Part shown: piece after piece, positions 1 to 64,000 of the stretch | Layout of the letters: each line of letters opens with the position of its first letter | Position numbering within the stretch: position 1 is the first letter of the stretch | Assembly (NCBI RefSeq): GCF_035917275.1 | Contig: NZ_CP108509.1 | Location: 1,116,001 to 1,180,000 of the forward strand | DNA length: 64,000 bases | Source: Streptomyces sp. NBC_01237 | GTDB lineage: Bacteria > Actinomycetota > Actinomycetes > Streptomycetales > Streptomycetaceae | Direction: 5' to 3' | Program-made: the position numbers and the translations under genes | The notes under the pieces: model-generated | What the model was told of the DNA's origin: nothing | The model's input: the letters and a program-made list of their open reading frames with translations, nothing else | Databases searched by the model: none

Positions 1-928
1 GACTGAAGGCGCTCTCGGAGGCATAGCCGAGGGAGAGCGCCAGCTCCGACACCGGCGTGTCCTTGTGGAGCAGGGTCTGTTCGGCCAGCCGCATGCGCCA
101 TCGGTGGAGATAGGTGAGTGGTGGCACACCTGCCACCGAGGTGAAGACTCCGGCGAAGACGCTGCGGGACATGGCCGCCGCCCGGGCGAGTTCGGTCACG
201 TGCCAGGGCCGGGCGGGATCGGCATGCATCAGCCTCAGGGCCGGGGCGATGCGTTCATCGGCGAGAGCCCGGAGCCAGCCGGCGGGGTAGGACTCGCTCC
301 CGTCGAGACAGGCGCGGAGCACGTGGGCGAAGACCAGCTGGGAGAGGTATTCGGCCACGCCGTCCGCACCAGGACGGTCGGAGCTCATCTCCCGCAGCAT
401 CTGGTCGAGGAGCCAGCACAGCGCGGGCGCCTCCTCGCCCGCGCGGGACAGGTGAATCACCGGGGGCAGCGCCTGGAGCAACAAGTCCTCCCCAGCGGTG
501 TTGAGTTCGAAATGCGCGCCGACCGACACCACCTCGGCGATGTCCTCGTCCCCGGCATGGGCGAAGAGCTGTGGCGAGGTCCCGAGCAGCGCCCGTGCGT
601 CCTGCGGGGGCACGGACGGGTCGGAGGCCAGAACATAGGAGAGACCTCCGCCGAAGGCCACCGCATCCCCCTGCTCCAGAAGCACCGGGTGCTCGTCGCC
701 GTCGACCATCAGCCAGCTGACGCCGCGCAGCACGGCGTGGACCTTGAGTCTGCCGGGGGCCGGAAACCGCAGGGCCCAGCCTCCCCCGGCGGTGAGACCC
801 CGGACGAGCACACAGCGTGCACCGGTCACGCCGAGGGTGTGGGTAAGCGGATCAGGAACGGTCGAACCCAGATACGGCGGTGCACCCATGAAAGGACTCT
901 CGCGCAACTTATCCGGACTGACAAGCAT
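1..928 (-). CDS. AraC-family transcriptional regulator, partial (C-terminus beyond window edge)
   Basis: The reverse strand reads open from about 928 to base 1. The N-terminal half resembles the cupin_6/AraC-binding domain, with segments such as WALRFPAPGRLKVHAVLRG and GDAVAFGGG. The C-terminal half is an AraC helix-turn-helix: WHVTELARAAAMSRSVFAGVF is the first HTH, YLHRWRMRLAEQ the linker, and ALSLGYASESAFS the second HTH, which runs off the window. The gene is therefore truncated by the window, not broken. ATG at 928 is the longest start; ATG at 889 also fits. It diverges from the PKS operon, so a role as a local activator is an inference; AraC/cupin_6 proteins are also common outside gene clusters. 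Confidence 0.85.
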   Translation of the reverse strand, partial: MLVSPDKLRESPFMGAPPYLGSTVPDPLTHTLGVTGARCVLVRGLTAGGGWALRFPAPGRLKVHAVLRGVSWLMVDGDEHPVLLEQGDAVAFGGGLSYVLASDPSVPPQDARALLGTSPQLFAHAGDEDIAEVVSVGAHFELNTAGEDLLLQALPPVIHLSRAGEEAPALCWLLDQMLREMSSDRPGADGVAEYLSQLVFAHVLRACLDGSESYPAGWLRALADERIAPALRLMHADPARPWHVTELARAAAMSRSVFAGVFTSVAGVPPLTYLHRWRMRLAEQTLLHKDTPVSELALSLGYASESAFS

Positions 929-952
929 TTACCGGGGGCGACTTTTCGTTGC

Positions 953-981
953 ATCCTAAATAAGTCACCAGCGCAGTCGAA
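953..981 (-). promoter_or_regulatory. Candidate promoter of the AraC gene
   Basis: On the minus strand TTCGAC (976-981) and TAGGAT (953-958) are separated by 17 bp. The -10 matches the streptomycete vegetative consensus; the -35 is imperfect. Transcription would start near 946, upstream of both candidate ATGs. This is sequence inspection only. Confidence 0.3.
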
Positions 982-1240
982 AGACGCGAAAATATGAACA
1001 ATCCCATCGGCATTCGCACGCACATCCGGCATGCACGGTTTCGAACCACACCACCCCTGGATTCACGAAACCTCACGGCGCGAATGGCGTACATGCCACC
1101 GGAAAGGGGAATGGACTCCGACAGCCGAGGAGTCGGAGCGACACATCAACTCTATCGAATTTCCGCTCGACATCGCCGGAGTGAATCTCCGCCAATGAAT
1201 ACCGGTTCGCCACTCATCCCGCTGCCGGAACGGTAGTTCA

Positions 1241-1271
1241 CGAAGGTCGATGCCACGGGCATATTCCTTCG
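1241..1271. promoter_or_regulatory. Interrupted palindrome in the AraC/PKS intergenic region
   Basis: In the gene-free stretch between the AraC start and the first PKS gene (929-1494) lies a 31-bp dyad: arms CGAAGG/CCTTCG and an inner ATGCC/GGCAT separated by 3-bp mismatches. Position and symmetry suit an operator for the divergent promoters, but no protein can be assigned. The same stretch has a second, weaker hairpin at 1116-1138 (arms CTCCGAC/GTCGGAG). I see no convincing small gene in this 566-bp gap. Confidence 0.35.
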
Positions 1272-1494
1272 TGTCATACCCACGACTTTACCCGGCAACA
1301 AGAACAAGACCACCCGCCTTTACCTGACGAGCAATGTATGACGGTGGGCCGGGGGCGCATTTCGCTGGACTCACCGAACGGGTACAGCAGAACAAAGTGA
1401 ACGCATGTCGTGGTTTTCGAAACGTCGTCGTGGCGTTCCAGATCCCCGGCCGACAGATGCGACATCGCCAGAAGTCGGGACGGAGAAAAGGGTG

Positions 1495-3000
1495 ATGCAC
1501 ATGGTGGGTTCTGTCTTTGTCATGCCCGGTACGGTGGCTCCCCCGCGCGGGGGGATCCTGCGCGACTTCCACAACCGGTACGAGACCGTACGTGAATCGC
1601 TTTCCCTCATCGACAGGGCAGCCCGGGAAATGGGACTGCCCGACATCAGCGCCCGGCTGATCGAGCACAACGGGACGAGCGACCGGCGCGGTCCCGAGGT
1701 GCAGTATCTGGAGATCTTCGCGGTCGCCATCGCGACGCACCGTGTGCTGATCGCCGAGGGAGCCCGGCCGGTCGCGATCGTCGGGCAGAGCATCGGGGAA
1801 CTGTGGGCCCTGGCCGCCGCGGGACGCCTCTCCGTGGAGGACGCCGCGCGCCTGGCCGTGGCCCGGTCGCAGGCGCTGACCCGGCAGGGCTGGGGCGGAA
1901 AGATGCTCGCGGTCGGCGTGGACGGCCGCCGGGCGGAGTCGCTCACCGGCCTGATCGGCCATCCCGACCTGGTACTGGCCTGCGAGAACACGCCTCGGCA
2001 GAGCGTCATCAGTGGCCCCGAACCACTGATCGAGCATGTGGAGCGGGTGGCCGACGCGCTCGGCTGGCCGAGTTTCCGCCTGGACGTCCCGCATCCGACC
2101 CATACCCCCGCGATGGCGCAGGCCGCCCGCGACCTTCGGGCGGCCGCGCCACGGGTTCCCTACGGAGCCGGGCGCTGGCGGGTGTGCTCCCCCTGGCTGG
2201 GGCGGGACATCGGCGACGACGACCCGGTCGACCTGGTCGCCGACGCGCTCACCGCCCGCGTCCGCATGCTGCACACGATCCGTGACCTGCACGCGGCGGG
2301 CGCCGATGTCTTCGTGGAGTGCGGCGAGTGGCCCGTCGTCACCAAGTTCGTCGAGGCGTCGGTCCCGGGCGTGCGGTGTGTCGTTCCGCTGAGCGAGAGC
2401 GACCCGGTCGAAGCCGTCCGGGCACTGGTCGCCGAGTCCACCGACAGTGGTCCGTTCCGCCCGCGCCTGCCGCTGCCGTCGAGCAACGGACACGGTCCCA
2501 CCGTGCGGGTGAGCACGGCCACTTCGGCCGACCGGGTTTCGGCGCTCCCCGCCACCGTCCCATCGCCCCGGGCCGACGTGCCCGCGCCCACGCCCGCCAT
2601 GTCCTATGTGGCCACCGTCCCCCTTCCGGCCCCGGTGGCCCCCGCGGCCCCGGTGGCTCCGGCCCCGATCGCCCCGGCCGACCCCGTCGACGCGGCGGCC
2701 CCGGCCGCCCCGGAGGGCTCGCCGACGTCTGCCGGGTTGGACTACGAGACGGTGCTGGCCGAGTTGCAGACGCTCTACGGCGATTTCCTGGGCTACCCGC
2801 CGGACCTGCTCGGTGAGGACGACGGACTGGAGTCCGAGCTGGGTGTGGAGTCGCTCAAACAAGTCGCCCTGCTCGGGCGGGTGTCCGACCGGTTCGACCT
2901 GCCCGGTCTGCGGGCGAACTCCTCCCTGCTGACCGTCGGCACACTGCGCCGGATCGCGGAGTCCGTCGTACAGGGCCGGGCGGAGGCTGCCGCGCGATGA
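1495..3000 (+). CDS. Discrete acyltransferase-ACP protein of the iterative PKS
   Basis: Two-domain protein of about 501 residues. The N-terminal 330 residues form a malonyl-type acyltransferase: nucleophile Ser near residue 100 in GQSIGE, catalytic His in VPHPTHTPAM near 200, and the late FVECGEWPVVTKFVE block. An Ala/Pro-rich linker (about 345-415) leads to an ACP with the phosphopantetheine Ser in GVESLKQ near 452. It would load extender units and carry the growing chain for the synthase encoded next, which has neither AT nor ACP; the two genes overlap by 4 bp. ATG 1495 is preferred because GGAG lies 9 nt upstream; an in-frame ATG at 1405 lacks a ribosome site. The usual specificity quartet (HAFH or YASH) reads HPTH here, so the extender cannot be predicted safely. 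Confidence 0.88.
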   Translation: MHMVGSVFVMPGTVAPPRGGILRDFHNRYETVRESLSLIDRAAREMGLPDISARLIEHNGTSDRRGPEVQYLEIFAVAIATHRVLIAEGARPVAIVGQSIGELWALAAAGRLSVEDAARLAVARSQALTRQGWGGKMLAVGVDGRRAESLTGLIGHPDLVLACENTPRQSVISGPEPLIEHVERVADALGWPSFRLDVPHPTHTPAMAQAARDLRAAAPRVPYGAGRWRVCSPWLGRDIGDDDPVDLVADALTARVRMLHTIRDLHAAGADVFVECGEWPVVTKFVEASVPGVRCVVPLSESDPVEAVRALVAESTDSGPFRPRLPLPSSNGHGPTVRVSTATSADRVSALPATVPSPRADVPAPTPAMSYVATVPLPAPVAPAAPVAPAPIAPADPVDAAAPAAPEGSPTSAGLDYETVLAELQTLYGDFLGYPPDLLGEDDGLESELGVESLKQVALLGRVSDRFDLPGLRANSSLLTVGTLRRIAESVVQGRAEAAAR

Positions 3001-6000
3001 CCTCCACCGACAACCTGCGAGGCCGGGTCGCCCTCGTGACCGGGGCCGCGAAGAGCCTCGGCGCGGACATCGTTCGCCGGCTGGCGGGGAACGGCGCCCA
3101 TGTGATCGTCAACTACTTCCACTCGGTCGAGCAGGCGAAGCAGCTGCGGGCGGAGCTGGAACAGGCCGGTCACAGCTGCGAGTTCATCCGCGCCTCGGTG
3201 GCCAAGACCAGCGAGATCGACCGGATGTTCGACCTGGTCGAGGAGCGGCACGGCCGTCTGGACATTCTGATCAACAACGCCGCGGGCGGAGCGTTCCTGC
3301 CACTGTTCGGCATCGACGACACCTATTGGCAACGGGCGTGGTCGACCAATGTGATGGCGGCGTACCACTGTTCGCGCCGCGCGGCCGAGCTGATGGCGGG
3401 GCGAGAGGGCGCGAGCATCCTCTGTCTGTCCAGTGTCGGGGCGCACCAGCCGGTTCCGGGGTACGGCCCCGGCGGCGTCACCAAGGCGGCCCTGGAGTCG
3501 CTGGTCCGCTACCTGGCGCTTGAGCTGGTGGGCCGTGGCATCCGGGTCAACACGGTGCTGCTCGGGTCCGTCGCCAGCGAGATCGTCGTCAATCTCGACG
3601 CCCCGGACGTGGCGCTCGGCGACCCGGCCGGGACCAGCGAGCTGATGCGCCGTACCCTCTCGACGCCGGAGGCCGCCAGGTTGATCGTCCACCTCCTGCA
3701 CGAGGACACCGGCTTCATCACCGGGCAGACCATCGTCGCCGACGGCGGCATCAGCATCGGCGGGATGCAGGGGATGCGGCTGCACAGCAGGCTGGCCGAC
3801 CAGGTGAGTACGCCCGCCCCGCGCCAACCGTTCCCGCCCGCGGTGGTGATGACACCCGAGGCGGGAAGGCCCGCCCCCGAACAGCCGGCGGCTGTCCACC
3901 ACGCGCCTGCACCCACACCTACGCCTGTGCCTGTGCCTGCCTCCGCACCTGTACCTTCGCTTGAACGTGTACCTGCTTCCACCCCCGTACCTGCGCCACC
4001 CACGACCGCTCCGGCTCCTGCACCGGAGCCGGCTCCGGATCGAGAGGCGGAGACGGACCCCGGAGCCGTCGCGGTCGTCGGCCTCGGCCTGACCCTGCCC
4101 GGCGCGAACAACACGGCGGAGTTCTGGGACCGGCTGCGGGAGGGTGTCCTGCTCTCCAGCGAGCCGTCCGCCTTCGACCTGAAGCACTTCTGGGCGCCCA
4201 CCCGGGAGGAGACCGACGCCTTCTACGTCCGCGAGGCCGGGTACCTCCACACCTTCGTCCCCGATCCCGCCTCGATCACCGAACCGGACGGGAACGTCGG
4301 CCACCCCGGATGGCCGCGGACCACTCGCTGGCTGCGACACTGCGCCGTCCAGGCCCTCGCAGGGGTGGCCCGGCGTCCGGAGGACCGGTGGCTGGCCGCG
4401 ACCACGGGTATCCACGACCAGACGGGGCTCGGCCCCCAGGGCGTGGTGCTGGGTGACGAGTACCGGCGCATGGTGCGCGAGGCGATCCCCGCGGACCGGG
4501 ACGGCGACTGGCTGGCCGAGCTGGCCGACCACGCGATCAGCGCGCACTACGGAGGCGACGGCGGGAGCCCGCAGGCCTACCTGCCCGCGTCCGTCTCCCG
4601 CGACGCGTTGCGCGGGCTGATCCCCGCCGACTCGCAGCACCTGACTCTCGACTCGGCCTGCGCCAGCGGACTGTTCACCCTGGACGCGGCGGTCAAGGCA
4701 CTGCGCGAGGGCTCCTGCGACGTGGCGCTGGCCGGCGGCACCGCGGTGGTCGAACCGATCGGGTTCACCCTCTTCTGCCGGGCCCAGGGCATCTCGATGA
4801 GCGGCAGGGTGCGTCCCTTCGACCGGGCGGCCGACGGGACCCTCATCGGTGAGGGCGCCGTCATGCTCGCCCTGAAGTCGTACGCGCGGGCCGTGGCCGA
4901 CGGCGACCGGGTGCTCGGTGTCATCCGGGGCACCGGTCTCGCCGCCGACGGCCGGGGAAAGGGGATCCACGCCCCGGCCACCCGCGGGCAGCAGCTGGCG
5001 ATCGCCCGTGCCTGGGCCGACGCGGGCGTCGAGGCAGACGACGTGGACTGGATCGTGGCACACGGCACCGGCACGCCGGTGGGCGATGAGATCGAACTGC
5101 GCTCGCTGCTCTCCCGGCTGGGGCCGCGGAAGCGGGCGTGCCTGCTGACGTCGAACAAGCAGGTCTTCGGGCACACCGGTGTGCTGGCGGGCCTGGTCTC
5201 GGTCGCGCACGCGCTGGTCGCTCTCGAACGCGGGGCGGTCCCCGGTCAGCCCGTGGTCACCGATCCGCACGCGCTGCTGGGTGACGGCACGCGGCTGACC
5301 GTACCGGTCAAGGACGCGCCCTGGCCGGCGGACGACGCACGACCGCGCGTGGTGGGGGTGTCGTCGTTCGGCCTCGGCGGAGCCGACGCGCACGTGGTCC
5401 TCTCCGACCGTGTGCCGCGGGCCGTGCCGGCTCAGAGGCGGGGCGGCGACCGGTCCGCCGACACGGAGGACCTGGTCGTCGTGGGCTGGAACACCCACCT
5501 GCCCGGCCTGGACCCCGCCCAGGTGCCCGCCTGGCTGCGCGGCGACGGCCCGCTCCCGGAGGCCGGTTTCGGTACGCCGTACCCCCTGCCCTCCCCACGT
5601 GACGTACGCATCCCGCCGCTGACGATGCGGCACATGGACGCCGCCCACCTGATGATGCTCCAGGTCCTCGGCCCGCTGCTGGACCGGCTCGGCGAGCCGG
5701 GCACCCGCCTGCGGCCCACCACGGCGGTGCTGGTGGGGTCGACGCTGCCGACCACGCACAACACCCGGGCCGCACTGCGGGTGCACGCCCGCGAGTGCGC
5801 CACCACGTTCGACATCCTGCCGGACCCGGCGCAGGCACAGACGCTGAAGAACTACCTCGCGAAGGGAATGGAGGAGGCCAAGGGGGTGATCCCCGGCGAC
5901 CTGAACGAGGACGACTTCACCGGTGCGGTCTCCTGCATCCTGTCGGGCCGGGCCGCCAACTACTACGACTTCCAGGCCATGGGCACCAGTGTCTACTCCC

Positions 6001-9000
6001 ACAGGGACTCCGCGCACACCGCGGTCGACCTGGCCCTGCGCCAGCTCAGGCACCGGGCCTGCGACCTCGCCCTCGTCGGCGCGGTCTGCCTGCGACCGAT
6101 CAGCGGATGGGACCGCCACCTCACCGGTCTGGTGCCGCAGGGCCGGTCGATCGCGGAGGGTGCCGCCGTCCTGGCGGTCACTCGGCTCTCCACCGCCCTG
6201 GAGCACAGCCTGCCCGTCCTGGGCACGCTCTCCACCGCGGCCGGTGAAGCCGGCCCCGGGCCATCGGCAACGCCCGCGCACTCCCTTCGCGCGGTGGCCG
6301 ACGCCGGACACACCTATCTGTCGCTGGACGCCCTGCTCACCGTCCTTGAGGCCGTCGTCACCGGAACGGACACCGTCGTGACGCCCGCAGCCGCCGGATC
6401 ACCGCCGATCCGGTTCACCCGGCCCCCGGCCGACCCGGAGCACCACAGCCCGGCCGGGGAGGAGTCGGCACAGGATGCGCACCCCGGGCGGGAGCACACC
6501 GCGCCCGACCCGGCCACCTCGCCGGAACACACCACTCCCGACCGGACCACCTCGCCGGACCTTCCCGCGACCGTCCGGACGGGTCCGGAACCCGCCGCGC
6601 CCGACCTGACCACTCCGCCGGAACTCACCACGACCGACCGGGGCGGGCCGGAGCGCACCGAGGACGTCCTCGGCCGTCGCCAGACCTTCCGTCTCGTCCC
6701 GACTCCCCCACCGACGGGCGACCCTGACGCGCCGTCGATCCCGCCGGGCACCGTCGTCATCACCGACGCCCCGGACCTCGCCGCGGCGGCCGGCGGCCCG
6801 GACATCGCCGTCTGGTCACCGCGGCCGGGGCTCGAAGCCGCCGCCCATGTCCCGCCCGAGGCGGCGCCCGAGGCCCTGACCGGTCTGCCGTTCGTCCCGC
6901 GCCACATCCGGGTCCTGTCCCGGCTGCCCGTCCTCCACGACGGGGACGACCACGCGTGCGACGAGGCCGAGGCCACCCGGATGGAAGATCTCCAGGACCT
7001 CACGTTCACCACCCTCCAGGCGGCACTGCCCGCCCTGCGCACCGGCGGTTCCGTCAGCGCGCTCCTGCTCGGGGCGGTGCCGGACGACCTCCCGCCCCCG
7101 CTGAGCGCCCTGTTCACCGGCCTCGTCCGCTCCGTGCGGGCCGAGGTCCCGCAGTGCGGCGGGGTGACCCTGCTCAGCGACACGGCGGACCCCACGACCG
7201 CTCTGGACCAGTTGGCGAGGGCGGGCACCGCCCAGGTGCCGACGCGCACACTGGCCTGGCGCGGCGGCAGTTGGCTCACCCTCGCCGTCGCCGACGACCC
7301 GGCGCCGACGGCCCCGGCGGATCATCTCCCGCTGCCGCCCGGCGCGGTCGTGGTCGCCTTCGGCGGCGCACGGGGCATCACGCCCGAACTGCTCCACGCG
7401 GTCGCCCGTACCGGCGACCGGCCGCACATGTACCTCGTCGGCCGCACCCCGCTGCCGGACACCGACGACGCGCTGCCGCCGCAGGCCGAGTTCATCACCG
7501 CCGAACGCCGCCGACGCCCCGGGGCGTCGGTGGGCGAGCTGCGCGCGGCGTACGAGAAGGCCCAGGCGCGCCTGGAGGTACGCCGCACGGTGCGGCGGCT
7601 GGCGGAGCTGTGCGGACCGGACCGTGTCCACCACCGGGTGTGCGACATCCTGGACGCCGAGCGCACCACCGCCGTCCTCGGCGAGATCCTCGACCGGCAC
7701 GGCCGGATCGACCTGCTCGTCAACACGGTCCTCGACCTGCGTTCGCGTGCGCTGCACGCCAAGACCCTGACCGATTTCCGGGCGGTACGGGCCACCAAGG
7801 CGACCGGCTACCGCAACCTCAAACGGGCGCTGGCCGGGCGTCCGCCCCTGATCTGGTGCAACTTCAGCACCCTGGCGACGCTCGCTCCCGCGCCCGGTGA
7901 CATCGACTACTGCGCCGTCAACGAGTACCTGGCGTACGCGAGCGCGTGGGCACAGCGGCACGGACCGGACGGCCACCACGAGACGGCGATCCTCTGGAGC
8001 GGCTGGCGGGAGGTCGGCGTCGCCAGCAGCGTCACCATGCGGGAGACCCTCAAACGCAACCGGATGGACGCCTACGTCAGCACCGCGCAGGGATGCGCGC
8101 AGTTCCTCTCCGCAGTGACCCGGCCACCGGCCAACGGGGTGGCGTTCTTCATCCGGGAGGAGGAACGCGTCCTGCTGGCCCGGCGCGGGATCAGCACCTG
8201 GGGTTCCTCCGGCGAGCTGCGGATCCCCGCCCCGGACGCGCCACCGCCCGCCCCGCCGGATCCGGCGCTGGCCTCGCCGCTGCTCGACGGTGTCCTGCAC
8301 CGCGGCAAGAACTGGGCCGTCTTCACCAAGACCTGGGATCCGCGCACGCTGGCCGAGCGGGACGGGCGGTGGATGCGCCACCACCGGGTCAACGGTGAGT
8401 ACACGCTGCCCGGCACGTTCGCCCTGGAGGCCGCGGCCGGCGCGGCATCGACGCTCTGCCCCGGCCTCCAGGTCACCGGGTTCCGCGCTCTCGTCTGCCG
8501 GACGTCGATCACGGTCAGGCTCGCCGGGCCGCCGCGCACCGTCGCGGTGGAGGCCCGGGTCACGAGCCGCGAGCGCGACCGGGCCGAGGTGGCCGTCAGG
8601 ATGACGGCGCACCGGATCGGCAAGAACGGCAAGGTGCTGCGCTTCAACGACCTGTTGTGCGAGACGACGGTCGTGCTGGCGGATCGCTTCCCCGATCTCG
8701 CCGGCCCTCCCGACTGCTCGTCCCACGAACCCGAACCCGGTTTCGCGATGCCGGTCTACTCCCCCGATCCGCCGATCTCGCTCACCGGTCCGTTCGCCGG
8801 GACCAGCGACTACGCCCGCGGGCCGGACGGGAACAGCGCCCGGTTCAGCCTGGACCACACCGCCTGGGCTCCGGTCCTGGCCGGGACGACCGTACCGGCG
8901 ATCCTGCTGGACGCGATGGTGCATCTGTTGCTGCTGCCGCCGCGCGGTGACCACCCGCCTCTGGTCGGCCCGATGGCCGGCCTCGACGAGGTCGACCTCA

Positions 9001-9203
9001 GGGGGCCGGGCAACGACTGCCGGCTCAGCGCGGAGAACCCGGCCATCCGGCTGCACTGCGACTTCGCCACCGGGACCCTGACCGCCGTGACCGGTCACGG
9101 CCGGGTACTGGCCCGGATCACCGGGGTCAGCGCCCACGCCCTGGACCACAGCGGAGAACTGGTCCGGCCGCGCGCCCGCGTTCCGCAGTCGCCCCTTTCG
9201 TGA
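2997..9203 (+). CDS. Iterative PKS / PUFA-like synthase: FabL-type ER - KS - CLF - KR - DH
   Basis: 2068 residues. Domains in order: an SDR (about 5-255) most like the enoyl reductase FabL, with GAAKSLG, NNAAGG and a Y-x6-K motif (YGPGGVTK); a Pro-rich linker (265-350); an active KS (355-800) with Cys in DSACASG near 555, AHGTGTPVGD near 686 and NKQVFGHTG near 720; a KS-like chain-length-factor domain (820-1165) in which Asp replaces the Cys (SHRDSAHTA); a Thr/Pro/Glu-rich linker (1165-1235); a KR (about 1440-1720) with GGARGIT and DYCAVNEY; and a C-terminal hot-dog dehydratase (1750-2060) with HHRVNGEYTLPG near 1795. KS-CLF pairing is typical of PUFA synthases and related secondary lipid synthases. 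AT and ACP come from the upstream gene. There is no thioesterase, so release must be by another protein. Confidence 0.88.
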   Translation: MTSTDNLRGRVALVTGAAKSLGADIVRRLAGNGAHVIVNYFHSVEQAKQLRAELEQAGHSCEFIRASVAKTSEIDRMFDLVEERHGRLDILINNAAGGAFLPLFGIDDTYWQRAWSTNVMAAYHCSRRAAELMAGREGASILCLSSVGAHQPVPGYGPGGVTKAALESLVRYLALELVGRGIRVNTVLLGSVASEIVVNLDAPDVALGDPAGTSELMRRTLSTPEAARLIVHLLHEDTGFITGQTIVADGGISIGGMQGMRLHSRLADQVSTPAPRQPFPPAVVMTPEAGRPAPEQPAAVHHAPAPTPTPVPVPASAPVPSLERVPASTPVPAPPTTAPAPAPEPAPDREAETDPGAVAVVGLGLTLPGANNTAEFWDRLREGVLLSSEPSAFDLKHFWAPTREETDAFYVREAGYLHTFVPDPASITEPDGNVGHPGWPRTTRWLRHCAVQALAGVARRPEDRWLAATTGIHDQTGLGPQGVVLGDEYRRMVREAIPADRDGDWLAELADHAISAHYGGDGGSPQAYLPASVSRDALRGLIPADSQHLTLDSACASGLFTLDAAVKALREGSCDVALAGGTAVVEPIGFTLFCRAQGISMSGRVRPFDRAADGTLIGEGAVMLALKSYARAVADGDRVLGVIRGTGLAADGRGKGIHAPATRGQQLAIARAWADAGVEADDVDWIVAHGTGTPVGDEIELRSLLSRLGPRKRACLLTSNKQVFGHTGVLAGLVSVAHALVALERGAVPGQPVVTDPHALLGDGTRLTVPVKDAPWPADDARPRVVGVSSFGLGGADAHVVLSDRVPRAVPAQRRGGDRSADTEDLVVVGWNTHLPGLDPAQVPAWLRGDGPLPEAGFGTPYPLPSPRDVRIPPLTMRHMDAAHLMMLQVLGPLLDRLGEPGTRLRPTTAVLVGSTLPTTHNTRAALRVHARECATTFDILPDPAQAQTLKNYLAKGMEEAKGVIPGDLNEDDFTGAVSCILSGRAANYYDFQAMGTSVYSHRDSAHTAVDLALRQLRHRACDLALVGAVCLRPISGWDRHLTGLVPQGRSIAEGAAVLAVTRLSTALEHSLPVLGTLSTAAGEAGPGPSATPAHSLRAVADAGHTYLSLDALLTVLEAVVTGTDTVVTPAAAGSPPIRFTRPPADPEHHSPAGEESAQDAHPGREHTAPDPATSPEHTTPDRTTSPDLPATVRTGPEPAAPDLTTPPELTTTDRGGPERTEDVLGRRQTFRLVPTPPPTGDPDAPSIPPGTVVITDAPDLAAAAGGPDIAVWSPRPGLEAAAHVPPEAAPEALTGLPFVPRHIRVLSRLPVLHDGDDHACDEAEATRMEDLQDLTFTTLQAALPALRTGGSVSALLLGAVPDDLPPPLSALFTGLVRSVRAEVPQCGGVTLLSDTADPTTALDQLARAGTAQVPTRTLAWRGGSWLTLAVADDPAPTAPADHLPLPPGAVVVAFGGARGITPELLHAVARTGDRPHMYLVGRTPLPDTDDALPPQAEFITAERRRRPGASVGELRAAYEKAQARLEVRRTVRRLAELCGPDRVHHRVCDILDAERTTAVLGEILDRHGRIDLLVNTVLDLRSRALHAKTLTDFRAVRATKATGYRNLKRALAGRPPLIWCNFSTLATLAPAPGDIDYCAVNEYLAYASAWAQRHGPDGHHETAILWSGWREVGVASSVTMRETLKRNRMDAYVSTAQGCAQFLSAVTRPPANGVAFFIREEERVLLARRGISTWGSSGELRIPAPDAPPPAPPDPALASPLLDGVLHRGKNWAVFTKTWDPRTLAERDGRWMRHHRVNGEYTLPGTFALEAAAGAASTLCPGLQVTGFRALVCRTSITVRLAGPPRTVAVEARVTSRERDRAEVAVRMTAHRIGKNGKVLRFNDLLCETTVVLADRFPDLAGPPDCSSHEPEPGFAMPVYSPDPPISLTGPFAGTSDYARGPDGNSARFSLDHTAWAPVLAGTTVPAILLDAMVHLLLLPPRGDHPPLVGPMAGLDEVDLRGPGNDCRLSAENPAIRLHCDFATGTLTAVTGHGRVLARITGVSAHALDHSGELVRPRARVPQSPLS

Positions 9204-9221
9204 CAGCCCGAGGAGACAGCA

Positions 9222-10238
9222 GTGTTGTGGCAGAACATCGCGATCGCCGGTACCGGCGCATGGGTACCACCCGTCAGAGCCGGGCACGAACCGTGGGACC
9301 GGGCGGCCACCGAGCAGCCCTCCCTGGCGGCGCTCAACGGATTCACCTCGGCCGCCGTCTCGACGGACAGCACGGCGACGCAGATGGCGGCCCGCGCCGG
9401 CCTCAAGGCGCTGCGCCACGCGGACGTCGCCGGCGCCGATCTGAGCCTGCTCGTGCACGCCAACTTCCAGGACGGGGACCACTACACGCCCGCGCCGTAC
9501 CTGCTGCGGGTGCTCGGGGGGCCGGACACCAACGGGATCGAGCTCGGGGCCGCCAGCGACGGCGGGGCTGCGGCGCTCGTCGTCGCGGCCGAGCACCTCA
9601 CCGCCAGGCCGGACGCGAAAGCCGCGCTGGTCACGGCCGCCGGTCGGTTCCCGGAGGAGCGATGGGGCCATTCCCAGGAGATGAACTACGTGCCCGGTGA
9701 CGCCGGCGCCGCCGCCGTCCTCACCCGGGGAACGGGCTTCGCCCGCCTGGTGGCGACCGCCCACGCCACGGAGCCGCAACTGGAAATGCTCACCCGGGCC
9801 AGGACGGGGCCCGTCGGGGCCGACCGGTCGTTCCCCATCGAGGAGACCGGGTTCATGCCCCACATCGACGCGCTGCAGCGGTCCACCCGCCGCTGCATCG
9901 AGACCGTCCTGGAGGAGACCGGTGTGAGACCGGCGGACATCTCGCACGTGGTGTCCATCGCGATCGGGTCGGTCGTGCTGGACCTGGTGCTCGCCGGCTC
10001 ACCGCTCAACGTCCGGTCCGGCGAGACCGCCTGGACCTTCGGCCGCCACCTCGGCCATGCCGGGCCGTGCGACGTGCTCCTCGCCCTCGACCGGTTGTTC
10101 CGCTCCGGCACCCTGCGGGCCGGGGAACGCATCCTCGTCGTGAGTTTCGGAGTCGGCTTCCGCTGGACCTCCGCGCTGCTCGAGGTCACCCATGATCACG
10201 CCGCCGCGGTGCCGGCCGGCCGATCCACCAAGGAATGA
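9222..10238 (+). CDS. KAS III-like protein with replaced catalytic triad
   Basis: 338 residues with the FabH/thiolase fold along its whole length (C-terminal VSFGVGFRWTSALLEV matches the FabH end). The active-site Cys is Ser (GAASDGG, where FabH has AACxG). The His position reads VVSIAIGSVV, and the Asn position reads LGHAGPCD, so none of Cys-His-Asn is kept. Such homologues (DpsC, CerJ and relatives) use other nucleophiles or act as acyltransferases. With no thioesterase in the operon, chain release or acyl transfer is a reasonable guess; starter selection is another. GTG start follows AGGAG with 8-nt spacing. Its stop overlaps the P450 start (ATGA). Confidence 0.83.
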   Translation: MLWQNIAIAGTGAWVPPVRAGHEPWDRAATEQPSLAALNGFTSAAVSTDSTATQMAARAGLKALRHADVAGADLSLLVHANFQDGDHYTPAPYLLRVLGGPDTNGIELGAASDGGAAALVVAAEHLTARPDAKAALVTAAGRFPEERWGHSQEMNYVPGDAGAAAVLTRGTGFARLVATAHATEPQLEMLTRARTGPVGADRSFPIEETGFMPHIDALQRSTRRCIETVLEETGVRPADISHVVSIAIGSVVLDLVLAGSPLNVRSGETAWTFGRHLGHAGPCDVLLALDRLFRSGTLRAGERILVVSFGVGFRWTSALLEVTHDHAAAVPAGRSTKE

Positions 10239-11710
10239 GGCTGTCCATGACCGACTCGACCGCGGCGACCGCCGCGTCGGTTCCGCTCGCCCCGCGGGCC
10301 CTGCCGCTGCTGGGCCACGCGCTGCCGCTGCTCCGCGATCCGCTGGCGTTCATCATGTCCCTGGCCGAGTACCGCTCGATGGTCCGCGTCCGGCTCGGAC
10401 CGAGTACCGCCGTGATGATCTGCGATCCGGCCCTGACCCGGCAGGTGTTCCTGAACGACCGGGTCTTCGACAAGGGCGGCCCGATCTACGACCGGATCAG
10501 CGAGGTCATCGGCGACGGCCTGTCCACCTGCTCGTACACCCTGCACCGGCGGCAGCGGCGGCTGTGCCAGCCGTCGTTCCATCCCACCCGGCTCGCCGGT
10601 TACGGGGTGGTGTTCGCCCGCGCCGCCCAGCTGAAGGCGGGCTCCTGGCACGACGGTGATGTCCTCGACGTCACCCAGGAAATGATGACGCTGACGACGC
10701 GAGCCACCATGGAGACGATGTTCAGCGGCTCGCTGTCGGAGGAGACCATGCGGCGGTCCCTGGCCGACACCGCCACCATCGTCAGCGCGTTCTTCCGCCG
10801 GATGATGACACCGCCCCTGCTGCGCCGGCTGCCGACTCCGCGGAAGCGGCGGTACGACCACGCCCGCAACCGGCTGTCGGCCACCATCGCGGAGATCATC
10901 GCCGAACGGCGGGCCGATCCGACCGACCATGCCGACCTGCTCTCCGCACTGGTCGGGGCGGTCGACGAGGAGAGCGAGGACGGCAAGAAGCAGCTCAACG
11001 ACACCGAACTGGCCGACGAAGCCCTCACGTTCTTCCTCGGCGGGATGGAGACGACGGCGATCACCCTGGCCTGGGCGCTGAACCTGCTCGCCACGCACCC
11101 GGACGTCCAGCGCCGCCTCCAGGCCGAGACCGACAGCGTCCTGGCCGGTGGGCAGCTCGATCCCGCACACCTGCCCTCGCTCGGCCTGGCCGCCCGCGTG
11201 GTGACCGAGGCACTGCGGCTGTATCCGCCCGCCTGGATGATGACCCGCACCCTCAGGGAGGACGCCGAACTCGGTGGCGTACGGCTCAAGGGCGGCAGCA
11301 TCCTGGTGCTCAGCCCGTACCTCCTGCACCGCCGGCCCGACCTCTACACCGAGCCCGACCGGTTCGACCCGGACCGCTGGCTCGGCGCCCAGCCCGACCG
11401 GGCCACCTACCTCCCGTTCGGTGCCGGCCCCCGTAAGTGCATCGGGGACCAGTTCGCCCTCAATGAAGCCATCCTGGCCCTCACCGCCATCGTCGCGCGC
11501 TGGGAGGTGTCCCCCGTCGACGACGAGCCGTTCCGGCCCAAGGTGGAGACCAGCCTGAGTTCGCGCGGGCTGGGCCTGCGGCTCAGTGAGCGGCGGACGG
11601 GCGGCGCCGGCGGTACCGGCCTCCGCGACGCGGCCGTGCCGCGACCCGCGTCCGCCCAGCCGTCCGCGGAGCCGGGCGGCGCGTGCCCGGTGAAGCACGG
11701 GGAGCGATGA
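10235..11710 (+). CDS. Cytochrome P450 monooxygenase
   Basis: About 490 residues with all P450 signatures: I-helix GGMETT, ExxR in EALRLYPP, and the haem loop FGAGPRKCIGDQFA with the Cys thiolate. Length and motifs are those of a class I/CYP102-type bacterial fold without a fused reductase, so it needs external redox partners not encoded nearby. The C-terminal 40 residues (Ala/Pro/Gly-rich) extend past the usual end. Start is either ATG 10235, overlapping the KAS III stop, or ATG 10247 (MTDSTAATA). Position in the PKS operon suggests hydroxylation or epoxidation of the polyketide chain. Confidence 0.93.
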   Translation: MRLSMTDSTAATAASVPLAPRALPLLGHALPLLRDPLAFIMSLAEYRSMVRVRLGPSTAVMICDPALTRQVFLNDRVFDKGGPIYDRISEVIGDGLSTCSYTLHRRQRRLCQPSFHPTRLAGYGVVFARAAQLKAGSWHDGDVLDVTQEMMTLTTRATMETMFSGSLSEETMRRSLADTATIVSAFFRRMMTPPLLRRLPTPRKRRYDHARNRLSATIAEIIAERRADPTDHADLLSALVGAVDEESEDGKKQLNDTELADEALTFFLGGMETTAITLAWALNLLATHPDVQRRLQAETDSVLAGGQLDPAHLPSLGLAARVVTEALRLYPPAWMMTRTLREDAELGGVRLKGGSILVLSPYLLHRRPDLYTEPDRFDPDRWLGAQPDRATYLPFGAGPRKCIGDQFALNEAILALTAIVARWEVSPVDDEPFRPKVETSLSSRGLGLRLSERRTGGAGGTGLRDAAVPRPASAQPSAEPGGACPVKHGER

Positions 11711-11714
11711 CGCC

Positions 11715-12824
11715 ATGAAGCCTCACCTGAAGCCGCTGGTGAAGAACCTTCTCAGTTCCCGGCAGGCCGATCCGCTCGCCGCGGCACCGGCCGACGCCCT
11801 GCACGCTCCCTCACGCCCTTACCCGAACGGGTGGTTCTGCCTGGCCTTCACCGACGAGGTGCGGCCCGGCTCCGTGACCACCCGTCCGCTGGCGGGCGCG
11901 GAGGTCGTCCTGTACCGGACGGCCAACGGCACGCTGCGGGCAGTGCGGCCCCGGTGCCCGCATCTGGGAGCGCATCTCGGGGTCGGCGGATGGGTCGAGG
12001 GTGAGGACATCGTCTGCCCCTTCCACCAGTTCGCGTTCGGCCCGGACGGTACCTGCGTACGCACGGGATACGGCGAACCACCGCCGAAGGCGTCCCTGTC
12101 GCCGTACCCGGTGTGCGAGGCCAACGGCTCGGTCTATGTGTGGTGGCACGCCCTGGGCCTGCCCCCGCAGTGGGACGTGCCGCTCTTCCCCATGGACGAC
12201 CGGCAACCGTTCAGCCATGACACGTTCGATCTCGCCGGTCATCCGCAGGACGTCATCGAGAACGCGTTCGACTGGGGTCATCTGCCGACGCTGCACGGTC
12301 TGAAGGGTCTCGACATCGAGGGCGCACCGGTGGCCGGACAACAGGTCGGCACCGTCACCGCGACCGCCCGCGGCACCATGATGCGCGGCTTCCGCCAGTC
12401 CTACACGCTCACGGTGATCGGACTGGCCACCATCGCGGCGCGGACGGTCCTGCCCCGGGGCGCGGGCAGCCTGTACGTGATGCTCCACGCGACGCCGACC
12501 GGTCCGGGACGCATCCAGCTCCGGTTCGGTACGAAGCTGGAGCTGAGCGGCGTCCCCGGCCTGCCCGACAGGATGGGGCGCGCGGCGGTGATGCCCGTCG
12601 CCAGGCTGCTCAGCGCCGTACTCCAGCGGGTGGCGAGCGTCGACACCGGCGCGGACCTGCTGATGTGGCATCACCAGGAGCATGTCGAGCATCCGAAGCT
12701 CGCCAAGGGGGACGGTCCGATCGGCCGGTACCGGCAGTGGGCGCAGCAGTTCTACACGGAACCCACGGGCGGCCCGGCACCACCGCGGCCCTCCCGTACC
12801 GAGGCGATCCGCGCCGAGGAGTGA
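11715..12824 (+). CDS. Rieske [2Fe-2S] non-haem iron oxygenase
   Basis: 369 residues. The N-terminal Rieske domain carries CPHLGAHLG (near 78) and CPFHQFAFG (near 98), the Cys-x-His ... Cys-x2-His cluster ligands. The catalytic domain carries ENAFDWGHLPTLH (near 180), the Asp-x-x-His-x4-His type mononuclear iron motif. The closest general relatives I can name are the KshA/cholesterol 7-desaturase-type oxygenases. It lies 4 bp after the P450 gene, so both probably tailor the same product. No ferredoxin or reductase partner is visible in the window. Confidence 0.9.
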   Translation: MKPHLKPLVKNLLSSRQADPLAAAPADALHAPSRPYPNGWFCLAFTDEVRPGSVTTRPLAGAEVVLYRTANGTLRAVRPRCPHLGAHLGVGGWVEGEDIVCPFHQFAFGPDGTCVRTGYGEPPPKASLSPYPVCEANGSVYVWWHALGLPPQWDVPLFPMDDRQPFSHDTFDLAGHPQDVIENAFDWGHLPTLHGLKGLDIEGAPVAGQQVGTVTATARGTMMRGFRQSYTLTVIGLATIAARTVLPRGAGSLYVMLHATPTGPGRIQLRFGTKLELSGVPGLPDRMGRAAVMPVARLLSAVLQRVASVDTGADLLMWHHQEHVEHPKLAKGDGPIGRYRQWAQQFYTEPTGGPAPPRPSRTEAIRAEE

Positions 12825-12986
12825 TCTCCGACGCCGGCGGTCCGGGGGCGCGCAGGCCGCTCCCGGGGCCGCGGGGCCTGCCGACGCCCACACCGTCGCG
12901 GACCGGAGCTGGGCGCCGCCGTCGGCGATCACCGTGTTTCGACGTGGCCCGGGAGCCGGCCGGGCCCGGACCGAAAGAGGGACGAC

Positions 12987-13880
12987 ATGGCAGCGGAGAG
13001 CGGTACGCCCACAGCGGGGCACCGATTGGCTGTGCTCGGGGCGGGGGTGATGGGGTCGGGCATCGCCGCGCTGGCGGTCGGGCACGGCATCGCGGTGTCG
13101 CTGATCGACCTGGACCGGCGCCGGCTGGACGAGGCCCCGGCGAGGATCGGCCACCAGGTGCGGATGGCGCGGCTGATGGGCGCGCTGCCGGACGAGGCCG
13201 TCCCCGGCGCTCTCGTCACCGGTCTGTCGCTCGACCGCCTGGTGGCGGCCGAGGACGCGGCACCCACCGCGGTGATCGAGGCGGTCACCGAGGACGCCGA
13301 CGCCAAGGCGAAGGTGCTCGCGGACGTGTCCGCACTGGTCGCGCCCGGCACCCCGATCATCTCGAACACGTCGGCGATTCCCATCGACGAACTCGCTCGG
13401 GCGACGGCACGGCCGGTGGATCTGATCGGCACCCACTTCATGAATCCGCCCTACCTGATCCGGACGGTAGAGGTCATCCGGGGTAGGCACACCGGCGAGG
13501 CCACCCTGGACGCGCTGCGGGCACTGCTGGCCGCGCTGCGCCGCGTACCGGTCGTGGTCGGCGACGCGCCGGGTTTCGTCACCAGCCGGATCCTGCACCC
13601 CATGATCAACGACGCGGTCCGGGTGGTGGCGGCGGGTACCGCGAGCGCCGAGTCGGTCGACCGGCTCATGCAGGGGTGCCTGGGTCATCCGACGGGACCG
13701 CTCCGCACCGCCGACCTCATCGGGCTGGACAACCTGGTCGACTCGCTGTGGGTGCTGCACAGCCGGACCGGTGACGAAGGGTGCCGCCCCTGCGGCCTGT
13801 TGCTGGAGATGGTGCGGGCGGGCCACCTCGGCCGCAAGAGCGGGCGCGGCTTCTACGAGTACGAGGGAGAACACGCATGA
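12987..13880 (+). CDS. 3-hydroxyacyl-CoA dehydrogenase-like enzyme of methoxymalonyl-ACP synthesis (FkbK-type)
   Basis: 297 residues with an N-terminal Rossmann fold (LGAGVMGSGIAALAV) and the C-terminal 3-HAD helical domain (GFVTSRILHPMINDA, HLGRKSGRGFYEYE). In FK520, ansamitocin and geldanamycin clusters such a protein oxidises glyceryl-ACP on the way to hydroxymalonyl-ACP. The next genes (ACP, acyl-CoA dehydrogenase, FkbH) are exactly the companion set, which makes the assignment strong. RBS AGAGGGA precedes the ATG. A 162-bp gap separates it from the Rieske gene; it may be a second transcription unit or just an operon spacer. Confidence 0.9.
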   Translation: MAAESGTPTAGHRLAVLGAGVMGSGIAALAVGHGIAVSLIDLDRRRLDEAPARIGHQVRMARLMGALPDEAVPGALVTGLSLDRLVAAEDAAPTAVIEAVTEDADAKAKVLADVSALVAPGTPIISNTSAIPIDELARATARPVDLIGTHFMNPPYLIRTVEVIRGRHTGEATLDALRALLAALRRVPVVVGDAPGFVTSRILHPMINDAVRVVAAGTASAESVDRLMQGCLGHPTGPLRTADLIGLDNLVDSLWVLHSRTGDEGCRPCGLLLEMVRAGHLGRKSGRGFYEYEGEHA

Positions 13881-14179
13881 CCATGCCATCCGACCGGCCG
13901 GTGCCGGAACCCGTCGACGGCCCGGGAAGCGTCCGGACGGACCTGCTGAGGTTCCTGGAGCGGCAGACGGGGAGGGCCTGGGCGACCGATGCGGACGTCT
14001 TCGGTTCCGGTGGGTTGTCCTCGCTCTTCGCCATGGAGCTGGTGGTGCATCTGGAGCGGACGTACGGTATCGCCATCCGCGGCTCCGACCTGCGGATGGA
14101 GAACTTCCGTACGGTGCTGCGGATGGCCGCTCTGGTCGAACGGCTCCGGCAGCCGGCCCCGGGCGGCTCCCATGCGTGA
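13877..14179 (+). CDS. Acyl carrier protein of the methoxymalonyl cassette (FkbJ-type)
   Basis: 100 residues, starting in the ATGA overlap with the preceding gene. The phosphopantetheine Ser lies in FGSGGLSSLFAMELV near residue 50; the LSSLFAM form is that of FkbJ/AsmI-type carrier proteins dedicated to glycerate-derived extender units. The three-carbon unit would be loaded here by the FkbH-like protein, oxidised and O-methylated while ACP-bound, then passed to the acyltransferase of the PKS. Its 3' end overlaps the next gene by 8 bp. Confidence 0.9.
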   Translation: MTMPSDRPVPEPVDGPGSVRTDLLRFLERQTGRAWATDADVFGSGGLSSLFAMELVVHLERTYGIAIRGSDLRMENFRTVLRMAALVERLRQPAPGGSHA

Positions 14180-15278
14180 AGCGGTCGCCGCGGCGTCCTC
14201 GGGCCTCACCGAACTGGTCGGCGACCGGGCGTCCGCCTGGGACCGGGCGGGCCGGCTGCCCGAGGATGTGGTGCGGAAGCTCGGTGCGGCCGGGCAGTTG
14301 GCCACTCAGATCCCGGCGAGGTACGGCGGACCGGGGTGGACCAGCGCGGACAGCGGCGAGTTCACCGCCCGTGCCGGCAGCCTGTGCAGCTCGCTGCGGA
14401 GTGTCATGACCTCGCAGGGCATGGCCGCGTGGACCGTCGAGCGGCTCGGTGACCCGGCACAGGCGGCGGAACTGCTGCCGCGGCTGGCCTCGGGTGTCAC
14501 GGCGGCCGTGGCCTTCAGTGAACCGCAGGCGGGCAGCGACCTGTCGGCCATCGCGACCACCGTCACCGTCGAGGGGGACACCCTGGTGCTCACCGGTCAC
14601 AAGAAGTGGGTGACCGCCGCCGCCTACGCCGATCTCTTCCTGGTCGTCGCCCGGATGGGTGAGGAGGGTGCCGTGGTGGTGGTGGACCGGGCCGCCCCCG
14701 GCGTCCAGGTGCGACGGGTGGCCGATCCGCTGGGCTGCCGGGCGGCCGGGCACGCGGAAGTCCGGCTCGACGGGGTGCGGTTGCCGATCGGCAGCCTGCT
14801 GGGCGGCGGGCGGCAGCCGCTGTCCCTGCTCGTGACGACGGCCCTGGCCTACGGCCGGATCTCCGTCGCCTGGGGCTGTGTCGGGATCCTGCGGGCCTGC
14901 GTGGCGGCGGCCCGCGACCATGCGGCGTCCCGGCACCAGTTCGGCCGGCCGCTCGGGCAGCACCAGCTCGTCGCCCGGCATCTGGCCGACCTGTGGACCG
15001 CGGAGCAGGTCGCCACCCGGGCCTGCGAGCACGCCAGCCGCCGCTGGGACGAGAACGGGGCCGACCTGGCCACCGCCATCGTGCTGGCGAAGTACGTCAG
15101 TGCCCGGAACGCGGCCACGGGCGCGGCCGCCGCTGTCCAGGTGCTCGCGTCGGCCGGGGCGCAGGACGGGCACATCGTCGCGCGGGCGTACCGCGACGCC
15201 AAGCTCATGGAAATCATCGAGGGCAGCAACGAGGTGTGCCAGCTGATCCTGGCCGAGCACACGCTCGGCCGGAGGTGA
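14172..15278 (+). CDS. Acyl-CoA dehydrogenase-like flavoenzyme of methoxymalonyl-ACP synthesis (FkbI-type)
   Basis: 368 residues with the acyl-CoA dehydrogenase fold: AFSEPQAGSDL (FAD/substrate loop) near residue 115, SRHQFGRPLGQHQLVARHLAD in the third domain, and EIIEGSNEVCQLILAEH at the C-terminus. The catalytic base region near the C-terminus reads IIEGSNEV. In the methoxymalonyl pathway this enzyme converts the hydroxyaldehyde stage to hydroxymalonyl-ACP. ATG 14172 overlaps the ACP stop, so the genes are translationally coupled. A longer in-frame ORF reaches back to 13989 but covers the ACP gene out of frame and was not used. Confidence 0.9.
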   Translation: MREAVAAASSGLTELVGDRASAWDRAGRLPEDVVRKLGAAGQLATQIPARYGGPGWTSADSGEFTARAGSLCSSLRSVMTSQGMAAWTVERLGDPAQAAELLPRLASGVTAAVAFSEPQAGSDLSAIATTVTVEGDTLVLTGHKKWVTAAAYADLFLVVARMGEEGAVVVVDRAAPGVQVRRVADPLGCRAAGHAEVRLDGVRLPIGSLLGGGRQPLSLLVTTALAYGRISVAWGCVGILRACVAAARDHAASRHQFGRPLGQHQLVARHLADLWTAEQVATRACEHASRRWDENGADLATAIVLAKYVSARNAATGAAAAVQVLASAGAQDGHIVARAYRDAKLMEIIEGSNEVCQLILAEHTLGRR

Positions 15279-15321
15279 CCCCGCCCGTGGCCGTCGAAGA
15301 AGTCGTCGCAGGGAGCCGAAC

Positions 15322-16446
15322 ATGAGCGACACCGCCCCGGCGGTCCCGCCCGCGACCGTGAAGTGCCTGGTCTGGGATCTCGACAACACGCTCTGGCGCG
15401 GCACACTGCTGGAGGACGGGGACGTCGTCCTGTCCGATGCGATCCGCGAGGTGATCACCGGCCTGGACGCGCGGGGCATCCTCCAGTCGGTGTGCAGCCG
15501 CAACGACCACGACCACGCCTGGGCACGGCTGGAGGCACTCGGTGTCGCCGACTGCTTCGTCCTCCCGGAGATCGGCTGGGGGCGCAAGTCGGACGCCGTA
15601 CGCCGGATCACCGAGCGGTTGGACTTCGCTCCCGGCACCGTCGCCTTCATCGACGACCAGCCGGCCGAACGGGCCGAGGTCGCCCACCATCTGCCGGAGG
15701 TGCGCTGCTACCCCGCGGAGGCCGCCGAGACGCTGCTCGGCCTGCCCGAGTTCAGCCCGAGGTCGGTGACCGTCGACTCGCGGCAGCGCCGGAGGATGTA
15801 CCAGGCCGGCTTCCGGCGCACGGACGAGCGGGCGCGGTTCACCGGCTCGCACGAGGACTTCCTGCGCTCGCTGGACATGGTGATGAGCATCGGGCGGGCC
15901 ACGGAGGACGAACTCGCGCGGGTCGAGGAACTGACCCTGCGCACCAGCCAGATGAACGCGACCGGGGTGCACTACCCGGACGAGGTGCTGCGCGCGCTCC
16001 TCGCCCACCCCGGCTACGAGATTCTGGTCACGACGCTCACCGACCGCTTCGGGCCGCACGGTGCCGTGGGTGTCGTGCTCCTCAGGAAGCACGCGGAGGC
16101 ATGGCACCTGAGGCTGCTGGCCACCTCGTGCCGTGTGGTGGCGTTCGGCGCGGGGACGCTCATCCTGAACTGGCTGGTCGACCAGGCCGCCCGAGCCGGT
16201 GTCCACCTGCTGGCGGACTTCCGTGCCACCGACCGCAACCGGATGATGGAGATCGCCTACCGGTTCGCCGGCTTCGACGAGCAGCCCTGCGCGTGCCGGA
16301 TTCCGGTCTCGGGGAGTTCCGGCGACGACGTCCAGCTGCTGCACCTCGTGGCCGATCGCCGGGACTCCCCCACGGTGGCCCGCCTGATCGCTCCGCATCT
16401 GACCGACCGGACCTCACCGGCCGGGGGCTCGGGCCTTCCGGAGTGA
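15322..16446 (+). CDS. fkbH: FkbH-like HAD-family glyceryl transferase/phosphatase
   Basis: 374 residues. The HAD motif WDLDNTLWRG (DxDxT) near residue 18 and FIDDQPAERAEV near 110 mark the phosphatase/transferase domain. The C-terminal half is GNAT-like (LRTSQMNATGVHY, GAVGVVLLRKHAEAWHLRLL). FkbH proteins take 1,3-bisphosphoglycerate, dephosphorylate it and load the glyceryl group onto the dedicated ACP; this is the committing step of methoxymalonyl-ACP formation. Last plus-strand gene of the operon, followed 9 bp later by a strong palindromic terminator. Confidence 0.93.
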   Translation: MSDTAPAVPPATVKCLVWDLDNTLWRGTLLEDGDVVLSDAIREVITGLDARGILQSVCSRNDHDHAWARLEALGVADCFVLPEIGWGRKSDAVRRITERLDFAPGTVAFIDDQPAERAEVAHHLPEVRCYPAEAAETLLGLPEFSPRSVTVDSRQRRRMYQAGFRRTDERARFTGSHEDFLRSLDMVMSIGRATEDELARVEELTLRTSQMNATGVHYPDEVLRALLAHPGYEILVTTLTDRFGPHGAVGVVLLRKHAEAWHLRLLATSCRVVAFGAGTLILNWLVDQAARAGVHLLADFRATDRNRMMEIAYRFAGFDEQPCACRIPVSGSSGDDVQLLHLVADRRDSPTVARLIAPHLTDRTSPAGGSGLPE

Positions 16447-16454
16447 GCGCGGCG

Positions 16455-16493
16455 TCACCGGATCGGGCCGGTCGGACCGGCCCGATCCGGTGA
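16455..16493. terminator. Perfect 39-bp bidirectional terminator hairpin
   Basis: Two 19-bp arms (TCACCGGATCGGGCCGGTC and its exact complement) flank a single base. It lies between the stops of the converging fkbH-like and O-methyltransferase genes, so it should end transcription from both sides. No T-tract, as is usual in streptomycetes. Confidence 0.85.
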
Positions 16494-16496
16494 CGG

Positions 16497-17159
16497 TCAC
16501 CGTCGGCGGACCAGGGTGATGCCGTCGGCCATCGGGAGCATGCAGAGGTCGACGCGCCGATCGTCCCGGATCCTGGCGTTGAGCTCACGGACACCGGCGG
16601 TGTCCGCGTCGTCGGCGAGGGGGTCGATGACCCGGCCCGCGAGGAGCGTGTTGTCCACCACCAGCAGTCCGCCCGGCCGCACGAGCCGCAACGCCAGCTC
16701 GTAGTAGCGCGGATAGTTCGCCTTGTCGGCATCGATGAAAATGAGTCCGAAGCTCTCGGAACGGCCGTCGGCGAGCATCTCCTCAAGAGTGTCGATCGCG
16801 GCACCGATGCGCACGTCGATCCGTTCCTCGACGCCGGCACGCCGCCAATGGCCGGCACCGATCTCGGGCCACCGCTCACTCATCTCGCAGGTGACCAACC
16901 GACCGTGCGGCGGAAGAGCGCGAGCCATCCACAAGGTGCTGTAGCCGGTGAACGTGCCGATCTCCAGCACGTCCGCGACACCCGCGGCCGCGATGAGGAA
17001 CGCGAGGAGCTGCCCCTCCTCGGCCATGACGTGCATCGATTCCCCACCGGGCAACTCTGCGGTCACCCGGCGCAGATCGCGCAGGATCTCATCCTCCCTG
17101 AGAGAGGATTCCCTGACATATTCCAGAAGCTCCGGGCCGACCGAAACCTGATGCGCCAC
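16497..17159 (-). CDS. SAM-dependent O-methyltransferase (FkbG/MdmC-type)
   Basis: 220 residues, CCoAOMT-like class I methyltransferase. Motif I is VLEIGTFTGYSTLWMARAL near 67; metal/catalytic Asp residues are in FIDADKANYPRYY near 137 and LLVVDNTLLAG near 162. In the cassette it would convert hydroxymalonyl-ACP to methoxymalonyl-ACP. Unlike the other four genes it is on the opposite strand, converging on fkbH. It is 3 bp downstream of a small DUF5988-type gene, with which it forms its own operon. Confidence 0.9.
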   Translation of the reverse strand: MAHQVSVGPELLEYVRESSLREDEILRDLRRVTAELPGGESMHVMAEEGQLLAFLIAAAGVADVLEIGTFTGYSTLWMARALPPHGRLVTCEMSERWPEIGAGHWRRAGVEERIDVRIGAAIDTLEEMLADGRSESFGLIFIDADKANYPRYYELALRLVRPGGLLVVDNTLLAGRVIDPLADDADTAGVRELNARIRDDRRVDLCMLPMADGITLVRRR

Positions 17160-17162
17160 TGC

Positions 17163-17408
17163 CTACTCGGCGATCTTCGTGCTGTAGTGGAACCGGAACA
17201 CGGGCACCGTCCGGCCCTCCACCAACGCCGTCTCGCTGGTGCGCACGAAGCGCTGATGCCGTCCGTAGAAGGCCACGATGAGCCGCGATGCGTCCGCGAC
17301 GATCCCTTCCGGCAGCCGTTGCACACGCGGGAGTTCCGGTGGCCCGCCGCACAGCACCACCAACCGCCCTGCCCCCGTCGCATCCTCGCCGGCCATGCCC
17401 ACCCCCAC
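17163..17408 (-). CDS. Small DUF5988-family protein
   Basis: 81 residues (or 77 from ATG 17396, which lies 11 nt after GAGAGG). The C-terminal VEGRTVPVFRFHYSTKIAE and the N-terminal VVLCGGPPELPRV match what I recall of DUF5988, a family of short proteins frequent in streptomycete biosynthetic clusters and of unknown role. It is the first gene of a two-gene operon with the O-methyltransferase (3-bp gap), so it may assist that step or be transcriptionally tied to it. The upstream 197-bp gap to the SDR gene is relatively AT-rich and probably holds the promoter. Confidence 0.7.
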   Translation of the reverse strand: MGVGMAGEDATGAGRLVVLCGGPPELPRVQRLPEGIVADASRLIVAFYGRHQRFVRTSETALVEGRTVPVFRFHYSTKIAE

Positions 17409-17605
17409 CTCTCGTCACCGCGACGGCCGACGGTCACACGCCGGACGCCGGGAGCGATACATTTCCTTTGTACTCAATTGGGCATGATCAGAAAGAGCTC
17501 CACCAGGCGTACGGGCAGGGCGCTCGTAGTACCTCGCGCGCGACGTGGGTCAGCGCACGCCCCTCACTCTGTTCGCCGCACAAGGTTGCTGGGTGGCCAG
17601 GATGA

Positions 17606-18448
17606 CTACTCGCTCCGATTGCGTACCAGATCCTGGGTGAGGCGGTGCAGACGCAGTGCGGCGTCCGGGTCGAACGACGGCCCCTTCAGCGGCAGTCGAC
17701 GAGTGACACGGTAGGCGGTGAAGCGTTCGGCCGGCGGTTCGTCCAGGAGGCGGGCCATGGGGGCGACGGCCTTCGCCACGGAGGTGGCGAGCAGGGCGAA
17801 GGACGCCTTGGTGAGGGTGCGCAGCGGTTGTGGAAGATGGTCGGGCATGCCGGTCGCCACGACCCCGGGGTTGTAGCCGATGTAGCGGATGGGGGTGCCG
17901 GCGTACACGGTGGCGTAGGCCGTACCGAGCAGGTCGTTGGCACGGAAGGACTGCAGGGTGGCCCTGGTGCCGCTGTAGTGGCGCGTCAGTTGCAGGTCGT
18001 CCCAGTGGATCCGGCCCAGGGGGACGCCGGGGGTGCCGACGTTCATGATGACCGGTCGTGGTGCGGACTCCAGCGCCGTGCGCAGGCCGTGGCCGAGGAC
18101 GTACCGGCTCAGGTAGGCGAGGGCGAAGCTGTGCTCGAACCCTTCGCGGGTGACGGTGCGGGGGCCGGAGAGCCGGTACCGCTGGGCGCACAGGATCAGT
18201 GTGTCCACCGAGGTGCAGGCGCTCTCGACCGTGGCGACGAGTTCCTCGGCCGCCGCGACCGAGGTCAGGTCGGCCCGCAGGAATGTGACGCGGTCACCGG
18301 CCGGAAGGGCGGACGCCTCCGCCAGCAGGGCCTCGCCCTTCGCGGGTGTGCTGCCCACTGCGAGCACCCGCGCACCTTGGCGCAGGTAGTGCAGAGCGAG
18401 CCCTTTGCCGAGCCCGTCGGTTCCTCCAGTGATGACCACGGTCCGCAT
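17606..18448 (-). CDS. Short-chain dehydrogenase/reductase
   Basis: 280 residues. The N-terminal nucleotide-binding motif is TGGTDGLGKGLA; LILCAQ replaces the usual NNAG block, and the active-site motif is HYSGTRATLQSFRA, i.e. Tyr-x3-Arg where most SDRs have Tyr-x3-Lys. That substitution could weaken catalysis, or the family may tolerate it. Clear GGGAG ribosome site. It is transcribed away from a TetR gene and the shared region carries two TetR-type operators, so it is probably the regulator's main target. A link to either flanking biosynthetic cluster is not shown. Confidence 0.85.
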   Translation of the reverse strand: MRTVVITGGTDGLGKGLALHYLRQGARVLAVGSTPAKGEALLAEASALPAGDRVTFLRADLTSVAAAEELVATVESACTSVDTLILCAQRYRLSGPRTVTREGFEHSFALAYLSRYVLGHGLRTALESAPRPVIMNVGTPGVPLGRIHWDDLQLTRHYSGTRATLQSFRANDLLGTAYATVYAGTPIRYIGYNPGVVATGMPDHLPQPLRTLTKASFALLATSVAKAVAPMARLLDEPPAERFTAYRVTRRLPLKGPSFDPDAALRLHRLTQDLVRNRSE

Positions 18449-18513
18449 CCCCGACTCCCTTTCCCTCCGGGCCGCGTGACGGACACGCGGCCCGATCCCA
18501 CGGAACCAATATA

Positions 18514-18530
18514 CGGATATCCTCTATCCG
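18514..18530. promoter_or_regulatory. TetR-type operator, copy 1
   Basis: CGGATA-TCCTC-TATCCG, a 17-bp inverted repeat. It lies in the SDR/TetR divergent region, nearer the SDR start. Confidence 0.75.
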
Positions 18531-18555
18531 CTTACGCGGGGACCGTACCACGAAC

Positions 18556-18572
18556 CGGATATGCTGTATCCG
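18556..18572. promoter_or_regulatory. TetR-type operator, copy 2
   Basis: CGGATA-TGCTG-TATCCG, identical arms to copy 1 and centred 42 bp from it (about four helical turns). It lies 35 bp upstream of the TetR start, which suits autorepression. Confidence 0.75.
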
Positions 18573-18607
18573 TTTCAATGGAGCTACACCGACGGAAGGA
18601 GCCGTTC

Positions 18608-19246
18608 ATGGGCAGGCAGCGGGAGGACGAGGAACCCGCCGTGGCGTCGGGACGCCCGTTGAGACGGGATGCCGAGCTCAACCGCCGGCGCATCCTCCGG
18701 GCCGGGCGCGAGGTCTTCGCGGCGCGCGGCCTTCAGGCCACGCTCAACGACGTCGCGCACCACGCCGGCCTCGGAGTCGGCACCGTCTACCGGAAGTTCC
18801 CCGACAAACAGGCGCTCGCGCAGGCCGTCTTCGGCGAGGAGCTCGACGAGATCGCGGCGATGGCGCAGGAGGCCCGGGCCGGGCGCGACGCCTTCGCCGC
18901 CCTGGCCGACTTCCTTGAGCGGGCCCTGGCACGGGCCGCGCACAACCGCGGGCTGCGCGAGCTGATGCGCCACGGCACCGTCGAAGGCGCCGGCCTGGCC
19001 CGAGCCCGGCGGGAGATCACCTCGCACTGCGAGCAGCTCGTGGCGCGGGCCCGCACCCAGGGCTCGCTGCGCGACGGAGTCACCGAGGCCGACCTCGCGC
19101 CGATCGCCGCGATGATCGACGCCGTCATGTCCCTGCCCGCCGAACACCCGTCCGAGGCGTGGCGACGTTATCTGGCGATCATTCTCGACGGACTTCGCAC
19201 CCGTCCGCACCAGGCACCGCTGCCCGGTCCGGGTGATGCGCCCTGA
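18608..19246 (+). CDS. TetR-family transcriptional repressor
   Basis: 212 residues. N-terminal helix-turn-helix: NRRRILRAGREVFAARGLQ then TLNDVAHHAGLGVGTVYRKF, the standard TetR DNA-binding block at about residues 25-70; the C-terminal ligand domain is helical (ALADFLERALARAAHNRGLRE). GGAAGGAG precedes ATG 18608. It diverges from the SDR gene and two matching 17-bp palindromes lie in between. The most likely circuit is repression of itself and the SDR gene, relieved by a small molecule. Confidence 0.9.
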   Translation: MGRQREDEEPAVASGRPLRRDAELNRRRILRAGREVFAARGLQATLNDVAHHAGLGVGTVYRKFPDKQALAQAVFGEELDEIAAMAQEARAGRDAFAALADFLERALARAAHNRGLRELMRHGTVEGAGLARARREITSHCEQLVARARTQGSLRDGVTEADLAPIAAMIDAVMSLPAEHPSEAWRRYLAIILDGLRTRPHQAPLPGPGDAP

Positions 19247-19424
19247 GCCCTCGGGAGCCACCGCGGGCCGAGGTGGCGCAGGGGGAGCGCGCGGGTGGCG
19301 CGCCGTAGTTCGATCTTTCAGCACCTATGTCACGCCTGGTCAGATCGGCGGGCGCAATCTCACACTGTCTGTCGGCCCTCCCGGGCTGTCGTCGGCACAG
19401 TGCCGCCCCCGGGAGCGATGGCGC

Positions 19425-21134
19425 ATGCGGTGGTCAACGTACCGGCATGAGCATATGGAAGGCCGAAATTTCCGGGTGGTAGCAGATATGAGTCATCAGA
19501 GTTGGCCGATTTTTGCCGTGTGCGCTCACGAAGGCGGGCAGGCGGAAGGGTTCCACGAACAATTCGCGGCTCCTCTGGGCGAGGTCGCCGATGTCGATTC
19601 CCTGATCCGTGTGGCCTATAAGTACTTCGCGGCGCTCGGTGCGCACGTTCCGGCATCGCCGTCCGCGCTCTGCGGCTGCGGTCAGGGGCGGGAAGCGATG
19701 TGCGCGGCATGTGGCGGCCGCTGGCTGTCCACCGCGTACAGGGCCGCGAAAATCCCCGAGAAGGCAAGTCGCGGCGCTTTCATGGACGGCCTGCTCAAGG
19801 ACGAACACAAGGGTGCCACCGGGATCACCAAAGCGGCGGTTCTGGGAAGCGTCCTCAAGGTGGTGGGCGATGTGCTGCGGGAATGGCACCGAGGAAACCA
19901 CTTCGAGAATCCGGGAGGTGGCGAAGAGCTTTCGCTGCTCGGCAGGAACCCGTTCCTGCGGCCCGCCCCGGAGCTGTGCGACGACCATGTCGGCGAATGC
20001 GCGATCCTGGTACTGACCAGCGGATTCCCGCTCGCCCACGCCCGGTCGGACCTTTGGGCGGCATCGAGGCTGGGCCTCGGCTGGGCATGCGACTACCAGG
20101 GCGGAGACCACTACGAGTACGCGGACTGGCTCAAGGTACAGCGGGCGACGACGCTGCCGGGCCGGGTGCGTGACGCGGAAGAAGTGGTGTGCCTCGGACT
20201 CAGTCAGGGGGTGGACTCCGGTGGGCGGGTGGACGCCCACTGGCTGTGCGACGCGGCTCTCCCCGCCGGGGTGGACCCGCTTCCGATCCTGCTGGGCTCC
20301 GAACTCGTCAACTTCGGGATCCTCGGCGATGTCGAGTCCGACTGCGACGAGTTCGCGCGCAGCGTGGTCGCCCGCCTCGGCGTGATGATCATCTGCAGTA
20401 GCGTCGACATGGTGGACGAGGCCATGTGCGGGGAGCGCAATCTCCTCGACACCCTCTGCGAGTCCGGTGCCCGGGGCGCGATCGAGTGGGCCGTGGAGCG
20501 CATCCGCGACGACTCGTGGTCCCGGTCCGAGACGGATGCGTGGGCCCTGTGGAGCCACTACGTCTGGCTGGGACAGCGGCACCGGTTCGTGTTCCGGGGG
20601 CTGCCGGAGCGGACACAGGCCGAACTGGCGACGAGTTGGCGGGACTCCGACAGCCTGTCCGCGCTGCTGCGGACGCAGCGCGCGTATCTCTCCACCGTCG
20701 TGCCCGACCCCGAGTTGCTGGTGGCCTGCGACTGCTGCGACTACGTCGCCATGGCCCGCGAGATGACGGCATGGCTGAAGGCGGCGAACGGCTCGGTCGA
20801 TGTGCGGGACGAAGGACAGGTCGCGTTCGTCAAACTCGTCGACGCGTGTGGAGTCAACGAGTGCGACAACTGGCATCGCGGCATCCTCGATCTGTGCCCG
20901 TCGCTGCGGGCCAGGCACAGGGTTCTCCTGCGGTCCCTCGTCCGCGACATCCGGAAGTTCACGGCGGGGCTGGACCACTACGTGGCGTACCTGAAGGGCG
21001 CGGACTGCGGCTTCCTGCCCGTCCGGCCGCAACGGATCGCGGACGAAGCGTCGGCGGACCTGTGCGCGAAGTACCACGGGCACCTCATGCGCGCCGCGCG
21101 GAGCGATCAGGTGGAGTTGGCCGGAGTTCGCTGA
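19425..21134 (+). CDS. Protein of unknown function, Cys-rich N-terminal segment
   Basis: About 569 residues from ATG 19425 (GGGAG 9 nt upstream; later in-frame ATGs at 19455 and 19488 are possible). Third-position GC is high over most of the frame, so it is a real gene, but the first 100 bp are less biased. I recognise no family. Visible features: LCGCGQGREAMCAACGGRW (CxC ... CxxC, a possible metal site), a mid-region rich in Trp/Asp/Tyr (GWACDYQGGDHYEYADWL), and Cys pairs such as ACDCCDY. No signal peptide, transmembrane segment or known catalytic motif. It stands alone between the TetR gene and a terminator. Confidence 0.7.
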   Translation: MRWSTYRHEHMEGRNFRVVADMSHQSWPIFAVCAHEGGQAEGFHEQFAAPLGEVADVDSLIRVAYKYFAALGAHVPASPSALCGCGQGREAMCAACGGRWLSTAYRAAKIPEKASRGAFMDGLLKDEHKGATGITKAAVLGSVLKVVGDVLREWHRGNHFENPGGGEELSLLGRNPFLRPAPELCDDHVGECAILVLTSGFPLAHARSDLWAASRLGLGWACDYQGGDHYEYADWLKVQRATTLPGRVRDAEEVVCLGLSQGVDSGGRVDAHWLCDAALPAGVDPLPILLGSELVNFGILGDVESDCDEFARSVVARLGVMIICSSVDMVDEAMCGERNLLDTLCESGARGAIEWAVERIRDDSWSRSETDAWALWSHYVWLGQRHRFVFRGLPERTQAELATSWRDSDSLSALLRTQRAYLSTVVPDPELLVACDCCDYVAMAREMTAWLKAANGSVDVRDEGQVAFVKLVDACGVNECDNWHRGILDLCPSLRARHRVLLRSLVRDIRKFTAGLDHYVAYLKGADCGFLPVRPQRIADEASADLCAKYHGHLMRAARSDQVELAGVR

Positions 21135-21276
21135 CCGCGGGGATACCGGAGTGCGGGTTTCCCGGCGGCCTCTCCTCGATCGGGCCCGCTCGCGAGATCG
21201 GCGCCGATCGGCGGGCCACTCCGGGCGGGAGGCCCGACCCGCCCCCGGTCCCCCGGATCCAGCCGCTCCGCCGCGC

Positions 21277-21311
21277 CCCGGAGCGGGAGCCCCTTTCGCT
21301 CCCGCTCCGGG
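21277..21311. terminator. Bidirectional hairpin terminator
   Basis: 13-bp perfect arms (CCCGGAGCGGGAG and its complement) with a 9-nt loop. It lies between the unknown gene and the converging proC. The rest of the 390-bp gap (21135-21524) shows no gene that I can support. Confidence 0.75.
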
Positions 21312-21524
21312 CGGCGCTCAGCCCACACGCGCGAGGCACGGCGCGCGGTTCAGACGTGTTCCCGACCGGTACCTGGCGTCCGGTCCACCGCGGAGCCGCT
21401 GTGCGGGCGTGGGGTGTGCCCCCGTGCCAGCGCGGCCACGCACGACGCGCAGCACACGGTGGCGGCAAGTGATCTGCGCAGTCCGCGTATGAAGCCCACC
21501 CCGCCCTGCGGCCGCGTTCCCCGG

Positions 21525-22343
21525 TCACGCACGTGCCAGCCGTCCCATCGACAGCCGCACCGCGGCGTCCACGGCGCGCCGCGCGGCGGCGGGCACCTCG
21601 TCCGCGTCCAGCACACGCAACGCGGCCTCCGTCATGCCGCCCGGCGAGGCGACGGAGTCGATGACCGCGTCCACGGTCATCGCGTCCTGGGCCAGCAGCG
21701 CTCCGGTGCTGCGGACCGCGTGGGCGGCGAGGACCGCTGCCGTCCGCTCGTCGAGTCCCTGAGCCACGCCCGCCCCGGCGAGCGACCGCGCGAAGTGCGC
21801 GACCAGCGCCGGGCCCGCCCCGGACACCGCACTCACCGTCTCCAGCAGTTCCTCGGCGACGGTGAGCGTCTCTCCCAGCGGCGCGAACAGCTGCTCCACC
21901 GCACGCAGCCGGGACGCATCGGTACGGGGGCCGGCCGAGAACACGGTGGCTCCCGCGCGCACCCCCACCCCCACATTCGGCACGGCCCGCACCACCGGCA
22001 CACCGGGCAGGGGTGCCGCGACGGCCTCCGTCCGCCATGACGCCACCAGTGACAGCAGCGTCTGTTCCGGGCCGAGCAGGCCGGACAGGGCGGCGAGGGC
22101 CTCGGGTGTCTGGTGCGGATGCACGGCGAGCACCACGATGTCGGCGCCCCGCACCGCGTCGGCGCTCCCGTCCACCGCGGTGATGCCGAACTCCCGGCTC
22201 AGCGCCAGGGCCCCGGCCCCGCTGCGGGACACCCCGCGCAGCAGGTGCGCGGGGTGTCCGGCGCCGACGAGGCCCTGCACCAGGGCGCGGGTGATGCGGC
22301 CGCAGCCGATGAACGCGAGCGTCGGGTGGGCCGCCCCGCTCAT
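21525..22343 (-). CDS. proC: Pyrroline-5-carboxylate reductase
   Basis: 272 residues from ATG 22343, which overlaps the aminotransferase stop. Rossmann motif FIGCGRITRALVQGL at the N-terminus; the C-terminal ProC signature region reads SVASPGGMTEAALRVL near 222. It reduces pyrroline-5-carboxylate (or a substituted analogue) to proline with NADPH. It is last in the operon NRPS - NRPS - proB - proA - aminotransferase - proC. This placement, not with primary-metabolism genes, points to a pathway copy that feeds the Pro-type NRPS module. Confidence 0.88.
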   Translation of the reverse strand: MSGAAHPTLAFIGCGRITRALVQGLVGAGHPAHLLRGVSRSGAGALALSREFGITAVDGSADAVRGADIVVLAVHPHQTPEALAALSGLLGPEQTLLSLVASWRTEAVAAPLPGVPVVRAVPNVGVGVRAGATVFSAGPRTDASRLRAVEQLFAPLGETLTVAEELLETVSAVSGAGPALVAHFARSLAGAGVAQGLDERTAAVLAAHAVRSTGALLAQDAMTVDAVIDSVASPGGMTEAALRVLDADEVPAAARRAVDAAVRLSMGRLARA

Positions 22344-23548
22344 CGGGTCTCCTCGATCAGGGTGGCCACCGCGGAGACCCCACGTATCAGGCGCTCCTCG
22401 CTCTCCGCGCCGACCGCGATCCGTACGAACCGGTCGCACGAGGCGCCGTAGCCCGAGCCCGGTACCACTCCGACGCCATGCCGCACGAGCAACTCATGGG
22501 CGAAGTCGTCGGAGTTGAGCTTCGAGCCGCCGAGCGAGGCGAACAGGTAGAAGGTGGCGTCCCCTTCGAGGCAGTCGACACCCCGGTCGGCGAGAAGCCG
22601 CCCCATGCGGTTGCGGGTTTCCACCACCCTCCGGATCTGCGGCCTGGTGCGCTCCAGGACGGATTCGAAGTGCTCCGCGAGGTAGTAGCTCAGAATCGTC
22701 GGTGCGCACGTCACGAGGTGCTGCTGGATCTTGATGATCTGTGAGAGCAGGGACGCTCCCGCGACCAGATAGCCGATCCGCCAGCCCGAGATCCCGTAGT
22801 TCTTCGACATCGAGTTACACACGATGGTGTGCCGCTTGTCCGGGTCGTGCTCAAGGGCCGAGACGAAGCGCTCTCCGGCGGGCACGAACTCGTGGTAGGC
22901 CTCGTCGGCGATGAGGAACAGGCCGTGCTGGTCGGCCAGCCGGTGCAGGCCCCGCAGCTGATCGGCGCTCAGGCGGCGACCGGTGGGGTTGTGGGGATTG
23001 TTGACGATGATCGCCTTGGTGCGGGGCGTGATGCGGGCGCCGAACTCCTCCACGGACTCGTACCAGGGCGTCATCACCGGCACGGCACGGGCGAGGCGCA
23101 CCTGGTCGGGATAGCTCACCCACAGCGGCTCCGGGATGATCACCTCGTCGCCCGGTTCGAGCAGTGCGGTGAGCGCCATGTAGATCGCCGCCTTGGACCC
23201 GGCGGTCACCAGGATCTCCTGGGCCGCGTCGACCGGCGCGGTGGAGATCTCCTGCTGGTAGGCGGCCAGCTTCTCGCGCAGCAGTGGCACGCCCCGGGAG
23301 TGGGAGTAGTGATGGATCTTCTGGGCGGGCAGCCCTTCGAACGACGGCAGGGGAATGTCGAAGAACGCCTCGCCCAGGGAGAGCGTGATGATGTCCCGGC
23401 CGGCTTCCTGGAGTTCGTAGATCCGGTTGTTGAGCCGGATCGATGACGCCTCCGAGATCCCGTCGAGCAGGCTGGAGTGCCGCGGCGGCAGCAGTGGGGT
23501 CTCAGAGAACACGGACCTGCCCGCTTCCCCAGACGACGTTCTTGACAC
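22340..23548 (-). CDS. Class I/II PLP-dependent aminotransferase
   Basis: 402 residues, fold type I (AspC/AlaA-like). VNNPHNPTG near 187, ADEAYHEF near 219, and the PLP Lys in SMSKNYGISGWRIGY near 250. Starts may be GTG 23548 or GTG 23512; the second gives a smaller overlap with proA and has an AGG site. It is coupled to proC by ATGA. Its substrate is not readable: it may make or rescue glutamate, or transaminate a branched 2-oxo acid that then enters the ProB-ProA-ProC route. Confidence 0.88.
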   Translation of the reverse strand: MSRTSSGEAGRSVFSETPLLPPRHSSLLDGISEASSIRLNNRIYELQEAGRDIITLSLGEAFFDIPLPSFEGLPAQKIHHYSHSRGVPLLREKLAAYQQEISTAPVDAAQEILVTAGSKAAIYMALTALLEPGDEVIIPEPLWVSYPDQVRLARAVPVMTPWYESVEEFGARITPRTKAIIVNNPHNPTGRRLSADQLRGLHRLADQHGLFLIADEAYHEFVPAGERFVSALEHDPDKRHTIVCNSMSKNYGISGWRIGYLVAGASLLSQIIKIQQHLVTCAPTILSYYLAEHFESVLERTRPQIRRVVETRNRMGRLLADRGVDCLEGDATFYLFASLGGSKLNSDDFAHELLVRHGVGVVPGSGYGASCDRFVRIAVGAESEERLIRGVSAVATLIEETR

Positions 23549-24758
23549 AGGTCAGCGACTCCAGGCCCATCGGACCGCGGGCGTGCAGCTTCTGCGTGGA
23601 GACGCCGATCTCGACGCCGTAGCCGAACTCACCGCCGTCGGAGTAGCGCGTGGAGGTGTTCACGAAGACGCTGCCGGAGTCGATCGCGCGGGCGAAGCGC
23701 CGTGCCACCGCGATGTCCTGCGCCACGATGCCCTCGGCGTTGCGCGTTCCGTAGCGGTTGATGTGGGCCAGGGCGTCGTCGAGGCTGTCGACGACCTTCA
23801 CCGCGAGCACCAGGTCCAGGTACTCAGTCTCCCAGTCGGCCTCCCGCGCCTCCACGGCAGCGGGCCACGCCTTGCGGGTGCGGTCGTCGCCGCGGATCTC
23901 GACGCCCAGGTCCCGCAGCGCGTCGAGGGTCTTGGGCAGCCAGTCCGCCGCCAGGTCGGCGTGGACGAGGAGTGTCTCCACGGCGTTGCACACGCTGGGG
24001 CGGGACGTCTTGCCGTTGACCACGATGTCCGTCGCCATGGCCCGGTCCGCTGTCGCGTCCACGTACACATGACAGTTGCCGTCGCCGTCGATGACGGTCG
24101 GTACCGTCGCGTTGTCCTGCACCGTCTTGATCAGGCCGGGACCGCCGCGGGGCACCAGCAGATCGAGGTACTCGTCGGCGCGCAGCAGCTCCAGGGCCGC
24201 CTCGCGCGATGTGTCGCGGACGAGCTGCACCGCGTCGTCGGGCACGTCCTCCTGCCGCCGCAGGACCTCCGTGAGGACATCGGCGATGGCGGCGTTGGTG
24301 TGCTGTGCGATCGACGAGCCGCGCAGGACCGCCGCGTTGCCCGTCTTCAGGCACAGGGCCGCGACGTCGGCCGTGACGTTGGGCCGCGCCTCGTAGATCA
24401 CGGCGACAACGCCGAGGGGCTCGCGGACCTGCTCGATCTGCAGGCCGTTGGGCCGGGTCCAGCCCTGAACCACGGCGCCGACGGGGTCGGGCAGGTCGAC
24501 GATCGTACGGATCGCCTTCGTCATGCCGGCAATGCGCTTGTCGGTGAGGGTCAGCCGGTCGATCAGGGTCGCCGAGGTGCCGGCCTCGCGGGCGGCGGCG
24601 ACGTCGAGCTGATTGGCCTCCTGCAGCCGGGCCGCGGCCGTGTCGATGGCTTCGGCCATCTCCATGAGCACCCGGTCCTTGACCTCGGTCGTCAGTTCCT
24701 TCACGACCAGCGACGCCTCGTAGGCACGGCGGCAGATCTCATTGACAGGTACGGACAT
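23502..24758 (-). CDS. proA: Glutamate-5-semialdehyde dehydrogenase (gamma-glutamyl phosphate reductase)
   Basis: 418 residues from ATG 24758, the usual ProA length. Family signatures: EPLGVVAVIYEARPNVTAD near 110, catalytic Cys in NGKTSRPSVCNAVETLLVH near 258, and YSDGGEFGYGVEIGVSTQKL near 375. It reduces gamma-glutamyl phosphate to the semialdehyde that cyclises to pyrroline-5-carboxylate. It sits 1 bp after proB and overlaps the aminotransferase start. Part of the biosynthetic operon. Confidence 0.93.
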   Translation of the reverse strand: MSVPVNEICRRAYEASLVVKELTTEVKDRVLMEMAEAIDTAAARLQEANQLDVAAAREAGTSATLIDRLTLTDKRIAGMTKAIRTIVDLPDPVGAVVQGWTRPNGLQIEQVREPLGVVAVIYEARPNVTADVAALCLKTGNAAVLRGSSIAQHTNAAIADVLTEVLRRQEDVPDDAVQLVRDTSREAALELLRADEYLDLLVPRGGPGLIKTVQDNATVPTVIDGDGNCHVYVDATADRAMATDIVVNGKTSRPSVCNAVETLLVHADLAADWLPKTLDALRDLGVEIRGDDRTRKAWPAAVEAREADWETEYLDLVLAVKVVDSLDDALAHINRYGTRNAEGIVAQDIAVARRFARAIDSGSVFVNTSTRYSDGGEFGYGVEIGVSTQKLHARGPMGLESLTCVKNVVWGSGQVRVL

Positions 24759-24759
24759 C

Positions 24760-25860
24760 TCAGGCCTCCAGAAAACGGATGTAGTCGACGTGATGGATGA
24801 CGGTTGTCCCAGTGGGGTGGCGCATGCCCGTGATCGTGTCGCAGGCCGTACTGGCGCGGCCTCGGGCGATGACGCCCTGGCCGGGCACGAGCACATCGAC
24901 CACGGAGTCCGCGGTGAAGGTGCCCTCGACCGTGATGCTGTGACCGAGCGTCAGCGGCCGCCCGTCGCGCACGGCGGCGACCGCCTCGGGGTGGCAGACG
25001 ACCCGGCCGGCGGGTGGCGCGCCCAGGGCCCGCCACAGTCGGCCGAGGTCAAGCTCCTTGTCGGGCGTGCGCGGGTGGACGAGTGTGCCGACGGGCTTCC
25101 CGACCACCGCGCGCACCACGACGTCGGGGCTGTCGGCTCCCGCGATGACGGTGGGGACACCGGCCATGGAGGCGATCCACGCCGCGCACAGCTTCGCGGG
25201 CATTCCGCCGGTACCGAGTCCTTGCGCGGCCAGACCGGCGAGGCGCTCCACCTCCGGGGTCATGGCGAGCACTTCGGGGATGAGCCGGGCGTCGGCGTCG
25301 CGCCGCGGATCGCTCTCGAACAGTCCCGGCACATCCGTCAGCAGGACCAGTCTCGCCGCGCCGAGCGCCGCGGCGAGCAGCGCCGCGAGCACATCGTTGT
25401 TGCGGACCATGACGGCGTCGTTCTCGTTCACCACCGGTACGAGCCCGCTCGCCAGGCTCTCCTCGACCACGGTGCGGGCGCTGTCGCGGTGCTCGGGGTG
25501 CGTGAGGTCGGGCGGCGTCAGGAGGATCTGTGCCGCGAGGAGTCCACGGTGGGCCAGGGCCTGGCGGCATGCGTCGAACAGCACTCCCTGTCCGACAGCG
25601 GCGGCGAGCTGGCGGCTGTGGGCCGGCTGTCCTCCGACAGGCGTGAGCAGCAGCGCGTCACCCGCGGCGATAGCCCCGGACGCGATGAGTACCGGCTGCA
25701 CGCCGTCGGCGCGCAGCTGCACCACCGCGTCCGCGAGCGCGTCCAGTTTGGCCGGGTCGGGGCGTCCCTCCGACATGAGGGAGGACGTACCGATCTTGAT
25801 GACGACGCGTCCTGCAGCGGCGCCGAGCGACATGCTTGACCTGCTTCCGGTAGGGGACAT
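24760..25860 (-). CDS. proB: Glutamate 5-kinase
   Basis: 366 residues, amino-acid kinase domain followed by a C-terminal PUA domain (VDVLVPGQGVIARGRAS region). Motifs: VVIKIGTSSLMSEG near 20, VLIASGAIAAG near 56, NENDAVMVRNNDVLAALLA near 145, GLGTGGMPAKLCAAW near 215. It phosphorylates the side-chain carboxylate of glutamate. A cluster copy is often free of normal proline feedback control, but that cannot be read here. The start lies 32 bp after the NRPS stop. Confidence 0.92.
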   Translation of the reverse strand: MSPTGSRSSMSLGAAAGRVVIKIGTSSLMSEGRPDPAKLDALADAVVQLRADGVQPVLIASGAIAAGDALLLTPVGGQPAHSRQLAAAVGQGVLFDACRQALAHRGLLAAQILLTPPDLTHPEHRDSARTVVEESLASGLVPVVNENDAVMVRNNDVLAALLAAALGAARLVLLTDVPGLFESDPRRDADARLIPEVLAMTPEVERLAGLAAQGLGTGGMPAKLCAAWIASMAGVPTVIAGADSPDVVVRAVVGKPVGTLVHPRTPDKELDLGRLWRALGAPPAGRVVCHPEAVAAVRDGRPLTLGHSITVEGTFTADSVVDVLVPGQGVIARGRASTACDTITGMRHPTGTTVIHHVDYIRFLEA

Positions 25861-25892
25861 GTGCGCGCACGGGGATGAGCCGGGTGAAGGGG

Positions 25893-28800
25893 TCAGGAGG
25901 AGGGAGCGGTGTCGCCCGGTCCGTCGTCGGCGGAGGTGAAGCGCGCCATCTCCTGCGCCGTCATGCCCAGCACCTCCGCCGTGATCACCTCCTCGACCTT
26001 CTGCGCGAGCAGGGAGACGGTCGGGTTCTCGAAGAGGGCGCGGACGGGCAGCGTGACCGCGAAGGCCTCGCGCACGCGGGACACCACCTGGGTGGCGAGG
26101 AGCGAATGCCCGCCCAGGTCGAAGAAGTTGTCGTGCGGGCCGACCGGCCCGACTGCGAGGACCTGTGTCCAGATGCCCGCGATGATCTCCTCCTGCGCCG
26201 AGCCGAGCGCCTCGGCCACGGCTCCCCCGCCCAGGACCGCGTCGGGCTCGGGCAGGGCCCGCCGGTCCACCTTGCCGTTCGGATTCAGGGGGAGTTCGGG
26301 CAGGGGAACGTACGACACCGGGATCATGTAGTCCGGCAGCAGTGTCCGCAGGAAGTCCTTGAGCGCTTTGGCGGCCGGGGCCGTACCGCCCGCCACCGGC
26401 ACGATGTACGCGGTGAGCTGGAGTCCGCCGCCCGGCCCCGGGTGGACGAGCACGGCCGCGTTCTGTACCTGTGGGTGCGTACTGATGACCACCTCCACCT
26501 CGGCCGGCTCGATGCGGAACCCGCGGATCTTCACCTGGTCGTCGGTGCGGCCCGCGAACTCGAGCCGGCCGTCCGTCGTCCAGCGCGCCACATCACCGGT
26601 CCGGTACATCCGGCTGCCCGGTTCGCCGCTGAACGGGTCGGCGACGTAGCGCGCCGCGGTCATGGAGGGGCGTCCGATGTAGCCGCGGGCCAGCGCGGAG
26701 CTGCGCAGATACACCTCGCCGCGGACTCCGACGGGCACGGGACGAAGCCGCTCGTCCAGGACGTAGACCGCCACATTGGGCAGCGGCGTGCCGATCGGCG
26801 GGCGGGCCGGCCAACACGCCGGTTCGCCGCCCAGGGTGAGGCGCGTGACGGCGTGCGTCTCGGCCGGCCCGTACTGGTTCTCCAGGACCGCTCCGTCGAG
26901 TGCGGCCAGGAACTCGCGGATCTCGGTGGTCAGACGCAGCGCCTCACCACCGACGATCACCTCTGTCAGGGTCAGCGGCAGCGTATGCCGGTCCGCTCGC
27001 CGCGCCCAGGTCGCGGCGAGCTGCTGGAGCATGGACGGGGAGGAGTACATGCGCTGGACGCGCTTCTCGGCGAGCACGTCGAGCAGGCGGTCCAGGTCCT
27101 CCCTCGTGCGGTCGTCGATCACGGTGAGCGTGCCACCCGCCGCGAGCGTCACATAGAACTCCTGCAGGGCGACGTCGAAGCCGATGGACGACAACTGGGC
27201 CACACGACGGTGTCCGTGACCGTCCGCCAGCTTCCAGCCCACCAGGTTCTCCAGCGTGCTGTCGCACAGACCGATGCCCTTGGGGCGGCCGGTCGAGCCG
27301 GAGGTGAACAGCACGTGCGAAAGATGGCCGGGCAGCGCCTTCCGCTCGGGCCGGGTCGTCGGCGCCGCGCCGGCCCGCGCCAGGAACTCCCCGGCCCCGA
27401 CCAGCGCCGCGGTACCGCCGGCGACGCACTGCTCGAATCCCGCCCCGTACACGACCAGGCCCGCGCCCGCGCTCTCCAGCATGTAGCCGAGACGGTCGGC
27501 GGGGTGGATCGGATCGAGCGGAAGATACACGCCGCCCGCCTTCATGATGCCGAGCATGAGCACGAACACGTCCACGCCGCGGTTCATGCAGACGCCGATC
27601 ACCTGCTCGGGGCCGCACCCCCGGGCGCGGAGTGCGTTCGCCACCTGGTTGGCCCGGGCTTCCAACTCTGCGTAGGTCAAGGACTCCTGGCCGTCCGCGA
27701 GTGCGGTGCGGTCAGGGCTGCGCGCCAGCTGCTCGGTGAACGTGTCGACGATGCTGCCGCCGGTGTGCACGTCGACCGGGTCCCGGTTCCATTCCACCAG
27801 GAGCGTCTCACGCTCCCGGTCCTCCAGGGCGGACAGTTGCGACAGCGGGCGGTCGGCCCGCTCGGCGATGCCGGCGAGCAGTCGCAGGAACTGCCGGACG
27901 AGCCCCGCGGCCGTCTCCCCGGTGAACAGGTCCGTGCTGTGCACGAGCCGCCCCGAGAGAAGGCCGTCCCGGTCCTCCAGATACATTTCGAGGTCGAAGC
28001 GGGCCACGTGGGCGGGCATCGGCACCGGCGCGCACTCCAGGTCGCCGGGCAGCGTCGGCTCGGCGACGCTGTCGACGTCGAACCACACCTGGAACACCGG
28101 ATTGCGGCCGAGGTCACGCTCGCCGGTCAGCTCCGCCACGACATGCTCGAAGGGGTACGCCTCGTGTGCGTAGGCGTCCAGGGTGACCTCGCGTGCCTGC
28201 CGCAGCAGCTCCGTGAAGTGCGGATCGCCGGACCAGCGCAGACGCAGCGGGATCGTGTTCACGAAGAAGCCGATGAGCTTGTCGAGTTCAGGACGTACGC
28301 GTCCCGAGACGGGGGAACCGGTCACGATGTCGCTGCTCGCGCTGTGCTTGGCGAGCAGCACGTCGAACCCGGCGAGCAGCACCATGAACAGGCTCGCGCC
28401 GTGGGCGCGCCCCAGCGCACGCAACTCGTCGGCCACGGCGACCGGGACGGTGAAGTCCACCTGCGCTCCGCGCCCGGAGGGCGTCCTGGGACGAGGACGG
28501 TCCGTCGGCAGGTCGAGGGAGTCCGGTGCCCCGGCCAGCTGCTCACGCCAGAAGGCGAGGTGACGCGCGTTCTCGGAGTCGTCCAGCATCGTGCGCTGCC
28601 ACGCCGCGTAGTCGGTGTACTGAACCGGCAGCTCGGGCAGCGGCACGGAACGTCCCCGGGCCAGACCGTCGTAGAGGGCGGACACCTCCGCCCAGAACAC
28701 GTTCATGGACCAGCCGTCCACGACGATGTGCTGGAACGTCACCGCCAGATAGTGCGTCGCGTCGTCCGTGCGCATCAGCCGCGTGCGCATCAAGGGGCCG

Positions 28801-30923
28801 CGGGCCAGGTCGAACGGCTCGTCCGCGCACCGCCGTGCCACCGCACGCGCTTCGGTCCCGGCCCGCTCGGGGTCCAGGCCCGACAGATCCGTCCAGATCA
28901 GCGGGAGGTCACCGGGCGCACCGATGACGACGCGCGGCAGGCCGGCCACGCTCACGAAGGTGCTGCGCAGCACGTCGTGACGGCGCCGGACCTCGTTGAT
29001 GGCCCGCTCCAGGGCACCGACGTCCAGGCGTCCCACGATGCGCCACAGCCCCTGCACGTTGTAGAGCGCGGAGTCGGTGCCGACCTGGTCCAGGAACCAC
29101 AGCCTCTGCTGTGCGAAGGAGAGTGGGGGATCGCCGGCGGCGGGGGCGATGGCCGGTACGGTGGCGCCGCCCGCGTGCGCCACCAGCTCCGTGAACGCGC
29201 GCACTGTCGGGTGGTCGAACAGGCCGCGTACCGGGACGTCCACGCCGTACGCCTCGCGGGTACGGGAGACGATCTGCGCGGCCTGCAACGAGTGGCCGCC
29301 CCGTTCGAGGAAGTCGTCGTCGATGCCGAGTTCGGCGCCGCCGAGGATCTCCGTCCACAGCGCGGCCATGCGCCGCTCCGCGTCGTTGCGGGGCGGCACC
29401 GGGGGCGCCGTCCGGGGTGCGGCGGGCACCGTCAGCGCGGAGCGGTCCACCTTCCCGTTGGCGGTCAGCGGCAGTTCGGACAGCTCCACGAAGATGCCCG
29501 GCACCATGTAGTCGGGCAGGCGTCCGCGCACGAACTCCCGCAGCTCGGCGGCGCGCGGTGAAACCGCCCCGGCCGGCACGGTGCAGGCGACCAACTGCTG
29601 CCCCAGAGCTGTCGGGCGTGCCACGACACAGACCTGGCGCACCTCCGGGTGCGTGGCGAGGGCCGCCTCCACCTCGGCGGGCTCGATGCGGTGGCCGCGG
29701 ACCTTGACCTGGTCGTCGGCCCGGCCCATGAACCGGAGCGTCCCGTCGGGCAGCGTCCGCACGAGGTCGCCCGAGCGGTACATGCGGGTGCCGGGCGGGC
29801 CGAAGCGGTCCGCGACGAACCGTTCGGCGGTCAGCGCGGTGGACCCGAGATACCCGCGGGCCAGGCAGGGCCCTGCGATGTACAGCTCCCCGGTCTCCCC
29901 GTCCGCCACCCGGCGCAGCGCCCCGTCGAGCACGTGGATGCGCACCCCCTCGCCGGGGCGGCCCAGCGAGGGGATGCGTGCGTCGTCCGCGTGGCTCAGC
30001 GTGACCTGGACCGTCGCCTCCGAGGGCCCGTACGCCAGGAGAACCTGATGGTGCGCCGACCAGAGGGCGAGCATCTCGGCGGAGAGCGCCTCCCCGCCGA
30101 CGGTCAGGGTGAGGGGCGTCGGTACCTGGGTGGGCACGAGCGTCCCGAGCACGCCCGGCGTGGTGGCCAGGTGGGTGACGGCGTGATCCCGGAGCAGGGC
30201 GAGGAGTTCGTTCCCGACGGGCTGTCCGCCCGACGCCGGAAGGACGAGGGTCGCGCCGCTGAGCAGGCCCGTCACGAGGTCGCCGAGGCTGACGTCGAAG
30301 TTCGGCGAGACGCCCTGCAGCACCCGGCTGCCCGGACCGATGCCCTGGCGGTCCATCGCGGTCGTCAGGAGATCGGTGAGCCCGGTGTGCGTGACCTGCA
30401 CTCCCTTGGGCGTCCCCGTCGAACCCGAGGTGTGGATGACGTACGCGGGGTGCTCGGGGAGCAGCCGGGCGCGCCGCTGGGTGTCGGTCGGCGCCGTTTC
30501 CGGGTAGCCCATGGCGACATCCGGCTCTTCGCCGAGTACGAGCACGTCGGTGGCCGTACCGTCCGTGGCCGTAGCGTCCGGCGCCGTACCGTCCGCGCCG
30601 GCCCGGATGGTCAAGGTGGGGCGGGCACTCGAATGGAGTGCCGCGATCCGCTCCGGGTGGTGTGTGGGGTCCACCGGCAGATAGCACGCGCCGGACTTGA
30701 GGACCGCGAGCAGAGCCACCACCCACCGCGGGGAGCGGGGAAGCTCGACCGCGATCACCTTCTCGGGTCCCGCGCCGCGCTCGATCAGCTGGTGGGCCAG
30801 GCGGCTCGACGCGCGGTCGAGTTCCGCGTAGCTGAGGGTGGTGCCGGCGGCCCGCACCGCCGTGGCCCCCGGTCGGGCGGCCACCGCGGCGGCGAACAGT
30901 GCGGGAAAGGTCTGCGTGGTCAT
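25893..30923 (-). CDS. NRPS, A-T-C-A-T (second A domain proline-type)
   Basis: 1676 residues: A1 (about 15-510), T1 (GGHSL near 541), C (600-1030, QHIVVDG near 732, where the first His of HHxxxDG is Gln), A2 (1060-1560) and T2 (GGHSL near 1603). There is no C domain before A1, so A1-T1 behaves as a loading module. My alignment to GrsA gives pocket residues D-V-G-A-T-G-A-V-Q for A1 (no confident match; partly like aromatic codes) and D-V-Q-Y-I-G-Q-A-V for A2, close to the proline code DVQ(L/Y)IAHVV. proB, proA and proC follow directly, supporting proline or a methylated proline. It overlaps the upstream NRPS stop by 4 bp. No TE: the chain must pass on to another NRPS. Confidence 0.92.
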
Positions 30924-33900
30924 GACTGCGACGCCTCAGGTGCGCTCTCGGGGCCGGCGGATACGGGGTCGGGGCGCCTCGCACGCCGAAGGGCCGGCCG
31001 TGCCGGCCTGGCCCGTCCGAGCCGCCCGGCCAGCTCGGCAACGGTGGGTGCTTCGAACACGTCGGGGATGCGCAGATCGAGGCCGAGGCGGGCGCGCACC
31101 CGGCTCACGAGACGTGTGGCGAGCAGTGAATGGCCGCCGAGCGTGAAGAAGTCGTCGTCCACCGACACGCTCGGCTGCCCGAGGATCTCGGCGAACATCT
31201 CGCACAGTGCCGTCTCCTGCGATGTGCGGGGAGCGCGTCCGGCGCCGGACGCCGGGGCAGCGGGGTCGGGCAGCGCGTCGAGATCGAGCTTGCCGTTCGG
31301 GGTGAGCGGCAGCTCATCGAGCACCTCGATGCCCGACGGGACCATGTAGGAGGGCAGGCGCTCGGCGAGGCTCGCCCGCACGGATGCGGCGAGCTCCGTC
31401 GCGCGCTGTCGCCGCCCGGGGTCGTTGGTCAGCTCGTCGACGCGTTGGGGAGGGGGCGCCAGGGACCGGTAGGTGCCGGCCGCCCGCGCCGTACCGCGTT
31501 CCATGAGGACCGCGTCGAAGAGGTGCTCGCCCCCCGGCCCCGACCAGGTGACGGCGGCATGGAGGCCGAGGCTGTCGGCGAGGGCGTACACGTCCTCCGG
31601 GTCGACGGCCGTCCCGCCGGGACGGGGTGCGTCCGTGTCCGTGTGCACTGCGTGCAGTGCGGCGGCCTCGGCCTCCAGACGGGCGTTGGGGATGCCGGTC
31701 ACCCGCAGCTCGCGAGGACGTCGTCCGACGAGCCGTTCCTCCAGGGCCGTGAGTGAGCCCAGCGAGTCCCAGTCCGTGCTGTCGGCCTCGGTCAGGTCTC
31801 TGACCTCCGCGCCCGTGCTGTACAGAACAGCGTCGTAGCGGTGGCGGGTCAGTTCGTTGTGCGTCCGGCCGCGGCGCAGCTGGATGTCCACGCCTTCGAC
31901 CGCGGGCAGCGTACGGGCCAGGTACATGAAGCAGTCGGGATCGACCAGGAGTTCGCGCTCCTGGACGAGGTCCTGTGCCACCTGGGCCGCGATCTCCCGG
32001 GGGTCGCCGCCGTCGCGCGACCGGATGGCGGTGCGCAGCGTCCGCAGCAGTCGCACGTTGCGTACGTCGCCGACGAAGACGGCGCCGCCGGGCGCGAGAT
32101 GCCGGACGAGGGCCTCCATGACGCCGGCGAGGTAGGAGGCACTGGGGAAGTACTGCACGACCGAGTTGAGGACGATGGTGTCGAAGTGGCCCTCGGGCAG
32201 ACCGTCGAGCACGTGGGCGGCCTGCTTGCGCACCCGAACGCGGCCCGTGAGGTCCGCGCGGCCCGCGACGAGCTGCCGCAGCCGCTCCACCACGTCGTCC
32301 GATACGTCCGTGGCGCAGTACTCCTCGCAGTGCGGTGCGATCCGGGACAGCAGCAGGCCGTTGCCCGCACCGATCTCCAGGACCCTGCGAGGTGCGAGGC
32401 CGCGGATGCGGCGCACGGTGGATTCACGCCACTCGGCCATCTCCGCCTCAGGGATGGGGGCGCCGTCGTAGACACTGGTCCAGATCGCGAAGCTGTCCTC
32501 GACCGCCTTGCCGTCAGCCGGCAGAGCGTCCCGGTAGAGGGAGTCGTACACCGCCTGCCAGGCGTCGAGTTGGCGTTCCTCAAGGCCGGGCAGGCCGGCT
32601 GCGTCGGGGCGGGGGACGACATAGGCGGCGAGTGCCGGCTCGCCCGCCGGGGTCCGGCGCAGCCGCACGGCCGCGCGCTCCACGCCCGGGTGCGCCGCCG
32701 CCGCGGACTCGATCTCGCCCAGCTCGATCCGGTAGCCGCGCAGCTTCACCTGGTGGTCGGTGCGGCCCAGGCATTCGAGTTCGCCGTCGGCGGTCCAGCG
32801 GGCGAGGTCTCCGGTGCGGTACATCCGGCTCCCCGGCGCGCCGAACGGGTCGGCGACGAAGCACGTCGAGGTGAGACCGGGTCGTCCGAGATAGCCGCGG
32901 GCCAGCCCGAGACCCGCGATGTACAGCTCACCGGTGACTCCGGGCGGTACGGGCTGCAGATGCCGGTCGAGCACGTACGCGCGGTTGTTCCACAGCGGGA
33001 CTCCCACGGTCGGGGCGCCCGGGGAACCGTCCAGGACCTTCGCCGTGGAGTAGATCGTGGTCTCGGTGGGGCCGTAGAAGTTGGTCGCGTCGGCGGCCAG
33101 CGCGTGCATGGTGGCGCCGAGTTCGGCCGGGAGGACCTCGCCGACCGTCAGCATGCGCAGCCCGCGCAGACTCTCCGGGTCCGCTTCGGCGAGGGCGTGC
33201 CAGAGCGAAGGGGTGGCCTGCATCAGCGTGGCGCCGCGCTCTCGGGCCGCAGCGGCGATCGCGCCTGCGTCCTTCAGCAACTCCGTTTCCGCCAAGAGGA
33301 GTTGGCCGCCCGTGGTGAGCGGCAGCAGAATCTCCACCGCCGCGATGTCGAACGCCGTCGTGGTGATCGCGAGGAACCGGTCCTGAGGGCCGGGCCGCAG
33401 TCGCTCGGCCACACACCCCAGCAGATTGGCCAGGGCGGCGCGGGGAATGACGACACCCTTGGGGCGGCCGGTCGAGCCGGAGGTGTAGATCACGTACGCC
33501 GGGTGCGCGGGCTCGACCGCGGGAGCCGGCAGCGGTCCGGACGCGGAACCGGGCAGCACCGCACCGCCGTGGATGTCAGGGCTGCCGGGGCTGTCGACGT
33601 CGTCGAGGCTGTCGAGGCTGTCGAGGCTGTCGAGCAGCAGCATCGGTGTGCCGGTCTCGGGCAGACCCGTCATCGCCTCGGCGGTCGTGAGGATCAGCGT
33701 CGCCCGGCAGTCCGTCAGGATGTGGGCCACGCGGCCCACCGGCTGGTCCAGATCCAGTGGTACGTATGCCGCCCCGGACTTGAGGACGGCGAGCATCCCG
33801 ACCACTGTCGCCGCCGAGCGCGGCACGGCCAGCACCACGATGTCCTCGGGACCGATTCCCCTCGACCTCAGCGACCGCGCCCACCCGTCGGCCCGGTTGC

Positions 33901-35485
33901 GCAGTTGGCGGTATGTCAGGGTGTCCGAGCCGCAGCGGACGGCGACGGCCTCGGGGGTGCGGGCAGCCCAGGCGTCGAAGGCCGCGACCGGCTCGGCGTC
34001 GGCCGGCACCGGTGTGCTGGTGGCGTTCCAGCCCTCGATCAGCGTGGTCGCCTCGTCGTGACCGAGCGGCGACAGGCGCGACAGCGGCAGTTCGGGATGC
34101 GTGGCCACGGCGCGCAGCAACGTCTTCAGATGGCGCGCGAGCCGCTCCACGGTCGCCGGAAGGAACAGATCGGTGCTGTACAGGAAGTGGCCCGCCAGCT
34201 CCCCCTCGTCCACGGCGATGCGCAGCTCCAGGTCCATGCGCGCGCTGTGCCGGTCGCGGGGCAGGTCCGCCACATCGAGGCCATGGGGCTGTTCGAAGGT
34301 GTGGTCTCGCCCGCCGTCGAACCAGATCTGACACAGCGGGGTACGGCTGATGTCACGGGTGGGTGCCACCTCCTCCACGATGCGTTCGAAGGGCACGCCG
34401 TCATTGGCGTAGGCGTCGAGCGAGACGTCCCGGACCTTTTCGAGCAGTTCCAGGAAGGTCGGGTCGCCCGACCACGAGACGCGCAACGGGAGCAGATTGA
34501 CGAAGAATCCGATGAGACCTTCGAGCTCGGGACGTGCGCGTCCCGAGGAGGGGGTGCCGGTGACGATGTCGGTGCTGCCGGTGTACCGGGACAGAAGCGC
34601 GTCGAAGGAGGCCAGCAGCACCATGAACAGGGACGCACCGTGATCACGCCCGAGTCTGCGCAGTCCCTCCGCGACGTCCGTGTCGACGGTGAACTCCACC
34701 TTCCCCGCGCGACCGCTGAGCGTGCGCGGACGTGGCAGATCGGTGCGCAGGTCGAGCGCGGAGGGGGCGGCGTCGAGCAGCTCCTTCCAGAAGCGCAGCC
34801 GGTCGGCCGCCTCCTCGCCGCGCATCCACTCCCGCTCCTGGGCGGCGAACTGGGTGTGCTGCAGGGGCAGCGGGGGCAGCGATGACGGGCCTGCGATGCG
34901 GAACGTCCCGTACAGGGTGCTGAGTTCACTCCACAGCACCCCCATCGACCAGCCGTCCACGACGATGTGATGGAAGTTGAGCATCAGGGCGTGCTGATCC
35001 GGCGCGAGTTTGAACAGGCGGGCGCGCATCAGGGGGCCGGCCGACAGGTCGAAGCCCTCGGCCGCGTCCGCGCCTGCGAGCCGGATCGCCTCGGCACGGG
35101 CCGGGGCGGGGCCCGGCGCGGAGAGGTCGACGAGGTCGAGGGGGAACCGCCCGGGCTCGGCGACGATCTGCCGGAGGGTTTCGTCCTCCTCCTCGAACCG
35201 CGCTCGCAGCGAGTCGTGCCGGTGCCATATGGCATCGAGGGAGGCCCGCAGGGCCGCCACGTCGAGCTCTCCGCCGATCGACCACAGTGTGTCGACGACA
35301 TGCATAGGGGCTTTCGGCATCAATTGCTCAAGAAACCAAAGCTGCCGCTGTGCGAACGACGCAATGCCCTTGTCCTGTGCGCGAGGTATCCCGGCCGGCC
35401 GGGCCGCCCTCCCGGAAGTTCCCGTCGCAGTCCCCCGCAGGCGCTGCCTGATGAGGTCTTGCTGTTCAGGAGTGAGTTGGCTCAT
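30920..35485 (-). CDS. NRPS, C-A-(N-methyltransferase)-T, glycine-type pocket
   Basis: 1521 residues from ATG 35485 (MSQLTPEQQ). C domain (about 40-470, HHIVVDGWS near 173), A domain (480-1240) interrupted late by a SAM methyltransferase ([12 protein letters not shown] near 1035), and T (GGHSL near 1453). Methyltransferases in this position N-methylate the bound aminoacyl group. Pocket residues by my alignment are D-I-V-Q-L-V-F-I-Y, sharing D-I-x-Q-L-x-x-I with the glycine code DILQLGLIW, so N-methylglycine (sarcosine) is the likely residue. A short tandem repeat lies in a surface loop of the A domain. First gene of its operon; divergent from the MFS exporter. Confidence 0.92.
33602..33634. 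repeat. 9-bp tandem repeat inside the NRPS A domain
   Basis: The unit GTCGAGGCT occurs about 3.7 times and encodes SLDSLDSLD (minus strand) in the loop between core motifs A2 and A3. It is in frame, so the protein tolerates copy-number change. Confidence 0.8.
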
Positions 35486-35660
35486 TTGTATTCCCCCCAT
35501 CGCCCGACGCGCATCCGGCGTGCCCAGCGGCGTTGAGGAGCATATGCAGAAAGCGATTTTCAACAGATGGCCGGAGGTCGTCAGTTGGAGGCAGATCCGT
35601 ATGGTAGGTGGCTGGTGGGACTGGTCGTATGCGAAGCGGGCCGCCGAATTCCCGATGTCT

Positions 35661-35668
35661 CGCCGGCG
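35661..35668. promoter_or_regulatory. Candidate LmbU-type binding palindrome
   Basis: CGCCGGCG, the palindrome reported for LmbU in the lincomycin cluster, lies in the 254-bp divergent region between the NRPS (35485) and the MFS exporter (35740). The cluster encodes an LmbU homologue. At this GC content an 8-mer of this kind occurs by chance every few kb, so support is moderate. Confidence 0.4.
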
Positions 35669-35739
35669 GGACGGCCATAGTCCCGGTGCTGCTCTTTGCG
35701 GCAGGATGCGGCGCGCTTCAACGGGAGAACGAAAGGCAA

Positions 35740-37020
35740 GTGGTGGCTCAAACAGCACGGTGGGTCGAGCGGTACGTCCCCTTTGCTCCGGTGTTATCGC
35801 ACCCGCGGCTGCGGCGCGTATGGCCGGGGTTCATCGTTTCGTTCCTCGGCGACGGCATGAGTGCCGTCGCGGTCAGCTGGCTGGCGTTGCAGCTGGCCCC
35901 GCAGCAGGGCTACGGGCTGTGGGTCGCGCTCGCCGTGGGCGCCTACACGCTGCCGGGGGCCGCGGGGGTGGTGCTGCTGGGGCCGCTGATGCGTGGGCGC
36001 GGCGGAGCCCAGCTCCTGGCGTGGAACGCGTGGCTGCGGACAGTGGGGCTGGGCCTGATACCCGTCGCAGCCCTCTTCGACGTCCTGTCCATCGGCGTGT
36101 ACGTGGGGCTGCTGGCCGCCTCGTCGCTCCTGCGCTCATGGGGCTCGGCCGGGTACTACACGCTGGTCGCGGAGATGCTTCCCAAGTCCCGGCATCTGTC
36201 GGCCAACGCACTGATCTCGACGCTCAGCCAGACCGGAATCCTGATCGGACCGGTGATCGCCGGACTGCTCATCGCCTGGGTCGGAGCGCTGTGGGCGCTG
36301 GCGGTCGACGCGCTCACCTTCGCGATCCTGGCGGTCACCTGCCGGTTCGCGCTGCCGACGATGCCTCGTACCGAGCGGGCGAAGCAGGAGAAGGACCGGA
36401 CCGCAGGATTCCGGTTCATCGCCCGACAGCCGGCGCTCCTCGGCGTGATGGCACTGACGTTCGGCTTCTATCTGCTGTACGGACCCATCGAAGTCGGTCT
36501 GCCGGTACATGTCGCCGACGATCTCAAGGCCCCGGCCTCGGTCCTGGCGTGGCACTTCGCGGCATTCGGCGCGGGTGCTGTCGGCGGCGGACTGCTCGCC
36601 GCACACCTGGGGCGGCTGCCGCACTGGCTGGTCCTCAACGGCAGCGTGATCGGCGCGGGCCTCGCCCTCCTGCCGCTCGGCCTGGGAGCACCGATCGCCG
36701 TAACCGTGCCCTGTTTCGGTGCCGTCGGCGTGCTCTACGCCCCCTTCGGCGCCACCTCGACCGCCCTCATCCAGCGCACCGTCGGCGCGGACGACCTCGC
36801 GCAGGTACTCGCGGCCAGGAGCGCGCTCCTGGTGACGTCGGGCCCGGCCGGAATCGGGATCGGCGGACTGATCGTCGCCGGCTGGGGTGCGGGCCGCACT
36901 CTCCTCTCCGCCACCCTGGCCACGCTCGGTCTGGGTGTCGTCAGCGCCGTCCTGTGCGGGCTGCGCCGCGTCCGGCCGCGCCCCCTGCGGCCGACGGAGG
37001 TCAGCGGCGTCGTGCGCTGA
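35740..37020 (+). CDS. MFS exporter of the NRPS cluster
   Basis: 426 residues from GTG 35740 (AAAGG just upstream). Twelve-helix MFS pattern of the enterobactin-exporter/MFS_3 type: [21 protein letters not shown] at the N-terminus, long hydrophobic runs throughout and a basic central loop ([16 protein letters not shown]). A TTA codon is residue 19, so full translation should depend on the bldA tRNA. It is transcribed divergently from one NRPS operon and convergently with the other. Product export or self-resistance is the natural role. An ORF extension back to 35608 is not supported by a ribosome site. Confidence 0.88.
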
Positions 37021-37035
37021 CTCCGCACGGTGCCG

Positions 37036-37076
37036 CCCGAGGGCTGTCCCGCCATCCCGGCGGGACAGCCCTCGGG
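37036..37076. terminator. Strong bidirectional hairpin terminator
   Basis: 18-bp perfect arms (CCCGAGGGCTGTCCCGCC and its complement) and a 5-nt loop. It fills the gap between the converging MFS and NRPS stop codons. Confidence 0.88.
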
Positions 37077-37077
37077 C

Positions 37078-40000
37078 TCAACGCTCGCTGAGCGACTTGA
37101 GGATGGCCGGCGCGATGCCGTCCAGGACGGTGGGACTCATCATTTCGCCGTGGCGGCAGTCCAGCGGTACGTCGCTGACGCGGCCGGTGACGAACGGCTC
37201 CCAGCACCGGGCGGTGGGCGCGTCCGCGGGCCGCCCCCGGTTCGCGGTGAAGTAGAGCAGATCGCCACGGAACCGACGCGGCACATGCTCCTCGCGCAAC
37301 TCCTGGTGGTGCTGGATCGTCTCGATCACACGCGGCAGTTCGTCCTCGGTGATCCCGTCCAGACCACCGATGGCGGCGCCCAGCGCATCGACCTGACGCT
37401 GCACGGCAGCGGAGGTCGCGCTCTTCGCCCGGGCCTGCCGCAGGCCCGTCAGCAGTTGCCCAAGGGCGTCCGCCGACGCCGGGTCAGGGCCCGATGCCGG
37501 GTCAGGGCCCTCCGGCTCGCTCTCGCCGGTGATCCGCGAGGAGGGGAACGTGTCCAGCATGGCGAGGAGTTCGACCTCCTCACCCGCCTCCTGAAGCAGG
37601 GTGGCGACGGCGTGGGCGACGAGCCCGCCGAAGGACCAGCCCAGGAGGCGGTAGGGCCCGCGGGCTTGGACGCCGCGCAGCGTGGCGGCGTAGTCGCGCG
37701 CCATCGCCTCCACCGAGCCGGGCCGCGCGGCGGTGTCGGCCAGCCCGCGCGCCTGGAGCCCGTACAGCGGGATCCGCGGGTCGATCCGGCCGAGCAGGCC
37801 GCTGTAGCACCAGCCGACTCCGCCGCCGGGATGGAAGCAGAAGAGCGGCAGCCTGCTGCCCGAGGCCCTAAGCGGCAGCAGCACGTCGAACGTGTCGTGC
37901 CGCGATCCGTCGGCGACCCGGCGGGCGAGCCCGGCGACCGTCGGCGCCTCGAACAGGTCACGGATCCGCAGCGTCACCCCGAACCGCTCGTCGATCCTGC
38001 GCATCAGCTGGATGCCGAGCAGCGAATGCCCACCGAGCGCGAAGAAGTCCTGGTCGACGCCGACCGTGCCGGTGCCGAGAACGCCGGCGAACAGGGCACA
38101 CAGCTCGGCCTCGCCAGGGGTGCGCGGTGCGACATGCTGCGCGGACGGCGTGGGGTCGGGCTGCGGCAGCGCCGCCCGGTCCAGCTTCCCGTTCGGTGTG
38201 AGCGGCAGCTCGGGCACGACCACCACGGCCGAGGGCACCATGTAGGCGGGCAGCTGGCCCCGCAGGTGCGCAAGGATGCCGGACACGTCGGGCGCGTCTC
38301 CCGGCTCGGCGGGCACGGCGTACGCCACCAGGCGCCGGTCGCCCCGCACGTCGTGCATGACGACGGCGGCCCGGCCGACCTCCGGGTGGCCCGCGACCAC
38401 GGCCTCGATCTCGCCGAGTTCGACACGGAAGCCGTGAATCTTCACCTGCTGATCGGCGCGCCCCACGAATTCGAGGTCGCCGTCCTTGTTCCAGCGGCCG
38501 AGATCCCCGGTGCGATACATCCGCCCGCCGGGCGGGCCGAATGGATCGGCGACAAAACGCTCGGCCGTCAGTCCGGGCCGGTTGAGATATCCGTGTGCGA
38601 GACCGGCCCCGGTCACATGGATTTCCCCGACGACGCCGGGCGGTGCGGGCCGGAGCGCGGAATTGAGGACGTACACGCCCTGCCGCGCCTGGGGCCGGCC
38701 CACCGGCAGGACCCCGGAGGGTGTTTCCTGGCCCGGTCGGATGTGGTATTCGGTGCAGTTCACCGTCGTCTCGGTCTGCCCGTAGACATTGAAAACAGTG
38801 GCTTTGGGATGACGGACGCGCCAGTTCTCCAGCATCTCGGCGCTGAGTGACTCACCGCCGAGAAGAAGTTCTCCCGAGGGTGAGAATCCGGCCTCCGCCT
38901 CGTCGAGGATCGCGACATGGCTGGGGGTCGCTTTGAGGAAGGTGGCGGGAAAGGAGGCGACACCGGCGAGTTCGTCATCGGTCGGCTCGGTGACCGAGGC
39001 CAGGCAGACGCAGCCGCCGACCGTCAGCGGCGTGCACAGGCCGGTGACGGTCAGGTCGAACGACAGGGGCGACGGGACGACCGCCACACCGGACATCCCC
39101 GGGTACGCGTTCGCGCACCAGCTCACGTAGTCGGCGAGCGCGCTGCGCGGGATCACCACGCCCTTCGGGCGGCCGGTCGAACCTGATGTGTAGATCACGT
39201 AGGCGGGATGCCGAGGATCCTGCACGGCTCCCTCGGGAGGTGTGGCCGGCAGCTGGGCCAGCCGGCTCAGGGTCGCCTCGTCGTCCAGCCGCAGCACGGG
39301 CATCCGGACGGCGGGCAGCCCGGTGACCGCGTGCGAAGTGAGCAGCAGCGCGGGCCGCGCGTCGTCCAGCATGAAGGCGATGCGGTCCGCCGGATACTCC
39401 GGGTCTATGGGCACATATGCGGCTCCGGCCTTGAGCACGCCGATCATCGCCGTCACGGCGTCCGTACCCCGAGGGAGCGCGAGCGCCACGAACTGGCCGT
39501 TGTCCACGCCCTCTCGGCGGAGGAGCCGGGCCAGACTGTTGGCCCGCGCGTCCAGTTCCGCGTAGCTGAGCCGGGTCCGGCCGTGGACCACCGCCATGGC
39601 GGTGGGCGTGCGTCGCGCCTGCGCCTCGAACAGGCCGAGGAAGCCTCCGGGGTCCGGCTCAGGGCCTGCCGGGCCGCGCCCCCAGTCCAGAACCCGCTCC
39701 CGGTCCTCGGGGCCGAGGACCGGGATCCGCCCGACGGGGATGTCCGGGGCGGCGGTTGCCCCGTCCAGAATCCGCAGGAGCGCGGCAGCCATCCGCTCCG
39801 CCGTCGCGCGGTCGAACAGATCGGTGGAGTAACGGAGTTCACCGTCGATGCCACGCGCGGCGCCCGCCCCGTCCGATCGCTCCATCAGCGAGAGCGCGAG
39901 GTCGAACTTGGCCACGGGTACGTCCACCGGCACGAGCCGTCCGGCGAGCGGACCCACGGCGAATTCCAGGTCGGCATCCTGGTGAACGGACAGCATCACC

Positions 40001-41043
40001 TGGAACAGCGGGTGCAGTGCCAATGACCGGGCCGGTTTCAGGAGCTCGACGAGGCGCTCGAACGGCAGGTCCGCGTGTGCGTACGCCTCCAGGTCCGTCT
40101 CCCGCACTCGTGCGAGGAGTTCACGGAATGTGGGGTCGGCCGACACATCGGTGCGCAGCACCAGTGTGTTGACGAAGAACCCGATCAGATCGTGCAGCGC
40201 GTCGTCGGTCCGGCCCGAAGTGACCGTGCCGATGGGAACGTCGTCGCCCGTACCGAACTCGCGCAGCAGCACGGCCAGTGCCGCGTGCAGCACCATGAAC
40301 GGGGTCGCCCGGGTCTCCCGCGCCAGTCCCGCCATGGGGCGGTGCAGATCCGCGTCGATGCGGACCGGTACCGCGGCACCGCGCCCGCTGCCCACTGCCG
40401 GGCGCGGCCGGTCGGTGACCGGCGTCGCCTCTTGGGGTGTCCCGGCGAGCCGCTTCGACCAATAGGCCGACTGCCGGGCCAGGTCGCTCTCCGGGTCGCC
40501 CTCCGTGCCCAGCACATCACGCTGCCAGATCGCGTAGTCCGCGTACTGGACGGGTAGTTCGGTCCACTCGGGTGCGGCCCCCGTGCAGCGCGCGGCATAG
40601 GCGGTCCCGAGGTCGCGCACCAGCGGGCCGGTCGACCAGCCGTCGCTCGCGATGTGATGGATGACCAGTGACAGCACGGATTCCCTCGGCCCCACCCGGC
40701 ACAGCAGAGCGCGCAGGGGGATTCCGGCGGACAGATCGAACGGGGCGGCAGCCTCCCCGACGAGCAGGTCACGGGCCGCTTCCTCGCCCGACTCCACGAC
40801 ACGGAACGGAACGTGGGCCGCTTCGGCGTCCAGGATCTGCTGGTGCGGCACACCGTCAATGTCCACGAACACGGTCCGCAGGCTCTCGTGGCGCTTCACC
40901 ACATCGGTGAGCGCTGCCCGCAGCGCCTCCGGAACGATGCTTCCCCGGAGGTGTATCGCCAGCGGAATGTTGTAGGCGGCCGTCGGCCCTTCGGCCTGGT
41001 CGATGAACCACAGGCGTTGCTGTGCGAAAGACAGGGGGATCAT
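37078..41043 (-). CDS. NRPS termination module, C-A-T-TE (Asp/3-methylaspartate-type pocket)
   Basis: 1321 residues from ATG 41043, overlapping the glutamate mutase E stop. C domain (HHIASDG near 130), A domain (about 460-960), T (GGHSL near 1005) and a type I thioesterase with GWSFGG near 1137. Pocket residues by my alignment are D-L-T-K-L-G-V-V-N; DLTK(L/V)G is the acidic Asp/Asn family code. Glutamate mutase subunits directly upstream make 3-methylaspartate the best guess. The TE releases the peptide by hydrolysis or cyclisation. A longer ORF reaches back over the upstream gene and is not the real start. Confidence 0.92.
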   Translation of the reverse strand: MIPLSFAQQRLWFIDQAEGPTAAYNIPLAIHLRGSIVPEALRAALTDVVKRHESLRTVFVDIDGVPHQQILDAEAAHVPFRVVESGEEAARDLLVGEAAAPFDLSAGIPLRALLCRVGPRESVLSLVIHHIASDGWSTGPLVRDLGTAYAARCTGAAPEWTELPVQYADYAIWQRDVLGTEGDPESDLARQSAYWSKRLAGTPQEATPVTDRPRPAVGSGRGAAVPVRIDADLHRPMAGLARETRATPFMVLHAALAVLLREFGTGDDVPIGTVTSGRTDDALHDLIGFFVNTLVLRTDVSADPTFRELLARVRETDLEAYAHADLPFERLVELLKPARSLALHPLFQVMLSVHQDADLEFAVGPLAGRLVPVDVPVAKFDLALSLMERSDGAGAARGIDGELRYSTDLFDRATAERMAAALLRILDGATAAPDIPVGRIPVLGPEDRERVLDWGRGPAGPEPDPGGFLGLFEAQARRTPTAMAVVHGRTRLSYAELDARANSLARLLRREGVDNGQFVALALPRGTDAVTAMIGVLKAGAAYVPIDPEYPADRIAFMLDDARPALLLTSHAVTGLPAVRMPVLRLDDEATLSRLAQLPATPPEGAVQDPRHPAYVIYTSGSTGRPKGVVIPRSALADYVSWCANAYPGMSGVAVVPSPLSFDLTVTGLCTPLTVGGCVCLASVTEPTDDELAGVASFPATFLKATPSHVAILDEAEAGFSPSGELLLGGESLSAEMLENWRVRHPKATVFNVYGQTETTVNCTEYHIRPGQETPSGVLPVGRPQARQGVYVLNSALRPAPPGVVGEIHVTGAGLAHGYLNRPGLTAERFVADPFGPPGGRMYRTGDLGRWNKDGDLEFVGRADQQVKIHGFRVELGEIEAVVAGHPEVGRAAVVMHDVRGDRRLVAYAVPAEPGDAPDVSGILAHLRGQLPAYMVPSAVVVVPELPLTPNGKLDRAALPQPDPTPSAQHVAPRTPGEAELCALFAGVLGTGTVGVDQDFFALGGHSLLGIQLMRRIDERFGVTLRIRDLFEAPTVAGLARRVADGSRHDTFDVLLPLRASGSRLPLFCFHPGGGVGWCYSGLLGRIDPRIPLYGLQARGLADTAARPGSVEAMARDYAATLRGVQARGPYRLLGWSFGGLVAHAVATLLQEAGEEVELLAMLDTFPSSRITGESEPEGPDPASGPDPASADALGQLLTGLRQARAKSATSAAVQRQVDALGAAIGGLDGITEDELPRVIETIQHHQELREEHVPRRFRGDLLYFTANRGRPADAPTARCWEPFVTGRVSDVPLDCRHGEMMSPTVLDGIAPAILKSLSER

Positions 41044-42386
41044 GAGGACTTTCCCGTTCGGCTCCGAGCCTGGCTCGGGCAGGTCGGCAGACCGTCGATG
41101 AGTGTCGGCGCGGAGGTAGGGCTGTAGAAGGTCTCGGCACGGTTCCAGTGGGACAGCTGTCGCTCGAACTGCTCGGCGCGCCGGCCCGCGACGGTGTCCG
41201 CGGACGCACCGGGATGCGGGCGGACCGCCATGTTCCCGGTGCTGCGCCATTGCAGCCGGCCGGCCGGGTCGAGAAAGCTGCGCGAGCGATTCCGGTTGTC
41301 CGGGTGGATGCAGTAGGGCACGTCGAGCAGTCCGGTGCGAAAGGCCCGCAGCAGTGCCGTGCCCAGGGAGTCGTCCAGCGACAGCACGGACTCGATGAGG
41401 GCCAGGGCCTCGGAGCGGAGAGCGGAGGCGGGGCTCTGTCCGGCGGTCGCGGTGAGGTTCGCGCGCACCTGCCGTGCGTGGTTCGCCGCGGTACGTAACG
41501 AGCTCACGTTCTCGTCGACGGTCGGGATCCTGGAGTGCTCGGCCGGGGTCTTCACGATGAGCCGCTCGGTGCCGGTCAGCACCGCGAGTTCGGCGCTGCC
41601 CCGCAGAAGGTGCCCCGCCTTCGCGGGATCGTGCGGGTACACCCCCATGTAGGTGTAGATGACGACGTGCCAGTCGACTCCGGGGAGGAACTGCGCGGCG
41701 AGACTGCGCAGGGCGAGGACCGCCTCGACGTCCTGTTCCAAGGATGTCTGCTGGGCGTAGCTGAGCGACAGGCTGCGCAGTCCGTGCTGCTGGAAGAACA
41801 TCGCCTCCAGCAGCGAGAGCGCGACGAGGAGGCTCGGCGGGCACAGCTGCCCGAGCATGCATCCGCCGAACGTCTCCATATGTACGCCACCGGCCGACGC
41901 GAGGAGTTCACAGGCACGCTGCCATTCGGCGACGGCCGTCGCCAGGGGGACCCTTCCGTACGGCAGGCAGTACGAGACCGGACCGCCCTCGCTCGCCCGC
42001 ACACCCGCGTCGAGCATCACCTCGAAGAGGTCGAAGGGGGCCGCGGAGCCGTGCCGGACCTGGACCGGGAAGTCGTCTCCGACGAGACCCGCCAGTACCG
42101 CCCGGGTGTTCTGTGCCCCGTGCGCCACGATCGGATAGCCGTTCAGCGGTACGCCGTCCGAGCATGCCGCGCGTGCGGCCTCGTGGTCGCCGACCCTCGT
42201 GTAGCTGTCCAGTGTCAGGGTGCCGCAGGCAGGGAACCCCACCGCCTTCACCGCGGTCAGGCCCTGGCGCATCGCCTCGGGATCGGAGAAGCCCATGCGG
42301 GGCTGGACGACCGGAACACCGGTGGCCCGCGCCGAGTCCCGTACATACCGCGAGAAGACACTGACCGCGAGGTGTGGGCTGTTCAC
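41040..42386 (-). CDS. glmE: Glutamate mutase (methylaspartate mutase) E subunit
   Basis: 448 residues, homologous to the large catalytic TIM-barrel subunit of adenosylcobalamin-dependent glutamate mutase and to VinI/friulimicin GlmA-type proteins. Recognisable stretches: PRMGFSDPEAMRQGL near 28, LPLNGYPIVAHGAQNT-like PLNGYPIVAHG near 80, VRHGSAAPFDLFEVMLDAG near 108. With the S subunit it rearranges L-glutamate to (2S,3S)-3-methylaspartate. Both ends are ATGA-coupled, to the S subunit and to the Asp-type NRPS. Residue 297 is encoded by a rare TTA codon. Confidence 0.92.
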   Translation of the reverse strand: MNSPHLAVSVFSRYVRDSARATGVPVVQPRMGFSDPEAMRQGLTAVKAVGFPACGTLTLDSYTRVGDHEAARAACSDGVPLNGYPIVAHGAQNTRAVLAGLVGDDFPVQVRHGSAAPFDLFEVMLDAGVRASEGGPVSYCLPYGRVPLATAVAEWQRACELLASAGGVHMETFGGCMLGQLCPPSLLVALSLLEAMFFQQHGLRSLSLSYAQQTSLEQDVEAVLALRSLAAQFLPGVDWHVVIYTYMGVYPHDPAKAGHLLRGSAELAVLTGTERLIVKTPAEHSRIPTVDENVSSLRTAANHARQVRANLTATAGQSPASALRSEALALIESVLSLDDSLGTALLRAFRTGLLDVPYCIHPDNRNRSRSFLDPAGRLQWRSTGNMAVRPHPGASADTVAGRRAEQFERQLSHWNRAETFYSPTSAPTLIDGLPTCPSQARSRTGKSS

Positions 42387-42847
42387 GTGACCTCGGTCGG
42401 GGTCGGTATCCGGGCATGGCGGGCCCCGGTGCGGGCGAGCGGCGCGACATCCTCCCGGAAGCGTGCCAGCTCGGCTTCTCCGGGGCTGAAGACCGCGTCG
42501 AACCCGGCGGCTAGGAGCGCGGCGGTGTGCTGGTCGCCCGCCCCGTCGATTCCCAGCTTTCCGCCGATCACCACTTTGGTGTCACGGCAGCCGGGCAACG
42601 AGCGGACCGCCCCCGCGTACGCGGGACCCTCGATGTGACCGTGGCCGTTGACCGTACTGACCACGACGAGTGCCGGCGGCTCGGTGCGGCAGAGCTTCAT
42701 GAGGTCGGCGACTTCGGTGCATGCTCCCAGGTTTCGTACGTCGAATCCCAAGTCTTCGAGAAGCAATTGCAAGTAGACGAGATTCCAGGTGTGTGCATCC
42801 GACGAAATGGAACACACGACTGCCTTGGCGTCGAGCTCTGAGCGCAC
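42383..42847 (-). CDS. glmS: Glutamate mutase S (cobalamin-binding) subunit
   Basis: 154 residues, B12-binding Rossmann-like fold. The cobalt-ligand His is His19 in SSDAHTWN; the standard DxHxxG has Asn in place of the Gly. The second and third elements are VVSTVNGHGH (SxL region, here SxV) and VVIGGKLGIDG (GG). The E subunit gene follows with a 4-bp overlap, as expected for the alpha-2 beta-2 enzyme. The symbol is for the mutase subunit, not glucosamine-6-phosphate synthase. Confidence 0.9.
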   Translation of the reverse strand: MRSELDAKAVVCSISSDAHTWNLVYLQLLLEDLGFDVRNLGACTEVADLMKLCRTEPPALVVVSTVNGHGHIEGPAYAGAVRSLPGCRDTKVVIGGKLGIDGAGDQHTAALLAAGFDAVFSPGEAELARFREDVAPLARTGARHARIPTPTEVT

Positions 42848-42892
42848 CTGCGCTGGCCTCTCATGTAGCGGAAGCGGCGACGGATCATGCGT

Positions 42893-43519
42893 CTAGGATG
42901 CCGCTTTGTCGACGGCATTCGCGATCCAGTCGGCCAGGTCTAAGTTCTGCCGTCGGGCCGCTGCCCGCCAGCGACGAATTCGGTCCTGACTCAGGACGAG
43001 GCGCAGCTGATACGCCTCGGGATCCGGCTGTGATTCCGTACCTTCCGGTGATTCACCGGCCGCCTTTATCTGCTTCCTGAGTTCATTTCGTGACCACCCG
43101 AACTTGATGGCGAAGTCCAGCCAGTGGTCCTGCTCCACAGGCGGAAGTGCGGCCACTTCCATGTGGTGCTGGAACGTCAGCTCCGCACGGCGTCGCGCAA
43201 TGTCGAACTTCCGAGCCACCCAGGCATAGTTGCGCAGGGTCTGATAGTCGAGCTGTGTGCCCGCGATTGCGTCACGGTAGCGGGTGCGGTAGCACTGCTG
43301 ACCGAAGATGATCCAGTCCCCGATCCACCACGCCGACGATTCGCTGACGTCGATGATCCGGTGTCCCACCGAGTGCCATGCGTCGAAGGGCAGGTCGTCG
43401 CAGAGCCGGAGGCCGAGCCGGTCCGCCGTTACGCCGTCCGTCCGGATGATCCGGTCGGTGATGCCCTCGATGTCCGGGGGGCGGAGGTGAGGATCTTGTT
43501 CGCCGTATCGTTCCTGCAT
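42893..43519 (-). CDS. LmbU-family transcriptional regulator
   Basis: 208 residues. The central part is the LmbU/NovE family signature: SSAWWIGDWIIFGQQ near 62, LDYQTLRNYAWVARKFDIARRR near 90, FQHHMEVAALPP near 118 and GWSRNELRKQIKAAG near 140. LmbU activates lincomycin genes by binding promoters directly. Here the gene is second in the operon, between MbtH and glutamate mutase. Residue 193 is a TTA codon, so it should be bldA-dependent. A CGCCGGCG palindrome in the NRPS/MFS divergent region is a candidate target. Confidence 0.9.
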   Translation of the reverse strand: MQERYGEQDPHLRPPDIEGITDRIIRTDGVTADRLGLRLCDDLPFDAWHSVGHRIIDVSESSAWWIGDWIIFGQQCYRTRYRDAIAGTQLDYQTLRNYAWVARKFDIARRRAELTFQHHMEVAALPPVEQDHWLDFAIKFGWSRNELRKQIKAAGESPEGTESQPDPEAYQLRLVLSQDRIRRWRAAARRQNLDLADWIANAVDKAAS

Positions 43520-43557
43520 CGGAGGATTCTTCTCAGGAGGATCCTTTGTTCTCGTGG

Positions 43558-43767
43558 TCAGCGAGTCGTGGCCTCAATGAGGCTCTTCGGGCGCATGTCG
43601 GTCCATTGCTCATCCACATAGGAGAGACATGCGTCCCTGCCCGACTCGGGAAGCACGATCTCCCAGCCGGCCGGCACGTCGATGGCAGCGGGCCAGAGCG
43701 AGTGCTGCCCCTCCGAATTCACGAGGACCATGTAGGTGGAGTCGGCGTCCTCGAACGGATTGGCCAT
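43558..43767 (-). CDS. mbtH: MbtH-like NRPS chaperone
   Basis: 69 residues from ATG 43767. Typical MbtH sequence: [31 protein letters not shown] with the conserved Trp residues, and [16 protein letters not shown] at the C-terminus. These proteins bind and activate A domains; one copy could serve all four A domains here. First gene of the operon, about 105 nt downstream of a good promoter. An ORF extension to 43974 is upstream noncoding sequence. Confidence 0.95.
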
Positions 43768-43879
43768 ACGGTACCCCTCGATTTCGTGGCGCTGTTTCGA
43801 CTTCAGCGCCATGCCGATTGGAGAACGCCGGGTTCCTTTCCGATCGATTGCCAATGGTTGACCGGCGGCGCCCGTAGGG

Positions 43880-43908
43880 ATCTTAGTAGCGGATTGGCTC
43901 AGCGGCAA
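43880..43908 (-). promoter_or_regulatory. Candidate promoter of the mbtH-lmbU-glutamate mutase-NRPS operon
   Basis: Minus strand TTGCCG (43903-43908), 17 bp, TAAGAT (43880-43885). Both boxes and the spacing fit a principal-sigma promoter; transcription would start near 43873. Confidence 0.5.
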
Positions 43909-44390
43909 CGCTCTTTGGAGTCGCGATCCACGTGCCGCTGGGAGGCGTTGAGGGGATTTGGTCACCCTCTGCAATCCTCACTTGCCGTCATGCGCCGGTT
44001 GATATCGATTCCGTGCGTCTTGGTCCATTTTGATCTTGATGAGGTCACCGGGGCCGACGCGCGCCGGGACAGCGCCAGGGAACTGGGCGGCCGTCCCGGC
44101 GCGTTGAACCGAATACTTCAACGCTCCCACTCGTTCGCCAGGCGCCGGCATTTCTTTCTCGTTCCCAGCCCCTAAGGGCTGTCCTCCGAATAGCCGTCCC
44201 TGTTCTGCCGCTGCGTGGTCGAGGACGGGGAGGAGTCGCGCGGGGCATCGAGGACGGCGTCGTTGTCCCCGCGGTCGCCGATGGTCAGCCGTACGCCCCT
44301 CACCCGGAAGGGCCCGGGTGCGGATGCGCACCCGTTCCAGGGGCGGCAAGGGGCTCTCGTCGAGGGCGAGTTCGTGCCTGCCGGAGTTCC
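43909..44390. other. Gene-free stretch between the NRPS cluster and the ATP-grasp operon
   Basis: No ORF here has supporting homology. A GC3-biased minus-strand frame of about 60 codons ends at a TAG near 44172 (reading ...LTIGDRGDNDAVLDAPRD...), but it has no identifiable start, so it may be a remnant. It also contains one hairpin, listed separately. Confidence 0.4.
44315..44334. terminator. Hairpin downstream of the ATP-grasp operon
   Basis: 8-bp arms CGGGTGCG/CGCACCCG with loop GATG, 57 bp beyond the last stop codon of the operon. Confidence 0.4.
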
Positions 44391-45770
44391 TCAGACTGCG
44401 ATGGCCTGCCCGTGCGGCGGCAGTTCGTGGAGCACGGCGCCTCCGTACGCCCCGGTGGCGAGGTTGACGACGAGGTCTCCGGAGGCGGCGGGGGTGGCGC
44501 GGATAAAGGCACCGCCGTGGCCGTTCACCACGGTGAAGACCCCCCACAGAGGTGTCCAGGGATGGAGTTCGCCCTTGTCGTCGGGGAAGAGTTCGGCCGT
44601 CGGGCGGACCCGTCGCTGGATGACGTACGGGCCGTCCAGCGCGGCGAGCATCCGCTCACTCCACTGCTGCGCCGTCAGGCCCTCCGTCCAGCCGGGCAGC
44701 ACTCCGCTGCCGCCGGCCAGCGAGGTGGGCTTGAGGACCAGTTCCTGACGGTGGGCCAGCGCGTACTCGACGAGATCGACGCGCTCGCCGCTCTCCAGGG
44801 TGACCGGTCCCGGGCGGACCATGCGCGTCCACGGCAGGATGCGATCGAGGCTGGCGAGCACGTCCTTGCCGAACAGTCCCCGGTTGCTCTCGTCGGAGAG
44901 CAGGGCGAGCGCCCCCTTGCTGGCATACACGGCCGAGTCCAGCGGCGTGAATATCCGGACCTCGCCGCGCTCGGCCGCGTCGAGGATCGGGTCCACCAGG
45001 CGCAGGGCCTCCGCGGACTCCAGCAGATCGCCGATCAGGAACACCCGGAACACGATGTCCACGGGCTTGTCCCCGAGCCGGACCCGGCCGTCCCTCGCCT
45101 CCAACTGTCCGACGTGGCAGGGGTGGGCATCGAGCCCGAGCCCGCGCCAACGCTCACAGAGCGCCTCCATGTACGGGAGCATCCGCTCGTAGCCGTCCGG
45201 CCAGTCGGCCAGGGCGACCACGGGACGGTCGCCGTGCCGGAATCCGCTCTCCACGATGATGTTGTTGACCTGCTCCCGCAGCGAGTCCACGAAGCCGAGC
45301 CTGTGGCGCTCGGCGAAGGACGCGAGGGGCGGGTGTGTGAGCAGCTCCCGGCACATGTCGGCGTTGTCCATGCCGGCAACGGCACTGCCGATGTTGAGCT
45401 CCAGCAGTTTGAAGCCCGTGTCGTCGACATACAGGTCGGCCCGGGTCTGACGGCTCACCGCCACCCCGCGGCCACGCATCACGGCGGAGATCTGGACGTC
45501 GGTCAGTCCGACCGCACGGGCGAACGCCTCGAAATCGCCGCCGAAGAGCAGATCGGGAAGGGCCGCCAGGGCGGTGCGCAGGTTCTCCAGGTCGCTGTGT
45601 ATCCGCACACGGTCGGCGTGGCCGAGGAACAGCGGCCGGGACAGATACCTCCCTTCGTACATCCCGTCGAGCAGTTCCGAACCGGCCCGGCCTCCCGGCC
45701 AGGAGTGACCGGCGCCCCCTTCCTCGGCCAGCTCGGCAAGGTATTCGCGGGTCAGCGAGATGCGGTCCAT
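44391..45770 (-). CDS. ATP-grasp-like protein, probably circularly permuted type
   Basis: 459 residues. Features of the glutathionylspermidine-synthase/circularly-permuted ATP-grasp group: LKPTSLAGGSGVLPGW (nucleotide loop) near 342, YVIQRRVRP near 377 and LLELNIGSAVAGMDNA near 120. It is therefore a candidate amide ligase or an inactive relative. I cannot name a substrate. It is the last gene of the six-gene operon, 10 bp after the permease, with a GAGAGAGAG ribosome site. Pairing with a second, conventional ATP-grasp enzyme in the same operon suggests two ligation steps. Confidence 0.65.
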   Translation of the reverse strand: MDRISLTREYLAELAEEGGAGHSWPGGRAGSELLDGMYEGRYLSRPLFLGHADRVRIHSDLENLRTALAALPDLLFGGDFEAFARAVGLTDVQISAVMRGRGVAVSRQTRADLYVDDTGFKLLELNIGSAVAGMDNADMCRELLTHPPLASFAERHRLGFVDSLREQVNNIIVESGFRHGDRPVVALADWPDGYERMLPYMEALCERWRGLGLDAHPCHVGQLEARDGRVRLGDKPVDIVFRVFLIGDLLESAEALRLVDPILDAAERGEVRIFTPLDSAVYASKGALALLSDESNRGLFGKDVLASLDRILPWTRMVRPGPVTLESGERVDLVEYALAHRQELVLKPTSLAGGSGVLPGWTEGLTAQQWSERMLAALDGPYVIQRRVRPTAELFPDDKGELHPWTPLWGVFTVVNGHGGAFIRATPAASGDLVVNLATGAYGGAVLHELPPHGQAIAV

Positions 45771-45780
45771 GGCTCTCTCT

Positions 45781-47148
45781 CTACTTTTCGGTCGCCGTGA
45801 TCCTGCGGCGACCGCGGATCAGTCCGACGGTGAGGACGATCGCGGCGAGCACGGCCGAGCTGATCAGCTGGACCCGGGTGTCGGGCCTCACGGCCATGAG
45901 CCCGAGCAGCGCGACCATGGCGGTGAGGGCGGCCCAGCTCAGGTACGGGTGTCCCCACATCCGCACCGGCGAGGCCGCCGGCAGGCGCGGGCGGAGGCGG
46001 AGCTGGGAGCAGGCGACCAGGATCCACACCAGCAGGAGCACGGCCCCGATCGCGTTGAGCAGGTGGAGGAAGATCGTGCGCGGCCACAGCAGATTGAGGA
46101 CGACCCCGACGAATCCGAACGCGGCGGAGGCGAGCACGGCCGGCCAGGGGACTCCGGTCCGGCTGAGCCGGGCCAGCAGGGCGGGCGCCTGGCCCCGGCG
46201 GGCCAGGGAGAAGACCATCCGTGCGGCGGCGTAGGTGTTGGCGTTGAGCGCGGACAGCAGGGCGATCAGGACGATGAGCTCAATGATCTTTGCCGCGGCG
46301 GGCACGCCGATGTGGTCGAGGACGGCGGCGAACGGGCCCACGTCGAGGAACTCGTCGGACCAGGGCAGCAGGCTGACGATGACCACCATCGAGCCGATGT
46401 AGAAGATCGCGATGCGCCAGACGGCGCTGCGGACGGCGCGGCCGGTGGCGCGGGCGGGGTCGTCGGACTCCGCGGCTGCGATGGTGACGATCTCCAGGCC
46501 GCCGAAGGCCGGGACGGCGATGGTGAGGCCCGCCGCCACTCCGGCCCAGCCGTGGGGCAGCAGGTCGCCGTCGAGCGCACCGGAGTCCCCGCCGGGGAGC
46601 ACGCCGATGATCGCCAGCACGCCGATCAGGAGGAAACCCACGATCGCCGCGACCTTGATCAGGGCGAACCAGAACTCGAACTCACCGAAGTTCGCGACCT
46701 CCGTGAGGTTGATCGCGGTGAAGACCGCCATGAAGAGCAGCACCAGCAGCCACTGGGGGACGGCCGGCAGCCAGCTGTGGACGATGACGGCGGCGGCGGT
46801 CGATTCGAGTGCGAGCACCACGACCAGGGTCAGCCAGTACATCCAGCCGATGGTGAACCCGGCCCACGCGCCGAAGGCGCGCTCCGCGTGCACGGAGAAG
46901 GAACCGCTGGAGGGGTACGCCGCGGCCATCTCGGCCATCATGCGCATCACCAGCAGGGTGAGCGCACCGGCGGCCACGTAGGACAGCACGATCCCCGGTC
47001 CCGCCACACCGATGCCGGCCCCGGAGCCGACGAACAGGCCGGACCCGATCACTCCGCCCATCGCGAGCATGGTGAGGTGGTGCGAACGCAGGGTGCTGCG
47101 CAGTTGTTCCTTCGGTGGCTCGGTGTTCGTGGGTGCGGCAGTGGTCAT
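45781..47148 (-). CDS. APC-family amino-acid permease
   Basis: 455 residues from ATG 47148. The APC signature is at the N-terminus (HHLTMLAMGGVIGSGLFVGSG) and about 12 hydrophobic segments follow, with FGGLEIVTIAAAESDDPARA in the central region. Imports an amino acid or peptide-like precursor, or moves the product. The start overlaps the MFS stop by 4 bp, so it is translationally coupled. An ORF extension back to 47811 is out-of-frame sequence of the MFS gene and was discarded. Confidence 0.92.
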   Translation of the reverse strand: MTTAAPTNTEPPKEQLRSTLRSHHLTMLAMGGVIGSGLFVGSGAGIGVAGPGIVLSYVAAGALTLLVMRMMAEMAAAYPSSGSFSVHAERAFGAWAGFTIGWMYWLTLVVVLALESTAAAVIVHSWLPAVPQWLLVLLFMAVFTAINLTEVANFGEFEFWFALIKVAAIVGFLLIGVLAIIGVLPGGDSGALDGDLLPHGWAGVAAGLTIAVPAFGGLEIVTIAAAESDDPARATGRAVRSAVWRIAIFYIGSMVVIVSLLPWSDEFLDVGPFAAVLDHIGVPAAAKIIELIVLIALLSALNANTYAAARMVFSLARRGQAPALLARLSRTGVPWPAVLASAAFGFVGVVLNLLWPRTIFLHLLNAIGAVLLLVWILVACSQLRLRPRLPAASPVRMWGHPYLSWAALTAMVALLGLMAVRPDTRVQLISSAVLAAIVLTVGLIRGRRRITATEK

Positions 47149-48440
47149 TCGAGGTCCTTGGATAAGTCGGGGGGACGTGAAGTCAGGCGGTTCGGTGCCC
47201 GTACGGGTTCGCCCGTGGAGTCGGCGACGCGGGGCGGCATCCTGGACCAGCGGATCGCCAGAAGTCCGGAGGCCGCCGCGCCGACGGCACCGAACGCCGC
47301 GATGACGTGGGGCACCGGGGCGACGGCGGTGGCGAGACCGGCCAGCGAGATGCCCGCTCCCTGGGCCACCCGGACGGAGGCGGAGGCCAGGCCGAACGCC
47401 TTGCCGCGTTCGGAGTCGGGGACCGAGAGGCTGTACTCGGCGTTCGCGGGGAGCTGGAACGCCGAGAACAGCCCGGACGCCGCCCACAGCACGCAGGTCA
47501 CGGCGATGCCCGAGGACACCGGGGTGAGCATCAGCACCGCGCACGAGGCCACGGCCAGCGGCCCGAGCAGCTTGAGAGCGCGATCCGGCTTCACCCATCG
47601 GGTGATGACGAGCATGCCGACCACCGCGCCTGCCGGACTTGCCGCGAGGAGGAACCCCGCCCCGGCCGGTCCCTCCCCCAGGGTCTCCGCGTAGGGGGTG
47701 GCCAGGCCTTCCTTGCAGGCGTAGAAACCCGACACGGCGCCGAACGCCATCAGCAGGCGCAATCGGCGGTCGGCCCGGACCAGGCCGGCACCACCGGTGA
47801 TCACACTCCACCGGGCACCGGCCGGCGCGGGGCCGCTCGGCCTCGGCCTCGGGCGCCGCGCGAGGCCGAACCGGGTGAGCACCGCCGAGAGCGTGAACGT
47901 ACCGGCGTTGACCAGGAGCGCTTGCGAGGGGCCCAGCGCAGCGACCACCGCGCCCCCCGCCGCGAACCCGGCGAGCTGGCCGAGCTGAGCGGTCAGGTTG
48001 ACGACCGCCGACGCGGCCAGATAGCGCTCACCGAGCGCGATCGTCGGGAGCAGCGCCGCTCGTGCCGCCATGTGCGGCGACTGGACCAACTGCACGGCGA
48101 CAACCAGTGCGCACAACAGCCACAGGGGCGTGCCGGGCACGGCCATGACCGCGACCAAGCCCGTGCGGACCAGGTCGCACACCACCATCAGTCCGCGTCG
48201 TGGGTAGCGGTCCGCCAGCCAGGAGAGCATCGGACCGCCGACCAGTTCCGGCAGCAGGGTCAGGGCGTAGGTCAGTGCTGCCAGCCCCGCCGATGCGCTC
48301 CTGTCGAACACGAGCACAGCCAGCGCCACCCGGGCGAGCTGGTTGCCGCCCACCGAGATCAGCTGTGCCAGCCACAGCATGCGGAACTCGCGGATGACGA
48401 AGACCTGGCTGAAGCGCGGCACCGCCGGGGCCTTGCTCAC
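47145..48440 (-). CDS. MFS transporter
   Basis: 431 residues, about 12 transmembrane segments. N-terminal FRMLWLAQLISVGGNQLARVA, the loop-2 MFS motif WLADRYPRRGLMVV near 75, and a cytoplasmic loop rich in Arg/Pro (RRPRPRPSGPAPAGARW) between the halves. It lies between an ATP-grasp ligase and the amino-acid permease, with 4-bp overlaps at both ends. Export of the operon's product is the likely job, as with BacE in bacilysin clusters. Confidence 0.9.
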   Translation of the reverse strand: MSKAPAVPRFSQVFVIREFRMLWLAQLISVGGNQLARVALAVLVFDRSASAGLAALTYALTLLPELVGGPMLSWLADRYPRRGLMVVCDLVRTGLVAVMAVPGTPLWLLCALVVAVQLVQSPHMAARAALLPTIALGERYLAASAVVNLTAQLGQLAGFAAGGAVVAALGPSQALLVNAGTFTLSAVLTRFGLARRPRPRPSGPAPAGARWSVITGGAGLVRADRRLRLLMAFGAVSGFYACKEGLATPYAETLGEGPAGAGFLLAASPAGAVVGMLVITRWVKPDRALKLLGPLAVASCAVLMLTPVSSGIAVTCVLWAASGLFSAFQLPANAEYSLSVPDSERGKAFGLASASVRVAQGAGISLAGLATAVAPVPHVIAAFGAVGAAASGLLAIRWSRMPPRVADSTGEPVRAPNRLTSRPPDLSKDLE

Positions 48441-49741
48441 GGACGCGCCACCGACTGCGCACGTCCGGCTGCGCGGATCACCGGAAGGTCCCCTTCCGCC
48501 ACCGGCTCCCAGTCGAGACGGTACTCGGCGAGCACCCGGCCGATCGCGAGCGCGATCCGGTCGCCGCTGCTCGCACGGAACCGGTAGCGGCCACCGGTCT
48601 CCTTCGCCCCGCCGGTGCCGTTCAGGATCGCGCCCGCCTCGGGCAGGATCTCCGCATACATCTCGGGCACCCGGTCGAGGAGCGAGGTGGCCGACAGTAC
48701 GCGGCAGGGCCGCACCGGCGGCTCCGGGATGAGGAGATAGCCGCCGGCCTCACCCGTGGGGCCGTGCGAGGCCAGTACCGGGGACTCGTCGAGTGCCAGC
48801 CGGGTGGCGATCTCCAGCAGGTCGAGCCCGTACACGTCACGCCAGATGTGCGGAAGTTCCGCGCCGCCGGCCCGCGCGGCCACCTCCAGGAACACGAGCC
48901 CGTCGTACTCCCCCGGCCCGGTCGGGTCGACAGTGAACACTTCGAGGTGGAACACACTGCTGCGGACACCGAGGGCACTCAGCACCACCTCCGAGTATCC
49001 CGTCAGCCGCCGTTCCAGCTCCGGGTCGTCGGCGGCCACCGACCCGAACGAGTCGCCCAGGGCGTAGTCCAGGCACGTGTTGAGCAGGCGGAAGGCACGC
49101 AGGACCCGTACCGTCCCGTCCTGGATCACCCCGTCCACCTGGTACATCGTCCCGCTGACGAACTCCTCGCAGACGTAGTTCTCCAGCGGGAGCGCGAGCG
49201 TCTCCTCCAGCGAACCCGGGGAGTTGATCAGGTAGATGCCCTGGCTTCCGGAGCCGTCACGGGGCTTGAGCACGACCGGGAAGCCGCACTCGGCGGCGAG
49301 CCGGCGTACCTGCTCGGGCTCGCGGGCCTCCACGAACCGCGGTACCCGCAGGCCCGCCGATGCCACCAGCTGTTTCATCGGCACCTTGTCGCGCACCCGC
49401 GCGATGTCCTCCGGCCGGGGGCCCGAAACCCCGAGCAGCTCGCGCAGGGCCGCCGCGGTTTCGAGGTCGCGTTCGAAGAGGGCGACGACATGGTCCACCG
49501 GACCGAAGCGCCGCACGATGTCACATGCCCGTTCCGAGACCGCCAGCCAGTCCGCGAGGTCGTCGACGACGACCACGGTCTCCGCCGTTCCGGCGTCGAC
49601 GCCGCTGATACCCGCCGGCGGGACGAGGTAGGCGACCCGGTCGGTGGTGTGGTCGATGTACGCGGTGTAGTCGCAGCCCACGCCCTGATCAAAACGATTG
49701 AGGACGAGGATGTGCCTGCCCGCCGCAGCAGGGGCGTTCAT
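48437..49741 (-). CDS. ATP-grasp amino-acid ligase
   Basis: 434 residues from ATG 49741. N-terminal domain HILVLNRFDQGVGCDYTAYI; ATP-grasp core VVLKPRDGSGSQGIYLINSP near 175 and the metal-binding region GLVFLEVAARAGGAELPHIW near 295. This is the layout of carnosine-synthase/L-amino-acid-ligase type enzymes (BL00235-like), which join two amino acids or an acyl group and an amine via an acyl phosphate. Substrates cannot be read. Overlaps both neighbours by 4 bp. Confidence 0.85.
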   Translation of the reverse strand: MNAPAAAGRHILVLNRFDQGVGCDYTAYIDHTTDRVAYLVPPAGISGVDAGTAETVVVVDDLADWLAVSERACDIVRRFGPVDHVVALFERDLETAAALRELLGVSGPRPEDIARVRDKVPMKQLVASAGLRVPRFVEAREPEQVRRLAAECGFPVVLKPRDGSGSQGIYLINSPGSLEETLALPLENYVCEEFVSGTMYQVDGVIQDGTVRVLRAFRLLNTCLDYALGDSFGSVAADDPELERRLTGYSEVVLSALGVRSSVFHLEVFTVDPTGPGEYDGLVFLEVAARAGGAELPHIWRDVYGLDLLEIATRLALDESPVLASHGPTGEAGGYLLIPEPPVRPCRVLSATSLLDRVPEMYAEILPEAGAILNGTGGAKETGGRYRFRASSGDRIALAIGRVLAEYRLDWEPVAEGDLPVIRAAGRAQSVARP

Positions 49742-50742
49742 TCGCCCGTCACCTCGCGGGTCAGGTGCATGAGCGCCGTGTACGGGGGGAGGTCGAAGTC
49801 GATGACGTCCGTCCGGAGCCAGCCGGCCTCGGCCAGCACGTCCGTCCACTCGTCCAGCGAGGGGATCATCTGTCCCATGACGGCGTGCGCGGTCTCGAAG
49901 CCGAGGGTGAAGACCGGGTGCCGTTCGGTGGACGGCAGGTCGGAGCGGTAGGTGTCGCAGATGATGAGGTCGGTGGCCCGGGGGAACGCCTCACCGATCA
50001 GCTTAAGGCTGGCCAGGCATTCGGCCCGCGGCCACAGGTCGTGTCCCATCATGAAGGTGCACACGAAGTCGACCTGGTCGAATTCGGGACGGGGTTCCAT
50101 CCGGGTCGCGTCGCCGTGCACCACGGAGATCCGGTCGCTGAAGCCGGCCCGGGCAACCGACTCGGTGGCGAGCGACAGCGCTCCGGCGGCGAAGTCCACC
50201 CCGATCCCGCGGAACTCCGGGTCGCTCCCGGCCAGTTTGATCAGCCGTTCACCGCTGCCGCAGCCGAGATCGGCGCCGTGGCGCAGGCCGCGGTCCGCGA
50301 TGATCTTGTAGAACACCGGGTCCACGTAGGAGAAACCCGCCTCGCGGGCCCCCAGACCGATGGCCTTGTAGTCACGGCGGACCGTGAATCCCTCGGGCCG
50401 GTTGGCGTTGCGGACCAGCTCCGGCATGGTGGTGAAGAGTTCGCCGCAGCCGCGGGTGAGCCAGTAGAAGAAGCCCTTCTTCGCCAGGGTGTCGGCGAAC
50501 AGCGGGCCCGGCTTGGCCGTGGTGCGGTCCGCGCTGAGCACAACGACGTCGGCGAGGGCCAGGCCCCGGGCGATGGCCTCGACGGAGGGAGCGTCCAGGT
50601 CCTGCTCCCGGGAGAAGTCACGGAGGTCCACCGGCGAATCGGAGTTCTCCAGCCGATCCAGCAGGCCCAGTTCCCAGGACGCCGAGATGGCGAAGGCGGA
50701 GAGCGTGTGGTTGTAAAGGTCGTCAATGCCTGGACCGGTCAT
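49738..50742 (-). CDS. SAM-dependent methyltransferase with N-terminal winged-helix domain
   Basis: 334 residues from ATG 50742. N-terminal dimerisation/winged-helix part (AFAISASWELGLLDRLENS), then a class I Rossmann methyltransferase: ADLGCGSGERLIKLAG near 170, VVHGDATRMEPRPEFD near 210, and LIICDTYRSDLPSTERHP near 260. The layout is shared by O-methyltransferases and by 2-oxo-acid C-methyltransferases such as MppJ. It is coupled to a HisC-like aminotransferase, a pairing seen in beta-methyl amino acid pathways, so C-methylation of a 2-oxo acid is an attractive inference, not a demonstration. Confidence 0.85.
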   Translation of the reverse strand: MTGPGIDDLYNHTLSAFAISASWELGLLDRLENSDSPVDLRDFSREQDLDAPSVEAIARGLALADVVVLSADRTTAKPGPLFADTLAKKGFFYWLTRGCGELFTTMPELVRNANRPEGFTVRRDYKAIGLGAREAGFSYVDPVFYKIIADRGLRHGADLGCGSGERLIKLAGSDPEFRGIGVDFAAGALSLATESVARAGFSDRISVVHGDATRMEPRPEFDQVDFVCTFMMGHDLWPRAECLASLKLIGEAFPRATDLIICDTYRSDLPSTERHPVFTLGFETAHAVMGQMIPSLDEWTDVLAEAGWLRTDVIDFDLPPYTALMHLTREVTGE

Positions 50743-51734
50743 ATTTCCTCCATGCTCTTGGTCTGCGTACTGGTCAGAATGTCGTCGACCGCCGCGATGA
50801 GAACGGCGGTCTCGGCAGCGGAGCCGACCGTCACCCGCAGTGCGGTACCGACGGGGTAGACACGGACGCCGCGGTCGAGCAGATCGGCCCCCCAGTCCGA
50901 GGTGCCACGCGGCGGCCGGACGTACAGGAAGTTGGCCTGGCTGGGCTCCGCCTCGAATCCGCGCCCCGTCAACGCGGCTGCCATGGCCTCTCGTTGCTCC
51001 CGGTTCCGGGTACGACGGTCCAGGACCAGCGTCTGATCGGCCAGGGCGGCCAGGGCGGCGGAGCACGCGGTGCTGCTGACACTGAAGGGCGTCTGCAGTG
51101 CACGCAGCAGGCCGATCAGCCGGGCGTTGCCGACGCCGTAACCGACCCGCAGGCCGGCCAGACCATGGATCTTCGAAAAGGTCCTGGTGGTCAGCATGTT
51201 GGGCAGTTCGGACAGCGCCTTGAGCGACGGCCCGGCGTCCGGCACGTCCACATAGTCGTAGTACGCCTCGTCATTCAGTACGACGGTGGTGTCGGGCAGG
51301 CGTCCCGCCAGGTCGGCGATCGCCTGCCGGGGCTGCCAGGCGCCCGTGGGGTTGTGCGGGTTGGACAGGGCCATCAGACCGACCCGCTCCTGCCGGAGGT
51401 ACTCGGCGAGGTGCTCCTCGGGCGGCCACGCCCGGGTCAGTGCCGCGGTGCCGCACTGAGCACTCAGCATCGGATAGAACTCGAACTCGGGCTCATGGAA
51501 GAACGCCGCCCGCTCCGGCCCGGTGAACACGCGCCAGGCCAGGCTGATGATCTCGGCACTGCCCGCGCCGACCAGAACCCGGTTGAGCGGGACATCGTGC
51601 AGTTCCGCGATCGCGGCTTGCAGGGCGCCCTCCCCGCTGGGGTACCGGTGCAGCTCCGGGACCAGCGCATGCAGGGACTCGGCCACACCGGCCGGAGGTC
51701 CCTGCGGGTGTTCGTTGGCATGCAGACGCAGCAT
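50739..51734 (-). CDS. HisC-like PLP-dependent aminotransferase
   Basis: 331 residues, histidinol-phosphate-aminotransferase-like. LRLHANEHPQGPP at the N-terminus (HisC has LNxNENP), ALSNPHNPTGAW near 123, LNDEAYYDY near 153 and the PLP Lys in TRTFSKIHGLAGLRVGYG near 190. First gene of the six-gene operon, with GGGAGA before its ATG. Three 11-bp repeats lie upstream, just before a possible -10. It likely transaminates a pathway amino/2-oxo acid; genuine histidine synthesis is unlikely here because no other his gene is present. Confidence 0.9.
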   Translation of the reverse strand: MLRLHANEHPQGPPAGVAESLHALVPELHRYPSGEGALQAAIAELHDVPLNRVLVGAGSAEIISLAWRVFTGPERAAFFHEPEFEFYPMLSAQCGTAALTRAWPPEEHLAEYLRQERVGLMALSNPHNPTGAWQPRQAIADLAGRLPDTTVVLNDEAYYDYVDVPDAGPSLKALSELPNMLTTRTFSKIHGLAGLRVGYGVGNARLIGLLRALQTPFSVSSTACSAALAALADQTLVLDRRTRNREQREAMAAALTGRGFEAEPSQANFLYVRPPRGTSDWGADLLDRGVRVYPVGTALRVTVGSAAETAVLIAAVDDILTSTQTKSMEEI

Positions 51735-51778
51735 CGCTCTCCCGATTCGATCTTTCGACTACCGTATGAATCGGTACT

Positions 51779-51811
51779 GGATGACGACTGGACGACAACT
51801 GGACGACGAGT
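51779..51811. promoter_or_regulatory. Three 11-bp tandem repeats, candidate SARP-binding boxes
   Basis: GGATGACGACT, GGACGACAACT and GGACGACGAGT follow each other without gaps between the divergent hisC-like and SARP genes. SARP regulators bind direct repeats with 11-bp periodicity that overlap the -35 region. On the minus strand the repeats end about 10 bp before CATACGGT, a possible -10 for the hisC-like operon. Confidence 0.6.
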
Positions 51812-51841
51812 GGTCATCCCTCACACGGGGCGAGGGACGCA

Positions 51842-54607
51842 TTGACGACACACGGGGAACCATGCGTGCGGATCCAACTGCTGGGCCCGGTCAGAGTGCT
51901 GCACGGGGCGGTCCGGCACGACGTACCGACGGCGGGACGGCGGGCCGTTCTCGGTCTCCTCGGGCTGGCCGGCGGCCGCCCGGTGTCCCGCGCGGAGTTC
52001 ATCGACGCCCTGTGGTCGCACGACCCGCCCAACTCGGCGGTCAACGTGATCCAGACGCATGTGAAGCATCTGCGGAAGCTGCTCGAACCCCAGCGCTCGC
52101 CCCGCGCCCCCAGTTCTGTCCTGCCCTCCGCCGGCGACGGCTACGTACTGCCCACGGAGGCCTGCGCCGTCGACATCCGCGCGTTCCGAGGTGTCCTGAC
52201 CCGAGCGGCAGCGGCCCGGCGGGCAGGGGATCACACGGACGCCCTCGCGCTGTTCGACTCGGCACTGGGGCTCTGGCGGGCCGACTCCCCGCTCTCCGAC
52301 GTCCCTGCGCTGGCCGCCCATCCCGCGACCCGCGCCCTGGTCGAGGAACGGTTCGCGGCCCTGGCGGCCAAGGGCGAGACGTTACTGTCCGCCGGGGCCG
52401 CCGACGAAGCGGTCGCCCTCTTCGAGCAGGCAGCCCACGCACGTCCCCTGGACGAGGCCGCGCTGGCCCGGTTGATCCGTGGCTACGACGCCGCGGGGCG
52501 ACGGGCGGCGGCCGTCGACACCTACCACGAGGTACGGCGCAGGCTGGCCGAGGAGCTCGGGATGGACCCGGGCCCCGAGCTGATCGCCGCCTACCAGGCG
52601 CTGCTGACGCACGACGCCCGGCACACCACGGGGCCCCCGATGCGCAGGCTGGTGCCCGCGACGCTGCCGGGTGACGTGCCCGACTTCGTCGGCCGGCAGC
52701 GTGAACTGGCCGAACTCGAGCAGGCCCTGACCCGGCCGGAGGGCGCGGCGGTCCCCGTGGCCGTGATCTCCGGAACCGCCGGCGTCGGCAAGACGGCACT
52801 CGCCCTGCACTGGTCGCACGGCGTCAGGTCGAGATTCCCGGACGGCCAGCTCTACGTCGACCTGCGGGGCTACGACCCACAGCAGCCGCTGTCCGGCAGC
52901 GAGGCCCTGACCCGGCTGCTGTCCGCGCTGGGCCTGCCCGCCCATGAGATCCCCCTGGACGAGGCCGATCGGGTGGCCCGGTACCGGACCGAACTCAACG
53001 GGCGCCACGTCCTCATCGTGCTCGACAACGTTTCCTCGGTGGAGCAGGTGCGCCCACTGCTCCCCGGAACGGGATCCTGCTCGGTGGTGGTGACCAGCCG
53101 TGACACCCTGGGCGGGCTGATCGCTCGGCACGGGGCCCGGAGGGTCAACCTCGACCTGCTGCCGATGAGCGACTCGCTGGACCTGCTGCGCAGGCTGATC
53201 GGTGACCGCGTGGACAGCAGGACGGGGGTCGGTGAGGAACTGGCGCTCCAATGCGTGGGGTTGCCCCTCGCGCTGCGGGTGGCAGCCGAGCTCGCGGCCA
53301 CGCTGCATACCACCCCGCTGCCGTATCTGGTCTCCGAACTGGCCGACAGCCGGCGGCGCCTCGGCATGCTGGACTCGGTCGGCAATTCGGTCAGTGCGGT
53401 GTTCTCCTGGTCCTACGAGCACCTGCCGGCGGCCGCCGCGCGCCTCTTCCGGCTTCTCGGCCTCCAGTTCGGGCCCCATATCTCTCTGAGCGCGTCCGCC
53501 GCCCTGGCCGGGCGCAGTCCGGACGACACCCGCCAGGCGCTGACCACGCTCACCCGCGCACACCTGGTGCACTTCGTCGGCCCGGACAGGTTCGGCATGC
53601 ACGACCTGCTGCGGGCGTACACCACCACGCTGGCGCACGACCACGTCACACCCGCCGACCGGGCGGGTGCCCAGCGGCGGCTCGTCGACTACTACCTGCA
53701 CACCGCGTACGCCGCCACCACGCTCCTGGGCCCGCGTGATGCGATCAGCCTTCCCCCGCCCGCGCCGGACGTGCCGCCGGCGGCGTTCACGGACCGCGAC
53801 AGCGCCTCGACGTGGTTCGCCTCCGAGCACCGGACCCTGCTCGCCGCGGTCGAATCGGCCCCCGACAGCCATGTGGGTCTGCTGGCCAGGGCGATATCGA
53901 CCTACCTGGAACAGCGCGGCCACTGGCCCGACTGGGTGGCCACCCAGCACGCCGCGCTGGACGCCGCGCAGCGGCTGGACGATCGGCCGGGGATCGGCGC
54001 GGCGCTCGGTGAACTGGGGCGCGCCAACGCCAGGATGGGCCGCTACGGGGAAGCCGGCCTCCTCCTGCGCCGGGCCGTCCTGCTCTTTCACGAGCTCAGC
54101 GACCCGCTCGGACAGGCGCACTGTCACAACACCCTGACCCTGGTGTTCGAGCGGCAGCACGACTTCGCCTCCGCACTGGCGGAGGCGACCTCCGCACTGG
54201 CGAACTACCGGTTGGTCGAAAACCGGTTGGGCCAGGCCCGGGCGCTCAACAACATGGGCTGGTGCAACACCCGGCTCGGCCGGTATCCCACGGCCCGCGA
54301 ATGCTGCGAGCAGGCTCTGTCCCTCCAGCGGGAGATCGGTGACCGCAACGGCGAGAGCGCCACCTTGGACACCCTCGGCCTGGTGTACCACCGGGTGGGA
54401 CGGCACCGGGAAGCCATTGCCTGCTACGAACAAGCCCTCCGCATCTACCGCGAGTTCGGCGACCGGTTCAACGAGGCATCCCTGCTCACTCACCTGGCCG
54501 ACTCGGCGGACTCGGCGGGCGATCCGGGAACCGCTCTGGAGGCGCGGAAGAACGCCCGTGACATCCTTGCCGAGTTCGGCCACACGACCGGCGCCGTCCA
54601 GGACTGA
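51842..54607 (+). CDS. SARP-family regulator with NB-ARC and TPR domains (AfsR-like)
   Basis: 921 residues. N-terminal OmpR-type winged helix (RIQLLGPVRVLHGAV, VIQTHVKHLRKLLEP), bacterial transcriptional activation domain to about 250, NB-ARC ATPase with Walker A GTAGVGKTALALHW near 310 and LIVLDNVSSVEQV near 390, and a C-terminal TPR array (repeated LGLVYHRVGRHREAIACYEQAL-type units, 690-900). TTG 51842 is the longest start; GTG 51866, with GGGGAA upstream, is also good. Codon 181 (52382-52384) is TTA, so expression should need bldA. It probably activates the divergent ATP-grasp operon through the 11-bp repeats. Confidence 0.93.
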   Translation: MTTHGEPCVRIQLLGPVRVLHGAVRHDVPTAGRRAVLGLLGLAGGRPVSRAEFIDALWSHDPPNSAVNVIQTHVKHLRKLLEPQRSPRAPSSVLPSAGDGYVLPTEACAVDIRAFRGVLTRAAAARRAGDHTDALALFDSALGLWRADSPLSDVPALAAHPATRALVEERFAALAAKGETLLSAGAADEAVALFEQAAHARPLDEAALARLIRGYDAAGRRAAAVDTYHEVRRRLAEELGMDPGPELIAAYQALLTHDARHTTGPPMRRLVPATLPGDVPDFVGRQRELAELEQALTRPEGAAVPVAVISGTAGVGKTALALHWSHGVRSRFPDGQLYVDLRGYDPQQPLSGSEALTRLLSALGLPAHEIPLDEADRVARYRTELNGRHVLIVLDNVSSVEQVRPLLPGTGSCSVVVTSRDTLGGLIARHGARRVNLDLLPMSDSLDLLRRLIGDRVDSRTGVGEELALQCVGLPLALRVAAELAATLHTTPLPYLVSELADSRRRLGMLDSVGNSVSAVFSWSYEHLPAAAARLFRLLGLQFGPHISLSASAALAGRSPDDTRQALTTLTRAHLVHFVGPDRFGMHDLLRAYTTTLAHDHVTPADRAGAQRRLVDYYLHTAYAATTLLGPRDAISLPPPAPDVPPAAFTDRDSASTWFASEHRTLLAAVESAPDSHVGLLARAISTYLEQRGHWPDWVATQHAALDAAQRLDDRPGIGAALGELGRANARMGRYGEAGLLLRRAVLLFHELSDPLGQAHCHNTLTLVFERQHDFASALAEATSALANYRLVENRLGQARALNNMGWCNTRLGRYPTARECCEQALSLQREIGDRNGESATLDTLGLVYHRVGRHREAIACYEQALRIYREFGDRFNEASLLTHLADSADSAGDPGTALEARKNARDILAEFGHTTGAVQD

Positions 54608-54854
54608 CGGCCTCGTGCCGGGTGAGCGGTATCGACGGCCGGCCGAGCTCGCCCTCGGGGGTGATCGCCGTCCTGCGCCCGCCGCTGTCGCTCGTGGCCC
54701 TCCGACGCACCGCCCCGAGCTCGCACCCGACCCTGACGACCGTTCCGATCACGCCAGTTGCGGACAGATCATCGATTTCCGATACGGCCCGGTGTTCCCC
54801 AGACTGCTGTCATGGCAACACCGTCCCATTCGCCACGATCCCGGAGACACCGCC

Positions 54855-55538
54855 ATGCCACGCGTACTCCTCGTCGAAGACGACCCCTCCGTGCGCGAGG
54901 GCGTCGAGATCGGGCTGCGCCGGCGCGGGCACGAAGTCCTCGCCGCCGCGACCGGCGAGGCCGGTCTCAAGGCACTGCGTGCGTTCCGCCCCGATCTCCT
55001 GCTGCTCGACCTGATGCTGCCCGCCATGAGCGGCGTCGAGGTGTGCCGCCGGGTGCGTGCGGCCGGCCAGTTGCCGATCATCATGCTGACCGCGCGCGGT
55101 GACGACACCGACATCGTCGTCGGGCTGGAGGCGGGCGCGGACGACTACATCGTCAAGCCCGCCCGCAGTGAGGTCATCGAGGCTCGTATACGCGCCGTGC
55201 TGCGCCGCGTCGAAGGCCCGGTCGACGCGAGGCCCGCCGTTGAGCACCACGGTGAACTCGACATCGACCGCGCCGGTCACAGCGTCGTCAAGTCGGGCGA
55301 CCAGATCGCCCTGGCGCCCTCCGAACTGAAGTTGTTGCTGCACCTGTCCGCCGTGCCGGGACAGGTCTTCAGCAGACAGCGGCTCCTGGAAGAGGTCTGG
55401 GAACACAGCTACCACAGTGACGTCCGGCTGGTGGACGCCTGTGTGCGCCGGCTGCGCGCCAAGATCGAGGACCCGTCCCGGGATCCCCGGTACATCCAGA
55501 CCCTGCGGGGCTTCGGCTACCGCTTCGGTCCGCTGTGA
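54855..55538 (+). CDS. OmpR-family response regulator
   Basis: 227 residues from ATG 54855. Receiver domain with acidic pair VEDD, phospho-accepting Asp52 in LLLDLMLPAMSG, and Lys in IVKPA near 102; then a winged-helix DNA-binding domain ending RYIQTLRGFGYRFGPL. The gene overlaps the sensor kinase start by 4 bp. The upstream 247-bp gap presumably carries the promoter. This unit resembles CseB-CseC-type envelope-stress systems, but no adjacent sigma factor is present. Confidence 0.93.
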   Translation: MPRVLLVEDDPSVREGVEIGLRRRGHEVLAAATGEAGLKALRAFRPDLLLLDLMLPAMSGVEVCRRVRAAGQLPIIMLTARGDDTDIVVGLEAGADDYIVKPARSEVIEARIRAVLRRVEGPVDARPAVEHHGELDIDRAGHSVVKSGDQIALAPSELKLLLHLSAVPGQVFSRQRLLEEVWEHSYHSDVRLVDACVRRLRAKIEDPSRDPRYIQTLRGFGYRFGPL

Positions 55539-57058
55539 GGATGCCCGGGGCGACCGCCGCGTTCGGGCTGCGCACCCGGCTGGTGATCGCGTTCCTGCTG
55601 GTGGCCGCTGTCAGCGCTGTCACGACCGCCGCGTTGACCTATCGGGAGGCGCGCAGCGCGGTCCTCGTGCGTGCGCAGGACACCGCCGTCGTCTCCTTCC
55701 GCGAGGAGGTCGAGCGGTTCGCCCCCGGCCTGCCCCTGGACGTGGAGTCGTTGCGGTGGGACCTCTTCGACATCGCGGCGCGCGCCAAACCGCATCCGTG
55801 GATCGTCTTCGCCGAGTACGGCTCGTTGCGCGTCTCCTCAGGTGACAGGTCCGTCTCCGGTGTGCTGACCGCGGAGCTTCGCCGCACCGCGCTCACTTCG
55901 CCGCACGGCAGCTTCGAGCGGGTCGTCAAGGACGGGAGCGCGTATCTGACGATCGCCATGCCGGTGATGACCCGGGTCGTCGCCGGCGGCGGCGCGGTGC
56001 CGAGCGGCCTGGTCCTCTTCGCCGTGATGCCCATGACGAACGAGGAGGTGGACATCGACGCCCTGGTGACCGCTGCCCGCGACGGCGCGCTGCCGGGGCT
56101 GGCCGTGGCCCTGGTGCCCGCGCTGCTCTCGGCGCGCAGCGTGCTGCGCCCCGTCCGTGAACTGCGGCGTGCCGCACACTCCATGGGCGGCGGGCAGCTC
56201 GACACACGTATCCCCGTACATGGCCGGGACGAGTTGGCCGACCTGGCCAGGACGTTCAACGAGTCGGCGGCCCGCCTCGAACGCTCGGTGCAGGAGTTGC
56301 GGGACGCCGGGGCACGGGCCCGGCGCTTCGCCTCGGACGTCTCGCACGAGTTGCGCACCCCACTCGCCGGTATGCTCGCCGTCACGGACGTGCTGGACGA
56401 GGACGCCGCGGCACTCGCCCCGGACACCGCGCGGGCGGTGCGCCTGATCAGCGCCGAGACCGGCAATCTGGCCGTACTGGTGGAGGATCTGATGGAGATC
56501 TCCCGCTTCGACGCCCGCGCGGCGGAGCTCAACGCCGACGAGGTGGACGCGGCGGAGGCCGTGCGCAGCACCCTGTCCGGCAGGCAGTGGCTCGGCCGGG
56601 TCCGCGGGGAGCTGCCCGACGGCTTCCGGATACGCCTGGACCCGCGTCGCTTCGACGTCATCGTGGCCAACCTGGTCGGCAACGCCCTGCGCCACGGTGC
56701 CGAACCGGTCACCGTGCGGCTGTCGGCACACAAGGGTGCGCTGATCACCGAGGTGCACGACAGCGGCCCCGGGATCGCACCGGACGCGCTGCCGCATATC
56801 TTCGACCGTTTCTACAAGGCGGACACCGCACGTTCCCGCTCGTCGGGCAGCGGCCTCGGGCTGGCGATCACGGAGGAGAACGTACGGCTGCACGGCGGCA
56901 CGATCCGCGCGGAGAACCCGCCCGGCGGCGGAGCGCTGTTCACGGTGGAACTCCCCTTCGACGGGCCCGCGTCCGGGAGCGACGCGCCGGCCGGTCCGTC
57001 GCCCGCACACCGTGCGGGGCCGAGGGACAGCGGAGACCGGACGGGGGCCACCGCGTGA
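55535..57058 (+). CDS. Sensor histidine kinase
   Basis: 507 residues, GTG start in the overlap with the response regulator (ATG 55541 possible). Two membrane segments (about 14-36 and 180-205) flank an extracytoplasmic sensor domain; then HAMP (LRPVRELRRAAHSMGGGQL), H-box with phospho-His in ASDVSHELRTPLAG near 270, N-box NLVGNALRHG near 385, and ATP-lid motifs DSGPGIAPD and SGSGLGLAI. Its stop overlaps the lipoprotein start. Stimulus unknown; the lipoprotein and nearby wall and secretion genes suggest the cell envelope. Confidence 0.93.
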   Translation: MRMPGATAAFGLRTRLVIAFLLVAAVSAVTTAALTYREARSAVLVRAQDTAVVSFREEVERFAPGLPLDVESLRWDLFDIAARAKPHPWIVFAEYGSLRVSSGDRSVSGVLTAELRRTALTSPHGSFERVVKDGSAYLTIAMPVMTRVVAGGGAVPSGLVLFAVMPMTNEEVDIDALVTAARDGALPGLAVALVPALLSARSVLRPVRELRRAAHSMGGGQLDTRIPVHGRDELADLARTFNESAARLERSVQELRDAGARARRFASDVSHELRTPLAGMLAVTDVLDEDAAALAPDTARAVRLISAETGNLAVLVEDLMEISRFDARAAELNADEVDAAEAVRSTLSGRQWLGRVRGELPDGFRIRLDPRRFDVIVANLVGNALRHGAEPVTVRLSAHKGALITEVHDSGPGIAPDALPHIFDRFYKADTARSRSSGSGLGLAITEENVRLHGGTIRAENPPGGGALFTVELPFDGPASGSDAPAGPSPAHRAGPRDSGDRTGATA

Positions 57059-57717
57059 GGGAGCCGGCGCCGCGTGGGCGTCGAGCACATGGGCGTCGAG
57101 CGGTCCGGCTCGCCGCGCTGCTGGTGCTCGCCGCGGGCCCGCTGATGGGCTGCGGTGTCCGGGAGACGGCCGTGATCGAGGCCGGGAGACCGGCTGTCGC
57201 CGATCTGCTTCCCCCGCGCGAGGGACGCGTGCTGTTGTTCTTCTTCTCCCCCGCCAACGAACTGCTGCCCGTGCCACGGACCGTCGAGGCGCCGTGGCGA
57301 AGCGGCAACGCGGGCTCCGAGCCGCACGGACAGGACGAGCCGCACGGACAGGACGGCTCCGGCGGGTCGCTCCCGGCCAGTGAGGGGACGGGCGAGTCCC
57401 TCTCGCCGCTCGCGGCCGTCACCGCCCTGCTCGCCGGACCGGACAAGGCCGAACGACGGGCCGGGCTGCGCAATGCTCCCTCGATGCCCGGCGCGGCATC
57501 CGCCGCGGAACGGATCGTGACGGGTGGCCCCGCCGTCGAGGTCGAACTGCGCCTGCGGGTGAAACGGCTGACCGCCCCCGCCCGCGACCAGATCGTCTGC
57601 ACGGCCGCGTACGCGGCGCACGCGCAGGGGGCCGTGTCCGTAAGACTCGTCGGGCAGGACGGGCGCCTCGCCCCGGCCGACTGCCCCGTTCGCCCGGTCG
57701 AGGTGCCGGCGCGCTGA
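57055..57717 (+). CDS. Secreted lipoprotein of the two-component operon
   Basis: 220 residues from GTG 57055, which overlaps the kinase stop (GTGA). A basic N-terminus and hydrophobic stretch end in lipobox LMGC with Cys33. The mature part contains LLFFFSPANELLPVPRTVE and a segment like GerMN-domain lipoproteins (AVTALLAGPDKAERRAGLR), plus a duplicated EPHGQD in a flexible region. Co-translation with the kinase suggests it modulates the sensor, as CseA does in the SigE system; the similarity is of arrangement only. Confidence 0.85.
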   Translation: MREPAPRGRRAHGRRAVRLAALLVLAAGPLMGCGVRETAVIEAGRPAVADLLPPREGRVLLFFFSPANELLPVPRTVEAPWRSGNAGSEPHGQDEPHGQDGSGGSLPASEGTGESLSPLAAVTALLAGPDKAERRAGLRNAPSMPGAASAAERIVTGGPAVEVELRLRVKRLTAPARDQIVCTAAYAAHAQGAVSVRLVGQDGRLAPADCPVRPVEVPAR

Positions 57718-57766
57718 GCCGTGACCGAAGGCGTGCGGACGGCCGGACACCGGTCCGGCACGAAAA

Positions 57767-57808
57767 GGGAGCGGTCCGCCGGAACTTCCGTTCCGGCGGA
57801 CCGCTCCC
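57767..57808. terminator. Strong bidirectional hairpin terminator
   Basis: 19-bp perfect arms (GGGAGCGGTCCGCCGGAAC and its complement) with a TTCC loop. It lies between the lipoprotein gene and the converging protease gene. Confidence 0.88.
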
Positions 57809-57891
57809 CCTCGACTCACCCGGGGCCGTGCCCTGCCCGTCGGGGTCTCACCCGATCGCGCGACGCCCAAGGGTTCCGGCCCCGTGATGCC

Positions 57892-60800
57892 TCACTTGCC
57901 GAAGAAGGCGTGGTGGATCGTGACGGTCGACCGGTTGCCGTCCTTGTCGGTGACAACGGCCTTCAGCGAGATCGCCTTGTCCTTCGCCGGGGCGCGGACC
58001 TCGATCCTGTCCGCCGTGACCGGGGTGGGCAGCCACGTCGTGCCGTCGTACGACACCAGGACCCGAAGGGTCTTCAGGTTGGCACCGGCCGCCGCGCCCT
58101 GCACCTTGACGGGGACGGTCAGCCTGCTGCCCGCCGGAGCGGTGGAGTCCAGCGCGAGCTGCGGCAGGAAACGGACCGTGGAGACCGGGAGCACGGTCGG
58201 GCTCTCGGTGCGGGCCGAGTGGAAGGTCCACGAGGCGTCGATCCGGGTCCCGGTGCGGTTGAACTTCGGGTTCCGGTGGATCGTGGTCGACACCGTGTAC
58301 GCGGCGGAATCCGACGGCAGGGTGAAGGGCTCCTGGTCGATGGCGGCGTCCTTCTGCACGTACAGCTCGCCATTGCGGTGGATGGTGGTGCTCGCACCGG
58401 AGTACTCGGCGAACCCGGAATGGCCCGCCCCATCACTGACCAGCGGGAACGCGCCGAAGATGTCGTCGCCGTCGCGGACGATCCCCTCGTCCGCGTTCAT
58501 CCGCGGTCCCATGACACCGATGTTGTAGTCCTCGGTGTAGGTCTTCCCCGCGGTGAACCGCTGCGGCCCGCCGAGCTCGTACGCCGAGTCGAAGCCGCGG
58601 TAACCCGTCGCGTCCTTCTCGCCGAGTACACCCGCGACGATGTTCCAGGCGGCCCCGTCGGCCGTGGACAGATACACATTCCGCGTTCCCGGTGCCGACT
58701 GCACGGCGAAGGGAGCGTCGAAGCCGCCACCCCAGTCCAGTAGGCCGTGCGCCGCGAGGGCACCGTCAAGGCCGGGTACGGACGACCCGATCTTCGCCTT
58801 CACCAGGGCCATGTCCTTGGCCGTGTAGGTCTTGCTGTAGCCGGTGGCCAGCTCCTGGACCGGGCCGCCGGTGAGGACGTTGTATTCGGTGGTGCCCCGC
58901 GCCCAGTTGGCGGACCACTGCTGGGCGAGGGAACCGTCGTCCATCTTGGGACCCTGGTACGCGGTGCGGACGTTGTCGAAGCTGCTGAAATCGGCCCCCT
59001 CGATGATGTAGGTCTCGGGTGTGCTCAGGGTGTTCATCATTCCGGCGCGCGTGGGGCGTGCGGCCGCGTCCGGCACCTTGAAGGTCACCGGCCGGGTGGT
59101 CCGGGCGTCGAGGGTGACCGTGGTGGGACCGGTCACCGAGAGCTGCGGATTGTTGATCAGATCGGCGCCCTTGTGCGGGGCCGCGGGGTCGACCAGCATG
59201 TTGGCGGCGAGGCTGTAGGTACCGCGCGGCAGCCGGACCGTGGTGGAGCCCGACGACAGGTCCGGGAAGAACCGCCGGCCTGCGGCGGACTCGCGGTAGC
59301 CCTTCAGGTCGGCCTGCCAGCCGGTGCTGGGCTCGCCGTCCCGTCCGATGGTCTTGAAGGTGACGTCGTACGACTCGCTCTCGCGCTCCGCGGCTGCCGC
59401 GGTGCGCACGGTCTGGCCGCCCCCGGACGCGACGACCGTGGCCGAGTACGAGCCGTCGACCGTACCGCCGAGGCGGGTGTCGGCCGTCAGGTCCACGGAG
59501 GCGGTGCCGCCCGCCGGGACCGTGACCCGCTGCGCTCCGAGGGTGAAGAACCCGGCCGCCGCGGGCTTTCCGTCCCCGCCGGTGGGTTCCGCCAACGACA
59601 GGTCGAGGGTCACGTCGGCGGTGCCGTTGTTCCGGTACGTCACCTGCTTGGTGACGGGGGTGTCGTCGGTGTGCGGCCACGGCTGGGTGCCCAGGCTGAC
59701 GGATCCCGGTTCGGAGACGAGCGTCTGGTCGATCGCCTTGTCGACGGCGAGCCGGCCCGAGCCCTGCTGGAAGACCGACTGGGAGCTGCCCTTGGCCGAT
59801 CCGGTCAGGACCGCCTTGATCTGTGCGCCCGTCCAGGTGGGGTTCTTCTGCTTGAGGATCGCCGCTGCGCCCGCGACGTGCGGGGTCGCCATCGACGTGC
59901 CGTCCATGCTGATGTATCCGGGAGGGTTCTGTCCCGCGGTGCCCGCCGCCGCGGCCGCCGTGATCCCCACGCCCGGCGCGGTGATGTCGGGCTTGACGGC
60001 GCCGTCCCCGGTGCGGGGCCCGACGCTGGAGAAGTCGGCGATCAGGTCGTTGTCGTCGACGGCGCCGACGGTCAGGGCCGCGTCGGCGCTGCCCGGCGAT
60101 GCGACCGTGCCCTGTCCCGGGCCACTGTTGCCCGCGGCTACCGCGAACAGGATGCCCTTCTCCGCGGAGATCTTGTTGACCTGGGCTTCCATCGGGTCGA
60201 TCCCGACGGTGTCGGGGCTGCCCAGGCTCATGCTGATGATGTCGGCGCCCTGGGCGACGGCCCAGTCGACCCCCGCGATGATGCTGGAGTCGTCGCCGAT
60301 GCCCCGGTCGTCCAGCACCTTGGCGTTGATCAACCGGGCCCCGGGCGCAACGCCCTTGAACCGCGGGTCCTTCGCGCCCGTACCGGCCGCGGTGGAGGCC
60401 ACGTGCGTGCCGTGACCGACATGGTCCTTGGCGTCCGCGGAGCCGCTGAAGTTCCGCTCCGCCACCACCTTGCCCGCCAGATCCGGGTGGGTGGCGTCGA
60501 TTCCGGTGTCCACGACAGCGATCTTCACACCCGTGCCGTCGTACGAGCGGGCCCAGGCGGCCGGGGCACCGATCTGACCGGTGCTGCGGTCGAGCGTCGC
60601 CTTGCGTACGCCGTCCAGCCAGATCCGCGAGATGCCGGAGGCCGTGGCCGCCGAACCGTCGCTCCGCTGACGGGTCAGGGCGTCCCACAGCGCGCCCGTG
60701 CTGTCGGTGGTGGCTGTGGTGACGGCATCGGCGTCGAGGGCCGACAGGGTCCGGCGGACGGTGGTGCCGTCGGAGGAACGCACCTCGGCGCGGGCGGACT

Positions 60801-61230
60801 CGGCCGCCGATCCCCGGTAGCCGACGATCACCTTGAGTCCGGCCCGGTTGGCCTTGCGGCTCTCCGGCTTGGCGAGTGCGGTGATGTCGAACAGCCGCTG
60901 GTCCAGCGTGCCGTCGGCGATCAGCCGGCGGGCGTCACGCGGCACCACATAGGTACGGCCCTCGTAGGTCTGGGTGAAGAAGGGTATGTCCTCCCGCCCC
61001 TTCGCCCGCTGGATTCCGCCTGCCCGGCCGCGGGAGTCCACGAGGACCCGGTCCCCGGTGATCAGGGTGACGGTGTGCTGAGTCCGGCCCGCTGCCCCCA
61101 ACTCCTTGGCCGCAACCGGGGATTCCGTATCCAGACCGCTGATCTTCGCCGATGCCGGGCCGGTCATGCCCGCCGTGAGGGCGACGGCCGCAGCGATGAC
61201 GGCACACGCCTTCTTTGATTGTCTACGCAA
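57892..61230 (-). CDS. Secreted subtilisin-family (S8) serine protease
   Basis: 1112 residues. Start is TTG 61230 with AGGGG 6 nt before it. Signal peptide (basic MRRQSKK then a hydrophobic stretch ending near ASA, residue 28), pro-region, and S8 catalytic domain (about 225-500) with Asp in VVDTGIDATHPDL near 237, His in GHGTHVASTAAG near 273 and Ser in GTSMATPHVAGAA near 446. The C-terminal 600 residues are beta-rich with no membrane anchor, so it is released. Large multi-domain S8 proteases of this kind are common in streptomycetes. Confidence 0.94.
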   Translation of the reverse strand: MRRQSKKACAVIAAAVALTAGMTGPASAKISGLDTESPVAAKELGAAGRTQHTVTLITGDRVLVDSRGRAGGIQRAKGREDIPFFTQTYEGRTYVVPRDARRLIADGTLDQRLFDITALAKPESRKANRAGLKVIVGYRGSAAESARAEVRSSDGTTVRRTLSALDADAVTTATTDSTGALWDALTRQRSDGSAATASGISRIWLDGVRKATLDRSTGQIGAPAAWARSYDGTGVKIAVVDTGIDATHPDLAGKVVAERNFSGSADAKDHVGHGTHVASTAAGTGAKDPRFKGVAPGARLINAKVLDDRGIGDDSSIIAGVDWAVAQGADIISMSLGSPDTVGIDPMEAQVNKISAEKGILFAVAAGNSGPGQGTVASPGSADAALTVGAVDDNDLIADFSSVGPRTGDGAVKPDITAPGVGITAAAAAGTAGQNPPGYISMDGTSMATPHVAGAAAILKQKNPTWTGAQIKAVLTGSAKGSSQSVFQQGSGRLAVDKAIDQTLVSEPGSVSLGTQPWPHTDDTPVTKQVTYRNNGTADVTLDLSLAEPTGGDGKPAAAGFFTLGAQRVTVPAGGTASVDLTADTRLGGTVDGSYSATVVASGGGQTVRTAAAAERESESYDVTFKTIGRDGEPSTGWQADLKGYRESAAGRRFFPDLSSGSTTVRLPRGTYSLAANMLVDPAAPHKGADLINNPQLSVTGPTTVTLDARTTRPVTFKVPDAAARPTRAGMMNTLSTPETYIIEGADFSSFDNVRTAYQGPKMDDGSLAQQWSANWARGTTEYNVLTGGPVQELATGYSKTYTAKDMALVKAKIGSSVPGLDGALAAHGLLDWGGGFDAPFAVQSAPGTRNVYLSTADGAAWNIVAGVLGEKDATGYRGFDSAYELGGPQRFTAGKTYTEDYNIGVMGPRMNADEGIVRDGDDIFGAFPLVSDGAGHSGFAEYSGASTTIHRNGELYVQKDAAIDQEPFTLPSDSAAYTVSTTIHRNPKFNRTGTRIDASWTFHSARTESPTVLPVSTVRFLPQLALDSTAPAGSRLTVPVKVQGAAAGANLKTLRVLVSYDGTTWLPTPVTADRIEVRAPAKDKAISLKAVVTDKDGNRSTVTIHHAFFGK

Positions 61231-61302
61231 GATTGCCCCTGCTCAGGAGTGAATCGGGCGGGCGAAGGCCCAGCCCGCACGGGGCGCATTCGGATACGTG
61301 TA

Positions 61303-61334
61303 CGACCCCGGATTTCTGAAGTATGCCGGGGTCG
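61303..61334. promoter_or_regulatory. Hairpin between the protease and L,D-transpeptidase genes
   Basis: 9-bp arms CGACCCCGG/CCGGGGTCG with a 14-nt loop, in the 328-bp gene-free stretch 61231-61558. It could end the upstream transpeptidase transcript or act as an operator for the protease gene. Nothing else is visible in this stretch. Confidence 0.4.
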
Positions 61335-61558
61335 CTCGGACGCACTCAATGATCGTTGTGTAACAGCCGCTCGGAGTGATCGGGCTTACCCGGAAGGGGT
61401 GTTCGGCCCCGGATTCCCGGCACACGCGGCCACTTGGGCGTGTGGATCCACGGGCGGACGGCACTCGGCCGTGTCCCCGCACAGCCGGACCTCGCCCGCT
61501 TCCTGGACATCGGAATGCCCCACGCCACGGCCCCGTGCCTCCCCCGGGCCCGACCGGA

Positions 61559-62350
61559 TCAGTCGGCCGTGCCCGGCTTGGTGCCCCAGATGTACAGCGC
61601 GTCATCGATGTCCAGCAGGTCCCACAGGGCCGCCGCGTCCGCGAGCCGCAGGTTCACACAGCCCGCCGAACCGCCCCCGTCGAACAGACCGTCGGGGCGC
61701 CCGTGCAGGGCCTGGCCGCCGTCGAAGAACTGCGAGTAAGGCATGGGCGCGTTGTTGTAGATCGTGGAGACGTGGTCGCGGTCGCGCCAGTAGACGGCGT
61801 GCCAGCCGGTCCGGGTCTCCTCGTCGTCGCGCCCGGTGCGGATCGGTACGGGGTCGAAGACCACGTTCTTGCCGGTCTGGACCCACAGGAGCTGACGGTC
61901 GAGGTCGACGCAGGTGACGCGGTAGGAGCGCTGGGGGCAGTCACCGGCGGCGTTGGGGTCGGCGCCTGCCTTGACGGCCGTCATCGTCCGGTACGTGACG
62001 AGGTTGGCGTAACCGTCGGCGGGGGTGATCGACCGGGAACGCTGGAAGGTACGGATCGCCGCGCAGTCCTCGGGGGACTGCGCACCGTCGACGGTCCGCT
62101 CCAGGTACTCCTCCATGGGCCGCTGATAGGGGCCGGTGGCGGCGGTGCACGCCTCCGCCCCGGCCGCGGCCGCCGCCGTCCCGGGCAGCGCTGCCGTCAG
62201 TCCCGCGCCCACCACGGCCAGCACCGCGATCCGCCGCCGCACCGCACCGCACCGAAGCCCCGCCCGTACGCCCCTCCCCCGTACCGCTGCCGCCCGGTCG
62301 CCTCCTGCGGACGGCCCTCCCGTACGTCCGCTGGTATCCGCAGACCTCAT
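61559..62350 (-). CDS. Secreted L,D-transpeptidase (YkuD fold)
   Basis: 263 residues from ATG 62350, preceded by GGAGG at 5-nt spacing; longer in-frame starts up to 62437 lack a ribosome site. After an Arg-rich N-terminus a hydrophobic signal segment (IAVLAVVGAGLTAAL) ends near an Ala-rich cleavage site. The YkuD catalytic motif is split as QALHGRPDGLFDGGGSAGC, giving the His and the nucleophilic Cys. It would make 3-3 peptidoglycan crosslinks or attach proteins to the wall. It stands alone between two hairpins. Confidence 0.85.
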   Translation of the reverse strand: MRSADTSGRTGGPSAGGDRAAAVRGRGVRAGLRCGAVRRRIAVLAVVGAGLTAALPGTAAAAAGAEACTAATGPYQRPMEEYLERTVDGAQSPEDCAAIRTFQRSRSITPADGYANLVTYRTMTAVKAGADPNAAGDCPQRSYRVTCVDLDRQLLWVQTGKNVVFDPVPIRTGRDDEETRTGWHAVYWRDRDHVSTIYNNAPMPYSQFFDGGQALHGRPDGLFDGGGSAGCVNLRLADAAALWDLLDIDDALYIWGTKPGTAD

Positions 62351-62479
62351 GCCGACCTCCGCGTCTCGTGCGGCACAGCTCCCGGCGACGTGTGACCACC
62401 GGCGCTCACCGGGCGACCGTCGCCCCTGCCACCCCACAGCTATCAGGAGCGGCCCGTCCGCGCCGCGCGGAGTATGCCG

Positions 62480-62540
62480 AACCGGTGAGGCCCCCGGGAC
62501 GGCACACGGGGAACGCGGCCGTCCGGGGGCCTCACCGGTT
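62480..62540. terminator. Long hairpin terminator of the surface-protein gene
   Basis: Arms of about 23 bp (AACCGGTGAGGCCCCCGG... and its complement) with one bulged base and a 14-nt loop, just beyond the stop of the Cna-B protein gene. Confidence 0.8.
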
Positions 62541-62557
62541 TCGGGGAGGGAAATGGG

Positions 62558-64000
62558 TCACTTGTACTTGCCGGGCTCCCCCCGCTTGTTCGCGACCTTG
62601 ACCGTCACGGTCTCACCGGCGTTCTGCTCGGTGATCACGTACGGGCCGTTCACCGGGTTCTCCGGCAGGACGTAACCCTCGGGTACGGCTGTTTCCAGCA
62701 GGTAGTACGTCCCGAGCGGCAGTTCGTCGAAGACGCAGGATCCGACGGTGTCCGTGGAGCAGCCAGGACCGGTGCGGGTGTCCGGCGGCACGGTGCCGTC
62801 CGGGCGGGTCTGGAGACCCGCGACCCCGTTGGACTCGCGCCACAGCTCGAAGACGGCCCCGGCGAGCGGCTTGCCGTTCTTCGCGTCGGTCTTGGCGACC
62901 TCGATGGTCGACTCCTCGGTCGGCACCGATGTCCTGGTGTTCACCGCGGTGACGGTGACACCGTCGGGTGCGTTCGCGTCGGTGAGTACCAGCGGGCCGA
63001 ACACCGCGGGGTCGGGCAGGTCGTACCCGGCGGGTGCGGCCGTCTCCCGCCAGTAGTACGTACCGGTCTCGACGGTCCTGGTGCACCGACCGTCGGCACC
63101 GGTGGTGCAGGAGGTGCCGACCTGGGTGTCGGGAGTCCCACCGGTGGTCTGGAGACCGGCCACCCCGTTGGTCTCCTCCCACAGCTCGAACACCGCGCCG
63201 GGCAGCGCCTCACCCGTCGCCGCGTCCTGCTTGACGACCGTCACGGAGCCCGGGACGGGCGTCCTGTCGTCCTCGACGGTGATACTGACGCCGTCCGGAA
63301 CCTGTGCCTGGGTCAGCGTCAGGGGCCCGAAGACCGTCTGCGCGGGCAGCTCGTAGCCGGGCGGGGCCGCGGTCTCGCGCCAGTAGTACGTACCGAGGTC
63401 CACCGTCCTGGAGCACTCGCCGTCGGCACCGGTGGTGCAGGAGGTGCCGACCTGGGTGTCGGGAGTCCCACCGGTGGTCTGGAGGCCGGCCACCCCGTTG
63501 GTCTCCTCCCACAGCTCGAAGACCGCGCCGGGCAGCACGTCACCGGTCGCCGAGTCCTTCTTGACGACCGTCACCGGGGCCTGGGGCGTCGGGGCCGAGC
63601 AGTCCGGCAGGTCGCCGTCGAACGGGTAGGCGTGGAATTCCTGGCCGCCGCCCCCACTGGCGGAGCTGGTGTGGGTGAGGGAACCGGTAGTGAAGAAACG
63701 GCCGTTGACACCCGGCAGGGAGACGGTCGCCTCCGAGGCGGGGTTGCCGATCAGGACGCTGCCCTGGAACTGACCGGTTCCGGCCAGGTTCACCGTCGTG
63801 GCGTCCGGGAAGTTCCACAGCAGCCGCGGGCGGAGCTGGTTGAGCGGGTCGGTGTCCGCGATGCCACCGCTGAAGGTGCTGAGCGTGCGGGAGGTCCCGA
63901 GGACGTTCACCAGGACGGTGGCGCCCGCGGGAATGTTCTGGAAGACGAGGCCCTGCTGGGCACCGGTGCTCGTGGTCATGTCGAAGTCGACGTTGAAGAC
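62558..64000 (-). CDS. Surface protein with choice-of-anchor A and three SpaA/Cna-B repeats, partial (N-terminus beyond window)
   Basis: The frame stays open to the window edge, so the N-terminus is missing. The visible part has a choice-of-anchor-A-like domain ([32 protein letters not shown]) and then three SpaA/Cna-B beta domains, each with [20 protein letters not shown] at the start and GTYYxxETAxPxGY near the end. The Lys and Glu of each are in places where intramolecular isopeptide bonds form in this family. The protein ends in [16 protein letters not shown] with no LPXTG motif or C-terminal membrane helix, so wall anchoring is not by sortase, or the protein is secreted. Confidence 0.85.
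63091..63545. repeat. 330-bp direct duplication encoding two Cna-B repeats
   Basis: 63091-63215 and 63421-63545 are nearly identical at DNA level, including a run of over 60 identical bases starting at each copy; the period is 330 bp (110 codons). Recent duplication or gene conversion within the gene is likely. Confidence 0.8.

Follow-up and report, generated by a model that had tools for sequence, protein, structure and literature searches.

Near the start of a 64,000-nucleotide stretch of the Streptomyces sp. NBC_01237 genome (hereafter the window) lies an unusual split polyketide synthase, which raises the question of what this locus makes and whether its architecture is new. The original prediction had seen in it a different subclass of iterative synthase with no recognizable product. 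Gene content, gene order and the distribution of related loci identify it, with high confidence, as the galbonolide (rustmicin) biosynthetic gene cluster; the pair almost certainly corresponds to the core of this previously studied cluster.

Domain organization of the split synthase

ORF calling delimits two plus-strand genes, 1405–3000 (531 aa) and 2997–9203 (2068 aa), which overlap by 4 bp; the start at 1495 given earlier for the first gene falls on an internal ATG of the same frame (residue 31 of the 531-aa ORF). Pfam models match an acyltransferase (AT, PF00698) and a PP-binding acyl carrier protein domain (ACP, PF00550) in the first product, and SDR, ketoacyl-synt N and C, KR and PKS_DH_N domains in the second. 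Together with the ORFs and motifs, these matches confirm the arrangement originally read from the sequence, with AT and one ACP supplied by the upstream gene and an SDR, an active KS, a Cys-less KS-like domain (CLF), a KR and a DH carried by one protein. By their order, the two genes would be galA/gbnA and galB/gbnB.

Motifs were counted in the window and 18 loci for the synthase (n = 19) and in the window and 17 loci for the AT-ACP protein (n = 18). The KS Cys and both His, the S...Y...N residues of KR and the DH motifs HxxxG and DAxxH are present in all 19 synthase rows, the Pro of HxxxGxxxxP being replaced by Ala in eight of them. The SDR motif Y-x6-K (YGPGGVTK) is found in 18/19 rows, the remaining one being truncated at that point. 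The AT motif GQSIGE and the R, H and ACP Ser motifs are conserved throughout the AT-ACP proteins (18/18 in each case). Since 71–96% identity is kept across species, in synthase orthologs from Streptomyces and Micromonospora loci, a chance arrangement is ruled out.

The Y-x6-K signature is typical of enoyl reductases. The top solved-structure relative of the SDR domain is FabL (3oic, E 2.7e-40), and the NCBIfam FabL model scores 194 bits, under its cut-off of 328; we infer that this domain is an enoyl reductase (ER). For the KS, the top-scoring PDB chain is 7zma, a modular-type "putative polyketide synthase" (residues 195–453 of the KS piece), followed by 6riw ("ORF10"), which aligns with nearly the whole KS (residues 5–452 of 487) and which we take to be a PfaC-type KS-CLF didomain. 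The CLF is the least secure domain assignment, made by place and motif: it has Arg at the Cys position in at least 16 of the 19 rows, yielded two PKS matches when queried alone (the better one being 2hg4, E 0.0024), and is not covered in the alignment of the KS-CLF query with 6riw, which ends at residue 482. Structure predictions from 19 close sequences had mean pLDDT values of 40 (KS-CLF) and 48 (KR-DH) and were set aside.

The presence of a KS and a CLF-like domain in one chain and the nearly full-length alignment of the KS to 6riw would fit a PUFA-type or secondary-lipid synthase with a long-chain acyl product, as PUFA synthases (PfaA-D) and secondary lipid synthases (types A-T) share KS-CLF in one chain and iterative reducing chemistry. 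Tandem ACPs are typical, if not universal, in these systems; Pfam finds one PP-binding match in 1405–3000 and none in 2997–9203. The Pfa layout outlined in part of PMC3098273 is KS-MAT-ACP(4-6)-KR / AT / KS-CLF-DH2 / ER, whereas the window has a single ACP on the AT protein, a single DH, and an SDR in the place of a PfaD; no PfaD-type flavin enoyl reductase was matched among the ten genes scanned in the cassette described below, and methoxymalonyl-ACP, P450 and Rieske genes stand alongside. The number of ACPs, the type of reductase and the content of the cassette led to rejection of a PUFA or lipid synthase, a reading that retains next to no probability; the contrast to PUFA synthases drawn in the original prediction holds.

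The synthase belongs to a conserved ten-gene cassette

A neighborhood search, as originally proposed, showed that the pair recurs, and also what had been missed, namely that it forms the first two genes of a ten-gene cassette (1405–17159) with methoxymalonyl-ACP genes. The third gene (9222–10238, plus strand), by order putatively galC, encodes a KASIII-like protein closest to DpsC, CerJ and ChlB3 (best PDB match DpsC 4xs7, E 9.2e-33). Its Cys position is occupied by Ser in 19/19 rows, as in the aligned DpsC, where this Ser is the nucleophile; the following His position is His in DpsC (aligned "PHMG") but not in at least 18 of the 19 rows. The next two plus-strand genes, by order probably galD and galE, encode a cytochrome P450 (10235–11710; NCBIfam pentalenene-oxygenase model, 391 bits, under the cut-off of 800), with the heme Cys motif in 27/27 rows, four loci counted twice, and a Rieske oxygenase (11715–12824; weak Rieske-family matches, best 48 bits), with the CxH and CxxH motifs in 26/26 rows, some loci counted twice.

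A five-gene methoxymalonyl-ACP set, with the functions known for such sets, is complete at 12987–17159. It consists of four plus-strand genes, for a 3-hydroxyacyl-CoA dehydrogenase (12987–13880; NCBIfam, 244 bits, under the model cut-off of 408), a free-standing ACP (13871–14179; PF00550, 27 bits; Ser motif in 25/25 rows, some loci counted twice), an acyl-CoA dehydrogenase (14160–15278; NCBIfam acyl-CoA dehydrogenase models, best 161 bits, under the cut-offs) and an FkbH-like protein (15322–16446; TIGR01686, 348 bits, over the cut-off of 147), and of a convergent minus-strand O-methyltransferase gene (16497–17159; PF01596, 215 bits). Such a five-gene module is described in part of PMC6395733. 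Butyrolactol, considered for FkbH, was dropped, as no modular PKS was found among the window ORFs scanned.

Of 19 related loci, 14 carry all ten genes in conserved order, across two genera, and the O-methyltransferase gene is in place in 14/19; the AT-ACP gene of L008 is truncated where its contig begins. Among the carriers are S. iranensis, S. niphimycinicus and S. samsunensis, presumably members of the S. violaceusniger clade; Micromonospora contributes five loci, one being an edge fragment. In a tree of 27 synthase rows, which had no PfaC or HglE references, the Streptomyces and Micromonospora orthologs (nine rows) form a clade with support 100/100. Flanking genes vary between genomes: an AraC gene upstream and a DUF5988 gene downstream are common to the window, L004 and L013, and a TetR-like gene to the window and L004. 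No gene outside the cassette was common to more than four loci in flanks of up to 10 kb, and for this reason starter-unit supply for a neighboring modular PKS or NRPS was rejected.

Five loci (L010 and L074-L077) lack four of the five extender genes and keep the core and the free ACP. Persistence of the core in these loci could be taken to mean that the core pair and the genes downstream of it serve independent pathways that happen to be neighbors, but even there the free ACP is kept, the ten-gene order is preserved in the 14 loci of two genera, and galbonolide A requires both parts according to part of PMC11074319; this reading has a vanishingly small probability.

Probable identity with the galbonolide (rustmicin) cluster

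Galbonolides (rustmicin) are antifungal macrolides from Streptomyces and Micromonospora, and PMC5183585 describes them as made by an iterative T1PKS. The masses given for galbonolide A or B are m/z 379.21 (PMC11463028) and [M+H]+ 365.23 (PMC11074319). As summarized in PMC11074319, galABCDE are enough for galbonolide B, galGHIJK are needed for galbonolide A, and the galABCDE core alone also occurs; the window's five plus five genes equal these two sets. PMC11463028 outlines gbnA-E and the methoxymalonyl pathway gbnH-K, so that four methoxymalonyl genes are named for AgN23 versus five in the window; it reports that galbonolides A, B, E and G were lost when the polyketide synthase gene gbnB (AS97_41300 in AgN23) was disrupted, that the cluster occurs in several S. 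violaceusniger clade species, that S. galbus and Micromonospora also have galbonolides, and that galbonolides inhibit inositol phosphorylceramide synthase and aid rhizosphere colonization by Streptomyces AgN23.

Like the gal/gbn cluster (S. galbus, Streptomyces sp. LZ35, AgN23), the window has a five-gene core A-E with an iterative type I PKS, in the order AT-ACP, SDR-KS-CLF-KR-DH, KASIII, P450, Rieske, and a methoxymalonyl-ACP locus adjoining it, and the taxonomic ranges agree (S. violaceusniger clade, other Streptomyces, Micromonospora). In that cluster, GalA-C together constitute a single highly reducing module, GalD is a P450 and GalE a Rieske protein. L010 and L074-L077 equal the galABCDE-only form apart from the retained ACP. 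Apart from the four methoxymalonyl genes named for AgN23, no difference was seen in the features compared, which were gene content, order and distribution; none of the related loci found carries the label S. galbus, LZ35 or AgN23. The ten-gene set is very probably one for galbonolide/rustmicin biosynthesis. Of the original prediction, the domains, the split AT-ACP and the contrast to PUFA synthases stand, while the novelty of product and of subclass does not, as a characterized cluster with a known product, which it had named as evidence against itself, matches in gene content and order.

The same machinery might make a novel congener or even another macrolide, as the window shares the AraC, DUF5988 and TetR-like flanks with its own group and small programming changes would be invisible in domain content. 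Against this stand the synthase identity of 71–96%, the conserved catalytic motifs and gene order, and the lack of any added gene common to more than four loci in flanks of up to 10 kb, and we regard it as quite improbable.

For galbonolide biosynthesis, the macrolide chain would be built by an iterative, highly reducing synthase of one module, divided between AT-ACP and SDR(ER)-KS-CLF-KR-DH. The DpsC-like KASIII would be its third component and might transfer acyl groups in priming or ring closure. One extender would be methoxymalonyl, which the FkbH-type set would assemble on the free ACP, giving galbonolide A; methylmalonyl in its stead would give galbonolide B, in which methylmalonate replaces methoxymalonate at the fourth extension. 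The P450 and the Rieske oxygenase would oxidize the product afterwards; a galD (P450) mutant reportedly makes a product without two hydroxyls and one double bond.

A sister family with the same split

Domain order alone cannot identify the product, because it is shared by sister AT-ACP / (SDR-)KS-CLF-KR-DH synthases found in Streptomyces (L054-L069, L066 and L068 being the same records as L003 and L002) and in Paraburkholderia ginsengisoli (L001). These are split as in the window, and those with an SDR have the same order of domains (Pfam, L057 and L001); over KS-CLF, the best aligned piece is 32–40% identical. Their rows in the tree fall outside the 100/100 galbonolide clade. ORF comparison of 16 sister regions (up to 20 kb) yielded no match to the cassette KASIII, Rieske, ACP, acyl-CoA dehydrogenase, FkbH or methyltransferase, and a lone dehydrogenase match (37%, L063); instead, a P450 and a protein of 700–828 aa (KR by Pfam in L057) are encoded in 8/16. 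This family with the same unusual split and the list of further cassette carriers are a useful remainder of the analysis.

Loss of FkbH and possible sharing of extender units

All seven genomes that have lost FkbH from the cassette (L009, L010, L019, L074, L075, L076 and L077) keep the free ACP and carry another FkbH elsewhere, versus two of 17 genomes with FkbH in place (one-sided Fisher test, 1.0e-4, the genomes being related, so that shared ancestry confounds the contrast). The 17 comprise 15 genomes, L018 and the window's own, which has a single FkbH, that of the cassette; the copy of L017 is on another contig. A further copy had to reach 60% identity to be counted as extra; G002 and G169, whose matches lie at identical coordinates, were therefore treated as a single genome, and the window's genome and that of L004, taken as the same species, were both counted. 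The named genomes with an extra FkbH (L005, L007, L009, L010 and L019) all belong, we assume, to the S. violaceusniger group.

Some galbonolide clusters may have dropped the methoxymalonyl-making enzymes and retained the dedicated ACP because it is loaded in trans from a second cluster of that genome (geldanamycin-type or similar), a possibility that we put forward tentatively and consider somewhat less probable than its opposite. If true, two biosynthetic clusters would share enzymes and have their point of exchange at the free ACP, which makes this a testable case of extender-unit sharing. One genome, G403, has a single match to such an FkbH elsewhere. The FkbH-loss pattern and the sister synthase family may be new. 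The methyltransferase gives no such contrast: L005 and L007, the two genomes tested with a local copy present, also have others at 58–63%.

The synthase pair and the cassette around it

The two genes described in the original prediction, an AT-ACP gene (1405-3000, plus strand) and a gene for a 2068-aa SDR-KS-CLF-KR-DH protein (2997-9203, plus strand), were confirmed by ORF calls and by Pfam/NCBIfam matches to AT and ACP in the former and to SDR, KS, KR and DH in the latter; the genes overlap by 4 bp. Motif counts covering the window together with as many as 18 related loci have shown that the AT, KS, KR and DH motifs are kept, that Y-x6-K is present in the SDR domain, that the DH motif has Ala instead of Pro in 8 of 19 rows, and that the second KS-like domain has Arg at the Cys position in the variants listed, which cover 16 of 19 rows. 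The top solved-structure relative of the SDR domain is FabL. The KS domain scored best against 7zma, a modular-type chain, and aligned to 6riw across almost its full length; the 6riw match stops short of the CLF domain, which by itself showed weak similarity.

The synthase is followed on the same strand by a DpsC-like KASIII that has Ser in place of the Cys and lacks the His of DpsC; a P450 and then a Rieske oxygenase; a 3-hydroxyacyl-CoA dehydrogenase, an ACP and an acyl-CoA dehydrogenase (profile matches in each case); and FkbH (TIGR01686, 348 bits). An O-methyltransferase, also a profile match, lies on the minus strand, convergent on the preceding genes. The last five genes are the known methoxymalonyl-ACP set, for which PMC6395733 describes a module of five genes. 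A DUF5988 gene (17163-17408, minus strand) adjoins the cassette, as it does in two loci of other genomes (L004 and L013), and is also found near an AT-ACP/SDR-KS pair in Streptomyces sp. YIM 121038 (L002).

Probable assignment to the galbonolide cluster family

Galbonolides (rustmicin) are 14-membered antifungal macrolides. In work on S. galbus in J Biol Chem (2014), GalA-C reportedly form a single-module highly reducing PKS, alongside a P450 (GalD) and a Rieske protein (GalE). According to published work, galABCDE suffice for galbonolide B and galGHIJK are needed for galbonolide A (PMC11074319); strain AgN23 has gbnA-E and the methoxymalonyl pathway gbnH-K, and disruption of gbnB abolished galbonolides A, B, E and G, the cluster being reported from several S. 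violaceusniger-clade species and the compounds from S. galbus and Micromonospora (PMC11463028); and an iterative type I PKS is named as their source (PMC5183585). The gal/gbn cluster and the window agree in 5 + 5 gene content, gene order and taxonomic range, and on these grounds the cassette is very probably a member of the galbonolide cluster family. The original prediction had called the synthase unusual and its product unrecognised; this claim of novelty falls on its own terms, as gene content and order match the gal/gbn cluster.

In the proposed scheme, the AT would put extender units on the ACP, the KS-CLF would carry out iterative condensation, and the KR, DH and SDR would reduce the chain to a varying extent, with one extension step using either methylmalonyl or methoxymalonyl delivered by the free ACP; in galbonolide this is the fourth step. 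The P450 and the Rieske oxygenase would complete the molecule, and the KASIII, having neither Cys nor His, may transfer acyl groups to prime the synthase or close the ring.

Conservation of the cassette

A scan of genome contigs identified 21 loci, 19 with a synthase 71-96% identical over its best segment; the two others are a distant match (26%) and a contig-edge fragment. The complete ten-gene cassette was found in 14 of the 19 (including L008, whose AT-ACP is truncated at the contig start); some genes are missing from L009, L010, L018 and L019, L010 being also cut on the AT side, and the end of its contig truncates L017. Each gene outside the cassette was common to at most four loci when 10-kb flanks were compared; two upstream genes were shared by four long Micromonospora loci. 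In a separate sample of 392 genomes from the window's genus, 11, including the window's own, had a CLF at 77% identity or more.

Seven cassettes are short. In five (L010 and L074-L077) both dehydrogenases, FkbH and the methyltransferase are missing and the free ACP is retained, except that L074 and L076 still contain short stretches of the 3-hydroxyacyl-CoA dehydrogenase. In L019 this dehydrogenase carries an in-frame deletion, acyl-CoA dehydrogenase and FkbH survive only as pieces, and the ACP is intact. From L009, FkbH and the methyltransferase are absent. All seven preserve the Ser motif of the ACP. At least one further FkbH (64-71% identity) lies away from the cassette in 7/7 of these genomes versus 2/17 genomes keeping the cassette FkbH (identity of at least 60%), a contrast confounded by the ancestry that the genomes share. 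Eighteen of 19 other FkbH loci read were at 64-71% identity and one (L089) at 45%; the 18 represent 16 distinct loci (L028/L079 and L030/L086 were each fetched twice), and ACP and acyl-CoA dehydrogenase genes adjoin FkbH in all of these except L031. Four genomes with no cassette methyltransferase have another at 56-63% identity, and two tested genomes retaining it likewise have a further copy. The simplest reading, with shared ancestry as a confounder, has methoxymalonyl reaching the ACP-retaining short cassettes in trans; if these made galbonolide B alone, the retained ACP would be left without an explanation.

A sister synthase family

With at most five candidates scored in each of the 392 genomes, 31 also gave a match to the CLF query at E <=1e-10 and 29-36% identity, several of the matching frames having internal stops; seven of the 31 also have the galbonolide cassette. 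In 15 of 16 sister regions (15 genomes) an ORF grouping with or matching AT-ACP proteins adjoins the synthase, one of these ORFs being truncated by its contig, and the remaining region runs out at the contig edge. An N-terminal SDR is present in the L057 synthase. A P450 and a 700-828-aa protein occur in eight of the 16 regions (L054-L069), and the one such protein scanned contains a KR. A literature search, narrow in its terms, found no product for this family. Paraburkholderia ginsengisoli (L001:13388-25079) has an AT protein, with no ACP match at Pfam's level, an SDR-KS-CLF-KR-DH protein and a P450-KR fusion; its KS-CLF groups in the tree with six Streptomyces sister rows (support 100/98).

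Other genes in the window

A second, separate-looking cluster (21525-41862) comprises three NRPS genes (by Pfam A-PCP-C-A-PCP, C-A-MT-PCP and C-A-PCP-TE) and an MFS transporter, beside P5C reductase, aminotransferase, aldehyde dehydrogenase and glutamate-kinase-like genes. ATP-grasp, methyltransferase and aminotransferase genes lie side by side at 48437-51734 (minus strand), adjoined by an AfsR/SARP-like regulator (51842-54607). Genes for a subtilase (1112 aa), a YkuD L,D-transpeptidase and a SpaA-domain protein are consecutive at 57892-63979 (minus strand).
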